From Arenibacter echinorum (GTDB lineage: Bacteria; Bacteroidota; Bacteroidia; Flavobacteriales; Flavobacteriaceae), in NCBI RefSeq assembly GCF_003259375.1, contig NZ_QLLN01000001.1:411360-475359 (forward strand): a stretch of DNA of 64,000 nucleotides, read 5' to 3'. Position 1 is the stretch's first letter. Each line of letters begins with the position of its first letter. Positions 1-64,000 of the stretch are shown here, piece by piece. The notes beneath the pieces are model-generated. The model was not told the origin of the DNA. It ran no database searches and saw nothing but the letters and a program-made list of their open reading frames with translations. A program made the position numbers and the translations under genes.

Positions 1-1
1 G

Positions 2-1276
2 GGAGTTGGTAAAACCTCCTTGGGCAAATCTGTGGCCGAGGCTTTGGGAAGGGAGTATGTGAGAATTTCACTAGGTGGTCTCAGGGACGAAGCCGAGATT
101 CGCGGGCACCGTAAAACTTATATAGGAGCCATGCCCGGTAGAATTGTTCAAAGTTTAAAAAAGGCGGGTAAGTCGAACCCTGTTTTTATTTTGGACGAAA
201 TAGATAAGCTGTCCAATAGTCATCAAGGTGATCCTTCCTCGGCTATGCTGGAGGTTTTGGATCCGGAACAGAACAATGAGTTTCACGATAACTTTTTGGA
301 AATGGGTTACGACCTTTCCAAAGTAATGTTCATTGCTACGGCCAACAGCTTATCGGAAATACAGCCTGCCCTTAGGGATAGAATGGAAATTATACACGTA
401 ACCGGGTATACCATAGAGGAAAAGGTGGAAATTGCCAAGAGGCATCTACTGCCAAAGCAGTTAAAGGAGCATGGTTTAAGTGTAAATCATCTGAAAATTG
501 GCAAACCTCAATTGGAAAAGATTGTCGAGGGCTATACCAGGGAATCCGGGGTTAGGTCTTTGGAAAAACAAATAGCCAAAATGGTGCGTCATGCCGCGAA
601 ATCCATAGCAATGGATGAGGAATACAACCAAAAGGTTTCCTTTGAAGATGTAGAAAAGGTTTTGGGACCTGCACGAATGGAAAGGGATAAGTACGAGAAT
701 AATGACGTTGCCGGTGTTGTTACAGGATTGGCCTGGACCAGTGTTGGTGGGGATATTTTATTTATCGAGTCCATTTTGTCCAGGGGAAAAGGTACCCTGA
801 CCATTACCGGTAACTTAGGTACGGTGATGAAGGAGTCTGCCACGATAGCCATGGAGTATATTAAATCCAATTCGGATAGGTATGGTATTGATCCAGAAGT
901 ATTTGATAAGTACAATGTACATATTCACGTTCCGGAAGGGGCTACTCCAAAAGACGGTCCCAGTGCGGGGATTACCATGTTGACCTCCTTGGTATCCTTG
1001 TTTACCCAGAAAAAAATAAAGAAGAGCTTGGCCATGACGGGAGAAATTACCCTAAGGGGTAAAGTGCTTCCTGTAGGAGGAATAAAGGAGAAGATTTTGG
1101 CCGCAAAGCGAGCGAGAATTAAGGAGATCATTCTTTGCGAGGATAACAGGAAGGATATTTTGGAGATCAAGGAGGATTATTTAAAGGGCCTTACTTTTTA
1201 TTATGTGAACGACATGCAGGAGGTGATAGATATTGCCATTACCGATGAGTCCGTTAAAAATGCAAAGCAACTTTAA
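2..1276 (+). CDS. lon: ATP-dependent protease Lon, C-terminal part (5' end outside window)
   Basis: Cytoplasmic AAA+ serine protease that unfolds and degrades damaged and regulatory proteins. The open frame is already running at base 2 and starts within the Walker A loop ([10 protein letters not shown]), so the N-terminal substrate-binding domain lies upstream; 424 codons are visible. Seen in order: Walker A, Walker B region ([10 protein letters not shown]), arginine-finger region (LRDRMEII), then the Lon protease domain with the Ser-Lys dyad: Ser in DGPSAGITM (codon at 962-964) and Lys in [13 protein letters not shown] (codon at 1085-1087). Both catalytic residues are present, so the visible part looks intact. 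A strong terminator follows 24 nt after the stop. The TTG at 20 is an internal codon, not a start. Confidence 0.97.
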
Positions 1277-1299
1277 GGAGATTTTTATATCAATATATT

Positions 1300-1340
1300 A
1301 AAAGTACCTACTGGGAGATTAGTAGGTACTTTTGTTTTTT
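1300..1340 (+). terminator. Rho-independent terminator of lon
   Basis: Perfect 13-bp stem: AAAAGTACCTACT at 1300-1312 pairs with AGTAGGTACTTTT at 1321-1333, with an 8-nt loop and a T-rich tail to 1340. It lies just behind the lon stop codon. Confidence 0.93.
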
Positions 1341-1370
1341 AAAGATGGCTATGTTAAAGATGGCTATGTT
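1341..1370. repeat. Perfect 15-bp tandem duplication
   Basis: AAAGATGGCTATGTT occurs twice head to tail (1341-1355 and 1356-1370), directly after the lon terminator. It looks like a local replication-slippage duplication. No coding or regulatory role is visible. Confidence 0.85.
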
Positions 1371-1470
1371 TAGGTAATTAGAGTTTCAGCAAGATAGGAA
1401 TGTTGTCTGGGATTCAAAATTTGTAAGCTTTCCCTTGTCTAACTGTTAATATTTAGGCTTGTCGATGTGC

Positions 1471-1478
1471 TACATTTG
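1471..1478 (+). promoter_or_regulatory. Candidate -7 promoter element for cmk
   Basis: TACATTTG fits the Bacteroidota -7 consensus TAnnTTTG and lies 25 nt before the cmk ATG, implying a short leader. No convincing TTTG -33 box is seen at the usual distance, so this is a partial match. Confidence 0.5.
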
Positions 1479-1503
1479 AGCAATTCTTATTATTTTTAAG
1501 CCC

Positions 1504-2196
1504 ATGGGAAAGATTACAATTGCAATAGATGGATATTCATCTACAGGAAAAAGTACTATCGCCAAACAATTAGCGAAGGCATTGGATTATGTTTACGTAG
1601 ATACAGGGGCCATGTACAGGGCGGTAACGCTTTTTGCTATGCGCGAAGGTTTTATTGGGGGTGAAAAAGACAATCTGGAAGGATTGGTCAATGCCCTTCC
1701 CTCTTTGGATCTTAAATTTGTATACAATAAATCCCTTGGATTTTCTGAAATGTTTTTGAATGGGGAGAATGTGGAGAAGGAAATCCGGACATTGCCGGTT
1801 TCCCAACAAGTTAGTAAGATTGCTACCATTGAGAAAGTTAGGTTAAAATTGGTGGGGATGCAACAGGAAATGGGCAAAAAGAAAGGAATTGTAATGGACG
1901 GTAGGGACATAGGGACCGTGGTCTTTCCCAATGCCGAATTTAAAATTTTTATGACGGCTTCTCCTGAGACTAGAGCGTTTAGAAGATATAAAGAGCTTTT
2001 GGACAAGGGGGAGAAGGTCTCGTATAAAGAAGTGTTGAAGAATGTTCAGACCCGGGATTATATTGATTCCCATCGTGAATTTTCACCCCTGAGAAAAGCG
2101 GATGATGCCATAGAATTTGATAATAGTGATATGGGTTTAAAGGAACAATTGGAACGCATATATAATTTTGCTCTCCGTAAAATTGAAGGAAAATAG
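1504..2196 (+). CDS. cmk: (d)CMP kinase (cytidylate kinase)
   Basis: Phosphorylates CMP and dCMP with ATP in pyrimidine salvage and nucleotide supply; cytoplasmic. The 230-residue protein has the family's usual length. The P-loop is at residues 10-18 (GYSSTGKST), followed by the DTGAMYRAV segment of the CMP-binding region, the MDGRDIGTVVFP motif near the middle, and the DYIDSHREFSPLRKADDA region typical of bacterial Cmk. The ATG at 1504 is 25 nt behind a candidate -7 box. The gene stands alone between lon and a convergent LysM-protein gene; the two convergent genes are separated by a long inverted repeat. Confidence 0.96.
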   Translation: MGKITIAIDGYSSTGKSTIAKQLAKALDYVYVDTGAMYRAVTLFAMREGFIGGEKDNLEGLVNALPSLDLKFVYNKSLGFSEMFLNGENVEKEIRTLPVSQQVSKIATIEKVRLKLVGMQQEMGKKKGIVMDGRDIGTVVFPNAEFKIFMTASPETRAFRRYKELLDKGEKVSYKEVLKNVQTRDYIDSHREFSPLRKADDAIEFDNSDMGLKEQLERIYNFALRKIEGK

Positions 2197-2227
2197 AAAT
2201 TTCTATTTATTAGATCTTCTCAATATC

Positions 2228-2290
2228 AATTCGGGCGGAGTTAGGAAGTTAATAGCCTTAGTGGCATGAACCCCGGACTCCGCCCGAATT
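2228..2290. repeat. 14-bp GC-rich inverted repeat between convergent genes
   Basis: AATTCGGGCGGAGT at 2228-2241 is exactly complementary to ACTCCGCCCGAATT at 2277-2290, with 35 nt between. It lies between the 3' ends of cmk (+) and the LysM gene (-), so it may act as a terminator or mRNA-end stabiliser for both. There is no clear T-tract, so classical intrinsic termination is doubtful. Confidence 0.7.
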
Positions 2291-2305
2291 TAATTTGTGC
2301 TTCCC

Positions 2306-2683
2306 TTAGTTGGGGATAACCAATACTTGGTCTGGATGAATAACATCCGGATTTTTTAGGATATTGGTATTTGCCTCAAAGATTTTCTTGTATTTCATAG
2401 GGTCGCCATAGTATTTTTTGGCAATCTTACTTAGGGACTCTCCACTTTTTACAGTGTGTCTGTGATAAACGCTTTCATCGGCAACGGTAATATTGGCTTT
2501 AATATCCGAAGGATTTTCTCCGCCCAATTCTTTTATTTTATCCCATAAAAGATTTTTCTCGTACTGGGTTGCGGCCTGCCCTTTTATTTTTAGAATACCT
2601 GCTTCCTCACTTACATCACCATCCTTTATTTTTAACTGCTCACCAAGGTTTAGGACAGCTTGATATTTTGCTTTAACACTCAT
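2306..2683 (-). CDS. BON-like plus LysM domain protein (Kbp/YgaU-like)
   Basis: Small 125-residue protein. Residues about 72-124 form a clear LysM module (HTVKSGESLSKIAKKYYGDP ... HPDQVLVIP), which in general binds N-acetylglucosamine polymers such as peptidoglycan. The first 70 residues (EAGILKIKGQAATQYEKNLL) resemble a BON domain. This domain order and length match the YgaU/Kbp family, which in E. coli is a cytoplasmic potassium-binding protein. There is no signal peptide, which fits Kbp better than a secreted wall-binding protein. It is a single gene, divergent from rpsA and convergent with cmk. The family call is good; the K+ role is inferred from homology only. Confidence 0.8.
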   Translation of the reverse strand: MSVKAKYQAVLNLGEQLKIKDGDVSEEAGILKIKGQAATQYEKNLLWDKIKELGGENPSDIKANITVADESVYHRHTVKSGESLSKIAKKYYGDPMKYKKIFEANTNILKNPDVIHPDQVLVIPN

Positions 2684-2797
2684 AATCGTATTTTTTTTAA
2701 CGGTTAATATTTATGGCTTCAAGATAGGGATTCTTGGCATAGTTTTCATTCATTTTCGGAAAATAGTCAAGTAATTATCACTCATCTCATTATTAGG

Positions 2798-2828
2798 TTT
2801 GTAAAACCATTTTTTAATTGTATTTTTG
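2798..2828 (+). promoter_or_regulatory. Promoter of rpsA
   Basis: TTTG at 2798-2801, a 19-nt spacer, then TATTTTTG at 2821-2828: a full match to the Bacteroidota sigma-A consensus. Transcription would start near 2835 and leave a leader of about 110 nt before rpsA, long enough for autoregulation by S1, though no specific structure was identified. Confidence 0.85.
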
Positions 2829-2947
2829 CACTCCTTTTTTAGCAAAGTATCGAGAGAAAAAAGGAACGAAAAGAAAATCAATATAACTTCTTCTGTGGTA
2901 ATTGTTAACTCTTGTAACTCCATGGAATACAAAATTATAATCAGCAA

Positions 2948-4789
2948 ATGGCTGAAGAAAAAACAACAGTTGAGGTAGATGAAACTGCCGCAACTACACA
3001 AGAAACAAAAGTAGAAGCCCCAGTACAGGATCCAAAAGAGTTTTTGGCTAGTTTTGATTGGGACAAGTACGAACAAGGAATTGAGCGCGTTGATGACTCC
3101 AAATTAAAAGAATTTGAAGAATTAGTCGCTGAAAATTTTGTAGATACTGCCGATGCGGAAGTAGTAGAGGGAACAGTAGTATACCTAACGGAGCGTGAAG
3201 CAATTATTGATATAAATGCTAAATCTGAAGGTGTTATTTCTCTTAACGAATTCCGTTACAATCCTGACCTAAAAGTTGGTGATAAGGTAGAGGTGTTGAT
3301 CGATATCCGTGAGGATAAAAGTGGACAGTTGGTACTCTCACATAGAAAGGCAAGAACTATCATGGCTTGGGATCGCGTAAATGCTGCCCATGACAAAGAA
3401 GAGATTGTTAGTGGTTTTGTTAAGTGCAGAACTAAAGGAGGTATGATCGTCGATGTTTTTGGAATTGAGGCATTCTTGCCAGGTTCTCAGATCGATGTTA
3501 AACCTATCCGCGATTACGACCAATATGTAAACAAGACTATGGAATTTAAGGTGGTTAAGATAAACCACGAATTTAAAAACGTAGTAGTTTCTCATAAAGC
3601 GTTGATCGAGGCTGATATTGAAGAGCAGAAAAAAGAGATCATTGGTCAATTGGAAAAAGGACAAGTATTGGAAGGTGTTGTTAAAAACATTACTTCTTAT
3701 GGTGTCTTTATTGATCTTGGTGGTGTAGACGGATTGGTACATATTACCGATCTATCTTGGAGCAGAATCAACCATCCTAATGAAGTGGTGGAATTAGACC
3801 AGAAATTGAATGTTGTAATTCTTGACTTTGATGAGAACAAGTCTAGAATCCAATTAGGTCTTAAGCAATTGGAGAAACATCCTTGGGATGCTCTTAGCGA
3901 AGACATTAAAATTGGAGACAAAGTTAAAGGTAAGGTAGTCGTTATTGCAGACTACGGTGCATTTATCGAAGTTGCAGAAGGTGTTGAAGGATTGATTCAC
4001 GTTTCTGAAATGTCTTGGTCTACACATTTACGTTCCGCTCAGGATTTCGTAAAAGTTGGTGACCAGGTTGAAGCTGTAGTATTGACTTTGGATAGGGAAG
4101 ACCGTAAAATGTCTCTTGGAATTAAGCAATTAACTCCAGACCCATGGACTGATATCACTACTAAATATCCTGTTGGATCTAAGCACAAAGGAATTGTTCG
4201 TAATTTCACCAATTTCGGTGTGTTTGTTGAATTGGAAGAAGGAATAGACGGGTTGATCTACATCTCCGATCTTTCTTGGACCAAGAAAATTAAGCATCCA
4301 TCAGAGTTTGTAACCGTAGGTGATACTTTGGAAGTTGAGGTATTGGAATTGGATGTTGAAGGTCGTAAATTAAGTTTAGGGCATAAACAGACTACAGAAA
4401 ATCCTTGGGATAAGTACGAAACTGAATTTGCATTGGATACAGTTCACAAAGGAACTATCGCTGAAATAGTGGATAAAGGAGCAACTATCGATTTCAACGA
4501 GGATATCGTTGCCTTCGTACCATCACGTCATTTGGAAAAAGAAGATGGCAAGAAATTGGTAAAAGGTGAAGAGGCCGAGTTCAAGATCATTGAATTCAAC
4601 AAAGAATTCAAAAGGGTTGTAGCTAGTCACACCGCTATCTTTAGAGAAGAGGAACAACGTAATGTAAAAGCTGCCGTTAAGAAAGCTGCAGCCTCTGCTG
4701 ATGAAGCTAAGCCTACTATAGGTGATGCCAACGAAGCATTGCAAGCGTTGAAAGATAAAATGGAAGCTAACGACAAGAAAAAGAAGTAA
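2948..4789 (+). CDS. rpsA: 30S ribosomal protein S1
   Basis: RNA-binding protein of the small ribosomal subunit that helps mRNA docking. The 613 residues contain an acidic N-terminal extension of roughly 40 residues, six S1/OB repeats, and a Lys-rich tail. The best-preserved repeats are the third to fifth: GVFIDLGGVDGLVHITDLSW, GAFIEVAEGVEGLIHVSEMS and GVFVELEEGIDGLIYISDLS. The first and second repeats are divergent, as in other S1 proteins. Length is slightly above that of proteobacterial S1. The gene is monocistronic: a consensus promoter lies about 120 nt upstream and an intrinsic terminator 24 nt downstream. The segment just before the ATG is A-rich with no Shine-Dalgarno motif, common for Bacteroidota ribosomal protein genes. 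Confidence 0.97.
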   Translation: MAEEKTTVEVDETAATTQETKVEAPVQDPKEFLASFDWDKYEQGIERVDDSKLKEFEELVAENFVDTADAEVVEGTVVYLTEREAIIDINAKSEGVISLNEFRYNPDLKVGDKVEVLIDIREDKSGQLVLSHRKARTIMAWDRVNAAHDKEEIVSGFVKCRTKGGMIVDVFGIEAFLPGSQIDVKPIRDYDQYVNKTMEFKVVKINHEFKNVVVSHKALIEADIEEQKKEIIGQLEKGQVLEGVVKNITSYGVFIDLGGVDGLVHITDLSWSRINHPNEVVELDQKLNVVILDFDENKSRIQLGLKQLEKHPWDALSEDIKIGDKVKGKVVVIADYGAFIEVAEGVEGLIHVSEMSWSTHLRSAQDFVKVGDQVEAVVLTLDREDRKMSLGIKQLTPDPWTDITTKYPVGSKHKGIVRNFTNFGVFVELEEGIDGLIYISDLSWTKKIKHPSEFVTVGDTLEVEVLELDVEGRKLSLGHKQTTENPWDKYETEFALDTVHKGTIAEIVDKGATIDFNEDIVAFVPSRHLEKEDGKKLVKGEEAEFKIIEFNKEFKRVVASHTAIFREEEQRNVKAAVKKAAASADEAKPTIGDANEALQALKDKMEANDKKKK

Positions 4790-4812
4790 GCTTTTAGATT
4801 ATTGAACAAGGG

Positions 4813-4840
4813 AGCCCTGTCATTTGTCAGGGCTTTTTTA
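4813..4840 (+). terminator. Rho-independent terminator of rpsA
   Basis: AGCCCTG (4813-4819) pairs with CAGGGCT (4828-4834), followed by TTTTTTA. The next 190 nt (to about 5030) show nothing recognisable. Confidence 0.9.
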
Positions 4841-5038
4841 TTGCCAAAACATATGTAATTTCAATTTCTCTTGGAGTTGCAATTGAAGTTGAGTTTAATT
4901 CATGTATTGTACTTGCCTGGAAAGTTAAGTAATATGCAACCCTAGGGTTATCAGGGAATTGCCAATAGGCTTAAATTCCTTATTGCTGTTTTGTGGTGGT
5001 CTTTTGTCTTTATGCCGCCAATATTAAATAGAAATCCC

Positions 5039-5046
5039 TACTTTTG
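5039..5046 (+). promoter_or_regulatory. Candidate -7 element for the pyrR-pyrB operon
   Basis: TACTTTTG matches TAnnTTTG and sits 28 nt before the ATG at 5075. The predicted leader is about 20 nt. No -33 TTTG is present at standard spacing. The short leader leaves no room for a PyrR-type RNA attenuator and argues against starting translation further upstream at 4991. Confidence 0.55.
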
Positions 5047-5074
5047 TATTTCAAAAGCATTGGCCAAATCATCT

Positions 5075-5614
5075 ATGAGTCAAAAAGTATTACTTTCTTC
5101 CAAAGAAATAAATATTATCCTGCATCGCCTGGCCTGTCAATTATTAGAAAACCATCTCGATTTTAAAAATACCGTTCTTATAGGGATACAACCTAGGGGG
5201 ATATTTTTGGCTTCACGTCTAGCCAAGATCCTTAAAGAGGATTATGGGGTGAAAAAAATCGATTTAGGATTCTTGGACATAACATTTTATCGCGATGATT
5301 TTAGGAGAGGCGATAAGACCTTGGAAGCCAACAAGACTAAAATTGATTTTCTTGTAGAGGATAAGAAAGTAGTTTTTGTGGATGATGTACTTTATACCGG
5401 TAGAAGTATAAGGGCCGCTCTAACGGCTATACAATCTTTTGGCAGACCTTTGGAAATAGAGTTGTTGACATTGATCGATAGGCGTTTTAGTAGGCATTTG
5501 CCCATTCAGCCCAATTATAGGGGGCGGCAAGTAGATGCAATAAACGGAGAAAAAGTAAAGGTAATGTGGGAGGAAAATGATGGGGAGGATGTAATATATT
5601 TAGTAAAGACATAG
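5075..5614 (+). CDS. pyrR: PyrR: bifunctional pyrimidine regulator / uracil phosphoribosyltransferase
   Basis: Type I phosphoribosyltransferase of 179 residues. Seen: IGIQPRGIFLASRLAKIL (residues about 37-54), the DITFYRDDFR segment and the PRPP loop VVFVDDVLYTGRS (about 99-111), all typical of PyrR. In Firmicutes PyrR binds pyr mRNA leaders and also converts uracil plus PRPP to UMP. Here it directly precedes pyrB (2-nt gap), which supports a pyrimidine role. The start at 5075 (MSQKVLL) was chosen over an upstream ATG at 4991 because the extra 28 residues do not look like the family and would overlap the promoter. With so short a predicted leader, RNA attenuation at this locus is unlikely; it may act elsewhere or simply as an enzyme. 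Confidence 0.92.
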   Translation: MSQKVLLSSKEINIILHRLACQLLENHLDFKNTVLIGIQPRGIFLASRLAKILKEDYGVKKIDLGFLDITFYRDDFRRGDKTLEANKTKIDFLVEDKKVVFVDDVLYTGRSIRAALTAIQSFGRPLEIELLTLIDRRFSRHLPIQPNYRGRQVDAINGEKVKVMWEENDGEDVIYLVKT

Positions 5615-5616
5615 GT

Positions 5617-6543
5617 ATGGGCGAATTAAGTGTAAAACACTTGTTGGGAATCAAGTATCTGAAAGAATCGGATATCCAGCTCATTTTTGAAACTGCAGAT
5701 CACTTTAAGGAAGTGATCAACCGATCTATCAAAAAAGTTCCTTCCTTACGCGATATTACCATAGCCAATATATTTTTTGAAAACAGTACCCGTACACGAC
5801 TTTCTTTTGAATTGGCGGAAAAAAGGTTGTCAGCAGATGTTGTTAATTTTTCTGCAGCACAATCTTCGGTGAAAAAGGGGGAGACCTTGATAGATACCGT
5901 AAATAATATCCTTTCCATGAAGGTAGATATGGTGGTAATGCGCCATCCCAATCCTGGAGCTGGAATATTCCTTTCCAAACATGTTAAGGCCTCTATAGTC
6001 AATGCAGGGGATGGTGCCCATGAGCATCCTACCCAAGCCTTGTTGGATTCCTATTCCATAAGGGAAAAATTAGGGGATGTAGCAGGGAAAAATGTGGTCA
6101 TTGTGGGGGATATTCTTCATTCACGGGTGGCACTGTCCAATATCTTTGCCTTGCAACTACAAGGTGCCAATGTAAAGGTTTGCGGACCCAAAACCTTACT
6201 GCCCAAACATATAGAATCTTTGGGTGTTACTGTAGAAACCAATTTGCGAAAAGCGCTGAACTGGTGCGATGTTGCCAATATGCTGCGTATTCAGAATGAA
6301 CGGTTGGATATTAGTTATTTCCCTACAACAAGGGAGTATACCCAGCAGTTTGGGGTTAATAAAGCCTTGTTGAATAGTTTGGACAAGGAAATTGTAATTA
6401 TGCACCCGGGGCCCATTAACCGCGGAGTAGAAATAACCAGTGATGTAGCGGATTCAAAACAATCCATTATATTGAACCAGGTAGAAAATGGGGTAGCTAT
6501 ACGTATGGCAGTGATTTATTTACTGGCGTCAAAAATTAAATAA
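5617..6543 (+). CDS. pyrB: Aspartate carbamoyltransferase, catalytic chain
   Basis: Catalyses the committed step of de novo pyrimidine synthesis: carbamoyl phosphate plus aspartate to carbamoyl aspartate. The 308 residues have the standard length. Visible motifs are the carbamoyl-phosphate loop STRTR at residues 57-61, HPTQ at 137-140, and HPGPINRG around 262-269. The ATG lies 2 nt after the pyrR stop, so the two are co-transcribed and probably translationally coupled. No pyrI regulatory subunit gene follows; the next gene is a small STAS-like protein. Motifs are complete and there is no sign of damage. Confidence 0.97.
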   Translation: MGELSVKHLLGIKYLKESDIQLIFETADHFKEVINRSIKKVPSLRDITIANIFFENSTRTRLSFELAEKRLSADVVNFSAAQSSVKKGETLIDTVNNILSMKVDMVVMRHPNPGAGIFLSKHVKASIVNAGDGAHEHPTQALLDSYSIREKLGDVAGKNVVIVGDILHSRVALSNIFALQLQGANVKVCGPKTLLPKHIESLGVTVETNLRKALNWCDVANMLRIQNERLDISYFPTTREYTQQFGVNKALLNSLDKEIVIMHPGPINRGVEITSDVADSKQSIILNQVENGVAIRMAVIYLLASKIK

Positions 6544-6550
6544 CAAGCCT

Positions 6551-6883
6551 ATGATTTTGGATAAAGAAGGGAATGTAACCACCGTGCTTCAAGAGAATAT
6601 CTCATTGAACCAGTTTCTTTCCAATTTTAGGGACATGTATCCCAAGATTAAGAACGATCATATTATTGTGAATCTTTTTTCCTTTTCAAAACTTACTTCC
6701 AGCGATGTTTTGGAATTTTTGGAGCTCTCCGATGCGCATAGAAAGACTAAAAAATCCTTCGTCCTGGTAACCGAAAAAGTATCCTACGATGAAGTTCCTG
6801 ACAAGATAGTTGTTGTGCCTACCATTCAAGAGGCAAAGGATATTATAGAAATGGAGGAGATAGAAAGGGACTTGGAACTTTAA
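6551..6883 (+). CDS. Small STAS-like protein of unknown function
   Basis: A 110-residue cytoplasmic protein starting 7 nt after pyrB, so probably in the same operon. The pattern resembles a STAS (anti-sigma antagonist-like) fold: a hydrophobic strand (HIIVNLFSFSKLTSSDVLEF), a mid helix (LSDAHRKTKKSFVLVTE), and a C-terminal VVPTIQEAKDIIEMEEIERD segment reminiscent of the last strand and helix of STAS domains. No DSxG phosphorylation motif is obvious; the equivalent region reads KLTSSDVL. The family assignment is an inference from pattern. It sits between pyrB and rnz, 145 nt before rnz, suggesting it may travel with either. No function can be given. Confidence 0.7.
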   Translation: MILDKEGNVTTVLQENISLNQFLSNFRDMYPKIKNDHIIVNLFSFSKLTSSDVLEFLELSDAHRKTKKSFVLVTEKVSYDEVPDKIVVVPTIQEAKDIIEMEEIERDLEL

Positions 6884-7028
6884 AAAATTATAATTTATAA
6901 GTGATAGTGGAGGAAAGATTTTAAATGATGTGATTGCCAAATTTATTAGGTTATTACTGTCCATTAGGGGTCTTTTAAATATAACCAGGGAATAATCTTC
7001 CATTTTCCACTTTCAATATTTCATTTTT

Positions 7029-7934
7029 ATGAAACTAACCGTATTGGGTTGTTATGCAGCAACACCAAGATCTTTGAACAATCCTACATCACAAGTACTG
7101 GAGATTAAGAATCAATTGTTTTTAATTGACTGCGGGGAAGGTACACAGGTACAGTTGCGCAAGAGCAAAATAAAATTTTCCCGTATCAATCATATTTTAA
7201 TATCGCATTTACACGGAGACCATTTTTTTGGCTTGCCCGGGTTGATATCTACTTTTAGGTTATTGGGCAGGACCAATGAATTGCATGTTTATGGTCCAAA
7301 AGGAATTAAGGAAGCTATTACCCTATTGCTCAAATTGGGGGATTCATGGACCAATTATCCCCTTATTTTTCACGAATTAACTTCAACAGAGCAAGAAAGG
7401 ATTTATGAGGATGACAAGGTGTCCATAACCACAATTCCATTGGAACACAGGGTATATACCAATGGTTTTCTGTTTAAGGAGCAGCCAGGAGAACGAAAAT
7501 TAAATGTAAAAGCCGTTGCCAAATATAAAATAGACAAATGCTATTTTCAGAATATCAAAAACGGCAAAGACGTTGTTTTGGAGAACAATACTGTTGTTCC
7601 CAATGCCCTATTGACTTTTGATCCTCCCGCTCCCAAAAGTTATGCTTTTTGTAGTGACACTGCCTTTTCAACAAAAATTATTCCTTGGATCCGGAATGTG
7701 GATGTGCTATATCATGAGGCTACCTTCTTGGAGACAGAAAAAAGATTGGCCCCGAAAACTAAACATGCCACCGCCAAAGAGGCCGCTACCATTGCCAAAG
7801 AAGCCAATGTAGGGATGTTGATATTGGGACATTTTTCCACTAGATATCAATCTTTGGACCTGTTTAAGGAAGAGGCCAAAACCATATTTCCAAATGTGGA
7901 ACTAGCAGACGATGGTAAGGAGTTTGATCTGTAG
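7029..7934 (+). CDS. rnz: Ribonuclease Z (tRNA 3' endonuclease)
   Basis: Metallo-beta-lactamase-fold endonuclease that trims the 3' trailer of tRNA precursors. The 301 residues match the short bacterial form (RNase Z-S). The zinc-binding HxHxDH motif is H60-L-H62-G-D64-H65 (SHLHGDHFFG). Further ligands are seen in LEHRVYTNG, CSDTAFSTK and LGHFSTRYQ, the last being the characteristic C-terminal His motif. The N-terminal GEGTQVQLRKS segment is typical. All ligands are present. It follows the pyr operon after 145 nt of AT-rich DNA and is followed by more than 300 nt without a gene. Confidence 0.96.
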   Translation: MKLTVLGCYAATPRSLNNPTSQVLEIKNQLFLIDCGEGTQVQLRKSKIKFSRINHILISHLHGDHFFGLPGLISTFRLLGRTNELHVYGPKGIKEAITLLLKLGDSWTNYPLIFHELTSTEQERIYEDDKVSITTIPLEHRVYTNGFLFKEQPGERKLNVKAVAKYKIDKCYFQNIKNGKDVVLENNTVVPNALLTFDPPAPKSYAFCSDTAFSTKIIPWIRNVDVLYHEATFLETEKRLAPKTKHATAKEAATIAKEANVGMLILGHFSTRYQSLDLFKEEAKTIFPNVELADDGKEFDL

Positions 7935-8246
7935 CTTGGAGAAATCGCAATAATTTTGTTGGGTAATGAATGTTTTTATTTTAAAGCTATATGCCCTGCT
8001 GTTCTGACCCAGTAACTTTGAAACCTACCAGGCCTCTTATGCGATACACTTTAAAATTTTAGGTTTTGATTTAGGGCTTAAGTATTGTTTTGTAGGGACT
8101 ATTCCTAAACTATAATTGTGCCTAAGTATGTTGGTCAATCCTTGGTTTCCAAAGGTTAAAAAAACTCTACTTACTTTTCGTGTTTCAGTTTGTTTTATGC
8201 AATTTTGTATAGTAACTTTTCACGATAATAATAGCCAAGAGGACAT
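7935..8246. other. Intergenic region without recognisable gene
   Basis: 312 nt of AT-rich DNA between rnz and pdxH. The only signal noted is near the end: TTTG at 8189-8192, a 20-nt spacer, and TAACTTTT at 8213-8220, a one-mismatch version of the Bacteroidota promoter pointing into pdxH. No structured RNA or small ORF could be supported. Confidence 0.4.
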
Positions 8247-8894
8247 ATGCAAAAAGACCTAGGGAATTACAGGAAATCCTATGAAAAAAGCTCGCTTACC
8301 GAAGAGGTTATTTCGGATAACCCTATGGAGTTATTTCAAAAATGGTTTTATGAGGTTGAGGCATCAGATGGGGTAGATGAACCCAATGCCATGACGGTCT
8401 CTACCATAGGTTTGGACGGGTTTCCAAAAAACAGGGTGGTACTCTTGAAAAAGTACACCTTTGAAGGTTTTATTTTTTATACCAATTATGAAAGTGAAAA
8501 GGGGAGGGCCATAACCCAAAATCCCCATGTTTGCATTTCTTTTTTTTGGCCCAATATGGAAAGACAGATCATTATAAAGGGAAGAGCTGAGAAAATAGCT
8601 GAAAATTTATCTGACGGCTATTTTGAATCGCGACCAGATGGTAGCAAACTGGGTGCAATAGTATCCAACCAGAGCGAGGTGGTTCCTAGCAGGGATTATT
8701 TGGAAAAGAAATTAAAGGATTTGGAGAAGGAGTACGAAAATAAGGAGATAGAACGTCCCAAATATTGGGGCGGATTTATTGTAAAGCCGGTGTCCATAGA
8801 ATTCTGGCAAGGCCGGCCCAATAGATTGCATGATAGGATACGATATAGCCTACAGGCCAATTACGATTGGAAAATTGAAAGGTTGGCCCCATGA
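8247..8894 (+). CDS. pdxH: Pyridoxamine 5'-phosphate oxidase
   Basis: FMN enzyme that oxidises pyridoxine or pyridoxamine 5'-phosphate to pyridoxal 5'-phosphate, the last step of B6 synthesis and salvage. The 215 residues match the family. Visible: the FMN-contact segments NRVVLLKKYTFEGFIFYTNY and SEKGRAI, a WPNMERQI stretch, and the C-terminal EFWQGRPNRLHDRIRYS signature involved in PLP and FMN binding. The gene is followed after 136 nt by the polyphosphate block and preceded by a long intergenic gap, so it is probably its own transcript. Nothing is unusual. Confidence 0.96.
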   Translation: MQKDLGNYRKSYEKSSLTEEVISDNPMELFQKWFYEVEASDGVDEPNAMTVSTIGLDGFPKNRVVLLKKYTFEGFIFYTNYESEKGRAITQNPHVCISFFWPNMERQIIIKGRAEKIAENLSDGYFESRPDGSKLGAIVSNQSEVVPSRDYLEKKLKDLEKEYENKEIERPKYWGGFIVKPVSIEFWQGRPNRLHDRIRYSLQANYDWKIERLAP

Positions 8895-9030
8895 CGCTTG
8901 GCCGGCACATTGTATTTGAATAGTAGTGTGCTTGTGCGAATTATTATATGGAAACAGAGCTAAGAAACAATGGCACACGCTCTCAGTTTTTAGCTTTCTT
9001 TTTTGGAATGAATTAAAATATCTTAAACGT

Positions 9031-9513
9031 ATGAAAACGGTAATATTGGTAAGGCACGGAAAATCGTCTTGGGAATATAATGTTTCGGACAGGGATAGGC
9101 CCCTAATGGAAAGGGGTATAAAGGATGTGAATAAGGTGGCAAAGGAATTCTTATCCAGTTCAATCCACATTGACGCTGCTTATTCCAGTCCCGCCAATAG
9201 GGCTTTGCACACGGCTATGATTTTTTTGAGAACTATAAATTTTCCACATACACAGTTTGAAGTGTCCAATGAACTTTATGACTTTTCAGGTGAGGACGTA
9301 TACCGATTTTTAAAAGGATTGAACAATGATCAGGATACGGTTATTATTTTTGGACACAACGAAGCCTTTACACATATTGCCAATTCTCTAGGAAACATGT
9401 ATATTGACAATGTTCCCACTAGTGGGTTGGTACAATTAAAATTTGACACAAACGAATGGAGTGCCCTAACAAAAGGAATTACGGTACAGACACTTTTCCC
9501 AAAACAGTTATAA
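9031..9513 (+). CDS. SixA-like phosphohistidine phosphatase
   Basis: Histidine-phosphatase-superfamily protein of 160 residues. The catalytic RHG motif is at the N-terminus (ILVRHGKSSWE), with the DRPLMERG loop, SSPANRALHTA and the second catalytic His in IFGHNEAF. This short single-domain form with a KSSW segment is typical of SixA-like proteins, which remove phosphate from phosphohistidine in signalling or PTS proteins. The start at 9031 was chosen because the RHG motif normally lies within the first 10 residues; the open frame reaches back to 8926 but the extra residues look non-homologous. It is 2 nt from ppk1, so a link to phosphate or polyphosphate metabolism is suggested by context only. 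Confidence 0.88.
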   Translation: MKTVILVRHGKSSWEYNVSDRDRPLMERGIKDVNKVAKEFLSSSIHIDAAYSSPANRALHTAMIFLRTINFPHTQFEVSNELYDFSGEDVYRFLKGLNNDQDTVIIFGHNEAFTHIANSLGNMYIDNVPTSGLVQLKFDTNEWSALTKGITVQTLFPKQL

Positions 9514-9515
9514 GA

Positions 9516-11594
9516 ATGATCAAGAGTAAAAATCAATATATAAATAGAGAAATTAGTTGGTTAAGTTTTAATGAGAGGGTTTTACAGGAAAGTGCGGACA
9601 AGAATGTTCCTTTAATAGAGCGACTCCGATTTTTAGGGATATTTTCCAATAATTTGGATGAATTTTTTAAAGTAAGGTATGCTACCGTCAAAAGAATTGT
9701 AGAAGCTGGCAGAACAGGAAAGAGTGTTTTGGGTGGGGAAACGGCAAAGGATCTTCTCGAGGAAATTACGGAGATTGTAATTAAGCAGCAAACCAAAAGC
9801 TTAAAAATCCTTAGCGATATTGAAAAGGAATTGGAATCTCAGAATATCTTTTTGATCAATGAAAAGAAAATAACGGAGTCCCAATGTTCCTTTATTAAAA
9901 ATTATTTCATCGAAAAGGTCAGTCCGGTTTTGATGACCATTATTTTGAACGATTTGGCCGGCTTCCCCATGCTTAAGGATACAGCGGCCTATCTGGCGGT
10001 TAAATTGATATTAAAGAAACAGCCTGGTAGCAAATCCAATGTTAAAGAAAAGCGATATGCACTTATAGAAATTCCTAAGGGTATAGACCGTTTTGTGGTT
10101 TTGCCGAAAGAGGGTGATAAGTACTATATCATCATTCTAGATGATCTTATCAGGTATTGCCTAGGGAGTATTTTTAATATGTTCGATTATGAATCCATAT
10201 CGGCACATATGATCAAAATTACCCGTGATGCCGAGTTGGACATGGATAATGATCTAAGCAAGAGTTTTATTGAGAAAATATCGTCCAGTGTAGAGCATCG
10301 AAAAATAAGTGATCCCGTGCGTTTTGTTTACGACAAGAGCATTGGTAAGGATACCCTCGAATTCTTAAAGGAAAAAATGGACATAGAGGATACGGATAGT
10401 GTAATTCCTGGAGGAAGATATCATAACAGACGGGACTATATGGGCTTTCCAAGTTTGGGAAGAAATGATCTAATGTACGATAAGATTGCCGCATTGCCGG
10501 TAAAGGGAATATCGATGGAAGGGAGCCTTTTTGAGCGGATAGCGGAAAAGGATTTCCTACAATATACCCCGTACCAGACCTTTTCGTATATCATTAAATT
10601 TCTAAGGGAAGCGGCCTTGGATCCCAAGGTGAGAAATATCAAGATTACGGTTTATAGATTGGCCGATAACTCCCAAGTAGCTGCATCCTTGATCAATGCC
10701 GTAAAAAATGGAAAACATGTTACGGTGCAGATAGAATTGCAGGCCAGGTTTGACGAACAGGCCAATATTGAATATGCAGAACAGTTACAGGCAGAGGGGG
10801 TAAAGCTTATTTTTGGTGTACGGGGGTTAAAGGTGCACAGTAAAATTTGTCTTGTAGAACGTGAGGAAGACAGCCAAATTAAACGTTATGGTTTTGTTAG
10901 TACCGGCAATTTTAATGAATCAACGGCCCGTATCTATACCGATTATACTTTGTTCACGGCACATGATGGCATATTGAAGGAATTGAACAAAGTTTTCGAT
11001 TTCTTTGAGACTACCTATAAGATCAATAAATATAAACATCTGATAGTTTCTCCCCATTATACCAAAAATGTGTTCAAGAAGTTGATCGATAAGGAAATTC
11101 AAAACGCAAAGGCGGGTAAAGAGGCCTATATTAAGATAAAAATGAACAGCTTTACGTCATATAAAATGGTGGACAAGCTGTATGAGGCCAGTAGGGCCGG
11201 TGTAAAAATTCAGCTCATAATCAGGGGTATTTGCTGTTTGGTGCCGGGTGTTAAGGGGATGAGCGAAAACATAGAGGCTATTAGTATTGTGGATAAATTT
11301 TTGGAACATCCAAGAGTATTCATTTTTGGAAATGATGGTAATTCCAAAGTATATATATCCTCCGCCGATTGGATGACAAGAAATTTGGATTATCGTGTAG
11401 AAGTTGGAGTGCCTATTTATGATGGTGACGTTAAACAGGAACTTCTGGATACCTTTGATATTTCTTGGAGGGATAACGTAAAAGCAAGGGTTTTTTCCGA
11501 AAGGCACGATAATGCTTATAGAAAGAACAATAACCCCAAAATGCGTTCACAATTCGCTACCTATGATTATTACCTTAATAAATTGAATTCCTAA
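9516..11594 (+). CDS. ppk1: Polyphosphate kinase 1
   Basis: Makes inorganic polyphosphate from ATP, reversibly. The 692 residues cover the N-terminal, head, C1 and C2 domains. Seen: REISWLSFNERVLQE and RLRFLGIFSNNLDEF near the N-terminus, GRYHNRRDYMGFP mid-protein, and the catalytic His in RGLKVHSKICLV (residue 441), which is the phosphorylated residue in the family. The C-terminal YRVEVGVPIYD segment is also typical. The ATG at 9516 follows the SixA-like stop by 2 nt and is immediately succeeded by the NREISWLSF family signature; an upstream frame opening at 9456 lies inside the previous gene. It forms an operon with a downstream exopolyphosphatase-family gene, so synthesis and breakdown of polyP are encoded together. 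Confidence 0.97.
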   Translation: MIKSKNQYINREISWLSFNERVLQESADKNVPLIERLRFLGIFSNNLDEFFKVRYATVKRIVEAGRTGKSVLGGETAKDLLEEITEIVIKQQTKSLKILSDIEKELESQNIFLINEKKITESQCSFIKNYFIEKVSPVLMTIILNDLAGFPMLKDTAAYLAVKLILKKQPGSKSNVKEKRYALIEIPKGIDRFVVLPKEGDKYYIIILDDLIRYCLGSIFNMFDYESISAHMIKITRDAELDMDNDLSKSFIEKISSSVEHRKISDPVRFVYDKSIGKDTLEFLKEKMDIEDTDSVIPGGRYHNRRDYMGFPSLGRNDLMYDKIAALPVKGISMEGSLFERIAEKDFLQYTPYQTFSYIIKFLREAALDPKVRNIKITVYRLADNSQVAASLINAVKNGKHVTVQIELQARFDEQANIEYAEQLQAEGVKLIFGVRGLKVHSKICLVEREEDSQIKRYGFVSTGNFNESTARIYTDYTLFTAHDGILKELNKVFDFFETTYKINKYKHLIVSPHYTKNVFKKLIDKEIQNAKAGKEAYIKIKMNSFTSYKMVDKLYEASRAGVKIQLIIRGICCLVPGVKGMSENIEAISIVDKFLEHPRVFIFGNDGNSKVYISSADWMTRNLDYRVEVGVPIYDGDVKQELLDTFDISWRDNVKARVFSERHDNAYRKNNNPKMRSQFATYDYYLNKLNS

Positions 11595-11608
11595 AAAAAA
11601 CAGCTACT

Positions 11609-12496
11609 TTGAAAGTACGGAAATATGCCGCCATAGATATTGGCTCCAACGCTATACGCTTACTTACCCATAACGTTATTGAAGAAGAGGGGAAAGATAC
11701 CCTCTTTAAAAAAAGTGCCTTGGTCCGATTGCCGATCAGGTTAGGGGAGGACGTGTTTAAAAACGGGACTATTTCCAAGCGCAATGAAGAGCGTTTGTTG
11801 AATGCCATGAAGGCGTTTCAACTTTTGATGGAAGTACATGGGGTGGAAAAATATATGGCCTGTGCTACTTCGGCCATGAGGGAGGCAGATAATGGGCAGT
11901 TGGTTATTGATCGCATCTTAGAGGCTTCCGGGGTAAAGATTCAATTAATAGACGGGGAAAAGGAGGCTTCCATTATAGCCTCTACAGACCTTAAGAATTT
12001 GATAAGGAAGGATGAGACTTATCTTTATATAGATGTGGGCGGCGGGAGTACCGAGTTTACGGTCTTTTCCGAAGGGAAAATAAAAATTTCGGAATCCTTT
12101 AAGATTGGAACCGTTCGGCTCCTGAATGGTATGGTAGATGATTCCCTTTGGAACGAACTGGAACTCTGGCTGAAGAAACACGTTAAGGGACTGCCCAATT
12201 TATCGATCATTGGTTCGGGGGGAAACATAAATAAACTGCATAAAATGTCCGGCCGTAAGGAAGGGGAGTCCCTGTCCTATATATGGCTAAGGGCACAATA
12301 TCATTTTCTGTCGAGCCTGACTTTTGAGGAAAGGGTCTCCGAATTGGGATTAAATCCGGATAGGGCAGATGTAATTATTCCAGCTACACAAATTTTTGTC
12401 TCTTCTGCCAAGTGGATCGGAGCCAAAAAAATTCATGTTCCCAAAATAGGGTTATCGGATGGGATTATAAAAACCCTGTACTACGCTAAAGAATAA
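11609..12496 (+). CDS. Ppx/GppA family phosphatase (exopolyphosphatase), TTG start
   Basis: ASKHA-fold phosphatase, 295 residues: the short form without the extra C-terminal HD-like domain of E. coli Ppx. Nucleotide-binding loops are seen in YAAIDIGSNAIRLL (N-terminus) and YIDVGGGSTEFTVF, with SIIGSGGNINKL further on. Members cleave terminal phosphate from polyphosphate or hydrolyse pppGpp; which substrate applies cannot be told from sequence. The start must be TTG at 11609: it lies 14 nt after the ppk1 stop and no ATG or GTG occurs before the conserved DIGSN loop. A weak non-ATG start would lower its yield relative to ppk1. Convergent with miaE. Confidence 0.9.
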   Translation: MKVRKYAAIDIGSNAIRLLTHNVIEEEGKDTLFKKSALVRLPIRLGEDVFKNGTISKRNEERLLNAMKAFQLLMEVHGVEKYMACATSAMREADNGQLVIDRILEASGVKIQLIDGEKEASIIASTDLKNLIRKDETYLYIDVGGGSTEFTVFSEGKIKISESFKIGTVRLLNGMVDDSLWNELELWLKKHVKGLPNLSIIGSGGNINKLHKMSGRKEGESLSYIWLRAQYHFLSSLTFEERVSELGLNPDRADVIIPATQIFVSSAKWIGAKKIHVPKIGLSDGIIKTLYYAKE

Positions 12497-12549
12497 GGAA
12501 TTTTATTGTAGAAAATGAATTCTAAAGTATTTTAAACTTAAAAGGCAAT

Positions 12550-13131
12550 TTAGCCGTGGACGGTTTCAGAATTGCCCAGATCTTTCATGATGGATGCTTC
12601 GTAAGACAGTAGTTCGTCCCATTTCTTGTCCACTTCCTTGCGATCTCCATACTTACGGGCAAAGTTTAGAAACATGGTGTAATGCCCCGCCTCACTGATC
12701 ATGAGTTTATGGTAAAAATCTGCCAGCTCCTTATCCTGCAATTGCTCGGATAGCAACCTAAAGCGTTCACAACTGCGGGCTTCAATTAATGCGGCATATA
12801 ACAAGCGATGTACCAATTGGGTGGTTCTGCTGCCTCCTTTTGGGAAAAACTTTAGTAAGGCAACAACATAGTCATCCTTTCTGTCCCTTCCCAATGATTT
12901 TCCGCGGGCCAATATGCGGTCGTGAACCATTTTGAAATGTCCCATTTCCTCTCTTGAGAGCGCTATCATTTCTTGGGTTAGTTCAGTGTATTCTGGAAAG
13001 CTCACAATCAAGGAAATAGCTGTGCTTGCCGCCTTTTGCTCACAATAGGCGTGATCTGTTAATATTTCATCGATATTTTTCTCAACAATGTTGACCCATC
13101 TGGGGTCTGTGGGTAACTTTAAACCTAACAT
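12550..13131 (-). CDS. miaE: tRNA-(2-methylthio-N6-isopentenyl-A37) hydroxylase MiaE
   Basis: Non-haem diiron monooxygenase that hydroxylates the isopentenyl group of ms2i6A37 in tRNA. The 193 residues match the family. Likely iron ligands are visible as a ferritin-like set: E31, E62 and H65 (SREEMGH), E117 (LIEARSCERF), E147 and H150 (SEAGH). All are present. The protein starts MLGLKLPTDPRWV, a typical MiaE N-terminus. It requires MiaA and MiaB products, neither of which is in this window. It is monocistronic on the minus strand, with a candidate -7 box 18 nt upstream. Confidence 0.94.
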   Translation of the reverse strand: MLGLKLPTDPRWVNIVEKNIDEILTDHAYCEQKAASTAISLIVSFPEYTELTQEMIALSREEMGHFKMVHDRILARGKSLGRDRKDDYVVALLKFFPKGGSRTTQLVHRLLYAALIEARSCERFRLLSEQLQDKELADFYHKLMISEAGHYTMFLNFARKYGDRKEVDKKWDELLSYEASIMKDLGNSETVHG

Positions 13132-13148
13132 AGCACAATTTTCTGTTT

Positions 13149-13156
13149 CAAAAATA
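13149..13156 (-). promoter_or_regulatory. Candidate -7 element for miaE
   Basis: On the minus strand TATTTTTG matches TAnnTTTG, 18 nt upstream of the miaE ATG. No -33 box was recognised. Confidence 0.45.
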
Positions 13157-13308
13157 GAAAGAATACCATAAACCGCGGTAATTAATGCTGATATAGTTTT
13201 ATATTTAAGCCTTCTTTGTAAGCATGGTGCAATTATTTGAATTACTCATCGGCTTACTATATGCATTATTAAAATTTATGGTTTAACACGGGATAAATAT
13301 ATTGTAAT

Positions 13309-14166
13309 ATGTTATTTGAAAATATTGGTGCCAAGCTTCTGAAAATTTTAGAGGATAATGTGGACAACGTAAATAAGCAGTGGCTGTTGTCAAAAATCGA
13401 AGGCATTGTGGAATCAGAGTCCACAAAGGATTTATATCTGACCTATAGCTTGGTACCCACAAAAATTAGATCGGAAAAGGAACTGTCGCTTTTATTGGAT
13501 GATAAGGAATTAAAGGCTTACCTGGAAATTCAACACGCCAACCTACAGCAGATAGGTAGAATTTATTTGCTTTACAAGGTGTTGGAGGCCAAGGAGGAAT
13601 TTTTTAAGGCCAAGGTAGCCAATATTATAGAAGTCGCGGATAAGAGTGAACTGGAAACCTTCCTTAAATTTTTGATATTGTTGCCTCATCCCGAAAACTA
13701 TAAAGTACAGGCTGTTGAGGCTCTAAGGACCAATATCTCTAACGTTTTTGATGCAATAGCGTTAAACAATCCTTATCCTGCGCTTTATTTTAATGAACAG
13801 CAATGGAACCAAATGTACCTGAAGGCGGCATTTATGCAGCAAAATTTAAATGAAATTGTACAGGTAGAAAAAAGAGGTAACAAGGAACTTGCAAGAATTA
13901 TTTCGGATTACGCCCACGAACGTTGGGCAGCATCAAGGGAAATAGATCCCTGTTTTTGGAGGCCAGTGAGTAATTTCATGAACGAAAAACTCTTAAAGGA
14001 CATGAAGCGACTATTTTCAAGTGAAAATATTGTGGAGCGAAAAGCAGCCGCTCTTTGTTGTTACCACTCCAGTTCAAGCGAAGCGAAGGCATTGTTGGAA
14101 GGATTTCCTGAACTAGTAAAAGGAATTGAAAATGGAGGTATTACCTGGGGGAATATCAAGGAATAA
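13309..14166 (+). CDS. eboA: EboA-domain protein
   Basis: 285-residue soluble, helical protein without known motif, recognised as EboA by its pattern (LYLTYSLVPTKIRSEKEL, ARIISDYAHERWAASREIDP, FWRPVSNF, ERKAAALCC) and by the eboB-F genes downstream. EboA family proteins are part of the Ebo cluster; in cyanobacteria that cluster is needed to move the scytonemin monomer to the periplasm, and a homologous cluster (EDB) in Pseudomonas repels nematodes. No enzymatic activity is established for EboA. Here it is separated from eboB-F by a terminator and a 3.35-kb gene, so it is probably transcribed separately. Acts presumably in the cytoplasm. Confidence 0.88.
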   Translation: MLFENIGAKLLKILEDNVDNVNKQWLLSKIEGIVESESTKDLYLTYSLVPTKIRSEKELSLLLDDKELKAYLEIQHANLQQIGRIYLLYKVLEAKEEFFKAKVANIIEVADKSELETFLKFLILLPHPENYKVQAVEALRTNISNVFDAIALNNPYPALYFNEQQWNQMYLKAAFMQQNLNEIVQVEKRGNKELARIISDYAHERWAASREIDPCFWRPVSNFMNEKLLKDMKRLFSSENIVERKAAALCCYHSSSSEAKALLEGFPELVKGIENGGITWGNIKE

Positions 14167-14187
14167 CCCCAAATTATAAAAAACAAT

Positions 14188-14237
14188 AAGCGGTTGAAAA
14201 GTATTGATTTTGTACTTTTTTGAACCGCTTTTTTTAT
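14188..14237 (+). terminator. Terminator behind eboA
   Basis: AAGCGGTT (14188-14195) pairs with AACCGCTT (14223-14230), with an inner AAAAGTA/TACTTTT helix and a small mismatch between, followed by a T-run. It separates eboA from the rest of the Ebo region. Confidence 0.82.
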
Positions 14238-14679
14238 TTGGCTTCCATGATTTATAACTTACCAGCAAATAATGACCTGAATTTGATTTATTGGGAATCA
14301 AGATCTCCAACCAGTTTTATTTCTTCATGTTCCTATTGATACAAAAGATTCTCTTTTTTGGGTAGAGCTGTAATCGTGGAAAAAATACCCGCTCTGGCAG
14401 ATATAATATCACTAAAATATTTTTCATTTTAGGTACGGATCTTTGAACTCGTTTAGATTTGTTGGTGTATGGTCGGATTTTTTCACAGGTTTATATAAAA
14501 TTCTTTCCAAATGATTTAAATTGCTGCATTATTGTATGGATATTTCATTTTTGGGCAAAAAAAGTATTTATTAAAGCATAATTTGTTTTTAGATGAGGTG
14601 TTTTAAGGATTCAAAAGTTAGGTTGAATCATCAATTGGGACATCATAGTTAATGGATTATATTAAATTAATTAGTTTTT
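14238..14679. other. Long AT-rich leader/intergenic region before the mosaic lipoprotein gene
   Basis: About 440 nt with no supported gene. One -7-like box, TAGATTTG at 14454-14461, points toward 14680 but lacks a clear -33 partner and would imply a leader of over 200 nt. No riboswitch or structured RNA was recognised. Confidence 0.4.
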
Positions 14680-17600
14680 ATGGATAATATTTTAAAATGG
14701 GTAATGGGACTTATCCTTGTTTGTTTACTAGGTTCTTGTACTTCCAAGGAAACCAAATTATTGGTGTTTAGTAAAACGGAAGGATTTAGGCACGGTTCCA
14801 TTGAGAAAGGTGTGGAGGCAATGAAGAGCTTGGGAGAACAAAATGGCTTTATGGTGGATACGACCGATGATGCAACCTATTTTACTGAGGAAATATTAAA
14901 GGAGTATTCGGCTGTTATATTTTTAAACACTACCGGGGATATTTTAAATGAGGTGCAACAGGCTGATTTTGAAAGATATATTCAAGCAGGTGGGGGATTT
15001 TTGGGAATTCATGCGGCTACGGATGCGGAATATGGTTGGCCTTGGTACAATAAATTAGTGGGCGCCTATTTTAAGGGGCATCCCAAAATTCAAGAAGCAA
15101 GGTTGAATATAATTGATAAAAACCACCCTGCTACCAAATCAATGTCCGATACATGGATGAAGACGGACGAGTGGTATAATTTCAGGGATATCAACCCAGA
15201 AATAAAGGTATTGATAGAAATAGACGAGACCAGTTATGAGGGAGGAGAAAATGGGGAGCATCATCCTATTTCCTGGTATCATGAGTATGACGGAGGAAGG
15301 TCCTTTTATACGGAAATGGGACATACCGATGCCACCTTTGAAAATCCTGATTTTTTAAAGCATGTCTTGGGCGGTATTACCTATGCAATTGGCGATACTG
15401 CTTTGGATTACAGCAAGGCAAAGACAGAAAGGATTCCTGAGGAAAACAGGTATGTTCGTAAGGTCCTCGATTTTAACCTAAACGAACCTATGGAACTGGA
15501 AGAACTGCCCGGTAGGGGAATTTTGTTCGTGGAACGCAGGGGGGCTCTAAAACTTTATGATTTTAAGGAAGAAAAAACAAAGCAAATAGCCCAGCTTAAT
15601 TTGTTTTATGGCAATGAGGATGGGTTATTGGGTATAGCAGTAGATCCGAATTATAAGAATAACAATTGGATCTATTTGTTTTATTCTGCACCAGGTGAAA
15701 TATCCGAACAACGCATTTCAAGATTTACCTTGGTTGGTGATTCCTTGGACTTAGCATCTGAAAAAAATCTATTGACTATTCCCACATTGCGCAAATGTTG
15801 CCATAGTGGAGGGGCCTTGGAATTTGGTCCCGACGGCAATTTATTTATTGGTTTGGGAGACAACACCAACCCCTTCGAATCTTCCGGTTTTGCACCAATA
15901 GACGAAAGGGAGGGTAGGGCATTATGGGATGCCCAAAAATCAGCGGCCAATGCCAATGACCTTAGAGGAAAGATTTTGAGAATTAAACCCGAGGACGACG
16001 GAACCTATTCCATTCCAGAGGGAAATCTGTTCCCAGTAGGTACAGCTAAGACTAGACCTGAAATATATGTAATGGGTAGCCGTAACCCTTTTAGGTTTTC
16101 CGTAGATAGTGAAACTGGGTATGTATATTGGGGAGATGTTGGTCCTGATGCCGGAAAGGGCGATCCCAATAGGGGACCCCATGGTATGGGCGAATTTGAC
16201 CAGGCTAGAACAGCTGGGAATTGGGGATGGCCCTATACACGCGGTAATAATCAGGCTTATAACGATTATAATTTTACTACCGAGACTCCGGGTGAAAAAT
16301 TTGACCCTGCAAAGTTGATCAACGATTCTCCCAACAATACAGGTATTAAAGAACTTCCTCCTGCTCAGGAGTCATTGATATGGTTTTCCTATAGTGCTTC
16401 GGAAGAATTTCCTTGGTTGGGTTCTGGAGGGGTCAATCCAATGGCTGGGCCAGTTTATCATTCTTCCAACTATCCCAATGCTACTAATAAATTTCCGGAA
16501 TATTTTGAGGATAAGCTTTTATTGTATGAATGGATGCGGGATTGGATCTATGTGGTAACACTGGATGAAGATCACAATTATGTAAAGGCAGATCCTTTTA
16601 TGCCCGGTAACGAATTTTCACATCCAATGGATATGCTTTTTGCCTCTGATGGCAACCTTTATATCCTTGAATATGGGCAAAAATGGAATTCCCAAAACAT
16701 GGATGCTCGCTTAAATAGGATTAGTTATGTTAGTGGTAATCGCAAACCAGTTTCCCGAATTACCTCAGATAAAATGGTTGGCGCACAACCCTTTACTGTA
16801 AATTTTTCCGGTGGTAGCTCTGAAGATTTTGATAAGGACAAATTGCAATACGAATGGTATTTTAATTCGGATGAGGTTCAGGATACATCCTTGGAGCCAA
16901 GCTTTACTTTCAATGAACCAGGGAATTATACGGTGCGTTTAAAGGTAACCGATGAAGCTGGAAATACGGATATATCCACCCAGAAGATTTTGGTGGGCAA
17001 TGATATTCCCGAATTAAAGATTGAATTGGATACCAAGAACAGAACTTACTGGAATGGGCATAAAGTAGGCTATAAGGTTGTCGTAACCGATAAACAGGAT
17101 GGCAGTACCCTCGCAGGTACCATTGATCCCAAGGATGTAAAAGTCACCTTTGATTATATTCCCGAAGGTGAGGATATGGTCAAGGCTACTATTGGGCATC
17201 AACAGAATACGATACCGGAAGGCAAGTTGATTATGGACGATACGGACTGTAAGGCCTGTCATGCCATAAATGTCAAGGTAAATGGGCCGTCGTACGAGGA
17301 AATAGCAGCGCGCTATTCGGCCAAGGACAAAAACTATTTGATAGATAAGATCATTAAGGGAGGCTCCGGAGTTTGGGGAGAAAGTATGATGTCTGCACAC
17401 CCTCAACTTAAGGTTTCAGAAGTGGATAAAATAGTAGATTATATTCTTTCTTTAAATACCGAAATTGGGAAAGATGAAAATCTATTGGCTATACAGGGAG
17501 AAGTTGGTTTTAACGCCCATCAGGCAAAAAATAGTCAAGGAAAGTATGTTTTAATGGCTTCGTACACGGACAAGGGAAGTAAAGAGCAGCCGGAATCATC

Positions 17601-18030
17601 CCTTTCTGTTAGAGATCAAATTATTTTTAAATTTCCAAAGTATGAAGGCGCTAATGCAGATGAAAAAAGTGGGGGATTGAGTAATTGGGAGGTGGAAGGA
17701 GACAAGGTTATTGGCTCCATTAAAAATGATTCCTATTTAAAATTCAACGACATTGGCTTGGAGGGCCTAAAAAATATAGAGTTGTTGATGTATTTTGGTG
17801 CCGACTATCCGTACGAGGGCAAAGTGGAAATTAGGGAGAATAGTCCTAGCGGTACGCTAATCGGAGAAAGCTCCCTGAAGTATTTTAACAAAGAAAAGGG
17901 AGCAAAGAAGAACTATCTTATCCCGATAAAACCTACCAAGGATTTTGATGCCCTGTGCCTTGTTTTTAAAGGTATGGGAGACAAGGAGCAAATAATAGCC
18001 AATTTTAACGCTATGATATTGAAATATTAA
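14680..18030 (+). CDS. Mosaic lipoprotein: ThuA + PQQ-type sugar dehydrogenase + PKD + cytochrome c + CBM-like
   Basis: 1116 residues. N-terminal lipoprotein signal (LILVCLLGSC, Cys at residue 20), so membrane-anchored in periplasm or outer membrane. Domains in order: ThuA-like glutamine-amidotransferase fold (about 25-245; FRHGSIEKGV, IHAATDAEYGWPWY), glucose/sorbosone dehydrogenase beta-propeller (about 258-685; CCHSGGALEFGPDGNLFIGL), PKD (about 688-773), a haem c domain with C857-K-A-C860-H861, and a C-terminal CBM6-like region (about 940-1116). In Bacteroidota and Planctomycetes this mosaic is associated with extracytoplasmic oxidation of carbohydrates, electrons passing from the dehydrogenase to its own haem. 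The substrate cannot be told. It sits between eboA and eboB; whether it works with Ebo is only positional inference. No damage seen. Confidence 0.88.
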   Translation: MDNILKWVMGLILVCLLGSCTSKETKLLVFSKTEGFRHGSIEKGVEAMKSLGEQNGFMVDTTDDATYFTEEILKEYSAVIFLNTTGDILNEVQQADFERYIQAGGGFLGIHAATDAEYGWPWYNKLVGAYFKGHPKIQEARLNIIDKNHPATKSMSDTWMKTDEWYNFRDINPEIKVLIEIDETSYEGGENGEHHPISWYHEYDGGRSFYTEMGHTDATFENPDFLKHVLGGITYAIGDTALDYSKAKTERIPEENRYVRKVLDFNLNEPMELEELPGRGILFVERRGALKLYDFKEEKTKQIAQLNLFYGNEDGLLGIAVDPNYKNNNWIYLFYSAPGEISEQRISRFTLVGDSLDLASEKNLLTIPTLRKCCHSGGALEFGPDGNLFIGLGDNTNPFESSGFAPIDEREGRALWDAQKSAANANDLRGKILRIKPEDDGTYSIPEGNLFPVGTAKTRPEIYVMGSRNPFRFSVDSETGYVYWGDVGPDAGKGDPNRGPHGMGEFDQARTAGNWGWPYTRGNNQAYNDYNFTTETPGEKFDPAKLINDSPNNTGIKELPPAQESLIWFSYSASEEFPWLGSGGVNPMAGPVYHSSNYPNATNKFPEYFEDKLLLYEWMRDWIYVVTLDEDHNYVKADPFMPGNEFSHPMDMLFASDGNLYILEYGQKWNSQNMDARLNRISYVSGNRKPVSRITSDKMVGAQPFTVNFSGGSSEDFDKDKLQYEWYFNSDEVQDTSLEPSFTFNEPGNYTVRLKVTDEAGNTDISTQKILVGNDIPELKIELDTKNRTYWNGHKVGYKVVVTDKQDGSTLAGTIDPKDVKVTFDYIPEGEDMVKATIGHQQNTIPEGKLIMDDTDCKACHAINVKVNGPSYEEIAARYSAKDKNYLIDKIIKGGSGVWGESMMSAHPQLKVSEVDKIVDYILSLNTEIGKDENLLAIQGEVGFNAHQAKNSQGKYVLMASYTDKGSKEQPESSLSVRDQIIFKFPKYEGANADEKSGGLSNWEVEGDKVIGSIKNDSYLKFNDIGLEGLKNIELLMYFGADYPYEGKVEIRENSPSGTLIGESSLKYFNKEKGAKKNYLIPIKPTKDFDALCLVFKGMGDKEQIIANFNAMILKY

Positions 18031-18275
18031 ACCGGTTTTGGCGCTAAATACAAATAGCACTCTTAAGGATTAAATAAAGTTATTAGTTGCGTTTACTGTT
18101 AAAACACTTTTAAAATGGGCTATTTATAATCGTTGTGACCCATTAATTAATTAACTTTAACGGTTGGAGTCGATTACAAAAATGAATTTTTTGCGATGTT
18201 TTGATCAATTCCTTTATGGGCTCCAAAACATTTTAATTTTAGAGACGTTTATCAATTAAAGTATACAATATTATT

Positions 18276-19184
18276 ATGGAAGAGAAAATGATGATTATAG
18301 ACCCGCATGTACACATGAGCTCTAGGACAACAGATGATTATGAGGCAATGGCAGCCGCGGGTGTAGTGGCCATTATAGAGCCTTCGTTTTGGTTGGGGCA
18401 ACCACGGACCCAAGTAGGTTCTTTTCAAGATTATTATAGCAGCCTTGTGGGTTGGGAGCCTTTTAGGGCAAGTCAATTTGGGATACATCATTATTGCACC
18501 ATAGGATTAAATTCCAAGGAGGCCAATAATGAAGCCTTGGCGGAACAGGTAATTGAATTATTGCCATTGTACGTACATAAGGAAAATGTGGTAGCCATTG
18601 GTGAAATTGGTTATGACGATCAGACCCCTGCAGAAGATAAGTATTTTAGAATGCAGCTGGAGTTGGCCAAAGAACTGAACATTCCGGTACAGATACATAC
18701 CCCGCATAGGGATAAAAAGTCGGGTACCTTAAAAAGTATGGAGGTTTGTTTGGAACATGGTTTGGATCCTGGTATGGTTGTTATTGATCACAACAACGAA
18801 GAAACCGTTAAGGATGTATTGGATCGCGGTTTTTGGGCGGCATTTACGATTTATCCAAAAACCAAAATGGGGAACGAAAGAATGGTAGAGGTAGTAAGAA
18901 ATTTTGGAAGCAATCGAATTATTGTCGATAGTTCTGCGGACTGGGGGGTTAGCGATCCCTTAGCGGTGCCAAAAACGGCTTCCCTGATGTTAAAAAGGGG
19001 CATAGCAAAATCGGATGTGGTTAAAACCTGTTACCAAAATGCATTGGACATTTTTGGGAAAAATGGTAAGATGAAAGAATCCGATTGGTTAAATCCACAA
19101 GGCATCAATCAAACTAAATTATACAACGACAATAGTGTTTTACGAGGGCAGGAGCCTAAGGTTGATGTGGATAAAATAGTATAA
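18276..19184 (+). CDS. eboB: EboB: TatD-family metal-dependent hydrolase
   Basis: 302-residue amidohydrolase-fold protein. Metal-binding motifs: H11-V-H13 (IIDPHVHMSS), GEIGYD mid-protein, QIHTPH, a VVIDHNNEET segment and VDSSADWGVSDP near the end. The arrangement matches TatD-related hydrolases of the Ebo cluster rather than TatD DNases (which show TGLD). The substrate is unknown. The stop and the eboC start overlap (TAATG at 19182-19186), so B to F form one translationally coupled operon. An in-frame alternative start at residue 5 or 6 is possible, but M1 leaves the HxH motif at the same place. No clear promoter was found in the 245 nt upstream. Confidence 0.9.
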   Translation: MEEKMMIIDPHVHMSSRTTDDYEAMAAAGVVAIIEPSFWLGQPRTQVGSFQDYYSSLVGWEPFRASQFGIHHYCTIGLNSKEANNEALAEQVIELLPLYVHKENVVAIGEIGYDDQTPAEDKYFRMQLELAKELNIPVQIHTPHRDKKSGTLKSMEVCLEHGLDPGMVVIDHNNEETVKDVLDRGFWAAFTIYPKTKMGNERMVEVVRNFGSNRIIVDSSADWGVSDPLAVPKTASLMLKRGIAKSDVVKTCYQNALDIFGKNGKMKESDWLNPQGINQTKLYNDNSVLRGQEPKVDVDKIV

Positions 19185-20086
19185 TGAATCCTGTATTGAA
19201 AGGATATTTAAGGCTAGCCAGACCAGCAAATTTACCTACAGCTGCTGCCGATGTTTTGGCAGGTGTGGCTATTGCGGGCGTATTTATGGGTATTTTCCTT
19301 AATACGGATTGGAATACTTCCATGGTTGGGAAAATACTTTTGTTGGTGTTTTCCTCAGTGTTCCTTTATGCTGCCGGTGTGGTTCTCAATGACGTCTTTG
19401 ATCATAAATTGGACAAAACAGAGCGCCCGGAAAGACCCATTCCATCTGGATTGGTTTCTGTGCGATTTGCCGCAATCTTTGGAGGTGTGCTAATGAATTT
19501 AGGGGTACTATTTTCATTTTTGGTAGGCCCAGTAAGTGGAATGGTAGCTATTACTTTAGGACTTTCCATTCTTTTGTACGACGCCTTGGGGAAACACCAT
19601 TCCTTTTTTGGTCCACTTAATATGGGAGTTTGCAGAGGCTTAAATTTGCTTCTAGGGATTACCATTATGGGTGATTTTAGCAATTGGGGGTATTTTATTT
19701 TTCCAGTTTTATATATAGCGGCCATAACCCTGATAAGTAGGGGCGAAGTGCATGGGGACAATAAGAACCATATTATTTTTGCAGGGGGATTGTACAGTAG
19801 TGTGATTTTGGGATTAGTTGTTCTTTTTTCAACTACTGGCCTTAATTTATTGGAGGCCATTCCATTTCTATTACTGTTCGCTTTTTTAATATTTAGGCCT
19901 TTGTTGAGGGCATATGCAGAAAATTCGCCCAAGAACATTAAAAAGGCAGTAATGGCCGGGGTAATATCGATTATTGTTTTGGACGCAACCTTGGCCGTAG
20001 GATTTTCCCATTGGTGGGTAGGGTTGATTATACTGTTGCTATTGCCATTATCTATTTTTTTATCAAAACTGTTCGCAGTTACCTAA
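19184..20086 (+). CDS. eboC: EboC: UbiA-like prenyltransferase
   Basis: 300-residue integral membrane protein with about eight hydrophobic helices. The first Asp-rich motif is NDVFDHKLD (residues 69-77), followed by ERPIPSG, the classical UbiA signature; the second region reads YDALGKHHSFFGPLNMG. UbiA enzymes attach isoprenyl chains to aromatic acceptors, using Mg2+ held by the Asp motifs. In the Ebo cluster the substrate has not been identified. The ATG overlaps the eboB stop by one base and eboD follows 11 nt later. This gene is the strongest hint that the Ebo product is a prenylated or lipid-linked molecule handled at the membrane (inference). Confidence 0.92.
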   Translation: MNPVLKGYLRLARPANLPTAAADVLAGVAIAGVFMGIFLNTDWNTSMVGKILLLVFSSVFLYAAGVVLNDVFDHKLDKTERPERPIPSGLVSVRFAAIFGGVLMNLGVLFSFLVGPVSGMVAITLGLSILLYDALGKHHSFFGPLNMGVCRGLNLLLGITIMGDFSNWGYFIFPVLYIAAITLISRGEVHGDNKNHIIFAGGLYSSVILGLVVLFSTTGLNLLEAIPFLLLFAFLIFRPLLRAYAENSPKNIKKAVMAGVISIIVLDATLAVGFSHWWVGLIILLLLPLSIFLSKLFAVT

Positions 20087-20097
20087 CGTTTTAAAGT

Positions 20098-21279
20098 ATG
20101 TCACATTATAAACCAATAGAACAATCCTTTAAAGTAGCTTATGAGTATAAGCTACATTTTACGGAAAATATTTTTAGTTTGCACAACCCCTTGTTCAAGA
20201 ATATTATTAATGGGTATAACAATAAAGGGCATGTAAAAGTACTTTTTGTAATAGACAGTGGTGTATTGGCCTGCCATCCAAATTTAATGGCGGAAATTAC
20301 TTCCTATTGCACACAAAATAGTTCAGCGATACATCTAATGGAACAATTGGTGATTACTGGAGGGGAACAGTGTAAGAATGATTACCACAATGTGGAGCGG
20401 ATATTGAATGCCGTGAATGATAATCGAATTTGCAGGCATTCTTTTGTAGTGGCCATTGGGGGAGGTGCCATTATAGATATGGTGGGATATGCTGCCGCCA
20501 TAGCCCACAGGGGGGTGAAGCTGATAAGAATTCCTACTACAGTGCTGTCCCAGAACGATTCGGCCGTAGGGGTGAAGAATAGTTTTAATATTTTAGGCAA
20601 AAAGAATTTTCTGGGAACTTTTGCGCCAGCTTATGCCATAATAAACGACAGTAATTTTTTAACCACCTTGGAACAGCGCGATTGGATTTCCGGCATAGCC
20701 GAGGCGGTAAAAGTGGCTTTAATCAAGGATACGGTATTCTTTGATTTTATAGAAGAGAACAGTACACTGCTTCGGGCACGTGATATGGAGTCCATGGAGT
20801 ACTTAATTTATCGTTGTGCAGAGATGCATATGGAGCATATTGCCCTAGGGGGAGATCCCTTTGAAAGCGGTTCTTCCAGACCTTTGGATTTTGGCCATTG
20901 GGCAGCCCATAAATTGGAATACATGACCAATTATCAACTGAGACATGGCGAAGCTGTTGCAATTGGTATGGCCTTGGATTTGGTATATGCCCATTTTATA
21001 GGGTTGATAAGTAAGGAAACGCTGGACCGCATTTTAAAAGTTCTGGAACAAATTGGGTTCGATTTACATATCCCTATTGAAAAAGACAGTGATCTGGATG
21101 ATTTGTTAAACGGCATTCAGGAATTTAGGGAGCATTTGGGAGGGGAACTTACTATTACCTTGATATCCAAAATAGGCAGCAAACACGATGTGCATGAAAT
21201 TGATGTTGCCACCATGGAAAAAGCAATCGTATGGTTAAACGAAATGTACAAACCTAAAGTATCCAATACCACATGTTAA
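20098..21279 (+). CDS. eboD: EboD: 3-dehydroquinate synthase-like sugar phosphate cyclase
   Basis: 393 residues with the sugar phosphate cyclase fold. NAD-binding VVAIGGGAIIDMVGYAA and RIPTTVLSQNDSAVGVKNS are well preserved; GIAEAVKVALIKD and the metal-ligand region RHGEAVAIGMALDL and GHWAAHKLE are seen. These match dehydroquinate synthase chemistry, but the gene belongs to the Ebo lineage, and product (dehydroquinate, valiolone-type cyclitol or other) cannot be assigned. No other shikimate genes are adjacent, which argues against a role in aromatic amino acid synthesis. Its 3' end overlaps eboE by 7 nt. Confidence 0.9.
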   Translation: MSHYKPIEQSFKVAYEYKLHFTENIFSLHNPLFKNIINGYNNKGHVKVLFVIDSGVLACHPNLMAEITSYCTQNSSAIHLMEQLVITGGEQCKNDYHNVERILNAVNDNRICRHSFVVAIGGGAIIDMVGYAAAIAHRGVKLIRIPTTVLSQNDSAVGVKNSFNILGKKNFLGTFAPAYAIINDSNFLTTLEQRDWISGIAEAVKVALIKDTVFFDFIEENSTLLRARDMESMEYLIYRCAEMHMEHIALGGDPFESGSSRPLDFGHWAAHKLEYMTNYQLRHGEAVAIGMALDLVYAHFIGLISKETLDRILKVLEQIGFDLHIPIEKDSDLDDLLNGIQEFREHLGGELTITLISKIGSKHDVHEIDVATMEKAIVWLNEMYKPKVSNTTC

Positions 21280-22466
21280 TACAAAACAAATATCATCTAA
21301 GCTATTGTAGCAATATCCATCCTGGTGAAGATTGGGAGCAGACCTATAATAGCCTAAAAAAATATCTTCCTAAAATAAAGAAGGAAGTTTCTCCGGAATC
21401 CCCTTTTGGTATTGGACTGCGTTTGTCCAATGTGGCAAGTTTGGGGCTAAATGAAGGTAGTAATTTGAAAGATTTCAAGGATTGGTTGGACCAAAATCAA
21501 TTCTATGTTTTTACCATGAACGGTTTCCCTTATGGAAATTTTCACAACGAAAGGGTGAAAGATATGGTACATGCCCCAGATTGGACCACCAAGGAAAGAT
21601 TGGATTATACGAAGCGACTTTTTGATCAATTGGCCTTTTTAGTTCCTGAAGGTATTTCGGGAGGTATTTCTACTTCACCTGTCAGTTATAGGCACTGGCA
21701 TAATTCTAAGGAAGCTTTGGACAAGGCCTTTGCAACCGGAGCCGAAAGTATGGCAGAGATTGTTTTGCAGTTGGTAGAAATTGAAAGGAATACGGGTAAA
21801 TATCTGCATATGGATATAGAACCGGAGCCGGATGGTATGTTAGAGAATAGCGATGAGGTAGTTCACTTTTACGATACCTATTTGATTCCCAGATCAACCC
21901 AAAAATTGATTGATGTTTTGGGGTGTAACAAGGAAACGGCCAAGGATTTAATTCTAAGACATATAACGGTTTGTTATGATGTCTGCCACTTTTCCCTAGC
22001 CTATGAGGAACCGGAACATACTTTGGAAAAATTTAACAAAGCGGGAATAAAGGTTGGTAAAATACAAGTGAGCTCTGCCCTTAAAATACTTTTTAAGGAG
22101 GGTGAAAATGAGGCTATATGGCACTCGCTTAGTCAGTTTAACGAACCCACTTACTTGCATCAGGTCACCGAAAAGATAGGTGACAAAATAGTTACCTATA
22201 AGGATCTGCCCGAAGTTTTGAAGCATCGCTCCGATGCCAAAGAGCTAAGGTCCCATTTTCATGTACCCATTTTTTTGGAAAAGTACGACCATTTATTTTC
22301 TACCCAGGACCAAATACTCAAGGTGTTGGAATATCTAAGGAAAGATCAATTTTCGGATCAATTGGAGATTGAGACCTATACATGGGATGTTTTGCCTAAA
22401 GATCTTAAAACCGAACTGTCCAATTGCATTGTTCGTGAAATTGAATGGTTAAAGAGTAAAATTTAA
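21273..22466 (+). CDS. eboE: EboE: TIM-barrel metabolite-traffic protein (xylose isomerase-like)
   Basis: 397 residues, predicted TIM barrel of the AP-endonuclease/xylose-isomerase type. Candidate metal-binding segments are YLHMDIEPEPDGML, VCYDVCHFSLAYEEP and the C-terminal ETYTWDVLP. Homologues are annotated as metabolite traffic protein EboE; the reaction is unknown. The ATG at 21273 lies within the eboD end (7-nt overlap), which fixes the start and implies coupling. eboF follows 3 nt after the stop. No signal peptide, so cytoplasmic. Confidence 0.9.
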   Translation: MLIQNKYHLSYCSNIHPGEDWEQTYNSLKKYLPKIKKEVSPESPFGIGLRLSNVASLGLNEGSNLKDFKDWLDQNQFYVFTMNGFPYGNFHNERVKDMVHAPDWTTKERLDYTKRLFDQLAFLVPEGISGGISTSPVSYRHWHNSKEALDKAFATGAESMAEIVLQLVEIERNTGKYLHMDIEPEPDGMLENSDEVVHFYDTYLIPRSTQKLIDVLGCNKETAKDLILRHITVCYDVCHFSLAYEEPEHTLEKFNKAGIKVGKIQVSSALKILFKEGENEAIWHSLSQFNEPTYLHQVTEKIGDKIVTYKDLPEVLKHRSDAKELRSHFHVPIFLEKYDHLFSTQDQILKVLEYLRKDQFSDQLEIETYTWDVLPKDLKTELSNCIVREIEWLKSKI

Positions 22467-22469
22467 GGA

Positions 22470-23846
22470 ATGAAGAAAACCGTAGTGCTTAACGTTGTAG
22501 GATTAACACGGGGATTGATAGGGGAGCATACACCCTTTATTAAATCTTTTATGGAGAGAGGAGCTTCGGCAACTATTACACCACAATTGCCTGCAGTGAC
22601 CTGTGCAGTTCAAGCCACCTATTTAACAGGCAAAACGCCATCTGAACATGGTATAGTTGGTAATGGTTGGTATTTTAAGGAGGAGCATGAGGTTAAGTTT
22701 TGGCGTCAATCCAATAGCCTTATCCAATCCGAAAAAATATGGGACAAACTAAAAAAGCTGGACAGTAATTTTAGCTGTTCCAATATGTTCTGGTGGTACA
22801 ATATGTACTCTAATGTAGATTACAGTGTTACTCCCAGACCAAATTATTTGGCAGATGGAAGGAAGATTCCTGATGTGTATTCCTATCCCGCGGAACTAAG
22901 GGACCATTTGCAAAAGGAATTGGGGACATTTCCGCTTTTCCACTTTTGGGGCCCAAAAACATCTATAAAATCCAGTCAATGGATTGCGGATGCCAGTTTA
23001 AAAACGGACGTTTTACATGATCCCACCCTCACCTTGGTCTACCTACCGCATTTAGACTACAATATGCAACGCTACGGGACCGATCTAACCAAAATTTCAG
23101 GCGACCTAAGGGAGATCGATGATGTAGTTAAACAATTGGTGGAATATTATGAGGCTAAATCGGCCCATATTATTCTACTTTCAGAATATGGGATAACCAA
23201 TGTGAATAATCCAATTCATTTGAATAGAAAACTTAGGCAAGAGGGTTACCTCGATATACGGGTAGAAAGGGGACTGGAATTATTGGATGCAGGAGCCAGT
23301 AAGGCATTTGCCGTTGCAGACCATCAGTTGGCCCATGTATATGTAAAGGATAGAGAGGATATAGATAAGGTCAAGGCTATATTAGAAGGCCTTAAGGGGG
23401 TAGAGCAAGTGCTGTCTGGTGACGAAATTAAAGATCTGCAATTGGATCATGAACGTTGTGGAGATTTGGTGGTGATTGCGGATAAGGATTCTTGGTTTAC
23501 CTATTACTTTTGGTTGGATGATAATAAGGCACCTGATTATGCAAGAATGGTAGACATTCACAAAAAACCAGGATACGATCCGGTGGAGATGCTGCTGGAT
23601 CCAAAGGATAAATTCTTGATGCCAAAGGTTATGTGGAAGTTGTTGAAAAAGAAATTGGGTTTCCGAACGGTAATGGATATTATTCCCTTGGACGCCACTT
23701 TGGTTAAAGGGTCACATGGTAGGATGCCCGAGAATTCCAATGATCATCCAATATTGATAACCAATAATAAAAGCGCTACTTTAAAGGATAGTCTATTGGC
23801 AACGGAAGTGTACGGTATTATAGAGAACCATCTTATAAATTCTTAG
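22470..23846 (+). CDS. eboF: EboF: alkaline phosphatase-superfamily (nucleotide pyrophosphatase-like) protein
   Basis: 458 residues. The fold is recognised from HTPFIKSFMERGASATI, LPAVTCAVQATYLTGKTPSE and HGIVGNGWYF, where the Thr/Cys region corresponds to the nucleophile loop of phosphodiesterases. Later DHQLAHVYV and KGSHGRMPEN supply further metal-binding-type His residues. The first metal ligand, usually Asp in a DGL motif, is Val here (NVVGLT, residues 8-13), so activity may differ from classical pyrophosphatases. No signal peptide is visible: the protein starts MKKTVVLNVVG, a beta-strand. It is the last eboB-F gene; a TMEM220-like gene follows after 1 nt. Confidence 0.88.
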   Translation: MKKTVVLNVVGLTRGLIGEHTPFIKSFMERGASATITPQLPAVTCAVQATYLTGKTPSEHGIVGNGWYFKEEHEVKFWRQSNSLIQSEKIWDKLKKLDSNFSCSNMFWWYNMYSNVDYSVTPRPNYLADGRKIPDVYSYPAELRDHLQKELGTFPLFHFWGPKTSIKSSQWIADASLKTDVLHDPTLTLVYLPHLDYNMQRYGTDLTKISGDLREIDDVVKQLVEYYEAKSAHIILLSEYGITNVNNPIHLNRKLRQEGYLDIRVERGLELLDAGASKAFAVADHQLAHVYVKDREDIDKVKAILEGLKGVEQVLSGDEIKDLQLDHERCGDLVVIADKDSWFTYYFWLDDNKAPDYARMVDIHKKPGYDPVEMLLDPKDKFLMPKVMWKLLKKKLGFRTVMDIIPLDATLVKGSHGRMPENSNDHPILITNNKSATLKDSLLATEVYGIIENHLINS

Positions 23847-23847
23847 C

Positions 23848-24207
23848 ATGAGGCTTTTTTCCAAGATATTTTCGGGGGTATTTACCGTATTGTTTGTTTG
23901 GGCGGCATTTGTCCAATACAACGACCCGGATGCCTTTATGTGGTACTTCATTTACGGAATAGCGGCTGGGGCATCATTTTTGTTTTTCCTTGGCAAATTG
24001 AATTTATTGATTCCTGTTGTGCTATCGTTTGCTTATTTAATTGGGGCGTGGATTTTTTGGCCTGATTACTTTGAAGGAGTTTCAATAGATGGGGGAAATA
24101 TAGATAATATAGAACATGCTAGGGAGTCCTTGGGACTCATAATTAATGCTTTGGTAATGTTGTTCTATGTTTGGAGGGTTAAGGTTGGAAGGGCGCTAAA
24201 TATCTAA
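23848..24207 (+). CDS. TMEM220-like small membrane protein
   Basis: 119 residues with about four hydrophobic helices. The N-terminal helix is followed by QYNDPDAFMWYFIYG, a signature of the transmembrane-220 family, whose function is unknown. It starts one base after the eboF stop and is probably the last gene of the Ebo operon. Its end overlaps the convergent dnaX by 12 nt (24196-24207), leaving no room for an intrinsic terminator between them. An Ebo-related role is inferred from position only. Confidence 0.85.
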   Translation: MRLFSKIFSGVFTVLFVWAAFVQYNDPDAFMWYFIYGIAAGASFLFFLGKLNLLIPVVLSFAYLIGAWIFWPDYFEGVSIDGGNIDNIEHARESLGLIINALVMLFYVWRVKVGRALNI

Positions 24208-26031
24208 ATCGAACTCTTTTCGCAAAAGATCTATAGCCGGATTTTTTTCCCTTAATTTCATGTACTTTTCTTCTGGGGTAAATGCAAATTTCTTGGCAGT
24301 GGCCTCGTTTACAGTTATTCGCAGTTGTATAAAGTGGTTGTTGAGCTTTAGTTTTAAATACTCCATAAGGTCGTACTTTTCCCGCTCAATTTCTTTTTTC
24401 ATGGTGCCATTTGGCAATTCTATCCAAATAGTAAAATTATCCGTAAGCTTGGGAACATCCGAATGCAGGTTGGATGCCAAAATTTTACGCCCATCATTAT
24501 CCAAAATTTCAACGAAATCTGCCCAATGTTTTTGCATTTCTGCCTCTATAAAATTGGCTTTGGGAAGGTTGCTTTCATCAATAACATCTTCTTTTTTATT
24601 CAGTTGATGTTCCTTTTTGGCCTTTAAGCTGGAAAGTGAAAGACCAGAAACCCTCCTTTCGGCAGATTTTATGTTGATTTTGGTCCTAGGCGCTGGATTG
24701 GACTCCTGGGCAACATTTACGGATCCACTCCCATCACTTTTGTGTGTCTTTGTGGAAGTATGTAAAGGGGAAGCTTGGTTCTGGGGAGTTTGTTCCTCTA
24801 CAATGACGCTTTCGGTAATCGGTGCTTTGGTAGGGGTGGTTTTTGCCTCCGTTTGGTTGGACTGGATTTCTTTCGCTACAGCGGTAGGACGACTAACCTT
24901 ATAAAAGGAGGCGGGGATAATAAAATCTGGTTTGTTGCGACCATTCCCTAAGGATTCAGACTTTTTTTTTTCTCCATCAAAATCGATAGAGGCTAATTTC
25001 ATTAAGGTCAATTCAACAAGAAGACGTTGATTTTTACTGGACTTGTACTTTATGTCGCAATCGTTGGCCAAATCGATCGCCGATAAAAGAAAGCCACTAG
25101 TTGTGTTTTTGGATTGTTCGCTGTAGTGTTTTTTTGCCTCCTCCCCAACTTCCAGGAGTTCTATAGTGTTCTGATGCTGGCATACCATTAAATCCCTAAA
25201 ATGTGAAGCTAGGCCACTTATAAAATGGTGTCCATCAAACCCCCTGGCCAAGGTTTCATTAAAAAGAATGAGTAAGCCGGGAATATCATGCTTTAGAATA
25301 AGATCCGTAGCAGCGAAATAGGTGTCGTAATCCAGAACGTTTAAATTCTCGGTTACGGCTTTTCTGGTCAGTTTTTTGCCCGAGAAACTCACTACTCTGT
25401 CAAAGATGGAAAGTGCATCGCGCATAGCGCCATCAGCTTTTTGGGCTATGATATGAAGTGCATCGTCTTCAGCTTCTATTTCTTGGTTCTCCGCGATATA
25501 TTTAAGGTATTCGGCAGCATCCTTAACTGTGATGCGCTTAAAATCAAATATCTGGCAGCGAGACAGTATTGTAGGTATAATCTTATGCTTTTCCGTTGTG
25601 GCCAATATAAATATGGCATGTGCGGGTGGTTCCTCCAACGTCTTTAAGAAAGCATTGAAGGCGGCCTGGGACAGCATGTGCACCTCATCAATAATGTATA
25701 CCTTGTATTTTCCAACTTGTGGGGGTATGCGCACTTGACTTGTAAGCTCCCTTATATCATCTACCGAATTGTTAGATGCGGCATCCAGCTCAAAAATATT
25801 AAAGGCAAAGTCCTCATCTTCGTTCGTTCTACCATCTTGATTGATCTGCTTTGCCAGAATACGGGCACAAGTAGTTTTTCCTACCCCTCTGGGACCCGTA
25901 AACAATAGTGCCTGAGCCAGGTGATCATTGTCTATGGCATTAGTAAGGGTATTGGTAATAGCCTGTTGCCCAACAACATCCTTAAATGTTTGGGGCCTGT
26001 ATTTTCTGGCGGATACTATAAAAGGTTCCAA
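24196..26031 (-). CDS. dnaX: DNA polymerase III gamma/tau subunit (clamp loader)
   Basis: Motor subunit of the clamp loader. The 611 residues include Walker A GPRGVGKT (46-53), Walker B region YIIDEVHMLSQAAFNA, sensor/Arg-finger region ILATTEKHKIIPTILSRCQI, the collar domain, a low-complexity linker (about 370-490), and a C-terminal tau-like region. The four-cysteine zinc module that normally follows Walker A is missing: residues 60-78 form a short acidic loop instead (QINQDGRTNEDED). This appears typical for Flavobacteriia and is not damage. No slippery A-run for frameshifting was evident. A -7-like promoter lies about 50 nt upstream. Convergent with the Ebo operon. Confidence 0.95.
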   Translation of the reverse strand: MEPFIVSARKYRPQTFKDVVGQQAITNTLTNAIDNDHLAQALLFTGPRGVGKTTCARILAKQINQDGRTNEDEDFAFNIFELDAASNNSVDDIRELTSQVRIPPQVGKYKVYIIDEVHMLSQAAFNAFLKTLEEPPAHAIFILATTEKHKIIPTILSRCQIFDFKRITVKDAAEYLKYIAENQEIEAEDDALHIIAQKADGAMRDALSIFDRVVSFSGKKLTRKAVTENLNVLDYDTYFAATDLILKHDIPGLLILFNETLARGFDGHHFISGLASHFRDLMVCQHQNTIELLEVGEEAKKHYSEQSKNTTSGFLLSAIDLANDCDIKYKSSKNQRLLVELTLMKLASIDFDGEKKKSESLGNGRNKPDFIIPASFYKVSRPTAVAKEIQSNQTEAKTTPTKAPITESVIVEEQTPQNQASPLHTSTKTHKSDGSGSVNVAQESNPAPRTKINIKSAERRVSGLSLSSLKAKKEHQLNKKEDVIDESNLPKANFIEAEMQKHWADFVEILDNDGRKILASNLHSDVPKLTDNFTIWIELPNGTMKKEIEREKYDLMEYLKLKLNNHFIQLRITVNEATAKKFAFTPEEKYMKLREKNPAIDLLRKEFDLDI

Positions 26032-26081
26032 GGCTATTAACTTAAATTCGGTGTAAAAATAATACCCCGATGGGTTAAGTA

Positions 26082-26089
26082 CAAATATA
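26082..26089 (-). promoter_or_regulatory. Candidate -7 element for dnaX
   Basis: On the minus strand TATATTTG matches TAnnTTTG and lies 51 nt upstream of the dnaX ATG. No -33 box was found. Confidence 0.45.
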
Positions 26090-26154
26090 AAAATAGCATT
26101 GCATTAAAGGGCCTATTTAACTTTCTTTAGTACTTTATTTATCAACAATTGAAT

Positions 26155-26162
26155 TACCTTTG
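26155..26162 (+). promoter_or_regulatory. Promoter -7 element of rnpB
   Basis: TACCTTTG ends 4 nt before the first paired base of the RNase P RNA, the spacing expected for a Bacteroidota -7 box. A weak TTTA lies 17 nt upstream as a possible -33 element. Confidence 0.7.
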
Positions 26163-26166
26163 CAAT

Positions 26167-26475
26167 AGCAGGTCGCCTTATCGCTCCCCGCGTTCCGTGG
26201 GGGGAGGAAAGTCCGGACACCATAGTGCAGTATAGCGGGTAACGCCCGTCCGTCGAGAGATGAGGACAAGTGCAACAGAAAGTATGTACAGGTTATGCTG
26301 TAGTGAAACCAGGTAAACTCTATACGGTGCAACGTCATGTAAATCAGTGTTTGAGGGCTGCACGCCCAAGCTGAAGGGTAGGCGGTTAGAGCCTTTGGGC
26401 AACCATTGGCCTAGATAAATGATAGGGAGGCCATGAAGCAATTCAAGGTTAACAGAATCCGGCTTATGACCTGCT
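26167..26475 (+). ncRNA. rnpB: RNase P RNA (class A)
   Basis: Catalytic RNA that removes the 5' leader of pre-tRNAs. Ends are set by the P1 helix: AGCAGGTC at 26167-26174 pairs with GACCTGCT at 26468-26475. Conserved core elements are seen in order: GAGGAAAGTCCGGACACCAT (CR I region), ACAGAAAGTA, GTGAAACCAGGTAAACTC, AAATGATAGGGAGG and ACAGAATCCGGCTTA before the 3' P1 strand. A T-run follows directly and should terminate transcription. Length of about 309 nt is somewhat short but in range for Bacteroidota. Open frames inside it are not genes. Confidence 0.96.
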
Positions 26476-26491
26476 TTTTTTTAATGAGACA

Positions 26492-26716
26492 GCATTTGCG
26501 CAGCAAATGCGTAGTCGAATTAATGCCGCCGCAGGCGGTATCATTGATTATAAAAGTGTTTTTTTTGGGTAATGCCGCCCCAGGCGGTATCATTTTGATT
26601 ATGCAAGTAAAGGAGAAGTCCTTTCAGTTAATGCCGCCCCAGGCTGTATAATGTGCACTTAACAGCGTTGCAGGCGTTAAAGCAACTACCTAATGTCTCA
26701 GTAGGTGGTATCATTT
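26492..26716. repeat. Cluster of short hairpin repeats behind rnpB
   Basis: Three similar palindromic elements with the consensus TAATGCCGCC-xCA-GGCGGTATCATT lie at 26521-26545, 26570-26594 and 26629-26652 (third degenerate). Each folds as ATGCCGCC/GGCGGTAT with a three-base CA-containing loop. A perfect hairpin of other sequence but the same format, GCATTTGC-GCA-GCAAATGC, is at 26492-26510. A degenerate copy (TAATGTCTCAGTAGGTGGTA) lies at 26691-26710 and continues into TCATT. This looks like a REP-like or miniature palindromic repeat family. Confidence 0.8.
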
Positions 26717-26745
26717 CAATGTAATTCAGTTGTATTAGACTTTAG

Positions 26746-27291
26746 TTATTCTTCCGTCCATTCGAAAAAGCTGAAAACACTACCGCCATATCTTCTTTGG
26801 TTGGTGAAATGTTCCAAATGTGATAGATCGGTATGTTTGGAATGCTCAATGATCAAAACACCATTCTCTAGCAGTAGCTGCTTTTCAAATACCAGTTTGG
26901 GAATAGTATCGAACTCTTCAGGGGAAAGATCATAGGGCGGATCGGCAAATATAATATGCGCTTTTACAGGGTTAGTTTCCAGATATTGAAAAACATCTTT
27001 TTTGATGGCCACTATAGGGAAGTTCAAGTCAGTGGATGTTGCTGTAATAAACTTAATACATCCAAAGTCTGCATCCACGGCTGTAATGCTTTCCGAGCCC
27101 CTGGAGGCAAATTCGTAACTGATGTTTCCAGTCCCTGCAAATAGATCCAATACACTTACCTCGTTAAAGTAGTATTGGTTGTTGAGTATGTTAAAGAGGG
27201 CCTCTTTAGCCATATCTGTGGTGGGGCGGACAGGGAGCTTTTTGGGAGCAGTTAGTCTTTGGCCTTTGTTTTTACCAGATATAATACGCAT
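26746..27291 (-). CDS. rsmD: 16S rRNA (guanine966-N2)-methyltransferase RsmD
   Basis: SAM-dependent methyltransferase acting on the 30S subunit. 181 residues with the RsmD N-terminus (RIISGKNKGQRL, PVRPTTDMAKEALFNIL), the SAM loop DLFAGTGNIS (residues about 49-58) and the catalytic FADPPYDL motif. Length is normal. The ATG overlaps the stop of the upstream DUF3822 gene by one base (TAATG on the minus strand), so translation is coupled. Its end lies 30 nt beyond the hairpin-repeat cluster. Confidence 0.95.
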   Translation of the reverse strand: MRIISGKNKGQRLTAPKKLPVRPTTDMAKEALFNILNNQYYFNEVSVLDLFAGTGNISYEFASRGSESITAVDADFGCIKFITATSTDLNFPIVAIKKDVFQYLETNPVKAHIIFADPPYDLSPEEFDTIPKLVFEKQLLLENGVLIIEHSKHTDLSHLEHFTNQRRYGGSVFSFFEWTEE

Positions 27292-28127
27292 TAAAGAGTG
27301 TTTAGTAGAGTAAAATCTATAGTTTCCTTATCCGATTCCCCAAAATGATAAAATGAAGTGTTGGAAGGAATGAAAATGGAAATGTCCCTTACATATTGAT
27401 GGCACATATTGTATAGTTCATCACCTTCCTCAATAGATCCAAAAAGTTTAAGTTTAGTGGTTTCCGTATCCAATTTCAATTGTTCCAAGGTAAATAGTAG
27501 ATAGTAAATAAAATCTTCCTTGGTCGCAAAACTGAAGTTGTTGTATAAAATCAATTTTTTGTTGGAAATTACGGCGATGTCCATATGTCCTTCTATGAGA
27601 TGTACGTAACAAATGGGTTCATTTTGGTTTCCATGATGGTTTGTCAAGGTCTGGATCATGACCGTGCCATGGTGCATAAATTCAAATTCGCCAAAAAGGT
27701 CGTATATATAATTGTTTATGTTCATAAAGGGAACATAAACGTTTACCATGTCCAAGCTTTTAATTTCATCATATTCCAGATGGTCGTTTGCCAGGATTTT
27801 GGCATTGAATTTTAGATAATTGGCCAATTCATCTTCGTTGAAAAGTGGCTTTGGGACTAGGCTGAAAAGATTGTTCCTATGAATTACAACGACTTCTGAA
27901 AACTTTACATCCCTTATTTTATTTTTCTCAAAAAGCTGCTTTATTTCCTTTTGAACGGCATATGGGGTAAGTTCATTTTCAAACACCAGCCTTTCAGAAG
28001 CAAGAATGGTGTTGGAAAGTGTATCCAGGACACAAAAAGAAAGTCCATTCAAGCTAACTTGAATGGACAATTTATGATATTCCGATTTAGAATTTTCTAA
28101 AATGCTATTGGTCGTTTCGTTTGTCAT
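27291..28127 (-). CDS. DUF3822 family protein, possible actin-like fold
   Basis: 278-residue cytoplasmic protein of a Bacteroidota-specific family. N-terminal LSIQVSLNGLSFCVLDTLSN and a later YVHLIEGHMDIAVISNKKL look like the paired beta-hairpins of actin/ASKHA-fold proteins such as PilM or GspL, with an intervening SEVVVIHRNNLFSLVPKPLF. Function is unknown. The start at 28127 was preferred over 28148 because it shortens the overlap with the upstream gene from 44 to 23 nt and gives a normal N-terminus. The upstream neighbour is a single-pass pseudopilin-like protein; downstream is rsmD (1-nt overlap). Confidence 0.8.
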   Translation of the reverse strand: MTNETTNSILENSKSEYHKLSIQVSLNGLSFCVLDTLSNTILASERLVFENELTPYAVQKEIKQLFEKNKIRDVKFSEVVVIHRNNLFSLVPKPLFNEDELANYLKFNAKILANDHLEYDEIKSLDMVNVYVPFMNINNYIYDLFGEFEFMHHGTVMIQTLTNHHGNQNEPICYVHLIEGHMDIAVISNKKLILYNNFSFATKEDFIYYLLFTLEQLKLDTETTKLKLFGSIEEGDELYNMCHQYVRDISIFIPSNTSFYHFGESDKETIDFTLLNTL

Positions 28128-28755
28128 ATATAGATGGCCAATTTCCACTGGTGCTTACCTCGGTCAAAGATCCAACCTTAATTACATTACCGTTAACCTC
28201 ATCTACATTAATTTGGCTATTCTCCCTAGCCAATAAAGCTTTGGGTTGGTCATGTAAAACAACATCCTTGCTAACTTTTGCTTCGAAAACTGGAGCTTTG
28301 TAACCGCTTTTTTCGATGATGGTCGACTTCATTTCAAATTTTTCGCCATTAGGAGCATAAGGAACATTCATCATTGTCTTAAAACGATCGTCTTTTTTGA
28401 ATAAGGAATCCTTAACAGAAACAGTACCAAGTGTATCTACTATTTTAACTTCTTTCAGCATATCGATACCAAAATTCTTATCATACTCCAAATAAGAGGA
28501 ATCTCTCTGTTGGGTTATGGTATAATTGCCGGTATCAACAAAACTTACAAGGGCATTGAAATCCTTTGCATATCTGCCATTTACAGTTTTATAGGCTTCT
28601 TGTGAATTTCTAATGTCCTTCAAATTGGATATTACCTTAGCAAAACGTTCTTGCTTAACTTTCTTAAATTCAATTGGGCCGTTCACAGAATTATATATCA
28701 TATAACCCAACACGATAGATACTATCCAAAGGAAAATTTGTAAAATGGTCTTCAT
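28105..28755 (-). CDS. Single-pass membrane protein, pseudopilin-like, unknown function
   Basis: 216 residues: one N-terminal transmembrane helix (about 4-22, ILQIFLWIVSIVLGYMIY), then a periplasmic part. The segment after the helix, FAKVISNLKDIRNSQEAYKT followed by VNGRYAKDFNALVSFV, strongly recalls type II/IV pseudopilins, where an amphipathic helix is followed by a YxxxxGxY pattern. There is no prepilin peptidase site (no Gly before a Phe/Met with Glu at +5), so it is not a standard processed pilin. It overlaps the actin-like DUF3822 gene. Likely a Bacteroidota-specific inner-membrane pair; no function assigned. Confidence 0.75.
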   Translation of the reverse strand: MKTILQIFLWIVSIVLGYMIYNSVNGPIEFKKVKQERFAKVISNLKDIRNSQEAYKTVNGRYAKDFNALVSFVDTGNYTITQQRDSSYLEYDKNFGIDMLKEVKIVDTLGTVSVKDSLFKKDDRFKTMMNVPYAPNGEKFEMKSTIIEKSGYKAPVFEAKVSKDVVLHDQPKALLARENSQINVDEVNGNVIKVGSLTEVSTSGNWPSIYDKRNDQ

Positions 28756-28820
28756 TTTGTAAGTGTTATTTTATTTAGTGGTTGTCACAAATCTACAATT
28801 TTTTTTTAATGGTAAAAGTA

Positions 28821-28849
28821 TTTGACCTTAAAAATACTGATTATCTTTG
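28821..28849 (+). promoter_or_regulatory. Promoter of the RecD-like helicase gene
   Basis: TTTG at 28821-28824, a 17-nt spacer and TATCTTTG at 28842-28849: full consensus. Transcription would start at about 28855-28857, practically on the ATG, so the mRNA is predicted to be leaderless or nearly so. Confidence 0.78.
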
Positions 28850-28856
28850 ATGACCT

Positions 28857-30290
28857 ATGACTTCTATAACCGATGCTACTTTTTTTAAACTACTGACAGA
28901 CAAATTTCCGCATGATCCAACTGCCAAGCAGTCAGTGGCTTTGCAAAAACTTGCAAGTTTTGTTTTATCTACGGAAAAGGATAGTGTTTTTATGTTAAAA
29001 GGGTTTGCAGGTACTGGAAAAACTACCATTGTTGGTACTATTGTGACCAATCTTTGGAAGACCACGATGAAGGCTGTTTTAATGGCTCCTACAGGTAGGG
29101 CGGCAAAGGTAATGTCCAATTACTCCGGAACACAGGCTTTTACGATACACAGAAAAATTTATTTTCCCAAAAAACAGAGTGGGGGTGGGGTACAGTTCGT
29201 ATTATCGCCCAATAAGCATAGAAATACCATTTTTATTGTAGATGAGGCCTCCATGATTCCGGATACTCCCACTGATTCCAAATTGATGGAAAATGGATCG
29301 TTACTGGACGATTTACTAATGTATGTGTATTCAGGACATAATTGTAAATTGATACTCATTGGTGATACGGCCCAGTTGCCACCGGTACATTTGAATATTA
29401 GTCCGGCTTTGAACGAGGACCAATTGGCCTTGAATTATAATAAGGAAGTAGTGTTATTGGAGTTGGACGAAGTAGTGAGACAAGCGGAGGATTCTGGAAT
29501 ATTGGTAAATGCAACCAATTTAAGGGAGCAGCTGCAAGGGGAGTATTTTGATGATTTTAAGTTTTCTGTCAGTCATTATACAGATATAGTTCGATTGGTG
29601 GATGGGAATGATATCCAAGAGGCAATAGATGAATCATATTCCCAAAATGGAAAAGAGGAAACCGCTATTATAGTACGTTCCAATAAGCGGGCCAATCTAT
29701 ACAATGAGAATATCAGGAATAGGATCCTCTACCTGGAGAACGAGTTGGCCACAGGGGACTATATGATGGTAGTAAAAAACAACTATTTTTGGTTAAAGCC
29801 TACCTCCGAGGCCGGTTTTATTGCCAACGGCGATATCATTGAAGTATTGGAGATATTTGCCATTAAAGAGTTGTACGGTTTTAAATTTGCCGAGGTCAAG
29901 GTGAAAATGGTAGATTATCCCAATCAAAAACCGTTTGAAACCGTGCTTTTGTTGGATACCATTATGGCAGAGACCCCATCTTTGTCCTATGATGATGGTA
30001 ACCGTCTTTATCAGGAAGTTATGAAGGACTATGCCGATGAGAAATCCAAATACAAAAAGTTTTTGGCAGTAAAGAACAATAAGTTTTTTAATGCGCTCCA
30101 AGTTAAATTCTCCTATGCCATTACCTGCCATAAGTCCCAAGGGGGCCAATGGAATACCGTGTTTGTGGAACAGCCGTATTTACCCAATGGAATTGATAAG
30201 GAATATCTTCGTTGGTTGTATACAGCCATGACCAGGGCAAAGCATAAATTGTATCTTATAGGCTTTAAGGACGATTTTTTTGTTGATTAG
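28857..30290 (+). CDS. RecD-like superfamily 1 DNA helicase
   Basis: 477-residue ATPase. Walker A GFAGTGKTT (residues 49-57), Ia region MAPTGRAAKVMS, Walker B FIVDEASMI, motif III LILIGDTAQLPPV, and C-terminal motifs V and VI with FSYAITCHKSQGGQW and LYTAMTRAKHKLYLIGF. These are the motifs of the RecD/TraA branch of SF1B helicases. It is much shorter than RecD2 and lacks a long N-terminal domain; no nuclease motif is visible. It probably works in DNA repair or recombination as a stand-alone 5'-3' helicase (inferred). It is preceded by a promoter lying on the start codon and followed by a DUF4126 gene after 34 nt. Confidence 0.92.
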   Translation: MTSITDATFFKLLTDKFPHDPTAKQSVALQKLASFVLSTEKDSVFMLKGFAGTGKTTIVGTIVTNLWKTTMKAVLMAPTGRAAKVMSNYSGTQAFTIHRKIYFPKKQSGGGVQFVLSPNKHRNTIFIVDEASMIPDTPTDSKLMENGSLLDDLLMYVYSGHNCKLILIGDTAQLPPVHLNISPALNEDQLALNYNKEVVLLELDEVVRQAEDSGILVNATNLREQLQGEYFDDFKFSVSHYTDIVRLVDGNDIQEAIDESYSQNGKEETAIIVRSNKRANLYNENIRNRILYLENELATGDYMMVVKNNYFWLKPTSEAGFIANGDIIEVLEIFAIKELYGFKFAEVKVKMVDYPNQKPFETVLLLDTIMAETPSLSYDDGNRLYQEVMKDYADEKSKYKKFLAVKNNKFFNALQVKFSYAITCHKSQGGQWNTVFVEQPYLPNGIDKEYLRWLYTAMTRAKHKLYLIGFKDDFFVD

Positions 30291-30324
30291 GAATAGCCTA
30301 ATTTCGCATTTAAAGTAAGGGAAT

Positions 30325-30888
30325 ATGACTTTTGAGACCGTTTTAAGCATATTTTTAGGTATTGGACTGGCAGCATCGGTAGGCTTTAGGATTTTTTTGC
30401 CATTGTTTGCTCTAAGTTTGGCCGCTTACTTTGATGTATGGCAATTAAATGAAAATTGGGAATGGGTAGGAAGTATGGCCGCCCTAATAACACTTGGCGT
30501 TGCCACTATTGTGGAAATTTTCGCATATTTTATTCCTTGGTTGGATAATTTGTTGGATAGTTTTGCAATACCTATGGCTGCTTTGGCCGGTACCGCTGTC
30601 ATGGTGTCAACAGCTTCCAATTTAGATCCAGTGATTACCTGGACCTTGGCTATAATTGCTGGAGGGGGAACGGCCACCGCAATAAAAGGAGCTTCGGCTA
30701 CCGGCAGATTGGCCTCTACGGTCACCACAGGGGGAACGGCCAATCCTGTAATAGGTCTTATGGAAACGGGAACTGCGGCAGTAGTAACTACAGCATCAAT
30801 TTTCGCCCCTATTCTTGCTGGGTTCTTGGTCCTTATAATATTGATTGTTATATATAGGTTATATAGAAAGTTTAGACCGAGAACATAA
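30325..30888 (+). CDS. DUF4126 membrane protein
   Basis: 187 residues, mostly hydrophobic, with four or more transmembrane stretches. Ala/Thr/Gly-rich segments (LAGTAVMVSTASNLDPVITW, GGGTATAIKGASATGRLAST) and a C-terminal helix ending in a basic tail (YRLYRKFRPRT) match the DUF4126 family. The role is unknown. It could share the promoter of the helicase gene (34-nt gap). A 155-residue open frame on the opposite strand is a composition shadow. Confidence 0.85.
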   Translation: MTFETVLSIFLGIGLAASVGFRIFLPLFALSLAAYFDVWQLNENWEWVGSMAALITLGVATIVEIFAYFIPWLDNLLDSFAIPMAALAGTAVMVSTASNLDPVITWTLAIIAGGGTATAIKGASATGRLASTVTTGGTANPVIGLMETGTAAVVTTASIFAPILAGFLVLIILIVIYRLYRKFRPRT

Positions 30889-31005
30889 TCCAATTTAATT
30901 TTAAATAATTTTCGTGTGAAATGAGCATGACCCCAAAACTGGTCGAAAAATCAATGAAGATATGCGTATTGCATATGACTGCTAAAAAACAATAAATATC
31001 TACTA

Positions 31006-31734
31006 ATGAAAATCATTGCAATGATACCGGCTCGTTATGCAGCCTCCAGATTTCCGGGTAAACTTATGCAGGACCTACAGGGGAAACCTGTTATACAAAG
31101 AACTTATGAAGCAGCGCTAAAAACTGGTTTGTTTCAGGAAGTTTATGTAGTTACCGACAGTCCTACCATATTTGATACCATTACAGACATAGGAGGCAAA
31201 GCAATAATGAGTATTAAGCAACATGAGTGTGGAAGCGATCGTATTGCCGAGGCAGTGGAATCCATGGATGTTGATATCATCGTAAATGTTCAGGGAGATG
31301 AACCATTTACGGACAGGGAAAGCCTGGCCAGTGTTATCGAAGTTTTTAAGGATGACGTTAAAAAAGAAATAGATTTAGCTTCCCTAATGACTAGGATTAC
31401 CGATTGGGTAGAGATCAATGACCCCAATACTGTGAAGGTAATTGTGGATAATCAAAATTTTGCCCTTTATTTTTCCAGGGCCCCAATTCCATATCCAAGG
31501 TCAAGGGAGTTGGATATACCTTATTTTAAACACAAAGGAATTTATGCCTTTAGGAAAAGTGCGTTGATGGATTTTCAGAGACTGCCCATGCTTATATTGG
31601 AGGCGACGGAAAAGATTGAGGCCATTCGCTATCTGGAATATGGCAAGAAAATAAAGATGGTAGAAACTAGTGTTACAGGAATAGAAATTGACACTCCGGA
31701 AGATTTGGAAAAAGCAAAGAAGGTATGGAAATAG
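31006..31734 (+). CDS. kdsB: 3-deoxy-manno-octulosonate (Kdo) cytidylyltransferase
   Basis: Activates Kdo with CTP to CMP-Kdo for lipopolysaccharide core synthesis. 242 residues; nucleotidyltransferase loop [15 protein letters not shown] at the N-terminus, [19 protein letters not shown] and the C-terminal [13 protein letters not shown]. Length and motifs are standard. Its stop overlaps the next gene (HAD hydrolase) by 10 nt, starting a run kdsB, HAD, iron alcohol dehydrogenase, acyltransferase. In Shewanella the KdsB homologue uses 8-amino-Kdo; the KdnB-like neighbour here raises that possibility. Confidence 0.96.
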
Positions 31735-32426
31735 ATTTTGGCAATATCAAAGTGGTTGGTTTTGATGCCGATGATACCCTTTGGGTAAATGAAACGTATT
31801 TTAGGAATGCGGAGGAAAAATTTGCCAGTCTTTTGGACGGTTATGAAACTAAGAATCAAATAGATCAGGAGCTGTTTAAAACCGAGATCAAGAACCTTGA
31901 GCTATATGGTTATGGTATTAAAGGTTTTATGCTATCCATGATAGAATCTGCCCTGGATCTGTCCAATAATAGAATTTCCCAAGCAACGATTACGGAAATT
32001 TTGAATCTAGGGAAGGAAATGTTGTCGCACCCAGTGGAATTATTGGATGGTGTGGAGCAGGTATTGGAAGCATTAAAGGATAAATATCGTCTAATAGTAT
32101 TGACCAAAGGGGATTTGTTGGATCAAGAGCGGAAATTGGAAAAATCTGGCCTGTCCCAATATTTTCATCATGTAGAAGTTCTGAGCGATAAAAAGGAAGA
32201 AAATTATAAGAATCTATTGGAGCATTTGGAAATTCCTGTGGAGGAGTTTTTAATGATTGGCAATTCTTTAAAATCGGACGTATTGCCTATACTGAAAATT
32301 GGTGCAAAAGCCGTACATATTCCCTTTCATACTACATGGCAGCACGAAGAAGTAAAGATGGAGGAACATAACAATGATCATCTTACCTTAGGCACAATCT
32401 CCGATATTTTAGAGTATCTTAAATAA
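31725..32426 (+). CDS. HAD-superfamily hydrolase (YjjG-like)
   Basis: 233-residue phosphatase-like protein. Motif I is D14-A-D16 in GFDADDTLW, motif II VLTKGD, and motif [24 protein letters not shown]. The helical cap between residues 20 and 90 places it in the IA group (YjjG/PGP-like). It is not KdsC, which is shorter and carries a DVDGVLTDG motif. Translation is coupled to kdsB (10-nt overlap), so it may act on a sugar or nucleotide phosphate in the same route, or be a housekeeping phosphatase. Substrate is unknown. Confidence 0.85.
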
Positions 32427-32430
32427 GTTT

Positions 32431-33558
32431 ATGGACATAAAGAGTAAAAATATCAACACAATTATAAGCCCTGAATTGAAGACGAATTACAAGAACTTTC
32501 CCATGGTGCCACGGGTTATATTTGGTGCAGGTTGTTTTGGGCAGTTGGGCGAGATTTTGTTGCCAAAACGGATTAATTCCGAGGCACCGTTTATTTTTTT
32601 GGTGGACGATGTTTTCGAAGGCAGCCGGCTAATTTCCAGAATACCGTTAATTTTTAACGATCAGATAATATTCATTTCGGCGGACGAGGAACCCAAAACG
32701 GACCAAGTAGATGTCTTGGTCCAGAAAATCAAAAACGATTATACCAAATTACCTTCTGGAATTATAGGTATTGGTGGAGGCACCTTGCTGGATCTTGCCA
32801 AAGCCGTGGCCATTTTGTTGACCAATAAGGGCAATGCCTATCAATATCAAGGTTGGGATTTGGTAAATAAACCATCCATATATCATGTAGGTATACCTAC
32901 CATAAGTGGTACCGGTGCGGAAGTGTCCAGAACAACGGTACTATTGGGGCCTGAGAAAAAATTGGGAATAAACTCAGATTATACCACTTTTGACCAAGTG
33001 CTCTTGGATCCCGATTTAACAACCGGGGTGCCTAAAGAGCAGTGGTTTTATACCGGTATGGATTGTTTTATACATTGTATAGAATCCCTCAATGGCACTT
33101 TTTTAAACGCTTTTAGCCAGAGCTATGGTGAAAAGGCACTGGAATTATGTAAGCAGGTCTATTTGGAAGATCTGCAAGAGGATGATGCTAGAAATAAATT
33201 AATGATGGCTTCCTGGCATGGGGGTATGAGCATTGCCTATTCACAGGTAGGGGTTGCACATGCTATGAGTTATGGCCTTTCCTATTTATTGGGAGTTAGA
33301 CATGGAATAGGGAACTGTTTGGTGTTCCAGCATTTGATGGAATTCTATCCTGAAGGGGTGGAATTATTTAATAAAATGAGGGAAAAGCACTATATTCAGC
33401 TGCCAAAAGGCATCTGCAGTGAACTGACCAATGATGATTTTGAAATTATGATCAATGTGGCCCTTAGTCTTGTGCCCTTATGGGAAAATGCCCTTGGAAA
33501 GGAATGGCGCACTATTATAACCCCTGAAAAATTAAAGTCGATCTATCAAAAAATATAA
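32431..33558 (+). CDS. Iron-containing alcohol dehydrogenase, KdnB-like (Kdo 8-oxidase candidate)
   Basis: 375 residues, group III iron-dependent dehydrogenase fold. NAD(P)-binding GIGGGTLLDLAKA and the TISGTGAEVSRT loop are clear. The Fe ligands are D211 and H215 (GMDCFIHCIES), H277 (VAHAMSYGLS) and H291 (GVRHGIGN). Adjacency to kdsB suggests the KdnB family, which oxidises the C8 hydroxyl of Kdo as the first step to 8-amino-Kdo; the partner aminotransferase KdnA is not in this window. The family identity as Fe-ADH is sure; KdnB function is a context-based inference. Starts 4 nt behind the HAD gene. Confidence 0.85.
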   Translation: MDIKSKNINTIISPELKTNYKNFPMVPRVIFGAGCFGQLGEILLPKRINSEAPFIFLVDDVFEGSRLISRIPLIFNDQIIFISADEEPKTDQVDVLVQKIKNDYTKLPSGIIGIGGGTLLDLAKAVAILLTNKGNAYQYQGWDLVNKPSIYHVGIPTISGTGAEVSRTTVLLGPEKKLGINSDYTTFDQVLLDPDLTTGVPKEQWFYTGMDCFIHCIESLNGTFLNAFSQSYGEKALELCKQVYLEDLQEDDARNKLMMASWHGGMSIAYSQVGVAHAMSYGLSYLLGVRHGIGNCLVFQHLMEFYPEGVELFNKMREKHYIQLPKGICSELTNDDFEIMINVALSLVPLWENALGKEWRTIITPEKLKSIYQKI

Positions 33559-33694
33559 TCAACCAACGAACATGATTCTGTAGGTTCCAACTAATGCTAG
33601 GTTGGTAGCAAACGGGATCAAGGCAGATAATGATCAATAGGAAAAACTCGATCAAGTACAAAAGGCTCCTAACAGTTTAAATAGTAAATGGTTT

Positions 33695-34234
33695 ATGCAT
33701 ACCCTTGCCAAATTTATTTATTTTAAAATTTTAGGTTGGAAATTGGTGGGTACCTTTCCTCAGGTTGACAAATGTGTTGTTATTGTGGTGCCCCATACCA
33801 GTTGGGTAGATTTTTTTTTGGGACTTTTGATTAGGAGGGTTTTGAATGAGGATATTCATTTTATAGGAAAGAAAGCGCTGTTTAAACCTCCATTTGGTTG
33901 GTATTTTCGTTGGATGGGCGGTGCTCCCATCGATAGAAGTAAAAATATGGATACCGTGAGTGCTACGGCTAAAATATTTAATCATAATAAAAAGTTCAGA
34001 TTGGCCCTTTCCCCGGAGGGAACCCGAAAAAAGGTTACGGAATGGAAGACAGGTTTCTATTTTATCGCCAAGGCGGCCAAGGTTCCCATTGTAATGGTGG
34101 CGTTCGACTTTGGAAAAAAACAGATCAAAATTTCCAAGCCTCAATATCCTACGGAGAACAAGGAGAATGATTTTGCCACTTATAAAGCTTTCTTCAAGGG
34201 TGTGGTGGGCAAGATTCCTGCAAATAGTTTTTGA
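33695..34234 (+). CDS. 1-acylglycerol-3-phosphate acyltransferase-like protein (PlsC family)
   Basis: 179 residues. Catalytic HX4D motif is H34-TSWV-D39 (VPHTSWVDFF); the phosphate-binding motif is SPEGTRKKVTEWKTGFYFIA. It acylates a lysophospholipid or related acceptor at the inner membrane face, with acceptor unknown. The protein lacks an evident transmembrane helix. It is shorter than E. coli PlsC but matches the small Bacteroidota form. A 136-nt gap separates it from the alcohol dehydrogenase, so it could have its own promoter. Confidence 0.86.
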   Translation: MHTLAKFIYFKILGWKLVGTFPQVDKCVVIVVPHTSWVDFFLGLLIRRVLNEDIHFIGKKALFKPPFGWYFRWMGGAPIDRSKNMDTVSATAKIFNHNKKFRLALSPEGTRKKVTEWKTGFYFIAKAAKVPIVMVAFDFGKKQIKISKPQYPTENKENDFATYKAFFKGVVGKIPANSF

Positions 34235-34606
34235 ATTGAGTAAATTTTATTTCTTCCCGGTTACAGGATTCATTTTTGTTTCCTAAATATACTAATTGAT
34301 ACTGTCCAACTAATTTTTAGAATTATATCTATAATTCCACATTTCAGGCATTGATTATGTGTGTTATCACCTACATTTTTGGGGATTGCAATCGATTAAT
34401 TTTCCTACACTAAAATCCGACTACGCTTATAGGATATTTCACAACATAATTTTACACTTATACATCATTACCTTGGATTAACTACCAATTATATCGGTGT
34501 ATTGCTACTTTTGGCTCCATTGTAGCTATTCTTGTTCATAGCGTAACGCAATTATACTATTAAGAAATAGACTACAAAATATAAATAAAAACCAAATCCC
34601 CCGAAT
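34235..34606. other. Upstream region of the repeat surface protein
   Basis: 372 nt without a supported gene. The first 200 nt are AT-rich and unremarkable; from 34440 an element shared with another upstream region of this window begins (separate entry). After the -7 box, about 93 nt lead to the ATG. Confidence 0.6.
34440..34513 (+). promoter_or_regulatory. Promoter element shared with 38713-38786 (copy 1)
   Basis: CACAACAT (34440-34447), CACTTATACATCATT (34455-34469) and the -7 box TACTTTTG (34506-34513). The same blocks at identical offsets (0, +15, +66) occur upstream of the beta-helix gene. No -33 TTTG is present, so an activator may replace it (inference). Confidence 0.7.
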
Positions 34607-37567
34607 ATGAATAAACAAAGTATTATCAGAATTCTATTTTTCTTACTATTGACTCCTTTAGCATTGTTTTCTCAGAACAAAGCCTACGTTTCTGCATTAA
34701 AAGGAGGTAATATTCAAATTATCAATACCGAAACCCATACTTTGTCTGGAACTATAGGTCCAATTTCTGGCGATACAAATTGGCGTAATAACGAAAGAAC
34801 AATTGGTGTTAGTAATGATAATAAATATCTTTTTCAGGATTGCTATAATTGTGGCGGTGGTACTAAAATAATAGATTTATCAGATAATTCTATAATAGGA
34901 AATATTAGTAATTTTTCTGGTAAAAGTGGTATTGTATCTTCTCCCTCTGGGGGCAAGATTTATACGGCAGCTGCATATAGTGTTAATATTTATGATCTTA
35001 ACACTCAGTTGAGTACCAATTTTGTTGGCAGGAATACAGGAACCTGCACTGTGGAAAATCCTAATGAAGCCTATCAAAGTGTAAGATTGGCGCTCAATTC
35101 AACCGGAACCAAACTATATGTGGCAAATTTGGATCCTCGGAAAAAAGGAGTTTCTGTTTATGATACTTCTACGGGGAATGAAATTAAAATACATTCCGGT
35201 ATTTCAGGGGCAACAAGGTTAAATATAAGTTCAGATGATAATTTTGTATATGTATGTAATACTGGTTGGGGTTATGGTGTCTGTAGAGATGATCCTACAT
35301 TGATGACGGATATAAATGGCGTTGCAAACTCCAATCATTCGTCTGATATTGCCATTATAAATACTAATACCAATTCGGTAATTGATTATGTTAATGTAGG
35401 AGGACCAGTTGATGTAGTTTTAAATAATGACGGTTCTAGAATTTATGTTGGAACTGGGAGTGGAGTAAAGGTTATAGAAAGAAATCTTAGTACTAATGCG
35501 CACTCACTTTCTACAGTTACCTACAGTACAGGTTCTGTAAGTCATATGGAAATTGATCCAACAGGTTCATTCTTGTATGTTGTGTCCTCAAATGTATTAA
35601 AACATGTGGATCTTATCTCGGGGAATATAAGTACAATATCTACTTCTTCCAGTGATTTTTTGGGAAATATAGTATTTGAAAAACCTTTTTTAGATTCGGA
35701 TCAGGACGGAATACATGATTCCCTTGATTTATGTTCAAGTACCCCTAGTGGGGAGTCTGTAGATGCCAATGGATGTTCCGATAGTCAAAAGGACAGTGAT
35801 GACGACGGCGTAATGGACGATGTTGATACCTGTGCAGATACACCATCTGGAGAAACACCGGATTCTAACGGTTGTTCGGATAGCCAAAAGGACAGCGATA
35901 ACGATGGTGTTATGGATGATGCCGATACCTGTGCCAACACGCCTAGCGGAGAAACAATAGATAGCAATGGTTGTTCCGATAGTCAAAAAGATAGTGACAA
36001 TGATGGTGTCTCTGATGCTATTGATACTTGTAATAATACACCTGCAGGAGAAAGTGTAGATGCCAATGGATGTTCAGATAGTCAAAAGGATAGCGATAAC
36101 GACGGCCTCATGGACGATGTTGATACCTGTGCAGATACACCAACTGGAGAAACACCGGATTCTAATGGTTGTTCGGATAGCCAAAGGGATAGCGACATTG
36201 ATGGTGTCATGGATAATGTTGACACCTGTGGGAATACTCCAAGTGGGGAAGCAGTAGATACAAATGGTTGTTCAGATAGTCAAAAGGATAGTGACAATGA
36301 TGGTGTGTCTGATGTAATTGATACTTGTGATGATACACCTACAGGAGAAAGTGTAGATGCCAATGGATGTTCGGATTCCCAAAAGGATAGTGACAATGAT
36401 GGTGTCATGGACAATGTTGATACTTGTGCGAATACTCCATTGGGGGAAACCGTAGATACCAATGGATGTTCGGATTCCCAAAGGGATAGCGACAATGACG
36501 GTGTCATGGATAATGTTGACACCTGTGGGAATACTCCAAGTGGGGAAGCAGTAGATACCAATGGATGTTCGGATTCCCAAAAGGATAGTGACAATGATGG
36601 TATCATGGATAATATCGATGTCTGTGACAATACTCCAAGTGGAGAACTAGTCGATGCCAATGGCTGTTCAGACAGTCAAAAAGATGCAGATAACGATGGT
36701 ATTTCAGATGCTATTGATACCTGTGCTAACACACCATCAGGAGAAACAGCAGACGTCAATGGTTGTTCAGATAGTCAAAAAGATGCTGATTATGATGGAG
36801 TTATGGACGATGTTGATATCTGTGCCAATACTCCTTCTGGAGAAACCGTGGATGCCAATGGTTGTTCCACGTCCCAAAAAGATACCGATGGTGATGGTGT
36901 GAATAATGATATGGACGATTGCCTCAATACAGCAGCTGGAGAAACAGTGGATGCCAATGGCTGTTCAGCTTCCCAGAAGGACAGTGATTTTGACGGAGTC
37001 AACGATGCAGAAGATCAATGCCCTGAATCTCCTGAAGATGAGGCTGTGGATGCCCAAGGGTGTAGCGAGAGCCAAAAGGATGATGATAACGACGGAGTGA
37101 ACAACGTTTTGGACGAATGTCCCAATACCGCATCGGATGAGATTGCGGACACAAATGGTTGCTCCGATTCACAAAAGGACCAGGACGGCGATGGTATTCA
37201 GGATTCCTTGGACAATTGTCCAATGTTTTCCAACCCTGGCCAGGAAGACCGTGACGGCGATGGCCAAGGTGATGTATGTGATACGGTAGAGCTTAACGCT
37301 TCCCAAGCCTTTACCCCCAACGGGGACGGCATCAACGATACCTGGGTGATTTCTAATATTGAGAATTTTCCTAATTCTATGGTAAGGGTATTCAACTCTT
37401 GGGGTAAAGAAGTGTTCTCGGCCAGGAATTATCAGAACACCTGGGACGGTCGTTACAAAGATCTTGGTGCCAAACTCCCTAATTCCGGATCGTATTATTT
37501 CCAGATCGATTTTGAGGGAGATGGTAAGGTAGACCAGGACGGTTGGCTTTATATCAGTTCAAATTAA
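34607..37567 (+). CDS. Secreted beta-propeller / thrombospondin type-3 repeat protein with T9SS type B sorting domain
   Basis: 986 residues. Signal peptide (ILFFLLLTPLALFS, cut near 22-23). Residues 24-355 show repeats of the YVTN-type beta-propeller (KAYVSALKGGNIQIINTET, KLYVANLDP). Residues 363-857 are 15 tandem 33-residue thrombospondin type-3 repeats of pattern DSDNDGVxDxxDTCxNTPxG then exVDxNGCSDSQK, plus a partial unit up to about 890; these bind calcium. The C-terminus (about 897-986; FTPNGDGINDTWVI, FNSWGKEVFS) is a gliding-motility-type, T9SS type B sorting domain. It is therefore exported by T9SS to the cell surface. The adjacent PorP/SprF gene is the expected partner. An adhesion role is inferred. 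Confidence 0.93.
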   Translation: MNKQSIIRILFFLLLTPLALFSQNKAYVSALKGGNIQIINTETHTLSGTIGPISGDTNWRNNERTIGVSNDNKYLFQDCYNCGGGTKIIDLSDNSIIGNISNFSGKSGIVSSPSGGKIYTAAAYSVNIYDLNTQLSTNFVGRNTGTCTVENPNEAYQSVRLALNSTGTKLYVANLDPRKKGVSVYDTSTGNEIKIHSGISGATRLNISSDDNFVYVCNTGWGYGVCRDDPTLMTDINGVANSNHSSDIAIINTNTNSVIDYVNVGGPVDVVLNNDGSRIYVGTGSGVKVIERNLSTNAHSLSTVTYSTGSVSHMEIDPTGSFLYVVSSNVLKHVDLISGNISTISTSSSDFLGNIVFEKPFLDSDQDGIHDSLDLCSSTPSGESVDANGCSDSQKDSDDDGVMDDVDTCADTPSGETPDSNGCSDSQKDSDNDGVMDDADTCANTPSGETIDSNGCSDSQKDSDNDGVSDAIDTCNNTPAGESVDANGCSDSQKDSDNDGLMDDVDTCADTPTGETPDSNGCSDSQRDSDIDGVMDNVDTCGNTPSGEAVDTNGCSDSQKDSDNDGVSDVIDTCDDTPTGESVDANGCSDSQKDSDNDGVMDNVDTCANTPLGETVDTNGCSDSQRDSDNDGVMDNVDTCGNTPSGEAVDTNGCSDSQKDSDNDGIMDNIDVCDNTPSGELVDANGCSDSQKDADNDGISDAIDTCANTPSGETADVNGCSDSQKDADYDGVMDDVDICANTPSGETVDANGCSTSQKDTDGDGVNNDMDDCLNTAAGETVDANGCSASQKDSDFDGVNDAEDQCPESPEDEAVDAQGCSESQKDDDNDGVNNVLDECPNTASDEIADTNGCSDSQKDQDGDGIQDSLDNCPMFSNPGQEDRDGDGQGDVCDTVELNASQAFTPNGDGINDTWVISNIENFPNSMVRVFNSWGKEVFSARNYQNTWDGRYKDLGAKLPNSGSYYFQIDFEGDGKVDQDGWLYISSN
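35693..37177. repeat. 15 tandem 99-bp repeats encoding thrombospondin type-3 units
   Basis: Fifteen in-frame units of 33 codons, followed by one divergent unit. Units 2-4, 5-7 and 8-10 resemble each other as triplets, giving a higher-order period of about 297 bp. Units 6 and 9 differ at a single residue, a sign of recent duplication or gene conversion. Open frames on the other strand within this block are artefacts of the repeat composition. Confidence 0.92.
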
Positions 37568-37602
37568 CAACTCCATTAACGAAGATAAAAGACATACATA
37601 GC

Positions 37603-38490
37603 ATGCAGATATACAATAAGATTATTTTAGGCGCACTATTATTAGTGGGCGGTACCACGTTTGCCCAACAGGAAGGGGTGATTACCAATTACATGTACCA
37701 TATGAACTCCTATAATCCTGCCTATGTTGGAGTAGACGGGGAAACTATGGTAACCGCCACCTTTAGGCAACAATGGACTGGCATCCCGGATGCCCCCAGT
37801 GCGGAGGCAGTATCCTTTGGGACCGCCTTGGGCAAAAATTTAGGGATTGGGATATCCCTTTACAACAGCAATACCTTTGTGGAGAGTCAGACCTTTACTG
37901 GCATTGATTTTTCCTATAGGCTACAGTTGTCAGCAGGCACGGAGCTCTATCTTGGGCTAAAAGCCGGGGGCAATGCCTACAGCGTGAACACTTCGGGCCT
38001 GGAGACCTACAACGTAAATACGGACCCCAGTATCTCGTCTATTTCCCGCTTTAACCCCAATGTAGGGGTAGGGGCCTTGTTGAAGAGCGGAAAATGGTAC
38101 GCTTCCCTTGCGGTACCACGACTTTTGTCCACCGATCGTGCAGACAACGACAACGGTGTGGCCACGGCGGCATTGGCCAAGCCACATGCGTACGCTACGG
38201 CAGGCTATGAGTTTTTGTTGAATCCAGCAACTAACCTAATGCTAAGGCCATCGGCCATGGGACGTTATGTAAGCGGGGCACCGGTTTCGGTAGATTTCAA
38301 CGCAATGCTCTCCTTTGACGACAACTTTGGTATGGGGGGCAGTTATAGGACCGATGGGGCTTTTGCCGGTCTGGTAAATTTTAGCATCAAAAAGAGATTG
38401 TTAATTGGGTATGCCTATGAGGTAAGTACCAGGAGCGAATTGGCCAGTGCCAAGAATACCAATGAGTTTTTATTGAGATTCTTGTTTTAG
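37603..38490 (+). CDS. PorP/SprF family type IX secretion outer-membrane protein
   Basis: 295 residues with a signal peptide (IILGALLLVGGTTFA, cleaved before QQEG). Conserved early segment YMYHMNSYNPAYVGVDG and FRQQWTGIPDAP, then alternating beta-strand pattern to a C-terminus ending LLRFLF, as for outer-membrane barrels. PorP/SprF proteins bind and retain or help export T9SS type B proteins; here the partner would be the preceding repeat protein, 35 nt away, likely co-transcribed. The start at 37603 fits the signal peptide; an upstream in-frame ATG at 37543 lies within the previous gene. A terminator follows. Confidence 0.92.
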   Translation: MQIYNKIILGALLLVGGTTFAQQEGVITNYMYHMNSYNPAYVGVDGETMVTATFRQQWTGIPDAPSAEAVSFGTALGKNLGIGISLYNSNTFVESQTFTGIDFSYRLQLSAGTELYLGLKAGGNAYSVNTSGLETYNVNTDPSISSISRFNPNVGVGALLKSGKWYASLAVPRLLSTDRADNDNGVATAALAKPHAYATAGYEFLLNPATNLMLRPSAMGRYVSGAPVSVDFNAMLSFDDNFGMGGSYRTDGAFAGLVNFSIKKRLLIGYAYEVSTRSELASAKNTNEFLLRFLF

Positions 38491-38510
38491 TTTATAAAGG
38501 ATATAAAATT

Positions 38511-38548
38511 AAAAAGGGTTATTGCGGAAGCAATGGCCTTTTTTTTTG
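38511..38548 (+). terminator. Terminator behind the PorP/SprF gene
   Basis: An ATTGC/GCAAT helix extends imperfectly into AAAAAGG/CCTTTTT and ends in a nine-T run. It closes the repeat protein-PorP/SprF operon. Confidence 0.72.
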
Positions 38549-38881
38549 ATAGCTTCACGGAAACGGGTTAGTCCTATCCGAAGACTATTTTTTAATTGTT
38601 CTTGCCATACCTAGCCTATTCGGATTAACATGCCTATACAATCCTTAAGACCAACATTTTAGGCAGCAAGGGTTTGCAACATTAAAAATCAAACTGCTCA
38701 ATAAGAGCTGTACACAACATTTTCAGTCACTTATACATCATTGGTGCCTTAATAAAACCTTATTTAGGTGTGGAATACTAATTTTGATTGTAATACGTTA
38801 TCAAGGAACAAGGTATAAGCCTATTTCCAGTTAGGGATAATGTTGTTTTAAACAGCGTTTATAGTATTAATTCCATTGAGA
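38549..38881. other. Upstream region of the beta-helix gene
   Basis: About 330 nt without a gene. It contains the shared element at 38713-38786 (separate entry) and roughly 95 nt of leader before the ATG at 38882. Nothing else was recognised. Confidence 0.6.
38713..38786 (+). promoter_or_regulatory. Promoter element shared with 34440-34513 (copy 2)
   Basis: CACAACAT (38713-38720), CACTTATACATCATT (38728-38742) and the -7 box TAATTTTG (38779-38786). Spacing between the three blocks is identical to copy 1. No TTTG -33 box. Confidence 0.7.
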
Positions 38882-39976
38882 ATGAAAAAAAGTCAAATTA
38901 TAGTTTTTTTAATTGCCGTCTTCTGTTTTTCTACGACCATTGCACAAACTGAGGTTAAGGTTACCAGTCTTGGCGACGATAGTAGCACAGGTACTTTGCG
39001 TTGGGCTATAAATTTAGCCAATAAGGATTCTGATGTCAAGGAAATCAAATTTCAACCTGGATTGAGGGGCACGCTTGTACTATCTTCGGATCTTCCACAA
39101 ATCAATAGCGATTTAATTATTGTTGGACCGGGGTCAGAGGATGTTGTAATTTCAGGTAATGGCCAGTTCCTAATGTTCACGGTTAATCAAGGGTTTAGTT
39201 TGGATATCTCTGGATTTACCTTAACCGATTCTGCGGATAGTTATAATAATGGGACTATTTTTGCGGCTTCGGGATCCACCATAACTGCCTCTGAAATAGT
39301 GGTTACAGGAGTTGCCAATCAAACAGCGTTTTGGTCTAAAGGAGACCATTCAACCATTGCAATCTCCAATTCCGTTTTTAAAAATAATTCTGCCACCCTA
39401 TTTAGGAGCTATTGGGGGTCTACTCCCAGTTTTACTTCAGATAATGAGAACGACTATACCAATAAAATAATCATAACGGAATCTAAATTTAGTTACAACA
39501 GGGGCTTAATTTTTTCAACGGAGCATTTTGTGAAAATTGATAAGTGTACCTTTAATGGGAATTATGATCAAATAGCCAGTTTTAAGGGGGTAAACCGTTA
39601 CCAAGTCTTAAACTCTACCTTTGTTAACAATACTGGTCATCTGCTGTTTACCTTTTCAAGTAAGATTGGTGATACACCATCATGGGGCATGGATACCCTA
39701 GGGGCCAATAATACTCTTTTTGACGGGAACTTGTTTCAAGGGAATACAGGAACAATTCTTAATACCGGTGGGGGTTTTAAGCATGATTCCAAAACTACTA
39801 TTACGAATAATACTTTTGTGAATAACGGAAATAAGTGGTACGGTAATCCCATTGTAGAATCTGGAAACCAACAAAACAATTTTATTACCCCGGTTAGGCC
39901 ATCAGAAAATGATGGCACGGTCTTTCTTTCGCTGAACAAATCATTGCTTATAGAAGCAGGAGAAGAACTACACTAA
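38882..39976 (+). CDS. Secreted right-handed beta-helix protein
   Basis: 364 residues. Signal peptide (IIVFLIAVFCFSTTIA, cleaved before QTEV). The N-terminal VTSLGDDSSTGTLRWAINLA is the start typical of parallel beta-helix adhesins and polysaccharide-active proteins. It is followed by repeats rich in N and G (SNSVFKNNSATLFRS, NSTFVNNTGHLLFTFS, ITNNTFVNNGNKWYGN). The C-terminus ends abruptly (SLLIEAGEELH) and no T9SS sorting domain is visible, unlike the upstream surface protein. The ATG at 38882 was chosen; a TTG at 38876 is in frame but gives no better N-terminus. It shares an upstream element with the repeat-protein gene, so co-regulation is likely. Confidence 0.85.
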   Translation: MKKSQIIVFLIAVFCFSTTIAQTEVKVTSLGDDSSTGTLRWAINLANKDSDVKEIKFQPGLRGTLVLSSDLPQINSDLIIVGPGSEDVVISGNGQFLMFTVNQGFSLDISGFTLTDSADSYNNGTIFAASGSTITASEIVVTGVANQTAFWSKGDHSTIAISNSVFKNNSATLFRSYWGSTPSFTSDNENDYTNKIIITESKFSYNRGLIFSTEHFVKIDKCTFNGNYDQIASFKGVNRYQVLNSTFVNNTGHLLFTFSSKIGDTPSWGMDTLGANNTLFDGNLFQGNTGTILNTGGGFKHDSKTTITNNTFVNNGNKWYGNPIVESGNQQNNFITPVRPSENDGTVFLSLNKSLLIEAGEELH

Positions 39977-40031
39977 AGGTTAATGTTTCCAAATATTGGA
40001 ATTGATATAAAGAGAAAGATTATTGAAGAAT

Positions 40032-40060
40032 AAAAAGAGGCCCGATGAGGGCCTCTTTTT
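40032..40060. terminator. Bidirectional terminator between the beta-helix gene and yebC
   Basis: AAAAAGAGGCCC (40032-40043) pairs with GGGCCTCTTTTT (40049-40060), with a 5-nt loop; T-runs on both strands. Confidence 0.93.
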
Positions 40061-40082
40061 CATTATTTTAATAAAGTGATTA

Positions 40083-40793
40083 TTACTCCTGCATGGTGTG
40101 ATATACGTTCTGTACATCATCATCCTCTTCTATTTTTTCCAAGAGTTTTTCCACATCGGCCGCTTCTTCCTCGCTTAGTGCTTTAGTGACCTGCGGAATA
40201 CGTTCAAAACCGGAAGATAAAATTTCGATCTCCCTGTTTTCCAATTCTTTTTGAATGGCCCCAAAACTTTCAAAGGGAGCATATATCAATATACCATCTT
40301 CATCTGCAAAAACCTCTTCGGCCCCAAAATCGATCATTTCCAATTCCAATTCCTCTGGGTCTATGCCTTCGGCAGGAATCCTAAAGTTACAGGTATGGTC
40401 GAACATAAACTCAACAGAACCCGAAGTTCCCAAGCTCCCGTTGCATTTGTTGAAATAACTTCTAACATTGGCCACGGTCCTTGTGTTATTGTCCGTAGCT
40501 GTTTCTACTAAAATGGCAATTCCATGAGGCGCGTAACCTTCAAAAAGCACTTCCTTAAAGTCGCCCAAACTTTTGTCAGATGCCCGTTTAATGGCCCTTT
40601 CCACATTGTCCTTGGGCATGTTTACTGCCTTGGCATTTTGGATAACGGCCCTTAATCGCGCATTGGAGCTAGGGTCTGGCCCTCCCTCTTTTACTGCCAT
40701 AACAATGTCTTTGCCTATTCTGGTAAAGGCCTTTGACATCGCGGACCACCTTTTCATTTTACGTGCTTTTCTAAACTCAAAAGCTCTTCCCAT
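40083..40793 (-). CDS. YebC/PmpR family protein
   Basis: 236 residues with the family N-terminus (GRAFEFRKARKMKRWSAMSK) and the AVKEGGPDPSSNARLRAVI region. It is followed by NAKAVNMPKDNVERAIKRAS, the family's most conserved stretch, and an acidic C-terminus (EKIEEDDDVQNVYHTMQE). YebC proteins were named transcription regulators and have recently been linked to translation of polyproline tracts. It has its own consensus promoter and convergent terminator, so it is a single-gene transcript. Confidence 0.94.
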   Translation of the reverse strand: MGRAFEFRKARKMKRWSAMSKAFTRIGKDIVMAVKEGGPDPSSNARLRAVIQNAKAVNMPKDNVERAIKRASDKSLGDFKEVLFEGYAPHGIAILVETATDNNTRTVANVRSYFNKCNGSLGTSGSVEFMFDHTCNFRIPAEGIDPEELELEMIDFGAEEVFADEDGILIYAPFESFGAIQKELENREIEILSSGFERIPQVTKALSEEEAADVEKLLEKIEEDDDVQNVYHTMQE

Positions 40794-40821
40794 TTCTTAG
40801 TTTTATTAGAATAATATGGAA

Positions 40822-40851
40822 CAAATGTAACAATTTTTACTACTGACGCAA
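40822..40851 (-). promoter_or_regulatory. Promoter of yebC
   Basis: On the minus strand TTG (40851-40849), a 19-nt spacer and TACATTTG (40829-40822): a near-perfect Bacteroidota promoter. Start of transcription about 23 nt before the ATG. Confidence 0.82.
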
Positions 40852-40860
40852 GTGTAAAGG

Positions 40861-41148
40861 CTAGTTGCTTACGATAATTTCCTCAATACTGTGTGCCAAC
40901 TTAAAATCCCTTTCCGTAACGCCCTCCGCATCATGGGTAGATAGTCTAATATTAAGGGAATTATAGACATTGCTCCAATCTGGGTGATGATTTTGTGATT
41001 CACATTCAAAGGCGATTCTGGTCATTACGGAGAAAGCATCCTTGAAATTTTTAAATTCAAAAGAGGTTTCAATGGCACCATCCACATAATCCCAACCGTC
41101 CAATTCCTCCAATCGTTTTTCTATTTCTGATTCAGATAATTTTTTCAT
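40861..41148 (-). CDS. 4a-hydroxytetrahydrobiopterin dehydratase (pterin carbinolamine dehydratase)
   Basis: 95 residues, normal length for the PCD/DCoH family. The active-site cluster is H54-H55-P56-D57-W58 (ESQNHHPDW) with H72-D73 (LSTHDAEG), preceded by the WDYVDGAIETSFEFKNF segment. It regenerates the pterin cofactor used by aromatic amino acid hydroxylases; no hydroxylase gene is in this window. It lies 47 nt behind the SDR gene on the same strand, so it may be in the gcvT-SDR transcript. Confidence 0.92.
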   Translation of the reverse strand: MKKLSESEIEKRLEELDGWDYVDGAIETSFEFKNFKDAFSVMTRIAFECESQNHHPDWSNVYNSLNIRLSTHDAEGVTERDFKLAHSIEEIIVSN

Positions 41149-41196
41149 GTCGCTATTTTTTATAAAGTTAATTAAAACAGTACAATTCCGCGGGGC

Positions 41197-42015
41197 TTAT
41201 TCACTAAAGATATGATGGTCTATTATCTCCTGATAGTTAAATAATAGATTCTTTGGAAGCTGATTCGATTTTGGAAGCACCGCCAAATAACGGTCTTCAT
41301 TGGTTGTAAAAACACGTTTATAAATAGGCTGGTAGTTGCCCAAGCGGCTTACAATTTCCTTTATAAAATCTTCATGGTGTATTAGGTCTACACTTCCCAA
41401 ATGAAAGGTGCCAGACTTATTGTGGTTTATAAGGTAATGTATTTGTTGTGTTAGTTTATCATCGTTAGTGACGTTGATGATCAAATTGGGGAATACTTCA
41501 ATAGGTTCCTTATTGGTCAGGGCATTCTTTATTTCTTTAATTCTTGGTGAATTTATGCCAAAAACCATGGGTACTCTAAGAATGGCCATTTTAGAAACAG
41601 GTATCCTCAGCAGCATATTTTCTATTTTGATTTTCAGTCGGCCATAGATGCTTTCGGACAAGGTCTTGTCATTTTCATAGGAAGGGTATTTGCTATAGGC
41701 ATCAAAGACGTTGGCAGAGGATATAAAATACAATTTGCAATCTCTGTTTTGGATGTATTCCACCATATGTTGATGGGCCATTACCTGTGCTTGGAAATTC
41801 CCCCTTAAGGCCGAAATTATTAAGTCGGGTTTTACTTTGTTCAAAATATCATGAACATCATCCTCTTCAAGGTCATACCGGAAGAACTGTTGATTGTTCT
41901 CAAAGCTCTTTCTTGAAGAGTAATAAGTGCCATAGGTATCAAAATAGGAATTTAATTCCTTGTAAATGGCATAGCCTATAAAACCGCTTGCTCCTAAAAT
42001 GAGTATTTTGTTCAT
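41197..42015 (-). CDS. NAD-dependent epimerase/reductase (SDR, RmlD-like)
   Basis: 272 residues. The dinucleotide loop is GASGFIGYA (residues 8-16), with a YGRLK segment carrying the catalytic Tyr-Lys pair mid-protein. It resembles dTDP-4-dehydrorhamnose reductases, but the substrate is unknown and no other rhamnose genes are here. The start at 42015 was chosen because AAGGAGGTGAT lies 4 nt before it, a near-complete Shine-Dalgarno sequence; a further ATG at 42042 lies upstream of that site. It follows gcvT by 39 nt. Such a strong ribosome-binding site is unusual in Bacteroidota. Confidence 0.82.
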   Translation of the reverse strand: MNKILILGASGFIGYAIYKELNSYFDTYGTYYSSRKSFENNQQFFRYDLEEDDVHDILNKVKPDLIISALRGNFQAQVMAHQHMVEYIQNRDCKLYFISSANVFDAYSKYPSYENDKTLSESIYGRLKIKIENMLLRIPVSKMAILRVPMVFGINSPRIKEIKNALTNKEPIEVFPNLIINVTNDDKLTQQIHYLINHNKSGTFHLGSVDLIHHEDFIKEIVSRLGNYQPIYKRVFTTNEDRYLAVLPKSNQLPKNLLFNYQEIIDHHIFSE

Positions 42016-42018
42016 TCT

Positions 42019-42029
42019 ATCACCTCCTT
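42019..42029 (-). promoter_or_regulatory. Exceptionally strong Shine-Dalgarno sequence
   Basis: On the minus strand AAGGAGGTGAT, complementary over 11 nt to the general bacterial 16S rRNA 3' end, spaced 3-4 nt before the ATG at 42015. Most genes in this window lack any comparable site. Confidence 0.85.
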
Positions 42030-42054
42030 GTGCAAAACTCAATCGCTACATCTG

Positions 42055-43140
42055 TTAGGCCTTATAAAAAGGTAGTTTAACTATGGTAGCAGGAACTGCA
42101 TTTTTCCTAATTTGAATATAGATTTTATCGCCAATTTGGGATATGGCCGTAGGTACATAGCCTAAACCAATTCCCTTTCCCATGGAAGGCGACATGGTGC
42201 CCGAGGTTACAACCCCTATTTTATTTCCTGTTGCATCAACAATATCATAATCGTGCCTTGGAATCCCCTTCTCATCCAACTCAAAAGCTACCAGTTTTTT
42301 GGTAACCCCTTCTTCCTTTTGTTTGGCTAGGAATTCGCTATTTACGAAATCCTTGTTAAACTTGGTAATCCACAAAAGGCCTGCCTCCAGTGGCGAGGTA
42401 TTATCATTAATGTCATTACCGTACAAACAGTAGCCCATTTCCAAGCGCAAGGTATCCCTGGCGGCAAGTCCAATAGGTTTTATGTTATATGAGGTACCGG
42501 CTTCAAAAACCTTGTCCCAAATCTGTTGTACTTCTTCATTCTTGCAATATATTTCAAAACCTCCAGAACCTGTATAACCGGTGGCTGATATAATTACGTG
42601 CTCTACGCCCCCAAAATCCGCTACCTCAAAGGAATAGAACTTTATAGCACTTAAGTCAATTGAGGTCAACGATTGCATGGCTTCCACGGCTTTGGGACCC
42701 TGAATGGCAAGAAGGGAATATCCATCGGATATATTGCGCAAATCTGCACCAAATTCTTTGTTGTATTTACTAATGTGTTCCCAATCCTTATCAATATTTG
42801 ACGCATTTACTACCAATAAATATTGCTCTTCTTTAATTTTATAGACTATAAGATCATCCACAATACCACCAGTTTCGTTAGGCAAACAACTGTATTGCGC
42901 CTTACCTATGGTTAATTTGGAAGCATCATTGGAAGTTACTTTTTGTATGAGGTCCAATGCCTTAGGTCCTCCTACCAAGAACTCGCCCATATGGGATACA
43001 TCAAAGACGCCCACTCCTTTGCGGACCGTTTCATGTTCTATATTAACTCCTTCATAGGAAACAGGCATATTATAACCTGCAAAAGGTACCATTTTGGCAC
43101 CTAATGCCTCATGGGTTTTTGTCAATGCGGTGTTTTTCAT
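42055..43140 (-). CDS. gcvT: Glycine cleavage system T protein (aminomethyltransferase)
   Basis: 361 residues. Transfers the aminomethyl group of glycine from lipoyl-H protein to tetrahydrofolate. Typical segments: [56 protein letters not shown] and [13 protein letters not shown]. Folate-binding residues in the family fall in these stretches. The start at 43140 matches the family N-terminus; the frame stays open up to 43341 but those 67 residues look like upstream non-coding DNA. gcvH and gcvP are not in the window. The SDR and pterin dehydratase genes follow on the same strand. Confidence 0.95.
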
Positions 43141-43390
43141 TTGAATAATTTGAGGCGTAAAAATATCGAAAATTAATCGAAGGGAGAATCTATATACTTT
43201 TTGTTTTGCACAAATTAATGTTAATTTGGATTCCTGCTTTGATAATTTGACGAGGAGGTAGGTATTTTGTTTAAACTGAGCAGTGATTATTATTTGTCCC
43301 TTATGCGGTTGGCCGGTTTGCTTTTCGAAATTTCCGACCAATTCTTAATCAATGTGGTATTATAATTGATTATTTTTAAACATTAAATTA

Positions 43391-45013
43391 ATGATGACTA
43401 TGAGGAATTTGATAATGATTTCTTTATTTCTTTTTTTAACGTCTTGGTTGCAGGCCCAGGAAACTCCCAACGATTTTTTAAGTGCGGATTTTCATAAGGG
43501 AAGGCGTCAGGAAGTGCGTAAGGCCATGCCTCCAAATAGTGTAGCTGTATTTTTTGCCGCAGCTGTTAGGAATAGGGCAAACGACGTAGATTATATATAT
43601 CATCAAGATCCGGATTTTTATTATTTAACTGGATATAAGGAGCCTAATTCCATTTTGCTCATATTTTCCGAAAGGCAAAAGGATAAGGATGGGAACAGTT
43701 ATGATGAGGTGCTCTATGCCCAGAAAAGGGATGAAAAGGCCGAACAATGGAATGGAAAACGGTTAGGAGTAGAAGGGGTTAAAGGGCAATTGGGTTTTGA
43801 ACGCGCCTTTAATGCGGAAGAATTTTTAAACGCCGATATTAATTTTTCCAAGTTTGAAAATGTGCTGTTTTTCGATTTCAATAATGATTTTAGGGATACC
43901 AATGACCCCGCTGATATATTTGATTTGATAAGCTCATTTAAAGAAAAATCCAATTATCCGTCAGATTACGATGCCACTAAACAACAGCTCTATGGCATGA
44001 TCAAGTCAACGGAATTGGAAAATAGTGCCAATGTGGCCCAAACCTTGGGGCGGTATTTAAATTATAATCAGGAATTAAAATCGGATAAATTATTGGTCGA
44101 TTTTGTTGAGGCCACAGATGATAGGTCCCGGATCGAAATTAAGGAAAAGGTGGCCCTGCAATTGAAATCCAATAACCTTAACAGCGCCATGCTGGAGGAA
44201 ATAATGAATACCTTAAGGGAAATTAAGACCAAAGAAGAGTTGGTGCTTCTAAAGAGGGCCGTAGAGATTTCGGCAGTAGGGCAAATTGAGGTTATGAAGG
44301 CCATGCACCCCAATATGTCCGAAATGGAAATTCAAGGGGTACATGAGTTTGTTTATAAGAAGTACGGTGCCGAATATGAGGGCTATCCTTCAATTGTGGG
44401 TGGCGGCAATAATGGTTGTATTCTGCATTATATAGAGAATAATAAACCCAAGGTGGGGAACGACATGGTATTGATGGATTTAGGAGCTGAATATCACGGT
44501 TATACTGCCGATGTAACCCGGACCATTCCGGCAAATGGAAAATTTTCAAAGGAACAAAAGCAAATTTATGATATTGTTTACAATGCACAAGAGGCGGGAA
44601 TAAAGGCTAGTGTATTAGGGGCTTCTTTTCAGGCTCCTGGGCAGGCTGCAAGTAAGGTTGTTGCCAAGGGGTTGATGAAGCTGGGAATAATTGGAAGCCC
44701 TGAGGAGGCCAGAAAATACTTTCCGCACGGCACATCCCATTATTTAGGGCTCGATGTTCATGATAAGGGAACCTATCAGCCCTTTAAGGAAAATACGGTG
44801 ATTACGGTTGAACCAGGAATTTACATACCGGAGGGAAGCGATTGCGATAAAAAGTGGTGGGGGATAGCCGTAAGGATCGAAGACGATATTCTTATCACTA
44901 AAAATGGTCCTGTTAATTTATCGGGAATGGCTCCTAGGACCACGGAAGCCATAGAGGCAGTAATGAAACAATCCAGTCCGCTGGATCATTTTAAATTGCC
45001 AGCACTGGATTAA
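43391..45013 (+). CDS. Secreted aminopeptidase P-type metallopeptidase (M24B)
   Basis: 540 residues with an N-terminal signal peptide (LIMISLFLFLTSWLQA, cleaved before QETP), so periplasmic or secreted. The N-terminal creatinase-like domain includes YIYHQDPDFYYLTGYKEP. The C-terminal pita-bread catalytic domain has the five metal ligands: D363 and D374 (MDLGAEYHGYTADVTRT), His in HGTSHYLGLDVHD, Glu in VEPGIYIPEG and Glu in VRIEDDIL. It removes N-terminal residues before proline. The first of three near Met codons was kept; the exact start does not change the mature protein. Divergent from gcvT. Confidence 0.94.
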   Translation: MMTMRNLIMISLFLFLTSWLQAQETPNDFLSADFHKGRRQEVRKAMPPNSVAVFFAAAVRNRANDVDYIYHQDPDFYYLTGYKEPNSILLIFSERQKDKDGNSYDEVLYAQKRDEKAEQWNGKRLGVEGVKGQLGFERAFNAEEFLNADINFSKFENVLFFDFNNDFRDTNDPADIFDLISSFKEKSNYPSDYDATKQQLYGMIKSTELENSANVAQTLGRYLNYNQELKSDKLLVDFVEATDDRSRIEIKEKVALQLKSNNLNSAMLEEIMNTLREIKTKEELVLLKRAVEISAVGQIEVMKAMHPNMSEMEIQGVHEFVYKKYGAEYEGYPSIVGGGNNGCILHYIENNKPKVGNDMVLMDLGAEYHGYTADVTRTIPANGKFSKEQKQIYDIVYNAQEAGIKASVLGASFQAPGQAASKVVAKGLMKLGIIGSPEEARKYFPHGTSHYLGLDVHDKGTYQPFKENTVITVEPGIYIPEGSDCDKKWWGIAVRIEDDILITKNGPVNLSGMAPRTTEAIEAVMKQSSPLDHFKLPALD

Positions 45014-45031
45014 ATGGGTCGATAAGGGAAA

Positions 45032-46075
45032 CTAGGATATGGCTAGGAGTGCCTTTTTCATAGCCTTTTTCAAAAATCCACCTGAAATTATTTGTTCCCT
45101 AACTTCAGCTACATTTTTTACCATCTTTTGGTAGTCCTCATTGCTTAGGTTTTTTAATTTGCCATCCAACTCCTCCAAGGAGGATATACAAATACCCAAT
45201 TGGCGTTCTTTAATTACGGCGGCAACGGCGGCCTTGTCCCATATAATTATGGGAAGGCCACAAAGCAAATATAGAGATGTCTTATGGGGATTGTTATACA
45301 AAAGATACTGTCCAAAATGTCCGGCACATTCCTCTATGGAATTCCCGTTCCACACCAGGCCGAAGGAACCTCTTATGTGTTTTGCAACTTCATCCGGAGA
45401 GAACATGCCCTCAAAACTTATGATGGTATTGGCCGGGTCCACATCGCCTTTGATAAAACCGCTACCGTATAGCTTCAAATGAAAGCTATTATTTTTTAAG
45501 GCATCCAATTTATAGATAAAGGCACTTTTTGCCATTCCCAAACCACCTGCGAAAACTACATCGAATAAGCCATTTTTAGAAAGTTCTGGAGCAGTATAGC
45601 TGCTATTGTTATCCAAATAATCGAACATGTACAAGGGTATTAATTTGGCAGTGGACCCTTGTTGCTCGAACCATTTTTTCATGTTGTCGTTATGTACAAT
45701 GATTACATCTGCACATGAGAATTTTTTCATTTCCCGGGCAATATCCTTGTTTTTTCCCATGAGGTATTTGACATCATGGATTATCAACACTATTTTACAT
45801 TTTTTTATTCCGGCTATGGTAGTGATGTATTTGTAATATTTGCTTAGCGGGTATTGTATGGCCAAAGTGGAATTTTTTGGCAAAAGAATAACACCCTTGG
45901 TTATTCCAAAAAAACTTACTATCGCACCTATGGCAGAACTGGCAAAAGTAGTTTGTTTAAAGCCCAAATTTTGGAAATCTATGGTGTCCAAGATCCGCTC
46001 ACAATCTGTTTTTGGCTTGGAGGCCGCACTGTTGGTAGCTTTATAATTTCGTGAGATATAATATAAATTGGCCAT
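45032..46075 (-). CDS. Glycosyltransferase, galactofuranosyltransferase-like
   Basis: 347 residues resembling beta-1,6-galactofuranosyltransferases of polysaccharide clusters. Seen: an N-terminal domain with KIVLIIHDVKYLMGK and ADVIIVHNDNMKKWFEQQG, and a nucleotide-binding GT-B C-terminal domain with FDVVFAGGLGMAKSAF, FEGMFSPDEVAKHIRGSFGL and YLLCGLPIIIWDKAA. No signal peptide. The divergent neighbour is glf (UDP-galactopyranose mutase), which makes the donor UDP-galactofuranose, supporting the specificity; that is an inference from context plus similarity. Candidate -7 box 25 nt upstream. Confidence 0.82.
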   Translation of the reverse strand: MANLYYISRNYKATNSAASKPKTDCERILDTIDFQNLGFKQTTFASSAIGAIVSFFGITKGVILLPKNSTLAIQYPLSKYYKYITTIAGIKKCKIVLIIHDVKYLMGKNKDIAREMKKFSCADVIIVHNDNMKKWFEQQGSTAKLIPLYMFDYLDNNSSYTAPELSKNGLFDVVFAGGLGMAKSAFIYKLDALKNNSFHLKLYGSGFIKGDVDPANTIISFEGMFSPDEVAKHIRGSFGLVWNGNSIEECAGHFGQYLLYNNPHKTSLYLLCGLPIIIWDKAAVAAVIKERQLGICISSLEELDGKLKNLSNEDYQKMVKNVAEVREQIISGGFLKKAMKKALLAIS

Positions 46076-46099
46076 TTTGGGTCGGTTCTTTAAGCTCTA

Positions 46100-46107
46100 C
46101 AAATATA
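46100..46107 (-). promoter_or_regulatory. Candidate -7 element for the galactofuranosyltransferase-like gene
   Basis: On the minus strand TATATTTG matches TAnnTTTG, giving a leader of about 20 nt. A TTTG exists upstream but at only 12 nt, shorter than usual. Confidence 0.5.
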
Positions 46108-46216
46108 ACCATGTTATGGCAAAGCGGATTTTTTTTTTAAATTCAATTCATAAACGTTATAATATACATTAGTTTTACTTTTTTTATTAATTAAAATAAG
46201 CTCTAATAAACATAAA

Positions 46217-47314
46217 ATGAAATACGATTACCTGATTGTTGGAGCTGGACTTTTTGGTGCCGTGTTTGCGCATGAGGCTAAAAAGAAGGGGAAAAAGTGT
46301 TTGGTAATCGATAAGCGGTCACATCTTGGGGGCAATGTTTATTGCGAAGAAGTTGATGGCATAAATGTTCATAAGTACGGGGCGCATATTTTTCATACCA
46401 ATGACAAAGCAATTTGGGATTATGTAAATAGTTTTGTAGAGTTTAATAGATATACCAATTCACCTGTGGCCAATTATAAGGGCGAATTTTATAATTTGCC
46501 CTTCAATATGAACACCTTTTATCAGTTGTGGAAGGTAAAGACTCCCGAGGAAGCCAAGTCGGTCATAGCAGAACAAGTTAGGGAAGTAGGTGTTAAAAAT
46601 CCAAAGAATTTGGAAGAACAGGCTCTTTCGCTGGTTGGTAGGGATATCTACGAAAAGTTGATCAAAGGGTATACGGAAAAACAATGGGGGCGGAAGGCTA
46701 CCGAACTACCTGCATTTATCATAAAAAGGTTGCCTTTGCGATTTACGTTCGACAATAATTATTTCAATGATAAATACCAAGGAATTCCCATAGGGGGTTA
46801 CAATAAGTTGATCAATGGTTTGTTGGATGGAATTGAAACACGTTTAGAGGTCGACTTTTTTAAAGATAAATCGGAATTGATGGCAATGGCCGATCAGCTA
46901 GTGTTCACGGGCAAGATTGATGAGTTTTATGATTACAGATATGGCAAGCTGGAATATAGGAGTCTGGATTTTAAGCATGAAACCCTGGATATGGAAAATT
47001 ACCAGGGTAATGCAGTCGTAAACTATACAGCTTCAGAAATTCCATATACCCGTATCCTAGAGCATAAGCATTTTGAATTTGGAACGCAGAAAAAGACCGT
47101 TGTAACCAAAGAATATCCCACGGAATGGTCTGGTAATAAGGAGCCTTATTATCCTATCAATGATCTAAGGAACAATGAAATTTACTCCAAGTACAAGACC
47201 TTGTCCGAAAAGGACGAAATTATTTTTGGGGGAAGGCTGGCCGAGTACAAGTACTACGATATGCACCAAGTAATAGCCTCGGCATTGGCCAAGTGCAAAA
47301 AAATCTTTAGCTGA
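46217..47314 (+). CDS. glf: UDP-galactopyranose mutase
   Basis: 365 residues. FAD enzyme that interconverts UDP-galactopyranose and UDP-galactofuranose. N-terminal FAD loop YLIVGAGLFGAVFAHEAK, then KRSHLGGNVY, HKYGAHIFHTND, the substrate-binding GYTEKQWGRKATELP, and the C-terminal FGGRLAEYKYYDMHQVI. All typical for Glf. Together with the divergent glycosyltransferase it points to galactofuranose in a surface glycan. A 141-nt AT-rich intergenic region separates the two. Confidence 0.96.
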   Translation: MKYDYLIVGAGLFGAVFAHEAKKKGKKCLVIDKRSHLGGNVYCEEVDGINVHKYGAHIFHTNDKAIWDYVNSFVEFNRYTNSPVANYKGEFYNLPFNMNTFYQLWKVKTPEEAKSVIAEQVREVGVKNPKNLEEQALSLVGRDIYEKLIKGYTEKQWGRKATELPAFIIKRLPLRFTFDNNYFNDKYQGIPIGGYNKLINGLLDGIETRLEVDFFKDKSELMAMADQLVFTGKIDEFYDYRYGKLEYRSLDFKHETLDMENYQGNAVVNYTASEIPYTRILEHKHFEFGTQKKTVVTKEYPTEWSGNKEPYYPINDLRNNEIYSKYKTLSEKDEIIFGGRLAEYKYYDMHQVIASALAKCKKIFS

Positions 47315-47325
47315 GATAAAGCTAT

Positions 47326-48621
47326 TTATTTACCCAATAGGTATCCTTTTAGCTCGTCATATTGGGAGATTTTAATAGACTTTTTCTTTTTACCCATAAT
47401 TTTTACAATACTTTCCGGTAGATCAATATTTTCACGAATTGTATCCTCCACTACATCCAGGAACTTCACTGGGTGTGCAGTTTCTAGAAAAATGCCGTAG
47501 GTATCCGGATGGGCTTGTTGATATTTCTTTAATCCCAAATAGCCAACAGCACCGTGGGGGTCCGCCACATATGTAAAGTCGTTGTATAATTTTAGCATGG
47601 CTTCTCTGGTCTCATTATCTGTAAAGGAATAAGAAGATATGTTTTTGGACAGCTCTTCAAAATTATCTTTGTACAAATGTCTTATCCTGATAAAATTACT
47701 GGGATCACCTACATCCATGGCGTTGGAAATAGTGGCAATGGAGGCTTTTGGTTCATATGCCCCTGTATTCATATAACGAGGAACAACGTCATTTACATTC
47801 GTTGAGGCAATAAAATGTTTGCAGGGCATTCCCAGTCTTTGAGCCATAATACCTGCACAGATGTTTCCAAAATTTCCACTAGGGACGGAAAATATGATAT
47901 CCTTGCCCTTAGACTTCATCTCTTTGTATGCGAACAGGAAATAAAACATTTGGGGAAGCCATCTGGCCACATTGATACTATTGGCGGAGGTCAATTGCAT
48001 GTTTTGGATCAACTTTTCGTCCAAGAAAGCTGTTTTTACCATATTTTGACAGTCGTCGAAAGTACCTTCAACTTCCAGGGCAGTAATGTTTTTGCCCAAT
48101 GTGGTCAATTGTTTCTCTTGAATATCGCTGACTTTTCCGCTAGGATATAGAATAACAACCTTAACCCCGTCCACTCCAAGAAATCCGTTCGCCACTGCGC
48201 CTCCCGTATCTCCGGAAGTGGCTACCAATACCGTTACATCTTTGGTGTTTTCGGTTGAAAAATAGCCAAGGCATCTTGCCATAAATCTCGCGCCTACATC
48301 TTTAAAAGCCAGTGTAGGACCATGAAAAAGTTCCAGTGCGGCCACCTTGTCCTCAATTTCCACAAGCGGAAAATCAAAATCCAAAACGTCGGCAAGAATT
48401 TCTTTTAGCGCCTCTTCTGGAATATCCTTGCCTACAAATTGTTGTATGGCCAAGAAGGCAATTTCATGATTGGAGTAATCTTCTATCTTTTTAAAAAAAT
48501 CTTTTGGCAGAGCCTCGATTGTTTCTGGAAAATATAACCCACGATCAGGGGCAATTCCTTTTATAACGGCATCTTTGAAGGATGCTTTGGGTGCTTGTTG
48601 GTTTAGGCTATAAAAGTTCAT
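47326..48621 (-). CDS. thrC: Threonine synthase
   Basis: 431 residues; PLP enzyme converting O-phosphohomoserine to threonine. PLP Lys in HGPTLAFKDVGARFMAR, then LVATSGDTGGAVANGF, SANSINVARWLPQ and SVPSGNFGNICAG, all characteristic. The start at 48621 (MNFYSLNQQAPKASF) is the family N-terminus; the frame is open to 48672 but the extra residues belong to the 67-nt spacer behind thrB. Last gene of the thrA-thrB-thrC operon. Confidence 0.96.
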   Translation of the reverse strand: MNFYSLNQQAPKASFKDAVIKGIAPDRGLYFPETIEALPKDFFKKIEDYSNHEIAFLAIQQFVGKDIPEEALKEILADVLDFDFPLVEIEDKVAALELFHGPTLAFKDVGARFMARCLGYFSTENTKDVTVLVATSGDTGGAVANGFLGVDGVKVVILYPSGKVSDIQEKQLTTLGKNITALEVEGTFDDCQNMVKTAFLDEKLIQNMQLTSANSINVARWLPQMFYFLFAYKEMKSKGKDIIFSVPSGNFGNICAGIMAQRLGMPCKHFIASTNVNDVVPRYMNTGAYEPKASIATISNAMDVGDPSNFIRIRHLYKDNFEELSKNISSYSFTDNETREAMLKLYNDFTYVADPHGAVGYLGLKKYQQAHPDTYGIFLETAHPVKFLDVVEDTIRENIDLPESIVKIMGKKKKSIKISQYDELKGYLLGK

Positions 48622-48688
48622 ATTTTTTAGTGTTAGAGTGAGTTGTAGTTTTTTAGTTCCGCTTAAATGCACGGAAGAACATAGTACA

Positions 48689-49621
48689 TTAGCTTTCCAA
48701 TATTTTAATGCCTTGCGTGTTTATTCTTGAAACATGTACGTCATAATCGACCCCTATTTTTTCGTATACATTTCTCATGGCTTCGGCCACTTTAAGGGCA
48801 TTTTCCTTACCCTTGCTTAGTGCAAAGATAGATGGACCTGAACCAGAGATTCCACAGCCAAGGGCTCCAGCTCCAATGGCATCTTCCTTTACCTTGTCGA
48901 ATCCAGGTATAAGAATGGATCTAATGGGTTCTATGATATGGTCTACCAAAGACCTGCCTATTAGGTTATAGTCATTGGTAAATAGCCCTGCAATCAGGCC
49001 ACCTACATTTCCCCATTGCTTAATGCCATCTTCTAGGGAAATGGATGTTTTAAGGATTCGTCTGGAGTCTGAAGTCCTTACTTCTATTTGTGGGTGTATT
49101 ACCGTTGCGTATAATTCTGGAGGGGTCGGAATTTTTACAATGTCCAAAGGTTGGTAACTGCGCACCAGGGTAAAGCCTCCGAACAGGGCAGGGGCAACAT
49201 TGTCCGCATGGGCAACCCCACTGGCCAATCGCTCTCCTTCCATAGCAAATTTTACCAACTCCAGATTGCTAAAGGGGCTACCCAATAGTTGATTCATGGC
49301 CCATACCGCTCCTGCAGAACTGGCGGCACTACTGCCTATACCGCTGCCCGCTTTTATTTTCTTGTAAATCTCGATTTCAAAACCACCAACATGATTACTT
49401 TCCGCCAATAAGGCCAAACCAGCAACCCCGGCAACATTTTGAAGGGTTTCGGTGGGTAGGTCCTGCCCTGTAAGCTTGGTGATCTTTATTCCTTTTTCAT
49501 TGGTTTTCCTTACCACCATCTCATCACCTACGGAGTCCAATGCAAGCCCCAGAACATCAAAGCCACAGGAAACATTGGCTATGGTAGCTGGACAGAAAAT
49601 TCTAATTTCGTTAGTTTTCAT
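48689..49621 (-). CDS. thrB: Homoserine kinase
   Basis: 310 residues, GHMP kinase family. ATP-binding GSGIGSSAASSAGAVWA motif, N-terminal PATIANVSCGFDVLGLAL, and C-terminal GCGISGSGPSIFAL. It phosphorylates homoserine for threonine synthase. It lies 36 nt behind thrA and ahead of thrC on the minus strand; the trio is the complete homoserine-to-threonine branch. Confidence 0.96.
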   Translation of the reverse strand: MKTNEIRIFCPATIANVSCGFDVLGLALDSVGDEMVVRKTNEKGIKITKLTGQDLPTETLQNVAGVAGLALLAESNHVGGFEIEIYKKIKAGSGIGSSAASSAGAVWAMNQLLGSPFSNLELVKFAMEGERLASGVAHADNVAPALFGGFTLVRSYQPLDIVKIPTPPELYATVIHPQIEVRTSDSRRILKTSISLEDGIKQWGNVGGLIAGLFTNDYNLIGRSLVDHIIEPIRSILIPGFDKVKEDAIGAGALGCGISGSGPSIFALSKGKENALKVAEAMRNVYEKIGVDYDVHVSRINTQGIKILES

Positions 49622-49657
49622 TTTTAATCAAATAAATTTCACACTCTCGGGCCACTT

Positions 49658-52102
49658 TTAAAAATTACCGATACGTATAATATCTGCGAAGATTCCAGAG
49701 GCCGTAACATCAGCTCCGGCCCCGGCGCCTTTAATAATCATAGGTTGGTTAGGATAGCGTTCGGTATAGAACAAAACGATATTATCACTTCCTTCCAAAT
49801 TATAGAAATCATGTCCTTTGGGTATCCTTTGGAGACCCACACTGGCTTGTCCGTTTTCGAATTGCGCCACATACTTCAATTTGCTGTCTTCCTCAACCGC
49901 TTTCTTGTACATCTCTTGAAACGAATCTTCATACTTGGTCAACGATTTGAAGAAATCCTCATTGTTGGTTGTCTCCAAACTTTCCTGTGGTAGAAAGGAA
50001 TTGTTTTGGATGTCCTCTATGTTCAATACGTTTCCACTTTCCCTGGCCAGTATCAATATTTTTCGCATTACATCCACCCCGCTTAAATCTATTTTGGGGT
50101 CTGGCTCCGTATAGCCTTCCGCTTGAGCTTGCTTAACTATATCGTGAAAGGTGGTGCTATTGTTAAAATTGTTGAATACAAAATTTAAACTACCAGAAAG
50201 AACCGCTTGAATTTTTAATATTTTGTCGCCTGAAGCTACTAGATGCTTTAAGGTGTCGATAATGGGCAGGCCTGCACCTACGTTTGTTTCGAAAAGAAAG
50301 GGTGCATTGTACTGTCTTGCTAGATCTTTTAACTCCTGATAATTCTCATAGGCCGATGAACAGGCTATTTTATTACAGGTAACAACGGATATACTATTCC
50401 TTAAATATGAATTATAGGTTTCCGATACCTTCTGACTGGCTGTATTGTCTACAAAAATGCTATTTCTGTAATTGAGTTTTTTTACCTTCTCGAAGAAAAG
50501 TTCTAGGTTGGTTTTTTCTCCCTTGCTCAGAAGTTCTTCCCAGTTTTTAAGGGCAATGCCATCTTCGTCGAATATCATAGTCCTGGAATTGGACATTCCG
50601 ATAACCCTGATATTAAGTTTTAGTTTCTCTTTTAAATACTTTTTTTGTGATTGTATTTGGTTCAGGAACTTGGCCCCTACATTACCAACTCCCATGACAA
50701 ACAGATTCAGCTGTTTTATATTTTCCTCAAAAAATTCCTCATGTAATGTATTGAGTGCTTTTTTTACATCCTCTTTAAGGATAACGGCAGATATGTTACG
50801 CTCTGAAGCTCCTTGGGCTATGGCACGGATATTAACATTGTTCTTACCTAAGGTACTGAACATTTTTCCGCTAAGCCCTTGATGACTTTTCATGTTATCT
50901 CCGACCAAGGCAATGATGGCCAAATCCTTCTCTGCAACTACCGGTTTTATTTTTCCAAGGGAAATTTCAATATCAAATGCATCATTGATAACTTGAACTG
51001 CATGGTCTGCATCCTGATTGTCTATTCCTATGCAGATAGAATGTTCGGACGATGCCTGGGTAATCATTACAACACTGATGCCTGCAGTTGAAAGTACTTC
51101 GAAAAAGCGCTTGGAGATACCTGTGATTCCTACCATGCCCGGGCCTTCAAGGGACACTAGGGCAATATTTTCCACATGGCTTATTCCCCTTACAGTTTTG
51201 CCTTGTCCATTTTTATTCTTGGTAATCAAAGTGCCTGCTGCCTTTGGATCAAAGGTGTTCTTGATGATTATAGAAATTCCTTTTGTCAATACCGGTTGTA
51301 TCGTAGGCGGATAAAGAACCTTCGCCCCAAAATGCGATAGTTCCATAGCTTCTTCATAAGAAATATGAGGAATGGCCATGGCCTGTTTTACTATTTTAGG
51401 GTTGGCAGTATACATGCCGCTTACGTCTGTCCATATTTCCAGAACTTCCGCATTTATGGCATTTGCAACAATGGCAGCAGTATAGTCCGATCCTCCTCGG
51501 CCCAAGGTGGTGGAATCTCCGTTTACGGCCGAAGCAATAAAACCTCCCATAAGAATTACGGAAGTATTGCAGTTGTTGACGTAGTCGGTAATATTTTTGT
51601 TCGTCAGATCAAAGTTAACGGCCGCTTTACCAAAATTGGAGTTTGTTTTTATAAGCTGTCTGCTATCGGCATGCGCGGTATCTATTCCTTCAACAATGAA
51701 ATATTCGCTTATTATATAGGAAGACAGCAACTCTCCATAACTAACAATTTTGTCCGATAGTTTGGGTGTAATCTCCCCAATTAAATACGCCCCTTCCAAA
51801 AGTGTTTCCAGGGTATTAAGCTCACTCTTCACTTTACTTAGTACCTTACTTTGGGAATGAATAGGGATCAGTTCCTTTATAGTCAAAAGGTGTCTGTCCT
51901 CTATTTCCTTAAGAAAGGTTTTGTAGGTTTGTTCCTGTGCGGAAGCTAGAGCTGCGGTCTTTAAAAGAAGATCTGTTATTCCTCCAAGAGCAGAAACCAC
52001 TACAATGGTTTTGTTGGACCCAAGGTCTGCGATAATATTTTTTACTAAACTTATATTATTGGCGTTGGCCACTGAAGTGCCACCGAATTTTAGAACTTTC
52101 AT
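49658..52102 (-). CDS. thrA: Bifunctional aspartate kinase / homoserine dehydrogenase
   Basis: 814 residues. Residues about 1-290 are the aspartate kinase (KFGGTSVANANN, GRGGSDYTAAIVA), followed by two ACT-type regulatory domains (SLEGPGMVGITGISKRF, ALVGDNMKSHQGLSGKMF), then homoserine dehydrogenase (LFVMGVGNVGAKFLNQI, CNKIACSS, VLSGSLNFVFNN, DPKIDLSGVDVMRKILILAR). It catalyses the first and third steps toward threonine and is probably feedback-regulated by threonine through the ACT domains. A Thr/Ile-rich leader peptide and a consensus promoter lie upstream, so transcription is likely regulated too. Confidence 0.97.
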   Translation of the reverse strand: MKVLKFGGTSVANANNISLVKNIIADLGSNKTIVVVSALGGITDLLLKTAALASAQEQTYKTFLKEIEDRHLLTIKELIPIHSQSKVLSKVKSELNTLETLLEGAYLIGEITPKLSDKIVSYGELLSSYIISEYFIVEGIDTAHADSRQLIKTNSNFGKAAVNFDLTNKNITDYVNNCNTSVILMGGFIASAVNGDSTTLGRGGSDYTAAIVANAINAEVLEIWTDVSGMYTANPKIVKQAMAIPHISYEEAMELSHFGAKVLYPPTIQPVLTKGISIIIKNTFDPKAAGTLITKNKNGQGKTVRGISHVENIALVSLEGPGMVGITGISKRFFEVLSTAGISVVMITQASSEHSICIGIDNQDADHAVQVINDAFDIEISLGKIKPVVAEKDLAIIALVGDNMKSHQGLSGKMFSTLGKNNVNIRAIAQGASERNISAVILKEDVKKALNTLHEEFFEENIKQLNLFVMGVGNVGAKFLNQIQSQKKYLKEKLKLNIRVIGMSNSRTMIFDEDGIALKNWEELLSKGEKTNLELFFEKVKKLNYRNSIFVDNTASQKVSETYNSYLRNSISVVTCNKIACSSAYENYQELKDLARQYNAPFLFETNVGAGLPIIDTLKHLVASGDKILKIQAVLSGSLNFVFNNFNNSTTFHDIVKQAQAEGYTEPDPKIDLSGVDVMRKILILARESGNVLNIEDIQNNSFLPQESLETTNNEDFFKSLTKYEDSFQEMYKKAVEEDSKLKYVAQFENGQASVGLQRIPKGHDFYNLEGSDNIVLFYTERYPNQPMIIKGAGAGADVTASGIFADIIRIGNF

Positions 52103-52171
52103 GGTTCAAAGGTATTAAGTAAGAAAAATTTAATTTTGATAAAATTGTGTAACAGACGTATATGTAGTAGC

Positions 52172-52270
52172 TTACCCCAAAGGGGTGGTGGTGCTGATAA
52201 CGGTAATGGCAATGCAACCATCTATAAATGGCGTATTAAGTAGTTTGTTGTCCGTATGGTTAAATGTCAT
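52172..52270 (-). CDS. thrL: Threonine operon leader peptide (predicted attenuator)
   Basis: A 32-codon open frame that starts (ATG at 52270) about 10 nt behind the predicted transcription start and ends 69 nt before thrA. Its C-terminal part reads IAITVISTTTPLG: the 32 residues contain seven Thr and four Ile, with three consecutive Thr codons (ACC ACC ACC) near the stop. This is the composition of thr leader peptides, where ribosome stalling on Thr/Ile codons controls a terminator. The end of the frame lies in ACCCC-TTT-GGGGT, a small hairpin, and GGGGTAA could also pair with TTACC upstream. A convincing terminator with a U-tract was not seen: only a weak AATTTT/AAAATT hairpin followed by AAATTTTT. 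The role is an inference; the gene symbol follows E. coli usage. Confidence 0.72.
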   Translation of the reverse strand: MTFNHTDNKLLNTPFIDGCIAITVISTTTPLG

Positions 52271-52286
52271 CGCAAGAATAAAGAAT

Positions 52287-52317
52287 CAAATGTAGTATTT
52301 TTGAGTACCCAATCAAA
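52287..52317 (-). promoter_or_regulatory. Promoter of the thr operon
   Basis: On the minus strand TTTG (52317-52314), a 19-nt spacer and TACATTTG (52294-52287): full consensus. The start of transcription falls near 52280, giving a leader of about 180 nt that contains the predicted leader peptide. A plus-strand TATTTTTG at 52296-52303, possibly for nnr, lies inside this promoter. Confidence 0.85.
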
Positions 52318-52370
52318 TGTTTTGACGGATTTTTACTAAATCATCAATTTTTACTAAATAATCTTATTGA

Positions 52371-53915
52371 ATGAAGATTTTTAATGCTAAACAGATATAC
52401 GAAGCTGATAAATTCACAATAGATAAGCAGCAGATTACCAGTGAACAGCTTATGGAACGGGCTGCAATTCAGATTTTTAATTGGATGCATTCTAGAATGC
52501 AGGGTGCTCAGGCAAAAATTCATTTGTTCTGCGGTATAGGCAACAATGGTGGGGATGGGCTGGTACTTGCCAGACATTTGCAGGATCATGATTATAATAT
52601 AGAGGTATTTGTTGTTAACTATAGCGAGCACAGGTCTAAGGATTTTTTAATAAATCTAGATCGTTTAAAGGAGAAGGGCGTTTGGCCCAATTTTCTAAAT
52701 GAACAATCGGATTTCCCCGCGATAGGAAAAGATGATATAGTGGTGGATGCTATTTTCGGTATTGGATTGAACAGGGTTCCCGATGAATGGGTGATTAGGC
52801 TAATGCATCACCTTAACAACTCAAAAGCTTTTATTCTCTCAATAGATATGCCTTCCGGACTTTTTATGGAGGCTGGCCTCCCCAATACTGAAGGGGTTAT
52901 AAAAGCAAATTACGTGCTTACTTTTCAAGTGCCGAAACTTGTTTTTTTTCTTCCGGAAACCGGTAAATATATTGATCATTGGGAGATTCTGGATATTGGC
53001 TTGGACAAAGAGTTTTTGTTTACGTTGAAATCGCAATTTGAGCTGATCGGTAAGAACGAAGTACTGTCCATGTACGTACCCCGCGAGAAATATTCCCATA
53101 AGGGCAGCTATGGTCATTCCCTGATAATTGGTGGAAGTTACGGAAAGATCGGGGCCGTTGTTTTAGCGGCAAAAGGAAGTATGTTGGCTGGAAGCGGATT
53201 GGTTACGGCCTTTGTCCCAAGGTGCGGCTATTTACCCTTGCAAACGGCATTGCCTGAAGCCATGGTAATTACGGATAATGAAGAATTGGAAATTTCCGAA
53301 ATTAATTTCAGCATGCTGCCCAGCGTGATTGGAATTGGTGTTGGAATTGGAACAACGGCGACTACAATTAAAGCTTTCTCTGAATTTCTTAAAAGGAATA
53401 GACTGCCATTGGTTATAGATGCCGACGGATTGAACATTCTTTCCACAAATCAGGACTTGTTTAAAGAAATGCCTCCACAAACAGTTTTAACTCCGCACCC
53501 AAAGGAGTTGGAGCGTTTAATTGGGAAATGGGCCGATGACTTTGACAAGTTGAAAAAAGCAAAGGAGTTCTCTGAAAAGTACGACTGTATTTTGGTTATA
53601 AAAGGTGCAAACACCATTACTGTTTATAAGGATATGGGCTATGTTAATACCACCGGAAATCCAGGTATGGCAACTGGTGGAAGCGGGGATGTGTTGACAG
53701 GGGTAATAACGGGCTTGATCGCCCAAGGGTATTCTGCATTAAATGCTTCTATTTTTGGGGTCTACATCCATGGAAAAGCCGCTGATATTGCGGTTGAGAA
53801 ATGCGGATTTCAGGCCTTGATAGCCAGTGGTATATTAGATAATATTGGCAAGGCTTATTTGGATCTTTTTCAAGTTTCGGAACCTGATGTTGCCACAGGT
53901 GAAAGTGAGTTGTAG
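52371..53915 (+). CDS. nnr: Bifunctional NAD(P)H-hydrate epimerase / ADP-dependent NAD(P)H-hydrate dehydratase
   Basis: 514 residues; repairs hydrated NAD(P)H. N-terminal YjeF_N epimerase domain (about 1-215; FCGIGNNGGDGLVLARHL, DAIFGIGLNR, SIDMPSGL). C-terminal ribokinase-like dehydratase (about 230-500; GSYGHSLIIGGSYGKIGAVV, TPHPKELERLIG, GNPGMATGGSGDVLTGVITG). Both halves are intact and the length is normal. Divergent from thrA with which it shares an upstream region; a -7 box at 52296-52303 could serve it. Confidence 0.95.
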   Translation: MKIFNAKQIYEADKFTIDKQQITSEQLMERAAIQIFNWMHSRMQGAQAKIHLFCGIGNNGGDGLVLARHLQDHDYNIEVFVVNYSEHRSKDFLINLDRLKEKGVWPNFLNEQSDFPAIGKDDIVVDAIFGIGLNRVPDEWVIRLMHHLNNSKAFILSIDMPSGLFMEAGLPNTEGVIKANYVLTFQVPKLVFFLPETGKYIDHWEILDIGLDKEFLFTLKSQFELIGKNEVLSMYVPREKYSHKGSYGHSLIIGGSYGKIGAVVLAAKGSMLAGSGLVTAFVPRCGYLPLQTALPEAMVITDNEELEISEINFSMLPSVIGIGVGIGTTATTIKAFSEFLKRNRLPLVIDADGLNILSTNQDLFKEMPPQTVLTPHPKELERLIGKWADDFDKLKKAKEFSEKYDCILVIKGANTITVYKDMGYVNTTGNPGMATGGSGDVLTGVITGLIAQGYSALNASIFGVYIHGKAADIAVEKCGFQALIASGILDNIGKAYLDLFQVSEPDVATGESEL

Positions 53916-53954
53916 AAGGTATGTCATTACCAATTATGATAAGGACATACCTTC
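53915..53954. repeat. 11-bp inverted repeat between convergent genes
   Basis: GAAGGTATGTC (53915-53925) is complementary to GACATACCTTC (53944-53954), loop 18 nt. It overlaps the last base of the nnr stop and could end transcripts from both sides, but a U-tract is missing. Confidence 0.65.
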
Positions 53955-53960
53955 ACTCTG

Positions 53961-54371
53961 CTATTCTGTATTGGATGTTCTTACACGTCTTTTTACCCAC
54001 ATCAGGGCATTGTCCTGATCAATGAAGAATTTCATGGGTTTCTTGTAAAATAGTTTCTCAATATTAAAATTGTGCATGTCTATTTCTTTTATTGAAACTA
54101 CTGCAAAAGCCTTAATATTCTCTATTTCCCTAATTTGATTGTATACCATTGGATCAATGGCATAAGAGTTCTTCCTTAAACTTATGTAACCGAAGTTTTT
54201 ATTTCTAAAATGAATTTCCATAATGCCAATTATTTGAAATACTCTTTCTTTGGTTATGGTGCTTCCTTCGTCAAAAATAGAAACCATGTAATCGTCAAAT
54301 ACCTGTACTTTTCCAATGTCCAGTTGATATTCTCGTACGATTATAGTCTTCTTGGGTCGTCCGACTTTCAT
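53961..54371 (-). CDS. Conserved hypothetical protein, STAS/SpoIIAA-like pattern
   Basis: 136 residues, soluble. The pattern (VQVFDDYMVSIFDEGSTITK, ERVFQIIGIMEIHF, FGYISLRKNSYAIDPMVYN, FAVVSIKEIDMHNFNIEKLF, DQDNALMWVKRR) matches a class of small Bacteroidota proteins that resemble SpoIIAA/STAS folds: alternating strands and a final Ala-Leu-x-Trp helix. No catalytic motif. The start MKVGRPKK carries a basic N-terminus. No operon partners; function unknown. Confidence 0.72.
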   Translation of the reverse strand: MKVGRPKKTIIVREYQLDIGKVQVFDDYMVSIFDEGSTITKERVFQIIGIMEIHFRNKNFGYISLRKNSYAIDPMVYNQIREIENIKAFAVVSIKEIDMHNFNIEKLFYKKPMKFFIDQDNALMWVKRRVRTSNTE

Positions 54372-54520
54372 TCTCCGTATTTTATATAGTGTGTCCGCAG
54401 CGAATGTAGAATTAAGTATAACTATTATAAAAATTATTAGATTAAAGACACTTTAATCGTTTATGTGGAAAGGAAATGGGCTTACTGTGTTTGATTTCTT
54501 ACAAACCTCTGGGAATAAAT

Positions 54521-54553
54521 AAAAAAGGAGTAGCGTTTTGCTACTCCTTTTTT
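54521..54553 (-). terminator. Terminator of clpC (possibly bidirectional)
   Basis: AAAAAAGGAGTAGC (54521-54534) pairs over 14 bp with GCTACTCCTTTTTT (54540-54553), loop of 5 nt. Read on the minus strand it ends in a T-run 23-55 nt behind the clpC stop. Confidence 0.92.
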
Positions 54554-54575
54554 GTGTGTATTATAGATGTCCAAT

Positions 54576-57128
54576 TTAGGTTTTGGACGACTTTTCTGCT
54601 TTTTTGATCTTAATAGTTAGCTCTTCCTTGGTTTCATCTAGATCCATATGAATAGTATCGCCTTCCTCTAATTTGGAATTTACGATTTCTTCGGCCAGTG
54701 CATCTTCAATGTATTTTTGAATAGCTCTCTTTAGTGGCCTGGCGCCGTATTGTTTGTCGAAGCCTTTTTCAGCAATATAATCCTTGGCCTTATCGGTTAG
54801 CTGCAAATCATACCCAATATCCTTGATCCTAAGGAATAGTTTGTTCAGCTCAATATCGATTATCCTATGGATATCTTCGCGTTCCAAGGCATTAAAGACA
54901 ACAACGTCGTCTATTCTGTTTAAGAATTCTGGAGCAAAGGCCTTCTTTAAAGCGTTTTCTATAACACTTTTTTGATGGGTGTCTGCTTGGGCCTTTTTTG
55001 CGGAAGTCCCAAAACCAACCCCTTGGCCAAAATCCTTAATCTGTCTAGCTCCAATGTTGGAAGTCATTATAATAATCGTATTTCTAAAATCGATCTTTCT
55101 ACCAAGACTATCCGTTAAATATCCATCATCCAGTACTTGTAGAAGCATATTGAATACATCTGGGTGTGCTTTTTCAATTTCGTCCAACAGAATAACGGAA
55201 TAGGGCTTACGGCGCACCTTTTCGGTCAACTGTCCGCCTTCTTCGTATCCGACATATCCTGGAGGTGCACCTACAAGTCGTGATATGGCAAATTTCTCCA
55301 TATATTCACTCATGTCCACTCTGATCAAGGCATCTTCGGAATCAAATAATTCCTTGGCCAGTATTTTGGCAAGTTGTGTTTTACCTACCCCTGTTTGCCC
55401 CAAAAAGATGAAGGAGCCAATAGGTTTGTTCGGATCTTTTAGACCGGCCCTGTTACGTTGAATCGCTTTGGCAACTTTGGCCACTGCTTCGTCCTGACCA
55501 ATTACATTGCTCTTGATAAGTTTTGGCAATTCGGCCAGTTTATTGCTTTCTGTTTGTGCAATCCTGTTTACGGGAATACCACTCATCATGGAAACTACGT
55601 CCGCAACATTGTCTTCGGTAACAGTTTCTTTGTGGAGCTTACTGTCTTCCTCCCATCGTTCTTGGGCAATGGCCAAATCTTTTTCTATTCTTTTTTCATC
55701 GTCCCTTAGTTTGGCGGCCTCCTCGTATTTCTGTTTTTTTACGACCGTATTTTTTAGTTCACGAACGTCTTCCAACTGTTTTTCCAGTTCCAAAATTTGT
55801 TTGGGAACATCCATGTTAACAATGTGCACGCGCGAACCTGCCTCGTCCAAGGCATCAATGGCCTTGTCCGGTAAATACCTGTCCGTCATATACCTATTGG
55901 TAAGTTTTACACAGGCAATTATGGCCTCATCGGTGTAAATTACGTTATGGTGATCCTCGTATTTTCCTTTGATATTTTTTAAGATCTCAATGGTCTCGGT
56001 TACAGTAGTGGGCTCAACGATTACCTTTTGAAATCGTCTTTCCAGGGCACCATCTTTTTCTATGTATTGTCTGTACTCGTCCAATGTAGTGGCTCCTATA
56101 CATTGAATTTCACCTCTGGCGAGTGCAGGTTTGAACATATTTGATGCATCCAAACTGCCTGTGGCGCCACCGGCCCCAACTATAGTATGGATTTCATCTA
56201 TGAACAGTATAACATCGTCGTTTTTTTCCAGTTCGTTCATAACCGCCTTCATTCGCTCTTCAAACTGGCCACGGTATTTGGTGCCGGCTACCAAAGAAGC
56301 CAAATCCAAGGTTACTACCCTTTTGTTGTAAAGGATTCTGGATACTTTCTTGTTGATTATCCTTAGGGCAAGTCCTTCGGCAATGGCACTTTTACCAACG
56401 CCGGGTTCACCTATTAACAGAGGATTGTTCTTTTTTCTTCTGCTAAGAATTTGGGAAACCCTTTCAATTTCCTTTTCACGGCCCACAACAGGGTCCAATT
56501 TGTTTTCTTCTGCCATTTTGGTCAGGTCGCGACCAAAATTGTCCAATACAGGGGTCTTTGATTTTTTACTTCCTTTTTGCCCGGTACCTGAAGTGCCAAA
56601 AGTACCTTCTTTTTCCTCACTGGGCTCATCGGAATCACTAGGAAAGGATTCCGAAGTAGGAGAGTCTATATAATCGTCATCACTTGTTATCATTGATTTA
56701 AACTGGTCTTTTACTCCATCATAGTCCACTTTTAATTTATGTAATAATTTTGTCGTAGGATCGTTTTCATTACGCAAAATACACAGTAATAAATGGGCAG
56801 TATTGATAGAGGAGCTTTGAAATAATTTAGCTTCTAGAAATGTTGTTTTCAGCGCACGCTCCGCCTGTCTGGTCAGATGCAGGTTCTTTTTGTCCTTTTG
56901 TGCAGCGCCAGCATTTGGATTGGCAGGACTTAATATCTCCACTTTTCTTCTCAAGTGATCCAAGTCCACGTCCAATGCGTCTAAAATGCTTATTGCTTTT
57001 CCATTACCGTCCCGCAGTAATCCAAGCATTAAATGCTCAGTTCCAATGAAGTCGTGACCCAATCTTAAGGCCTCTTCCTTACTGTAAGCAATAACATCTT
57101 TTACTCTAGGGGAAAAATTGTCGTCCAT
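54576..57128 (-). CDS. clpC: ATP-dependent Clp protease ATP-binding subunit ClpC
   Basis: 850 residues; AAA+ unfoldase feeding ClpP. N-terminal Clp repeats (about 1-145; SKEEALRLGHDFIGTEHLML), first Walker A GEPGVGKSAIAEGLALRI, UVR-type middle region (KQKYEEAAKLRDDEKRIEKD), second Walker A GQTGVGKTQLAKIL, Walker B VILLDEIEKAHPDVF, and the ClpB-D2-small domain at the end. The UVR motif distinguishes ClpC from ClpB and ClpA. The start at 57128 (MDDNFSPRV) is the family N-terminus; an ATG five codons earlier is possible. Terminated by a strong hairpin; divergent from gyrA. Confidence 0.95.
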   Translation of the reverse strand: MDDNFSPRVKDVIAYSKEEALRLGHDFIGTEHLMLGLLRDGNGKAISILDALDVDLDHLRRKVEILSPANPNAGAAQKDKKNLHLTRQAERALKTTFLEAKLFQSSSINTAHLLLCILRNENDPTTKLLHKLKVDYDGVKDQFKSMITSDDDYIDSPTSESFPSDSDEPSEEKEGTFGTSGTGQKGSKKSKTPVLDNFGRDLTKMAEENKLDPVVGREKEIERVSQILSRRKKNNPLLIGEPGVGKSAIAEGLALRIINKKVSRILYNKRVVTLDLASLVAGTKYRGQFEERMKAVMNELEKNDDVILFIDEIHTIVGAGGATGSLDASNMFKPALARGEIQCIGATTLDEYRQYIEKDGALERRFQKVIVEPTTVTETIEILKNIKGKYEDHHNVIYTDEAIIACVKLTNRYMTDRYLPDKAIDALDEAGSRVHIVNMDVPKQILELEKQLEDVRELKNTVVKKQKYEEAAKLRDDEKRIEKDLAIAQERWEEDSKLHKETVTEDNVADVVSMMSGIPVNRIAQTESNKLAELPKLIKSNVIGQDEAVAKVAKAIQRNRAGLKDPNKPIGSFIFLGQTGVGKTQLAKILAKELFDSEDALIRVDMSEYMEKFAISRLVGAPPGYVGYEEGGQLTEKVRRKPYSVILLDEIEKAHPDVFNMLLQVLDDGYLTDSLGRKIDFRNTIIIMTSNIGARQIKDFGQGVGFGTSAKKAQADTHQKSVIENALKKAFAPEFLNRIDDVVVFNALEREDIHRIIDIELNKLFLRIKDIGYDLQLTDKAKDYIAEKGFDKQYGARPLKRAIQKYIEDALAEEIVNSKLEEGDTIHMDLDETKEELTIKIKKAEKSSKT

Positions 57129-57299
57129 AAAATATCCTTTCAACTTTAAAAATAGTAAATCTATATCAATCTATGGCAAATACTATACCTAATATTCGTT
57201 AAACGTGGTCGATTTGACGAAATAAGCCATTATTTGCAAAAAAATTAACAATCGAATCGATATCCGAACCTCATATTTGAAGTGTTAATAAATTCTTCA

Positions 57300-57307
57300 C
57301 AAAAGTA
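57300..57307 (-). promoter_or_regulatory. Candidate -7 element for clpC
   Basis: On the minus strand TACTTTTG matches TAnnTTTG, 172 nt before the clpC ATG, with no -33 box at normal spacing. A long leader would follow. Weak. Confidence 0.35.
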
Positions 57308-57385
57308 TGTCGTATGTACTTGTATAGTATCGATTTTACGTATATTGTCCTGCTTTTTTAACTAAAAATAAATAGAAGATTTTAA

Positions 57386-59917
57386 ATGGCAGAAGGAGAA
57401 AAATTAATTCCGATTAACATTGAAGATGAAATGAAATCTGCCTACATTGATTATTCAATGTCGGTCATTGTGTCACGTGCCCTGCCAGATGTTAGGGATG
57501 GTTTAAAGCCAGTGCATAGAAGGGTTTTGTTCGGAATGCATGAGTTAGGTGTTAGATCTAATAGTGCCCATAAAAAATCCGCGCGTATTGTCGGGGAAGT
57601 ATTAGGTAAGTATCATCCACACGGAGATACTTCTGTTTATGATTCCATGGTCCGTATGGCCCAGGAGTGGAGTTTAAGGTATATGTTGGTCGATGGCCAG
57701 GGAAACTTTGGTTCCGTAGATGGTGACAGTCCTGCAGCGATGCGTTATACGGAGGCCCGTATGCGTAAAATTGCGGATGATATGTTGGCCGATATAGATA
57801 AGGATACTGTGGATCATCAACTGAATTTTGATGATTCCTTGCAGGAGCCAACCGTACTCCCTACTAGAATACCCAATTTATTGATCAATGGTGCTTCAGG
57901 TATTGCAGTGGGTATGGCGACCAATATGCCGCCACACAACCTTTCCGAAGTAGTGGACGGGACTGTAGCTTATATAGACAATAACGATATTGAAATCGAT
58001 GAGCTTATTACCCATATCAAAGCGCCGGATTTTCCAACAGGTGGTATAATTTATGGCTATGATGGGGTAAAGGAGGCTTTTCATACCGGACGTGGGCGTG
58101 TAGTAATGAGGGCGAAAGCCAATTTTGAGGAAGTTCAGGGACGGGAGAGTATTGTAGTGACGGAAATTCCTTATCAGATCAACAAGGCGGACATGATCAA
58201 GAAGACTGCCGATCTGGTCAATGAAAAAAAGATAGAAGGTATTTCTACTATTAGGGATGAATCGGATAGGAACGGTATGCGTATCGTTTATATCCTTAAA
58301 AGGGATGCCATTCCCAATATCGTTCTAAATACGTTGTACAAATATACCTCTTTGCAGTCTTCCTTTAGTGTTAATAACATTGCACTGGTAAAGGGAAGGC
58401 CGAAATTATTGAATGTTAAGGAGATGATCCACTATTTTGTGGAGCACCGTCATGAAGTGGTTGTAAGGCGTACAGAGTTTGAGCTGAAGAAGGCTGAAGA
58501 CAGGGCGCATATCTTGGAGGGACTTATTATAGCCTCGGATAATATAGACGAGGTAATTGCGATCATAAGGGCTTCTTCCAATGCTGATGAGGCAAGGGAA
58601 AAGCTTATGGAGCGCTTTAAGCTTAGTGAAATTCAGGCTAAGGCCATTGTTGAAATGCGTTTACGCCAATTGACAGGTCTGGAGCAGGATAAATTAAGGA
58701 CGGAATATGATGAAATAATCTTGACCATTGCGGATTTAAAGGATATCCTTGCCAAGAAAGAGCGCAGGATGCAGATAATTAAGGACGAGCTGTTGGAAGT
58801 TAAGGACAAGTATGGGGATAACCGTCGTTCCGAAATAAATTTTGCTGGTGGTGACCTAAGTATGGAGGATATGATTCCTGATGAGCAAGTGGTAATTACC
58901 ATTTCCCATGCCGGTTATATTAAAAGAACACCCCTTACCGAATACAAGACCCAGAACAGGGGCGGTGTGGGCCAAAAAGCATCTTCCACCAGAAATGAAG
59001 ATTTCTTGGAACATCTTTTCGTGGGTACCAACCATCAATATATGTTGTTCTTTACCCAAAAGGGTAAATGTTTCTGGATGCGGGTCTATGAAATTCCAGA
59101 GGGTACAAAAACTTCCAAAGGACGTGCTATTCAAAACTTGATCAATATTGAGAACGATGATATGGTTAAAGCCTTCATCTGTACCCAGGATTTAAAGGAT
59201 GAGGAATATGTAAACAGTCATTATGTTATTATGGCGACCAAAAAGGGTATCGTTAAAAAGACATCTTTGGAGCAATACTCAAGGCCAAGACAGAATGGTA
59301 TTAATGCGATAGGTATTCGTGAGGACGATGAACTTTTGGAAGCAAAACTTACCACAGGTGCAAGTCAGATATTCCTAGGGTTAAAGTCAGGTAAGGCCAT
59401 TAGGTTCGAGGAGGTAAAGACGAGACCTATGGGTAGAAATGCATCCGGTGTACGCGGAATTACCCTTGCAGATGATAACGATGAGGTAATAGGCATGGTG
59501 GCCGTGCATAATTTTGAAGAGGAAATATTGGTAGTGTCCGAGAATGGATACGGAAAACGTTCCAGTATTGAAGACTATAGAATCACCAATAGAGGTGGTA
59601 AAGGGGTGAAGACCATTTCCATTACTGATAAAACTGGTGGATTGGTAGCTATTAAAAATGTTTCGGACTCCGATGATTTAATGATTATCAATAAATCGGG
59701 CATCGCTATTAGGATGAGTGTTGAGGATTTAAGGGTAATGGGAAGGGCAACACAGGGGGTTCGACTCATAAACATTAAAGGCAACGATTCCATTGCGGCT
59801 GTGGCTAAAGTGATGAAGGACGAGGATGAAATAGATGACATTACAACCTTGGAAGTAGATGCCAAAGAAGAAGATGGCACGGCTCTTGATAATGATAGTG
59901 CGGAAACCAAAGAATAA
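57386..59917 (+). CDS. gyrA: DNA gyrase subunit A
   Basis: 843 residues; breaks and rejoins DNA in negative supercoiling, partner of GyrB. N-terminal [25 protein letters not shown]; quinolone region [20 protein letters not shown] with Thr where E. coli has Ser83 and with the Asp87 equivalent kept; active-site Tyr in [11 protein letters not shown]-terminal beta-pinwheel with [10 protein letters not shown] and TNRGGKGVK. The last 30 residues are strongly acidic. Standard length, intact. Promoter not clearly seen in the 257-nt region shared with clpC. Confidence 0.97.
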
Positions 59918-59960
59918 CATTTAAACACTAATAAACACTAATAAGTAAATTTAATTTGAA

Positions 59961-61223
59961 ATGAAAACAAATATTTTAATACTCTCGACTATGCTTTTTT
60001 CGGTAGTCGGAATTGCTCAAAAGGATGAGATAAAAACGGCTGATAAGGCGTTAAAGTCGGGCGATGCCATGGCTGCGAAAACAGCATTGGATGGTGCATC
60101 TTCACTAATTGCCAGTGCAGATGAAAAAATGCAGGCCCAATATTACTTTTTAAGGGGAAGCGCTTATGCCGAACTGGCTAAAAAAGGAACCGCGGGAGCT
60201 TTTGATGAAGCTATCTCTTCCTTTAAAAAAGTAAGTGAAGTAGAGGAGAAGAGTGGTAAGGCCAAGTACGGAGCCGATGCCAAGGAAAAACTTTCTGGTA
60301 TGACTGCCGACCTTATCAATTCTGCCGTGGAAGATAACAACAATAAAAAGTACGAGGAAGCGGCCGGTAAACTCTATATGGGATACCAATTAAGTCCTCA
60401 GGATACTGTTTATCTTTATTATGCGGCCAGTAGCGCTGTAAATGGAGGACATTATGAGAAGGCACTTAAATATTACAACGAGTTAAAGGATTTGGGTTAT
60501 GATGGAGGCGGAATGGTCTACAAAGCTACCAACGTGTCTACCGGTGAAGTCGAGGAGATGGAGAAAACTCAAAGAGAGCTAATGGTCAAATCCGGTGCCT
60601 ACAAAGATCCAGTGGACGAGAAGACTCCTTCGAAAACCACGGAAATTGTTAAGAATATTGCCTTGATATATACACAATTGGGTCAAGATGACAATGCCTT
60701 GGATGCTTACAAGGATGCTAGGGCAAAAGATCCAAATGATGTGAACTTGATTCTGAACGAAGCCAACCTTTATTATAAGATGGGCGATAAGGAGAAATTT
60801 AAGGCTTTAATGGCAGAAGCTTCAGAAGTTGCTCCGGATAACCCGGATTTGTTCTACAATGTTGGTGTTATCAATATGGAACAAGGGTTAATTGAAGACG
60901 CAAGGAAAGCTTATAAAAGAGCAATAGAAATTAATCCCGGCTATGTGAATGCGCAATTGAATCTTTCTACTACCTATGTTAACGAGGGTAATGGCCTGAT
61001 AGATGAAATGAATTCACTTGGAAACTCCAAAAAGGATATCGCCAGATATGACGAGTTAAAGGAGCAAAAGGATAGCTTGTTCCGTGATGGGGCTATAATT
61101 TTGGAGGATGCTCTAAAATTGAACCCTGACAATCAAAGTATTCTTTCCCAATTAAAGAATATTTATGGTGCCTTGGGAGATAATGAAAACTTCTTGCGCC
61201 TTAAAAAGCTTAGCGGAGAGTAA
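59961..61223 (+). CDS. Secreted tetratricopeptide-repeat protein
   Basis: 420 residues with a signal peptide (NILILSTMLFSVVGIA, cleaved before QKDE), so periplasmic. TPR-type helical repeats are seen across the protein (AAKTALDGASSLIASADEKM, YLYYAASSAVNGGHYEKALK, YTQLGQDDNALDAYKDARAK, NVGVINMEQGLIEDARKAYK, RAIEINPGYVNAQLNLSTTY). It probably serves as a scaffold for protein complexes; partner unknown. It follows gyrA by 43 nt and might be co-transcribed with it. Ended by a terminator shared with the convergent NlpC/P60-like gene. Confidence 0.88.
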   Translation: MKTNILILSTMLFSVVGIAQKDEIKTADKALKSGDAMAAKTALDGASSLIASADEKMQAQYYFLRGSAYAELAKKGTAGAFDEAISSFKKVSEVEEKSGKAKYGADAKEKLSGMTADLINSAVEDNNNKKYEEAAGKLYMGYQLSPQDTVYLYYAASSAVNGGHYEKALKYYNELKDLGYDGGGMVYKATNVSTGEVEEMEKTQRELMVKSGAYKDPVDEKTPSKTTEIVKNIALIYTQLGQDDNALDAYKDARAKDPNDVNLILNEANLYYKMGDKEKFKALMAEASEVAPDNPDLFYNVGVINMEQGLIEDARKAYKRAIEINPGYVNAQLNLSTTYVNEGNGLIDEMNSLGNSKKDIARYDELKEQKDSLFRDGAIILEDALKLNPDNQSILSQLKNIYGALGDNENFLRLKKLSGE

Positions 61224-61245
61224 TATCACTTTTCAACCATATTTT

Positions 61246-61279
61246 AAAGGGCCTATCGCAAAACGATGGCCCTTTTTTT
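61246..61279. terminator. Bidirectional terminator
   Basis: AAAGGGCC (61246-61253) pairs with GGCCCTTT (61268-61275), extended by TCG/CGA with a bulge, followed by T's; an A-run precedes it for the minus strand. It lies between the TPR gene and the NlpC/P60-like gene and reaches the latter's stop codon. Confidence 0.88.
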
Positions 61280-62030
61280 ATATGATTTTTTTGATTACCC
61301 TTAGTTTGTGGGTGTAGGTGTTTGTTTCGGTGTTGAAAATTCCCGTATGGTCTATCCGGTCTATCCTTACCTTGCCAAAGGAATGGATAACATAGTTGTT
61401 CTCCATGATAATCCCTACGTGGTCTATAGTGCCGTCGTTATTGTCGAAAAATGCCAGATCTCCCGGTTCACTTTCTTCAATAAAACTTAGAGCCTCGCCT
61501 TGGGTAGATTGCTGTTGGGCTCCTCTTAGTAAACTATAGCCGTTTGTTTTGTAGGCCATTTGGGTAAATCCCGGACCATCAATTCCAAAAGTGGTTTTTC
61601 CTCCCCATAGATAAGGTGCGTTTAAATAGAGAAGAGCTTTGTTTACGAGTTGGTCTTTATCTTGTTTGCCTACTGTGAAAGAGCCGTCGAATTTGTGATT
61701 TAAAGGGCAATTTTGTGGTATGCAGGATCCCAGTACAATAGGAAGCAGTACATTGTTCTCTGTTTCTATAAATGAAATAAGTTCGGAAGATACTTTTGTT
61801 GATTCCAGACTCTCCATTTCCTTAAATAGGTTTTCGTCAATAAGGGTAAATTGCTGATTGTTGATCCAGCCTTCAAAATTATCGAAAGCATTGCGGATTT
61901 TGCTCCATTTTTTTCTCTGATCCAATACCTTAAAATGTTCCCCGTACAAAAGTTGGGAAACCATTTCGCTGGTGTCGTCTGCAACGGAACGTATTGGGAC
62001 AATACTAAGGTGGCAAATACCGTATTGCAT
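61278..62030 (-). CDS. NlpC/P60-family protein with SH3 domain, catalytic Cys missing
   Basis: 250 residues. N-terminal SH3-like part (SIVPIRSVADDTSEMVSQLL, WSKIRNAFDNFEGWI), then an NlpC/P60 (C40) domain: APYLWGGKTTFGIDGPGFTQ, SEPGDLAFFDNNDGTIDHVG, YVIHSFGKVRID. In active members the motif reads GIDCSGF; here residue 152 is Gly, and the next is Pro. The His of DHVG is kept. Read directly from the DNA, so not a translation error. No signal peptide is seen. The protein is likely not a Cys peptidase and may be a binding or regulatory pseudoenzyme. It lies 22 nt behind the thiolase gene on the same strand. Confidence 0.88.
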   Translation of the reverse strand: MQYGICHLSIVPIRSVADDTSEMVSQLLYGEHFKVLDQRKKWSKIRNAFDNFEGWINNQQFTLIDENLFKEMESLESTKVSSELISFIETENNVLLPIVLGSCIPQNCPLNHKFDGSFTVGKQDKDQLVNKALLYLNAPYLWGGKTTFGIDGPGFTQMAYKTNGYSLLRGAQQQSTQGEALSFIEESEPGDLAFFDNNDGTIDHVGIIMENNYVIHSFGKVRIDRIDHTGIFNTETNTYTHKLRVIKKII

Positions 62031-62052
62031 GGGCTTGCTTTACAAGAACTTA

Positions 62053-63228
62053 TTAATTTCTTTCTATAATTATTGCAGAAGCGCCACCGCCACCATTACA
62101 TATGGCTGCTGCTCCTATTTTAGCTTTTTTTTGATCAAGTACGTTTAGTAATGTAATAATGATCCTTGCACCGGAACAACCCAGGGGGTGACCCAAAGAA
62201 ACGGCTCCGCCATTCACATTTACATTTTTATCGGTAAGACCAAGTATTTTCATATTGGCCAGGCCAACCACCGAAAAGGCCTCGTTAAATTCAAAATAAT
62301 CAACATCGTCCATGCCGATGCCGGCTTTAGTCAACGCTTTTGGAAGGGCTTTTGCCGGGGCTGTTGTGAACCACTTGGGTTCATGGGCCGCATCGGCATA
62401 GCTTTTTATGGTTGCCAAGGGTTTTAGCCCCAGCTCTTTCGCTTTTTCACTGCTCATTAGTACCAAAGCCGCTGCACCATCATTAATGGTTGAGGCGTTG
62501 GCTGCCGTTACTGTACCTTCCTTGGAAAATGCAGGGCGCAATCCAGGAATTTTGTCCAGTGTAACATTTTTAAATTCTTCGTCTTCGGTTACCAATATAG
62601 GTTCGCCCCTTCTTTGCGGAACTTCTACGGGTACTACTTCATTGGCAAATTTTCCACTTGCCCAGGCATCCGCGGATCTTTGGTAGGATTGAATTGCAAA
62701 ATTATCTTGGTCTTCCCTGCTAAATTTATATTCAATAGCGCAGGCGTCCGCACATGTTCCCATGGCCTGCTGGTCATAAGCGTCCACAAGTCCATCTTTT
62801 TGCATGCCATCGATCATCGTGGCAGGCCCAAATTTATGGCCACTCCTTAAATGAATATAATGGGGTATTAGGCTCATGTTTTCCATACCCCCGGCAACAA
62901 CAATATTGTTGTCTCCCAATGCTATGGACTGGGCCGCCATCATCACCGATTTCATTCCGGAGGCACATACTTTGTTGATTGTAGTACAAGGTACCGTATT
63001 GGGTATGCCGGCATAAATGGCGGCTTGTCTAGCCGGTGCCTGACCGGTTCCTGCCTGTACAACGTTTCCCATTAGAACTTCCTCCACCTGGGAAGGATCC
63101 AATTTTATTTTGCTTAATGCACCTTTAATGGCAATAGCGCCAAGTTCTGGTGCCGTAATGGTGGACAATGCTCCCATAAAGCTTCCTATGGGTGTTCTAA
63201 CAGCGGAAACGATCACAACATCTTTCAT
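62053..63228 (-). CDS. Acetyl-CoA C-acetyltransferase (thiolase)
   Basis: 391 residues; thiolase family, condensing or splitting acetoacetyl-CoA. Nucleophile in [12 protein letters not shown] (about residue 88), [12 protein letters not shown], and the C-terminal [13 protein letters not shown] with the second catalytic Cys and His. All catalytic residues present. The start at 63228 ([17 protein letters not shown]) matches the family; upstream codons to 63285 look non-coding. Whether it is biosynthetic or part of beta-oxidation cannot be decided; the next gene is unrelated. Confidence 0.93.
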
Positions 63229-63439
63229 CAAGTTCATTTTTATTATTTGCGAATTTAATAAATTAATGTGCAATGAGATGCGCAACGGTGTAATATTCCA
63301 AGTTATTTATAAATCCGAAACTGTTTTTTGGGTATTGTTAATAGGGGAAATAAAGCCACTGCCAGTTGGTTAAATTCTATAAGTTGGTTTCAAAAGTGGT
63401 GTTATTTGGGTAAAGTATCATTTTAAGTTTATATTTTTC

Positions 63440-63447
63440 TATTTTTG
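63440..63447 (+). promoter_or_regulatory. Candidate -7 element for the 7TM-HD gene
   Basis: TATTTTTG matches TAnnTTTG and lies 18 nt before the ATG at 63466. No -33 box was found at normal spacing. Confidence 0.5.
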
Positions 63448-63465
63448 ACTATATATACTTTCCGT

Positions 63466-64000
63466 ATGCGCACTTTTTTGGACAGCCTTTATAAAAATCA
63501 CTCCCTGGTTTATAAGTATTTTTTATATTTCTCGGCTGTTTTCTTTATTGTATTCTTTTTTCCACGTGGCGGAAAGTTTAAGTACGAATACCAAAAAGGC
63601 AAGCCATGGCAATACAATAATTTTTATGCTCCATTTGATTTTTCTATAAATAAGGGCGAGGAGGAAATTACTAAGGAAAAGGAAAAAATAGAAAGCAATC
63701 ATATAGACTACTATTATTATGACTCCAATATTGTAGTCGAAGTGGACAGTACAATTGGCAAAGAGTTGGGTAAGGTTTTTAACTCCTCCAGTTTTAACCA
63801 GAATGAACTTGAAAGGATACAAGTGGTTGCCAATGACGTTTTGGCGGATCTATATGCGAATGGTATTCTGTCTAAAATTGAGCGGAGGAGCACTAGTAAT
63901 AGTCTTTATCTGGTTAAGAATAATGAAGCCACTAAATTAAATTTTAATGATATATATAGCTTATCCGAGGTAGAGGGCGTTGTTAGGAAAAAATTGGCCC
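63466..64000 (+). CDS. 7TM-HD family phosphohydrolase (PgpH-like), N-terminal part (3' end outside window)
   Basis: An uninterrupted frame of 178 codons runs from the ATG at 63466 to the window end. Residues about 20-34 form a hydrophobic helix (YFLYFSAVFFIVFFFP) followed by an extracytoplasmic part: RGGKFKYEYQKGKPWQYNNF, APFDFSINKGEEEITKEKEK and FNSSSFNQNELERIQVVAND. This matches the N-terminus and 7TMR-HDED region of Bacteroidota HD-domain membrane phosphohydrolases; relatives in other phyla (PgpH) degrade c-di-AMP. The catalytic HD domain would lie beyond the window, so the activity is unverified here. Confidence 0.85.
   Translation, partial: MRTFLDSLYKNHSLVYKYFLYFSAVFFIVFFFPRGGKFKYEYQKGKPWQYNNFYAPFDFSINKGEEEITKEKEKIESNHIDYYYYDSNIVVEVDSTIGKELGKVFNSSSFNQNELERIQVVANDVLADLYANGILSKIERRSTSNSLYLVKNNEATKLNFNDIYSLSEVEGVVRKKLA

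Follow-up and report, generated by a model that had tools for sequence, protein, structure and literature searches.

A complete Ebo cluster in Arenibacter echinorum with an adjoining TMEM220-family gene and an inserted ThuA-GSDH-cytochrome c gene

Introduction

The Ebo cluster is a known set of six genes whose presumed product, a lipid-like molecule, assists metabolite export. An operon of the same six families as those found here has been described from Bacteroidetes, cyanobacteria and eustigmatophyte plastids, the order ABCDEF being typical of Bacteroidetes (Yurchenko 2016, PMC5133447). Homologous eboA, eboB, eboC, eboE and eboF occur in the system for scytonemin monomer export in cyanobacteria, where the exported ScyE acts on the metabolite after its transfer (Klicki 2018, PMC6282210). 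The accessible part of a third report describes Ubi-297, with EboC homologues from Maribacter, Zobellia and Algoriphagus; assayed with 14 aromatic acceptors, it acts on quinoline acids and farnesyl diphosphate (Amiri Moghaddam 2022, PMC9235831).

The actinobacterial SCO3242-type cluster of Streptomyces plasmids shares the EboA domain, homologues of EboB, EboE and EboF, and a UbiA-type enzyme, but differs in carrying an inositol-3-phosphate synthase and a second TIM barrel in a cluster without EboD. Gene names related to SCO3242 reportedly appear in a Streptomyces transcriptome study (PMC3610822). The Ebo cluster itself is already published. Our literature search found no account of a TMEM220-Ebo linkage, of a cyclase swap, or of GSDH, cytochrome and isomerase neighbours; neither "TMEM220" nor "inositol" occurs in the main text of the operon study (PMC5133447).

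Results

Cluster architecture

We analysed 64,000 nucleotides of A. echinorum (contig NZ_QLLN01000001.1; hereafter the window). At 13309-24207, all on the forward strand, the window holds a complete Bacteroidota ABCDEF-type Ebo cluster in canonical order, extended by a TMEM220-family gene and interrupted by a ThuA-GSDH-cytochrome c gene (Table 1). Both are additions relative to the published operon (Yurchenko 2016, PMC5133447). The preliminary description had claimed an Ebo cluster with the order A to F, and profile matches, trees and gene order all agree with it; its six-gene list was correct but overlooked the gene between eboA and eboB.

Table 1. Genes of the Ebo locus in the window
Gene	Position	Strand	Product and basis of assignment
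eboA	13309..14166	+	285 aa, all-helical; EboA domain NF035938
ThuA-GSDH-PKD-cytochrome c lipoprotein gene (predicted)	14680..18030	+	1116 aa, 3.35 kb, between eboA and eboB; Pfam
eboB	18276..19184	+	302 aa, TatD-like metal-dependent hydrolase; Pfam TatD_DNase
eboC	19184..20086	+	300 aa, UbiA-superfamily prenyltransferase; NF035940
eboD	20098..21279	+	393 aa, sugar phosphate cyclase; PRK06203
eboE	21273..22466	+	397 aa, xylose-isomerase-like TIM barrel; NF035939
eboF	22470..23846	+	458 aa, alkaline-phosphatase-like phospho(di)esterase; Pfam Phosphodiest
TMEM220-family gene	23848..24207	+	119 aa, membrane protein, final gene of the run; PF15071

From eboB onwards the genes are tightly packed, with a 1-nt overlap of B and C, 11 nt between C and D, a 7-nt overlap of D and E, and 3 nt between E and F (-7 to 11 nt), exactly as the preliminary description had it. 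The gene for the small TMEM220-family membrane protein noticed at the operon end follows eboF after 1 nt. Between eboA and eboB, the inserted gene is flanked by gaps of 513 and 245 nt. Within 13050-24400, neither promoter-like sites (34 versus 36.4 in shuffles) nor terminator-like sites (10 versus 10.3) were in excess; the sole basis for proposing a transcription unit is therefore the spacing of the genes.

Core Ebo proteins

Profile matches support the identity of the six core proteins. EboC (NF035940, 375.4 bits, cut-off 250), EboD (PRK06203, 575.1 bits, cut-off 333), EboE (NF035939, 488.2 bits, cut-off 250), EboB (TatD_DNase, 73.7 bits, cut-off 27) and EboF (Phosphodiest, 224.5 bits, cut-off 23) all exceed their thresholds. 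EboA passes the EboA domain model NF035938 (151.5 bits, cut-off 50) and falls below the cut-off of the stricter subfamily model NF035937 (176.5 bits versus 320). PRK06203 bears the name 3-dehydroquinate synthase at NCBI.

Phylogenetic analysis showed that EboB, EboD and EboF do not group with non-Ebo relatives; such grouping had been named in advance as what would refute the cluster's identity. The 54 Ebo rows of the EboB tree separate from the three TatD-like paralogues of this genome (SH-aLRT 91), and the 50 Ebo rows of the EboF tree from its seven phosphodiesterase-like paralogues (SH-aLRT 84), the paralogue branches being very long in both trees. EboD, in a tree with a single paralogue, falls among EboD proteins and well away from the AroB-like gene that the genome carries on another contig (C3); its active-site alignments had dehydroquinate synthases as the sole comparison.

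The AlphaFold model of EboA is all helical (mean pLDDT 93.5) and matched no PDB structure at E<=0.001. Its weak top matches include repeats of the HEAT and Pumilio kinds as well as designed helical repeats. On the model, EboA may possibly be a repeat scaffold. In EboE, Glu, Asp and His columns are invariant over five phyla in a 14-row alignment; its profile found nothing below E 0.3 among PDB sequences.

The inserted ThuA-GSDH-cytochrome c gene

The inserted protein matches ThuA (264.7 bits), GSDH (PF07995, 125.6 bits, cut-off 25), PKD_4 (49.1 bits) and Cytochrom_C (38.9 bits). Its N-terminus, MDNILKWVMGLILVCLLGSC, reads by eye as a lipoprotein signal, and the product is predicted to be an exported lipoprotein of the GSDH PQQ-type dehydrogenase family. 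Against TIGR03606 (glucose/sorbosone PQQ-dependent dehydrogenase) it scored 72.4 bits, below the cut-off of 434.55.

ThuA-GSDH proteins occur in 31 of 35 EboE-bearing Bacteroidota genomes and 39 of 357 others. We gave this co-occurrence no weight for linkage, since paralogues are picked up as well and a lifestyle common to these genomes might account for it.

TMEM220 is linked to the Ebo locus

The final gene of the run matches PF15071 at 72.5 bits (cut-off 27). Its model (pLDDT 87.1) is helical, with helices at residues 3-25, 29-47, 54-70/72-76 and 86-117, and this four-helix membrane protein carries an invariant polar set, N-D-x-D and E-x-x-R-E. The fold had no structure match at E<=0.001.

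We examined its neighbourhood across 133 listed Ebo loci, 132 of them distinct (L113 and L218 are one contig, counted twice in the clustering and the EboE tree). The scan of genome contigs contributed 80 loci, the best of those near a Gemmatimonadota query, and frequencies there are not prevalences. Unbiased clustering of neighbours revealed TMEM220 as the commonest non-Ebo neighbour of the listed loci (21 of 133, in two phyla), at a median distance of 13 bp. The gene had been expected to be kept next to eboF. This holds in the window's own family, f1 (6/6 EboE genomes), and, on the opposite strand, in one Hymenobacter; in other genomes the gene precedes eboA or eboE, or is oriented divergently from eboD or convergently to eboB. 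These varied positions tie TMEM220 to the Ebo locus as a whole and not to eboF in particular.

Among Bacteroidota, TMEM220 is present in 27 of 35 genomes with EboE versus 27 of 357 without (Fisher p 7e-20, kinship ignored); eight of the 35 have no TMEM220, and 17 more carry it away from Ebo. The proteobacterial search covered 32 of 35 loci (all but L144, L213 and L217), and TMEM220 was present as a single copy in 12 of these 32 genomes, at the Ebo locus in 9 of the 12. In Alphaproteobacteria it lies beside Ebo in 7 of 19 Ebo genomes, assigned in part from record titles with L150 (titled Proteobacteria) left out, versus presence in 0 of 191 evenly drawn genomes, some of which may carry Ebo (p 1.6e-8).

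Mapped onto an EboE tree of 127 of the 133 listed loci (four omitted, two without a called eboE), TMEM220 linkage was gained or lost at least eight times on supported branches; 105 loci were scored, and 22 had too short a flank. No TMEM220 lay beside the 15 scored cyanobacterial loci, which distinguishes the window from cyanobacterial ebo, or beside the 10 scored actinobacterial loci. In plasmid records, 47 of which carry an EboE relative, neither query found a TMEM220 relative at E<=0.001. In every independent pair differing in both, TMEM220 and GSDH linkage were concordant (sign test, median p 0.06; GSDH labelled from profile scores of at least 80 bits).

It could also be that the six-gene core alone is functional, with TMEM220 and the ThuA-GSDH gene as chance neighbours. 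The 27 EboE-free genomes with TMEM220 would fit this, as would genome G134, where TMEM220 stands alone between the same flanking genes, so that it can exist without Ebo; the ThuA-GSDH gene, besides having its own wide flanks, is missing at the window's position in 4 of 6 EboE genomes of f1. However, the TMEM220 linkage recurs at different positions in two phyla, and genomes G375 and G323 carry a related ThuA-GSDH gene in the same orientation as their Ebo genes, the former ahead of eboA (40-nt gap) and the latter behind eboB (60-nt gap). We regard mere coincidence as very improbable.

Cyclase swap and other recurrent neighbours

Among 103 distinct loci, counted without the duplicate, 92 carry EboD, seven an inositol-phosphate synthase, none both and four neither. 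The seven synthase loci comprise six from Actinobacteria and one from Gemmatimonadota, and 5 of 11 actinobacterial loci have neither cyclase. That an unrelated cyclitol-forming enzyme stands in EboD's stead supports a cyclitol step.

Three further kinds of gene turn up repeatedly next to Ebo in Proteobacteria: those for GSDH dehydrogenases, c-type cytochromes and isopentenyl-diphosphate isomerases. Isomerase genes of type 1 lie near Ebo in five loci (three matches above the curated cut-off, two just under) and of type 2 in one, and this recurrence points to a prenylated product, as does the farnesylation reported for EboC homologues (PMC9235831). The preliminary inference of a cyclitol and prenyl product thereby gains independent support from both the swap and the isomerases. 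GSDH genes adjoin Ebo in 14 of the 133 listed loci by clustering, all from Proteobacteria, and in 17 by profile at >=80 bits. MoxG-like cytochromes lie beside eight (all at 95-129 bits, below the curated 147.8), a second cytochrome c beside six, and one Salipiger plasmid has a PQQ dehydrogenase near Ebo.

These oxidoreductases, together with the GSDH-cytochrome c fusion in the window, might suggest a redox-active prenylated ring as the Ebo product, a carrier resembling a quinone that would connect the membrane with c-type cytochromes and exported GSDH/PQQ-type dehydrogenases. We consider this improbable: the core six include no oxidoreductase or aromatising enzyme, the association was observed solely in Proteobacteria and a few Bacteroidota, and GSDH proteins are common, with nine domain matches in this genome.

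Ferritin-like genes (PF12902) occur in seven Ebo loci, and one eboE sits in an apparent aromatic polyketide cluster. Both observations would suit a secreted prenylated small molecule, such as a repellent, in place of a lipid carrier, with TMEM220 and GSDH as tailoring or export parts. The accessible portions of published work point the same way, describing enzymes that farnesylate 8-hydroxyquinoline-2-carboxylic acid (PMC9235831) and transposon insertions in a Pseudomonas ebo cluster that render the bacterium edible to nematodes. Yet every studied N. punctiforme ebo mutant builds up one and the same monomer in unmodified form, with no lipid-conjugated intermediate seen in these mutants, which argues for an ancillary role, and Ebo neighbours differ greatly between organisms. 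A secreted product is conceivable but rather unlikely.

Discussion

Our preferred reading, to which we give about an even chance, is that Ebo would make a predicted prenylated cyclitol lipid that aids metabolite transfer to the periplasm, where exported oxidoreductases act, with TMEM220 as a membrane accessory. EboD would turn a sugar phosphate into a cyclitol by ring closure, the probable substrate being sedoheptulose 7-phosphate; EboE (a metal-dependent TIM barrel), EboB (a metal-dependent hydrolase) and EboF (a phosphoesterase) may then tailor the cyclitol. EboC would add a prenyl chain in the membrane, and EboA, a helical protein, perhaps acts as its partner or as a binding subunit. The lipid so formed might help a metabolite, aromatic or otherwise, to reach the periplasm, as published for the scytonemin monomer; exported oxidoreductases such as the GSDH protein could act on it there, and TMEM220 may handle or move the lipid.

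Some points sit less easily with this scheme. Published EboC activity is on aromatic test substrates only, and the accessible part of the Ubi-297 report describes aromatic acceptors and no cyclitol (PMC9235831); with activity on quinoline acids rather than a cyclitol, the acceptor may be aromatic. Known sugar phosphate cyclases release phosphate, which makes a role for EboF hard to explain (Yurchenko 2016, PMC5133447).

A bolder proposal, which we put forward tentatively and think unlikely, would count TMEM220 as a genuine seventh member of Ebo, one that handles lipid within the membrane and acts on the prenylated cyclitol. Ebo, TMEM220 and exported GSDH/cytochrome c dehydrogenases would together make up a single pathway facing the periplasm in both Bacteroidota and Proteobacteria. 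In that case human TMEM220 would be distantly related and handle lipids in a comparable way; the accessible part of one study places it in the Golgi and describes a disturbed Golgi and impaired secretion after its knockdown (PMC6979480).

The cyclase swap and isomerase neighbours would narrow the Ebo product to a prenylated cyclitol and offer a short list of test substrates, while the GSDH and cytochrome link may point to where the downstream chemistry takes place. The TMEM220 link could provide a bacterial test system for the function of an orphan family with a human member in the Golgi.

Identity and layout of the cluster

The array in the window runs eboA, an inserted gene for a predicted ThuA-GSDH-PKD-cytochrome c lipoprotein, eboB, eboC, eboD, eboE, eboF and a 119-aa gene of the TMEM220 family (PF15071). 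Intergenic distances are 513 nt between eboA and the inserted gene and 245 nt between that gene and eboB, followed by -1 (B/C), 11 (C/D), -7 (D/E), 3 (E/F) and 1 nt (eboF/TMEM220).

Features at the window cluster and at loci compared with it
Feature	Position	Strand	Details
Ebo cluster, eboA to TMEM220	window 13309-24207	+	
Inserted ThuA-GSDH gene	window 14680-18030	+	1116 aa
MiaE-like gene	window 12550-13131	-	PF06175 141.9 bits; NCBIfam MiaE model 91.1, under cut-off 320
dnaX-like clamp-loader gene	window 24196-26031	-, convergent with TMEM220	PF13177 124.3 bits; PF22608 45.9 bits
712-aa gene (presumably polyphosphate kinase), then Ppx/GppA phosphatase	window 9456-12496		phosphatase PF02541 125.9 bits
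TMEM220 gene without Ebo (genome G134)	L060 8884-9240		
eboE in two overlapping matches	G179:C1:3566071-3567236		
ScyD/ScyE-family protein and multicopper oxidase	L120 1930-3129, 12092-13570		
Lone eboE, Streptomyces plasmid	L126 6968-8146		

For EboC, EboD and EboE of the window, scores exceed the curated cut-off of the corresponding model, and EboA passes that of the domain model while falling below that of a stricter subfamily model. The genome also encodes a separate AroB-like protein (148.8 bits), one strong (244.9 bits) and two weaker TatD-type paralogues, and 40 phosphodiesterase-like matches. Phylogenetic trees including other loci placed the window EboB, EboD and EboF among Ebo proteins, apart from these paralogues (SH-aLRT 91 for EboB and 84 for EboF, the latter with 7 of the 39 other phosphodiesterase-like matches; EboD had a single paralogue and hence no group test), although very long paralogue branches leave the exact paralogue positions unsure. 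Because models and trees agree, and B, D and F do not group with non-Ebo relatives, the preliminary assignment is upheld: judged by its sequences, this is a true Ebo cluster, like those described in Bacteroidetes by Yurchenko 2016 (PMC5133447).

The split eboE of G179 suggests a frameshift or sequencing error. In L054 (G178) B, C, E and F are present, with EboD and eboA not detected locally; a Leeuwenhoekiella operon without eboD has been reported (PMC5133447).

TMEM220 recurs beside Ebo

The Ebo cluster itself is already known; for its link with TMEM220, no publication was found in the open-licence literature searched. Of 392 Bacteroidota genomes, 35 encode EboE and 54 encode TMEM220, one of the latter scoring below the family cut-off. 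TMEM220 accompanies EboE in 27 of 35 genomes versus 27 of 357 without EboE (Fisher p 7e-20) and, by genus, in 18/21 versus 16/158, both comparisons ignoring kinship. In 10 of these 35 genomes the TMEM220 gene is co-oriented with eboE and no more than a few kb distant, and in 17 it lies away from Ebo; its absence from the remaining 8 counts against a strict partnership. The preliminary description expected TMEM220 to be conserved next to eboF. This holds in six genomes of the window's family; elsewhere the position varies, being before eboA in three genomes of family f3 and immediately upstream of eboE in one of f36.

At the G134 locus, also from the window's family, TMEM220 stands alone between MiaE-like and dnaX-like genes, the pair that flanks the whole Ebo cluster in its relatives. 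No EboE match was found anywhere in that genome, a further point against strict partnership; eboA-F were either lost or gained there.

The association extends beyond Bacteroidota. Clustering of 1387 non-Ebo proteins from 133 Ebo loci (132 distinct; 99 named loci, 33 further Bacteroidota loci and the window) ranked TMEM220 first among non-Ebo neighbours (21 loci, median distance 13 bp). Among the best 80 loci near a Gemmatimonadota query, which span many phyla and in which frequencies are not prevalences, TMEM220 adjoins Ebo in Hymenobacter, in Salegentibacter and in nine Proteobacterial loci. Eight of these nine have it divergent from eboD at a distance of 0-198 bp; in the ninth it is convergent with eboB. 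Genome searches covering 32 of 35 Proteobacterial cases (all except L144, L213 and L217) found TMEM220 in 12, always as a single copy, and at the Ebo locus in 9 of these 12. Nineteen of the 32 were assigned to Alphaproteobacteria from their titles, and 7 of the 19 carry TMEM220 at Ebo, whereas TMEM220 was found in 0 of 191 Alphaproteobacteria drawn evenly around one of the Ebo genomes (Fisher p 1.6e-8). On an EboE tree of 127 proteins, 105 of them scored, 12 changes are needed to account for TMEM220 linkage, and 8 or more of these fall on supported branches; the linkage was seen in 0/15 scored cyanobacterial and 0/10 scored actinobacterial loci, likewise at odds with a strict partnership.

Nine residues (N25, D26, D28, W32, Y36, E89, R92, E93 and G96) are invariant in 13 aligned TMEM220 proteins, a pattern that suggests a site for binding or catalysis within or close to the membrane, and not just an anchoring role. 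Human TMEM220 is described as a Golgi protein whose knockdown disturbs the Golgi and secretion (PMC6979480). Where TMEM220 occurs apart from Ebo, its adjacent or nearby genes in several genomes encode a xylose-isomerase-like TIM barrel, an aldo/keto reductase, a TonB receptor or a ThuA-GSDH protein (one member of each neighbour family scanned). In four loci of one Bacteroidota family (L071, L095, L096, L097), TMEM220 is followed by a conserved gene pair of ~255 and 318 aa; the L071 pair, the one tested, gave no Pfam family above cut-off.

Putatively exported oxidoreductases near Ebo

The N-terminus of the inserted protein, MDNILKWVMGLILVCLLGSC, reads as a lipoprotein signal, so the protein is expected outside the cytoplasm. 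The gene is missing from the Ebo locus in 4 of 6 EboE-bearing members of the window's family. G375 carries a 65%-identical gene upstream of eboA (40-nt gap) and G323, from another family, a related one after eboB (44% over the matched part, 60-nt gap), both co-oriented. Clustering recovered 17 Proteobacterial GSDH genes beside Ebo in 14/133 loci, and profile search at >=80 bits found GSDH in 17/133, the window, G375 and G323 among them. Given 76 GSDH matches, some split, across 32 Proteobacterial genomes (~155 Mb summed), chance would place one inside a 21-kb Ebo locus in ~0.3 of 32 genomes, versus 14 observed. Other recurrent neighbours are MoxG-like cytochromes (8 loci; every one was scanned and scored under its curated cut-off), another type of cytochrome c (6 loci) and, in the clustering, VTT/DedA proteins (5 loci). 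TMEM220 and GSDH linkage go in the same direction in independent pairs differing in both, but the sign test reaches no better than a median p of 0.06; in G414 the two genes adjoin each other on a different contig from its Ebo locus.

The ScyD/ScyE-family and multicopper oxidase genes flanking a Streptomyces Ebo-like cluster (L120) are possibly another case of exported oxidoreductase-like genes near Ebo. Seven loci (L109, L121, L130, L176, L182, L183, L200) from Bacteroidota, Proteobacteria and one cyanobacterium carry a ferritin-like PF12902 gene near Ebo, confirmed in 7/7, accompanied in six by a ~600-660-aa protein family, three scanned members of which had no Pfam match. The PF12902 domain also occurs in indolocarbazole enzymes. 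The lone eboE of L126 sits in an apparent aromatic polyketide cluster, among genes for an ACP, FabG, aromatase/cyclase and FAD monooxygenases.

Cyclase replacement and a proposed role

Annotated Streptomyces clusters encode an EboA domain, TatD hydrolase, EboE, phosphodiesterase/phosphatase and SCO3242-type prenyltransferase; they also carry inositol-3-phosphate synthase and a second TIM barrel, and EboD is absent. Cyclase content was compared over 103 distinct loci, each holding eboE plus three or more of A, B, C (or SCO3242-type) and F. EboD alone occurs in 92, inositol-phosphate synthase alone in 7 (6 Actinobacteria, 1 Gemmatimonadota), the two together in none, and neither enzyme in 4 (93, 7, 0 and 4 of 104 before removing a duplicate locus). 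Five further actinobacterial loci have eboE and neither cyclase. No publication on the inositol-phosphate synthase link was found in the open-licence literature searched. In the seven loci the place of EboD is taken by an unrelated enzyme that likewise forms a cyclitol; no other evidence here argues as strongly for a cyclitol as an early Ebo intermediate. Isopentenyl-diphosphate isomerases also occur near Ebo: type 1 in five Proteobacterial loci (three over and two under the PRK03759 cut-off) and type 2 in one, over its cut-off. Together with the cyclase swap they support a prenylated cyclitol as a candidate product, earlier proposed by Yurchenko from EboD and EboC alone (PMC5133447).

In the proposed pathway, EboD would form the ring, EboE, EboB and EboF would tailor it, EboC would prenylate it, and EboA would assist. 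The Glu, Asp and His columns of EboE are invariant across five phyla, which fits an active metal enzyme, and EboC homologues are reported to farnesylate quinoline acids (PMC9235831). In the Nostoc punctiforme ebo mutants studied, scytonemin monomer accumulates in the cytoplasm, and ScyE is located in the periplasm (PMC6282210). The Ebo lipid may support metabolite passage to exported oxidoreductases, with TMEM220 handling that lipid.
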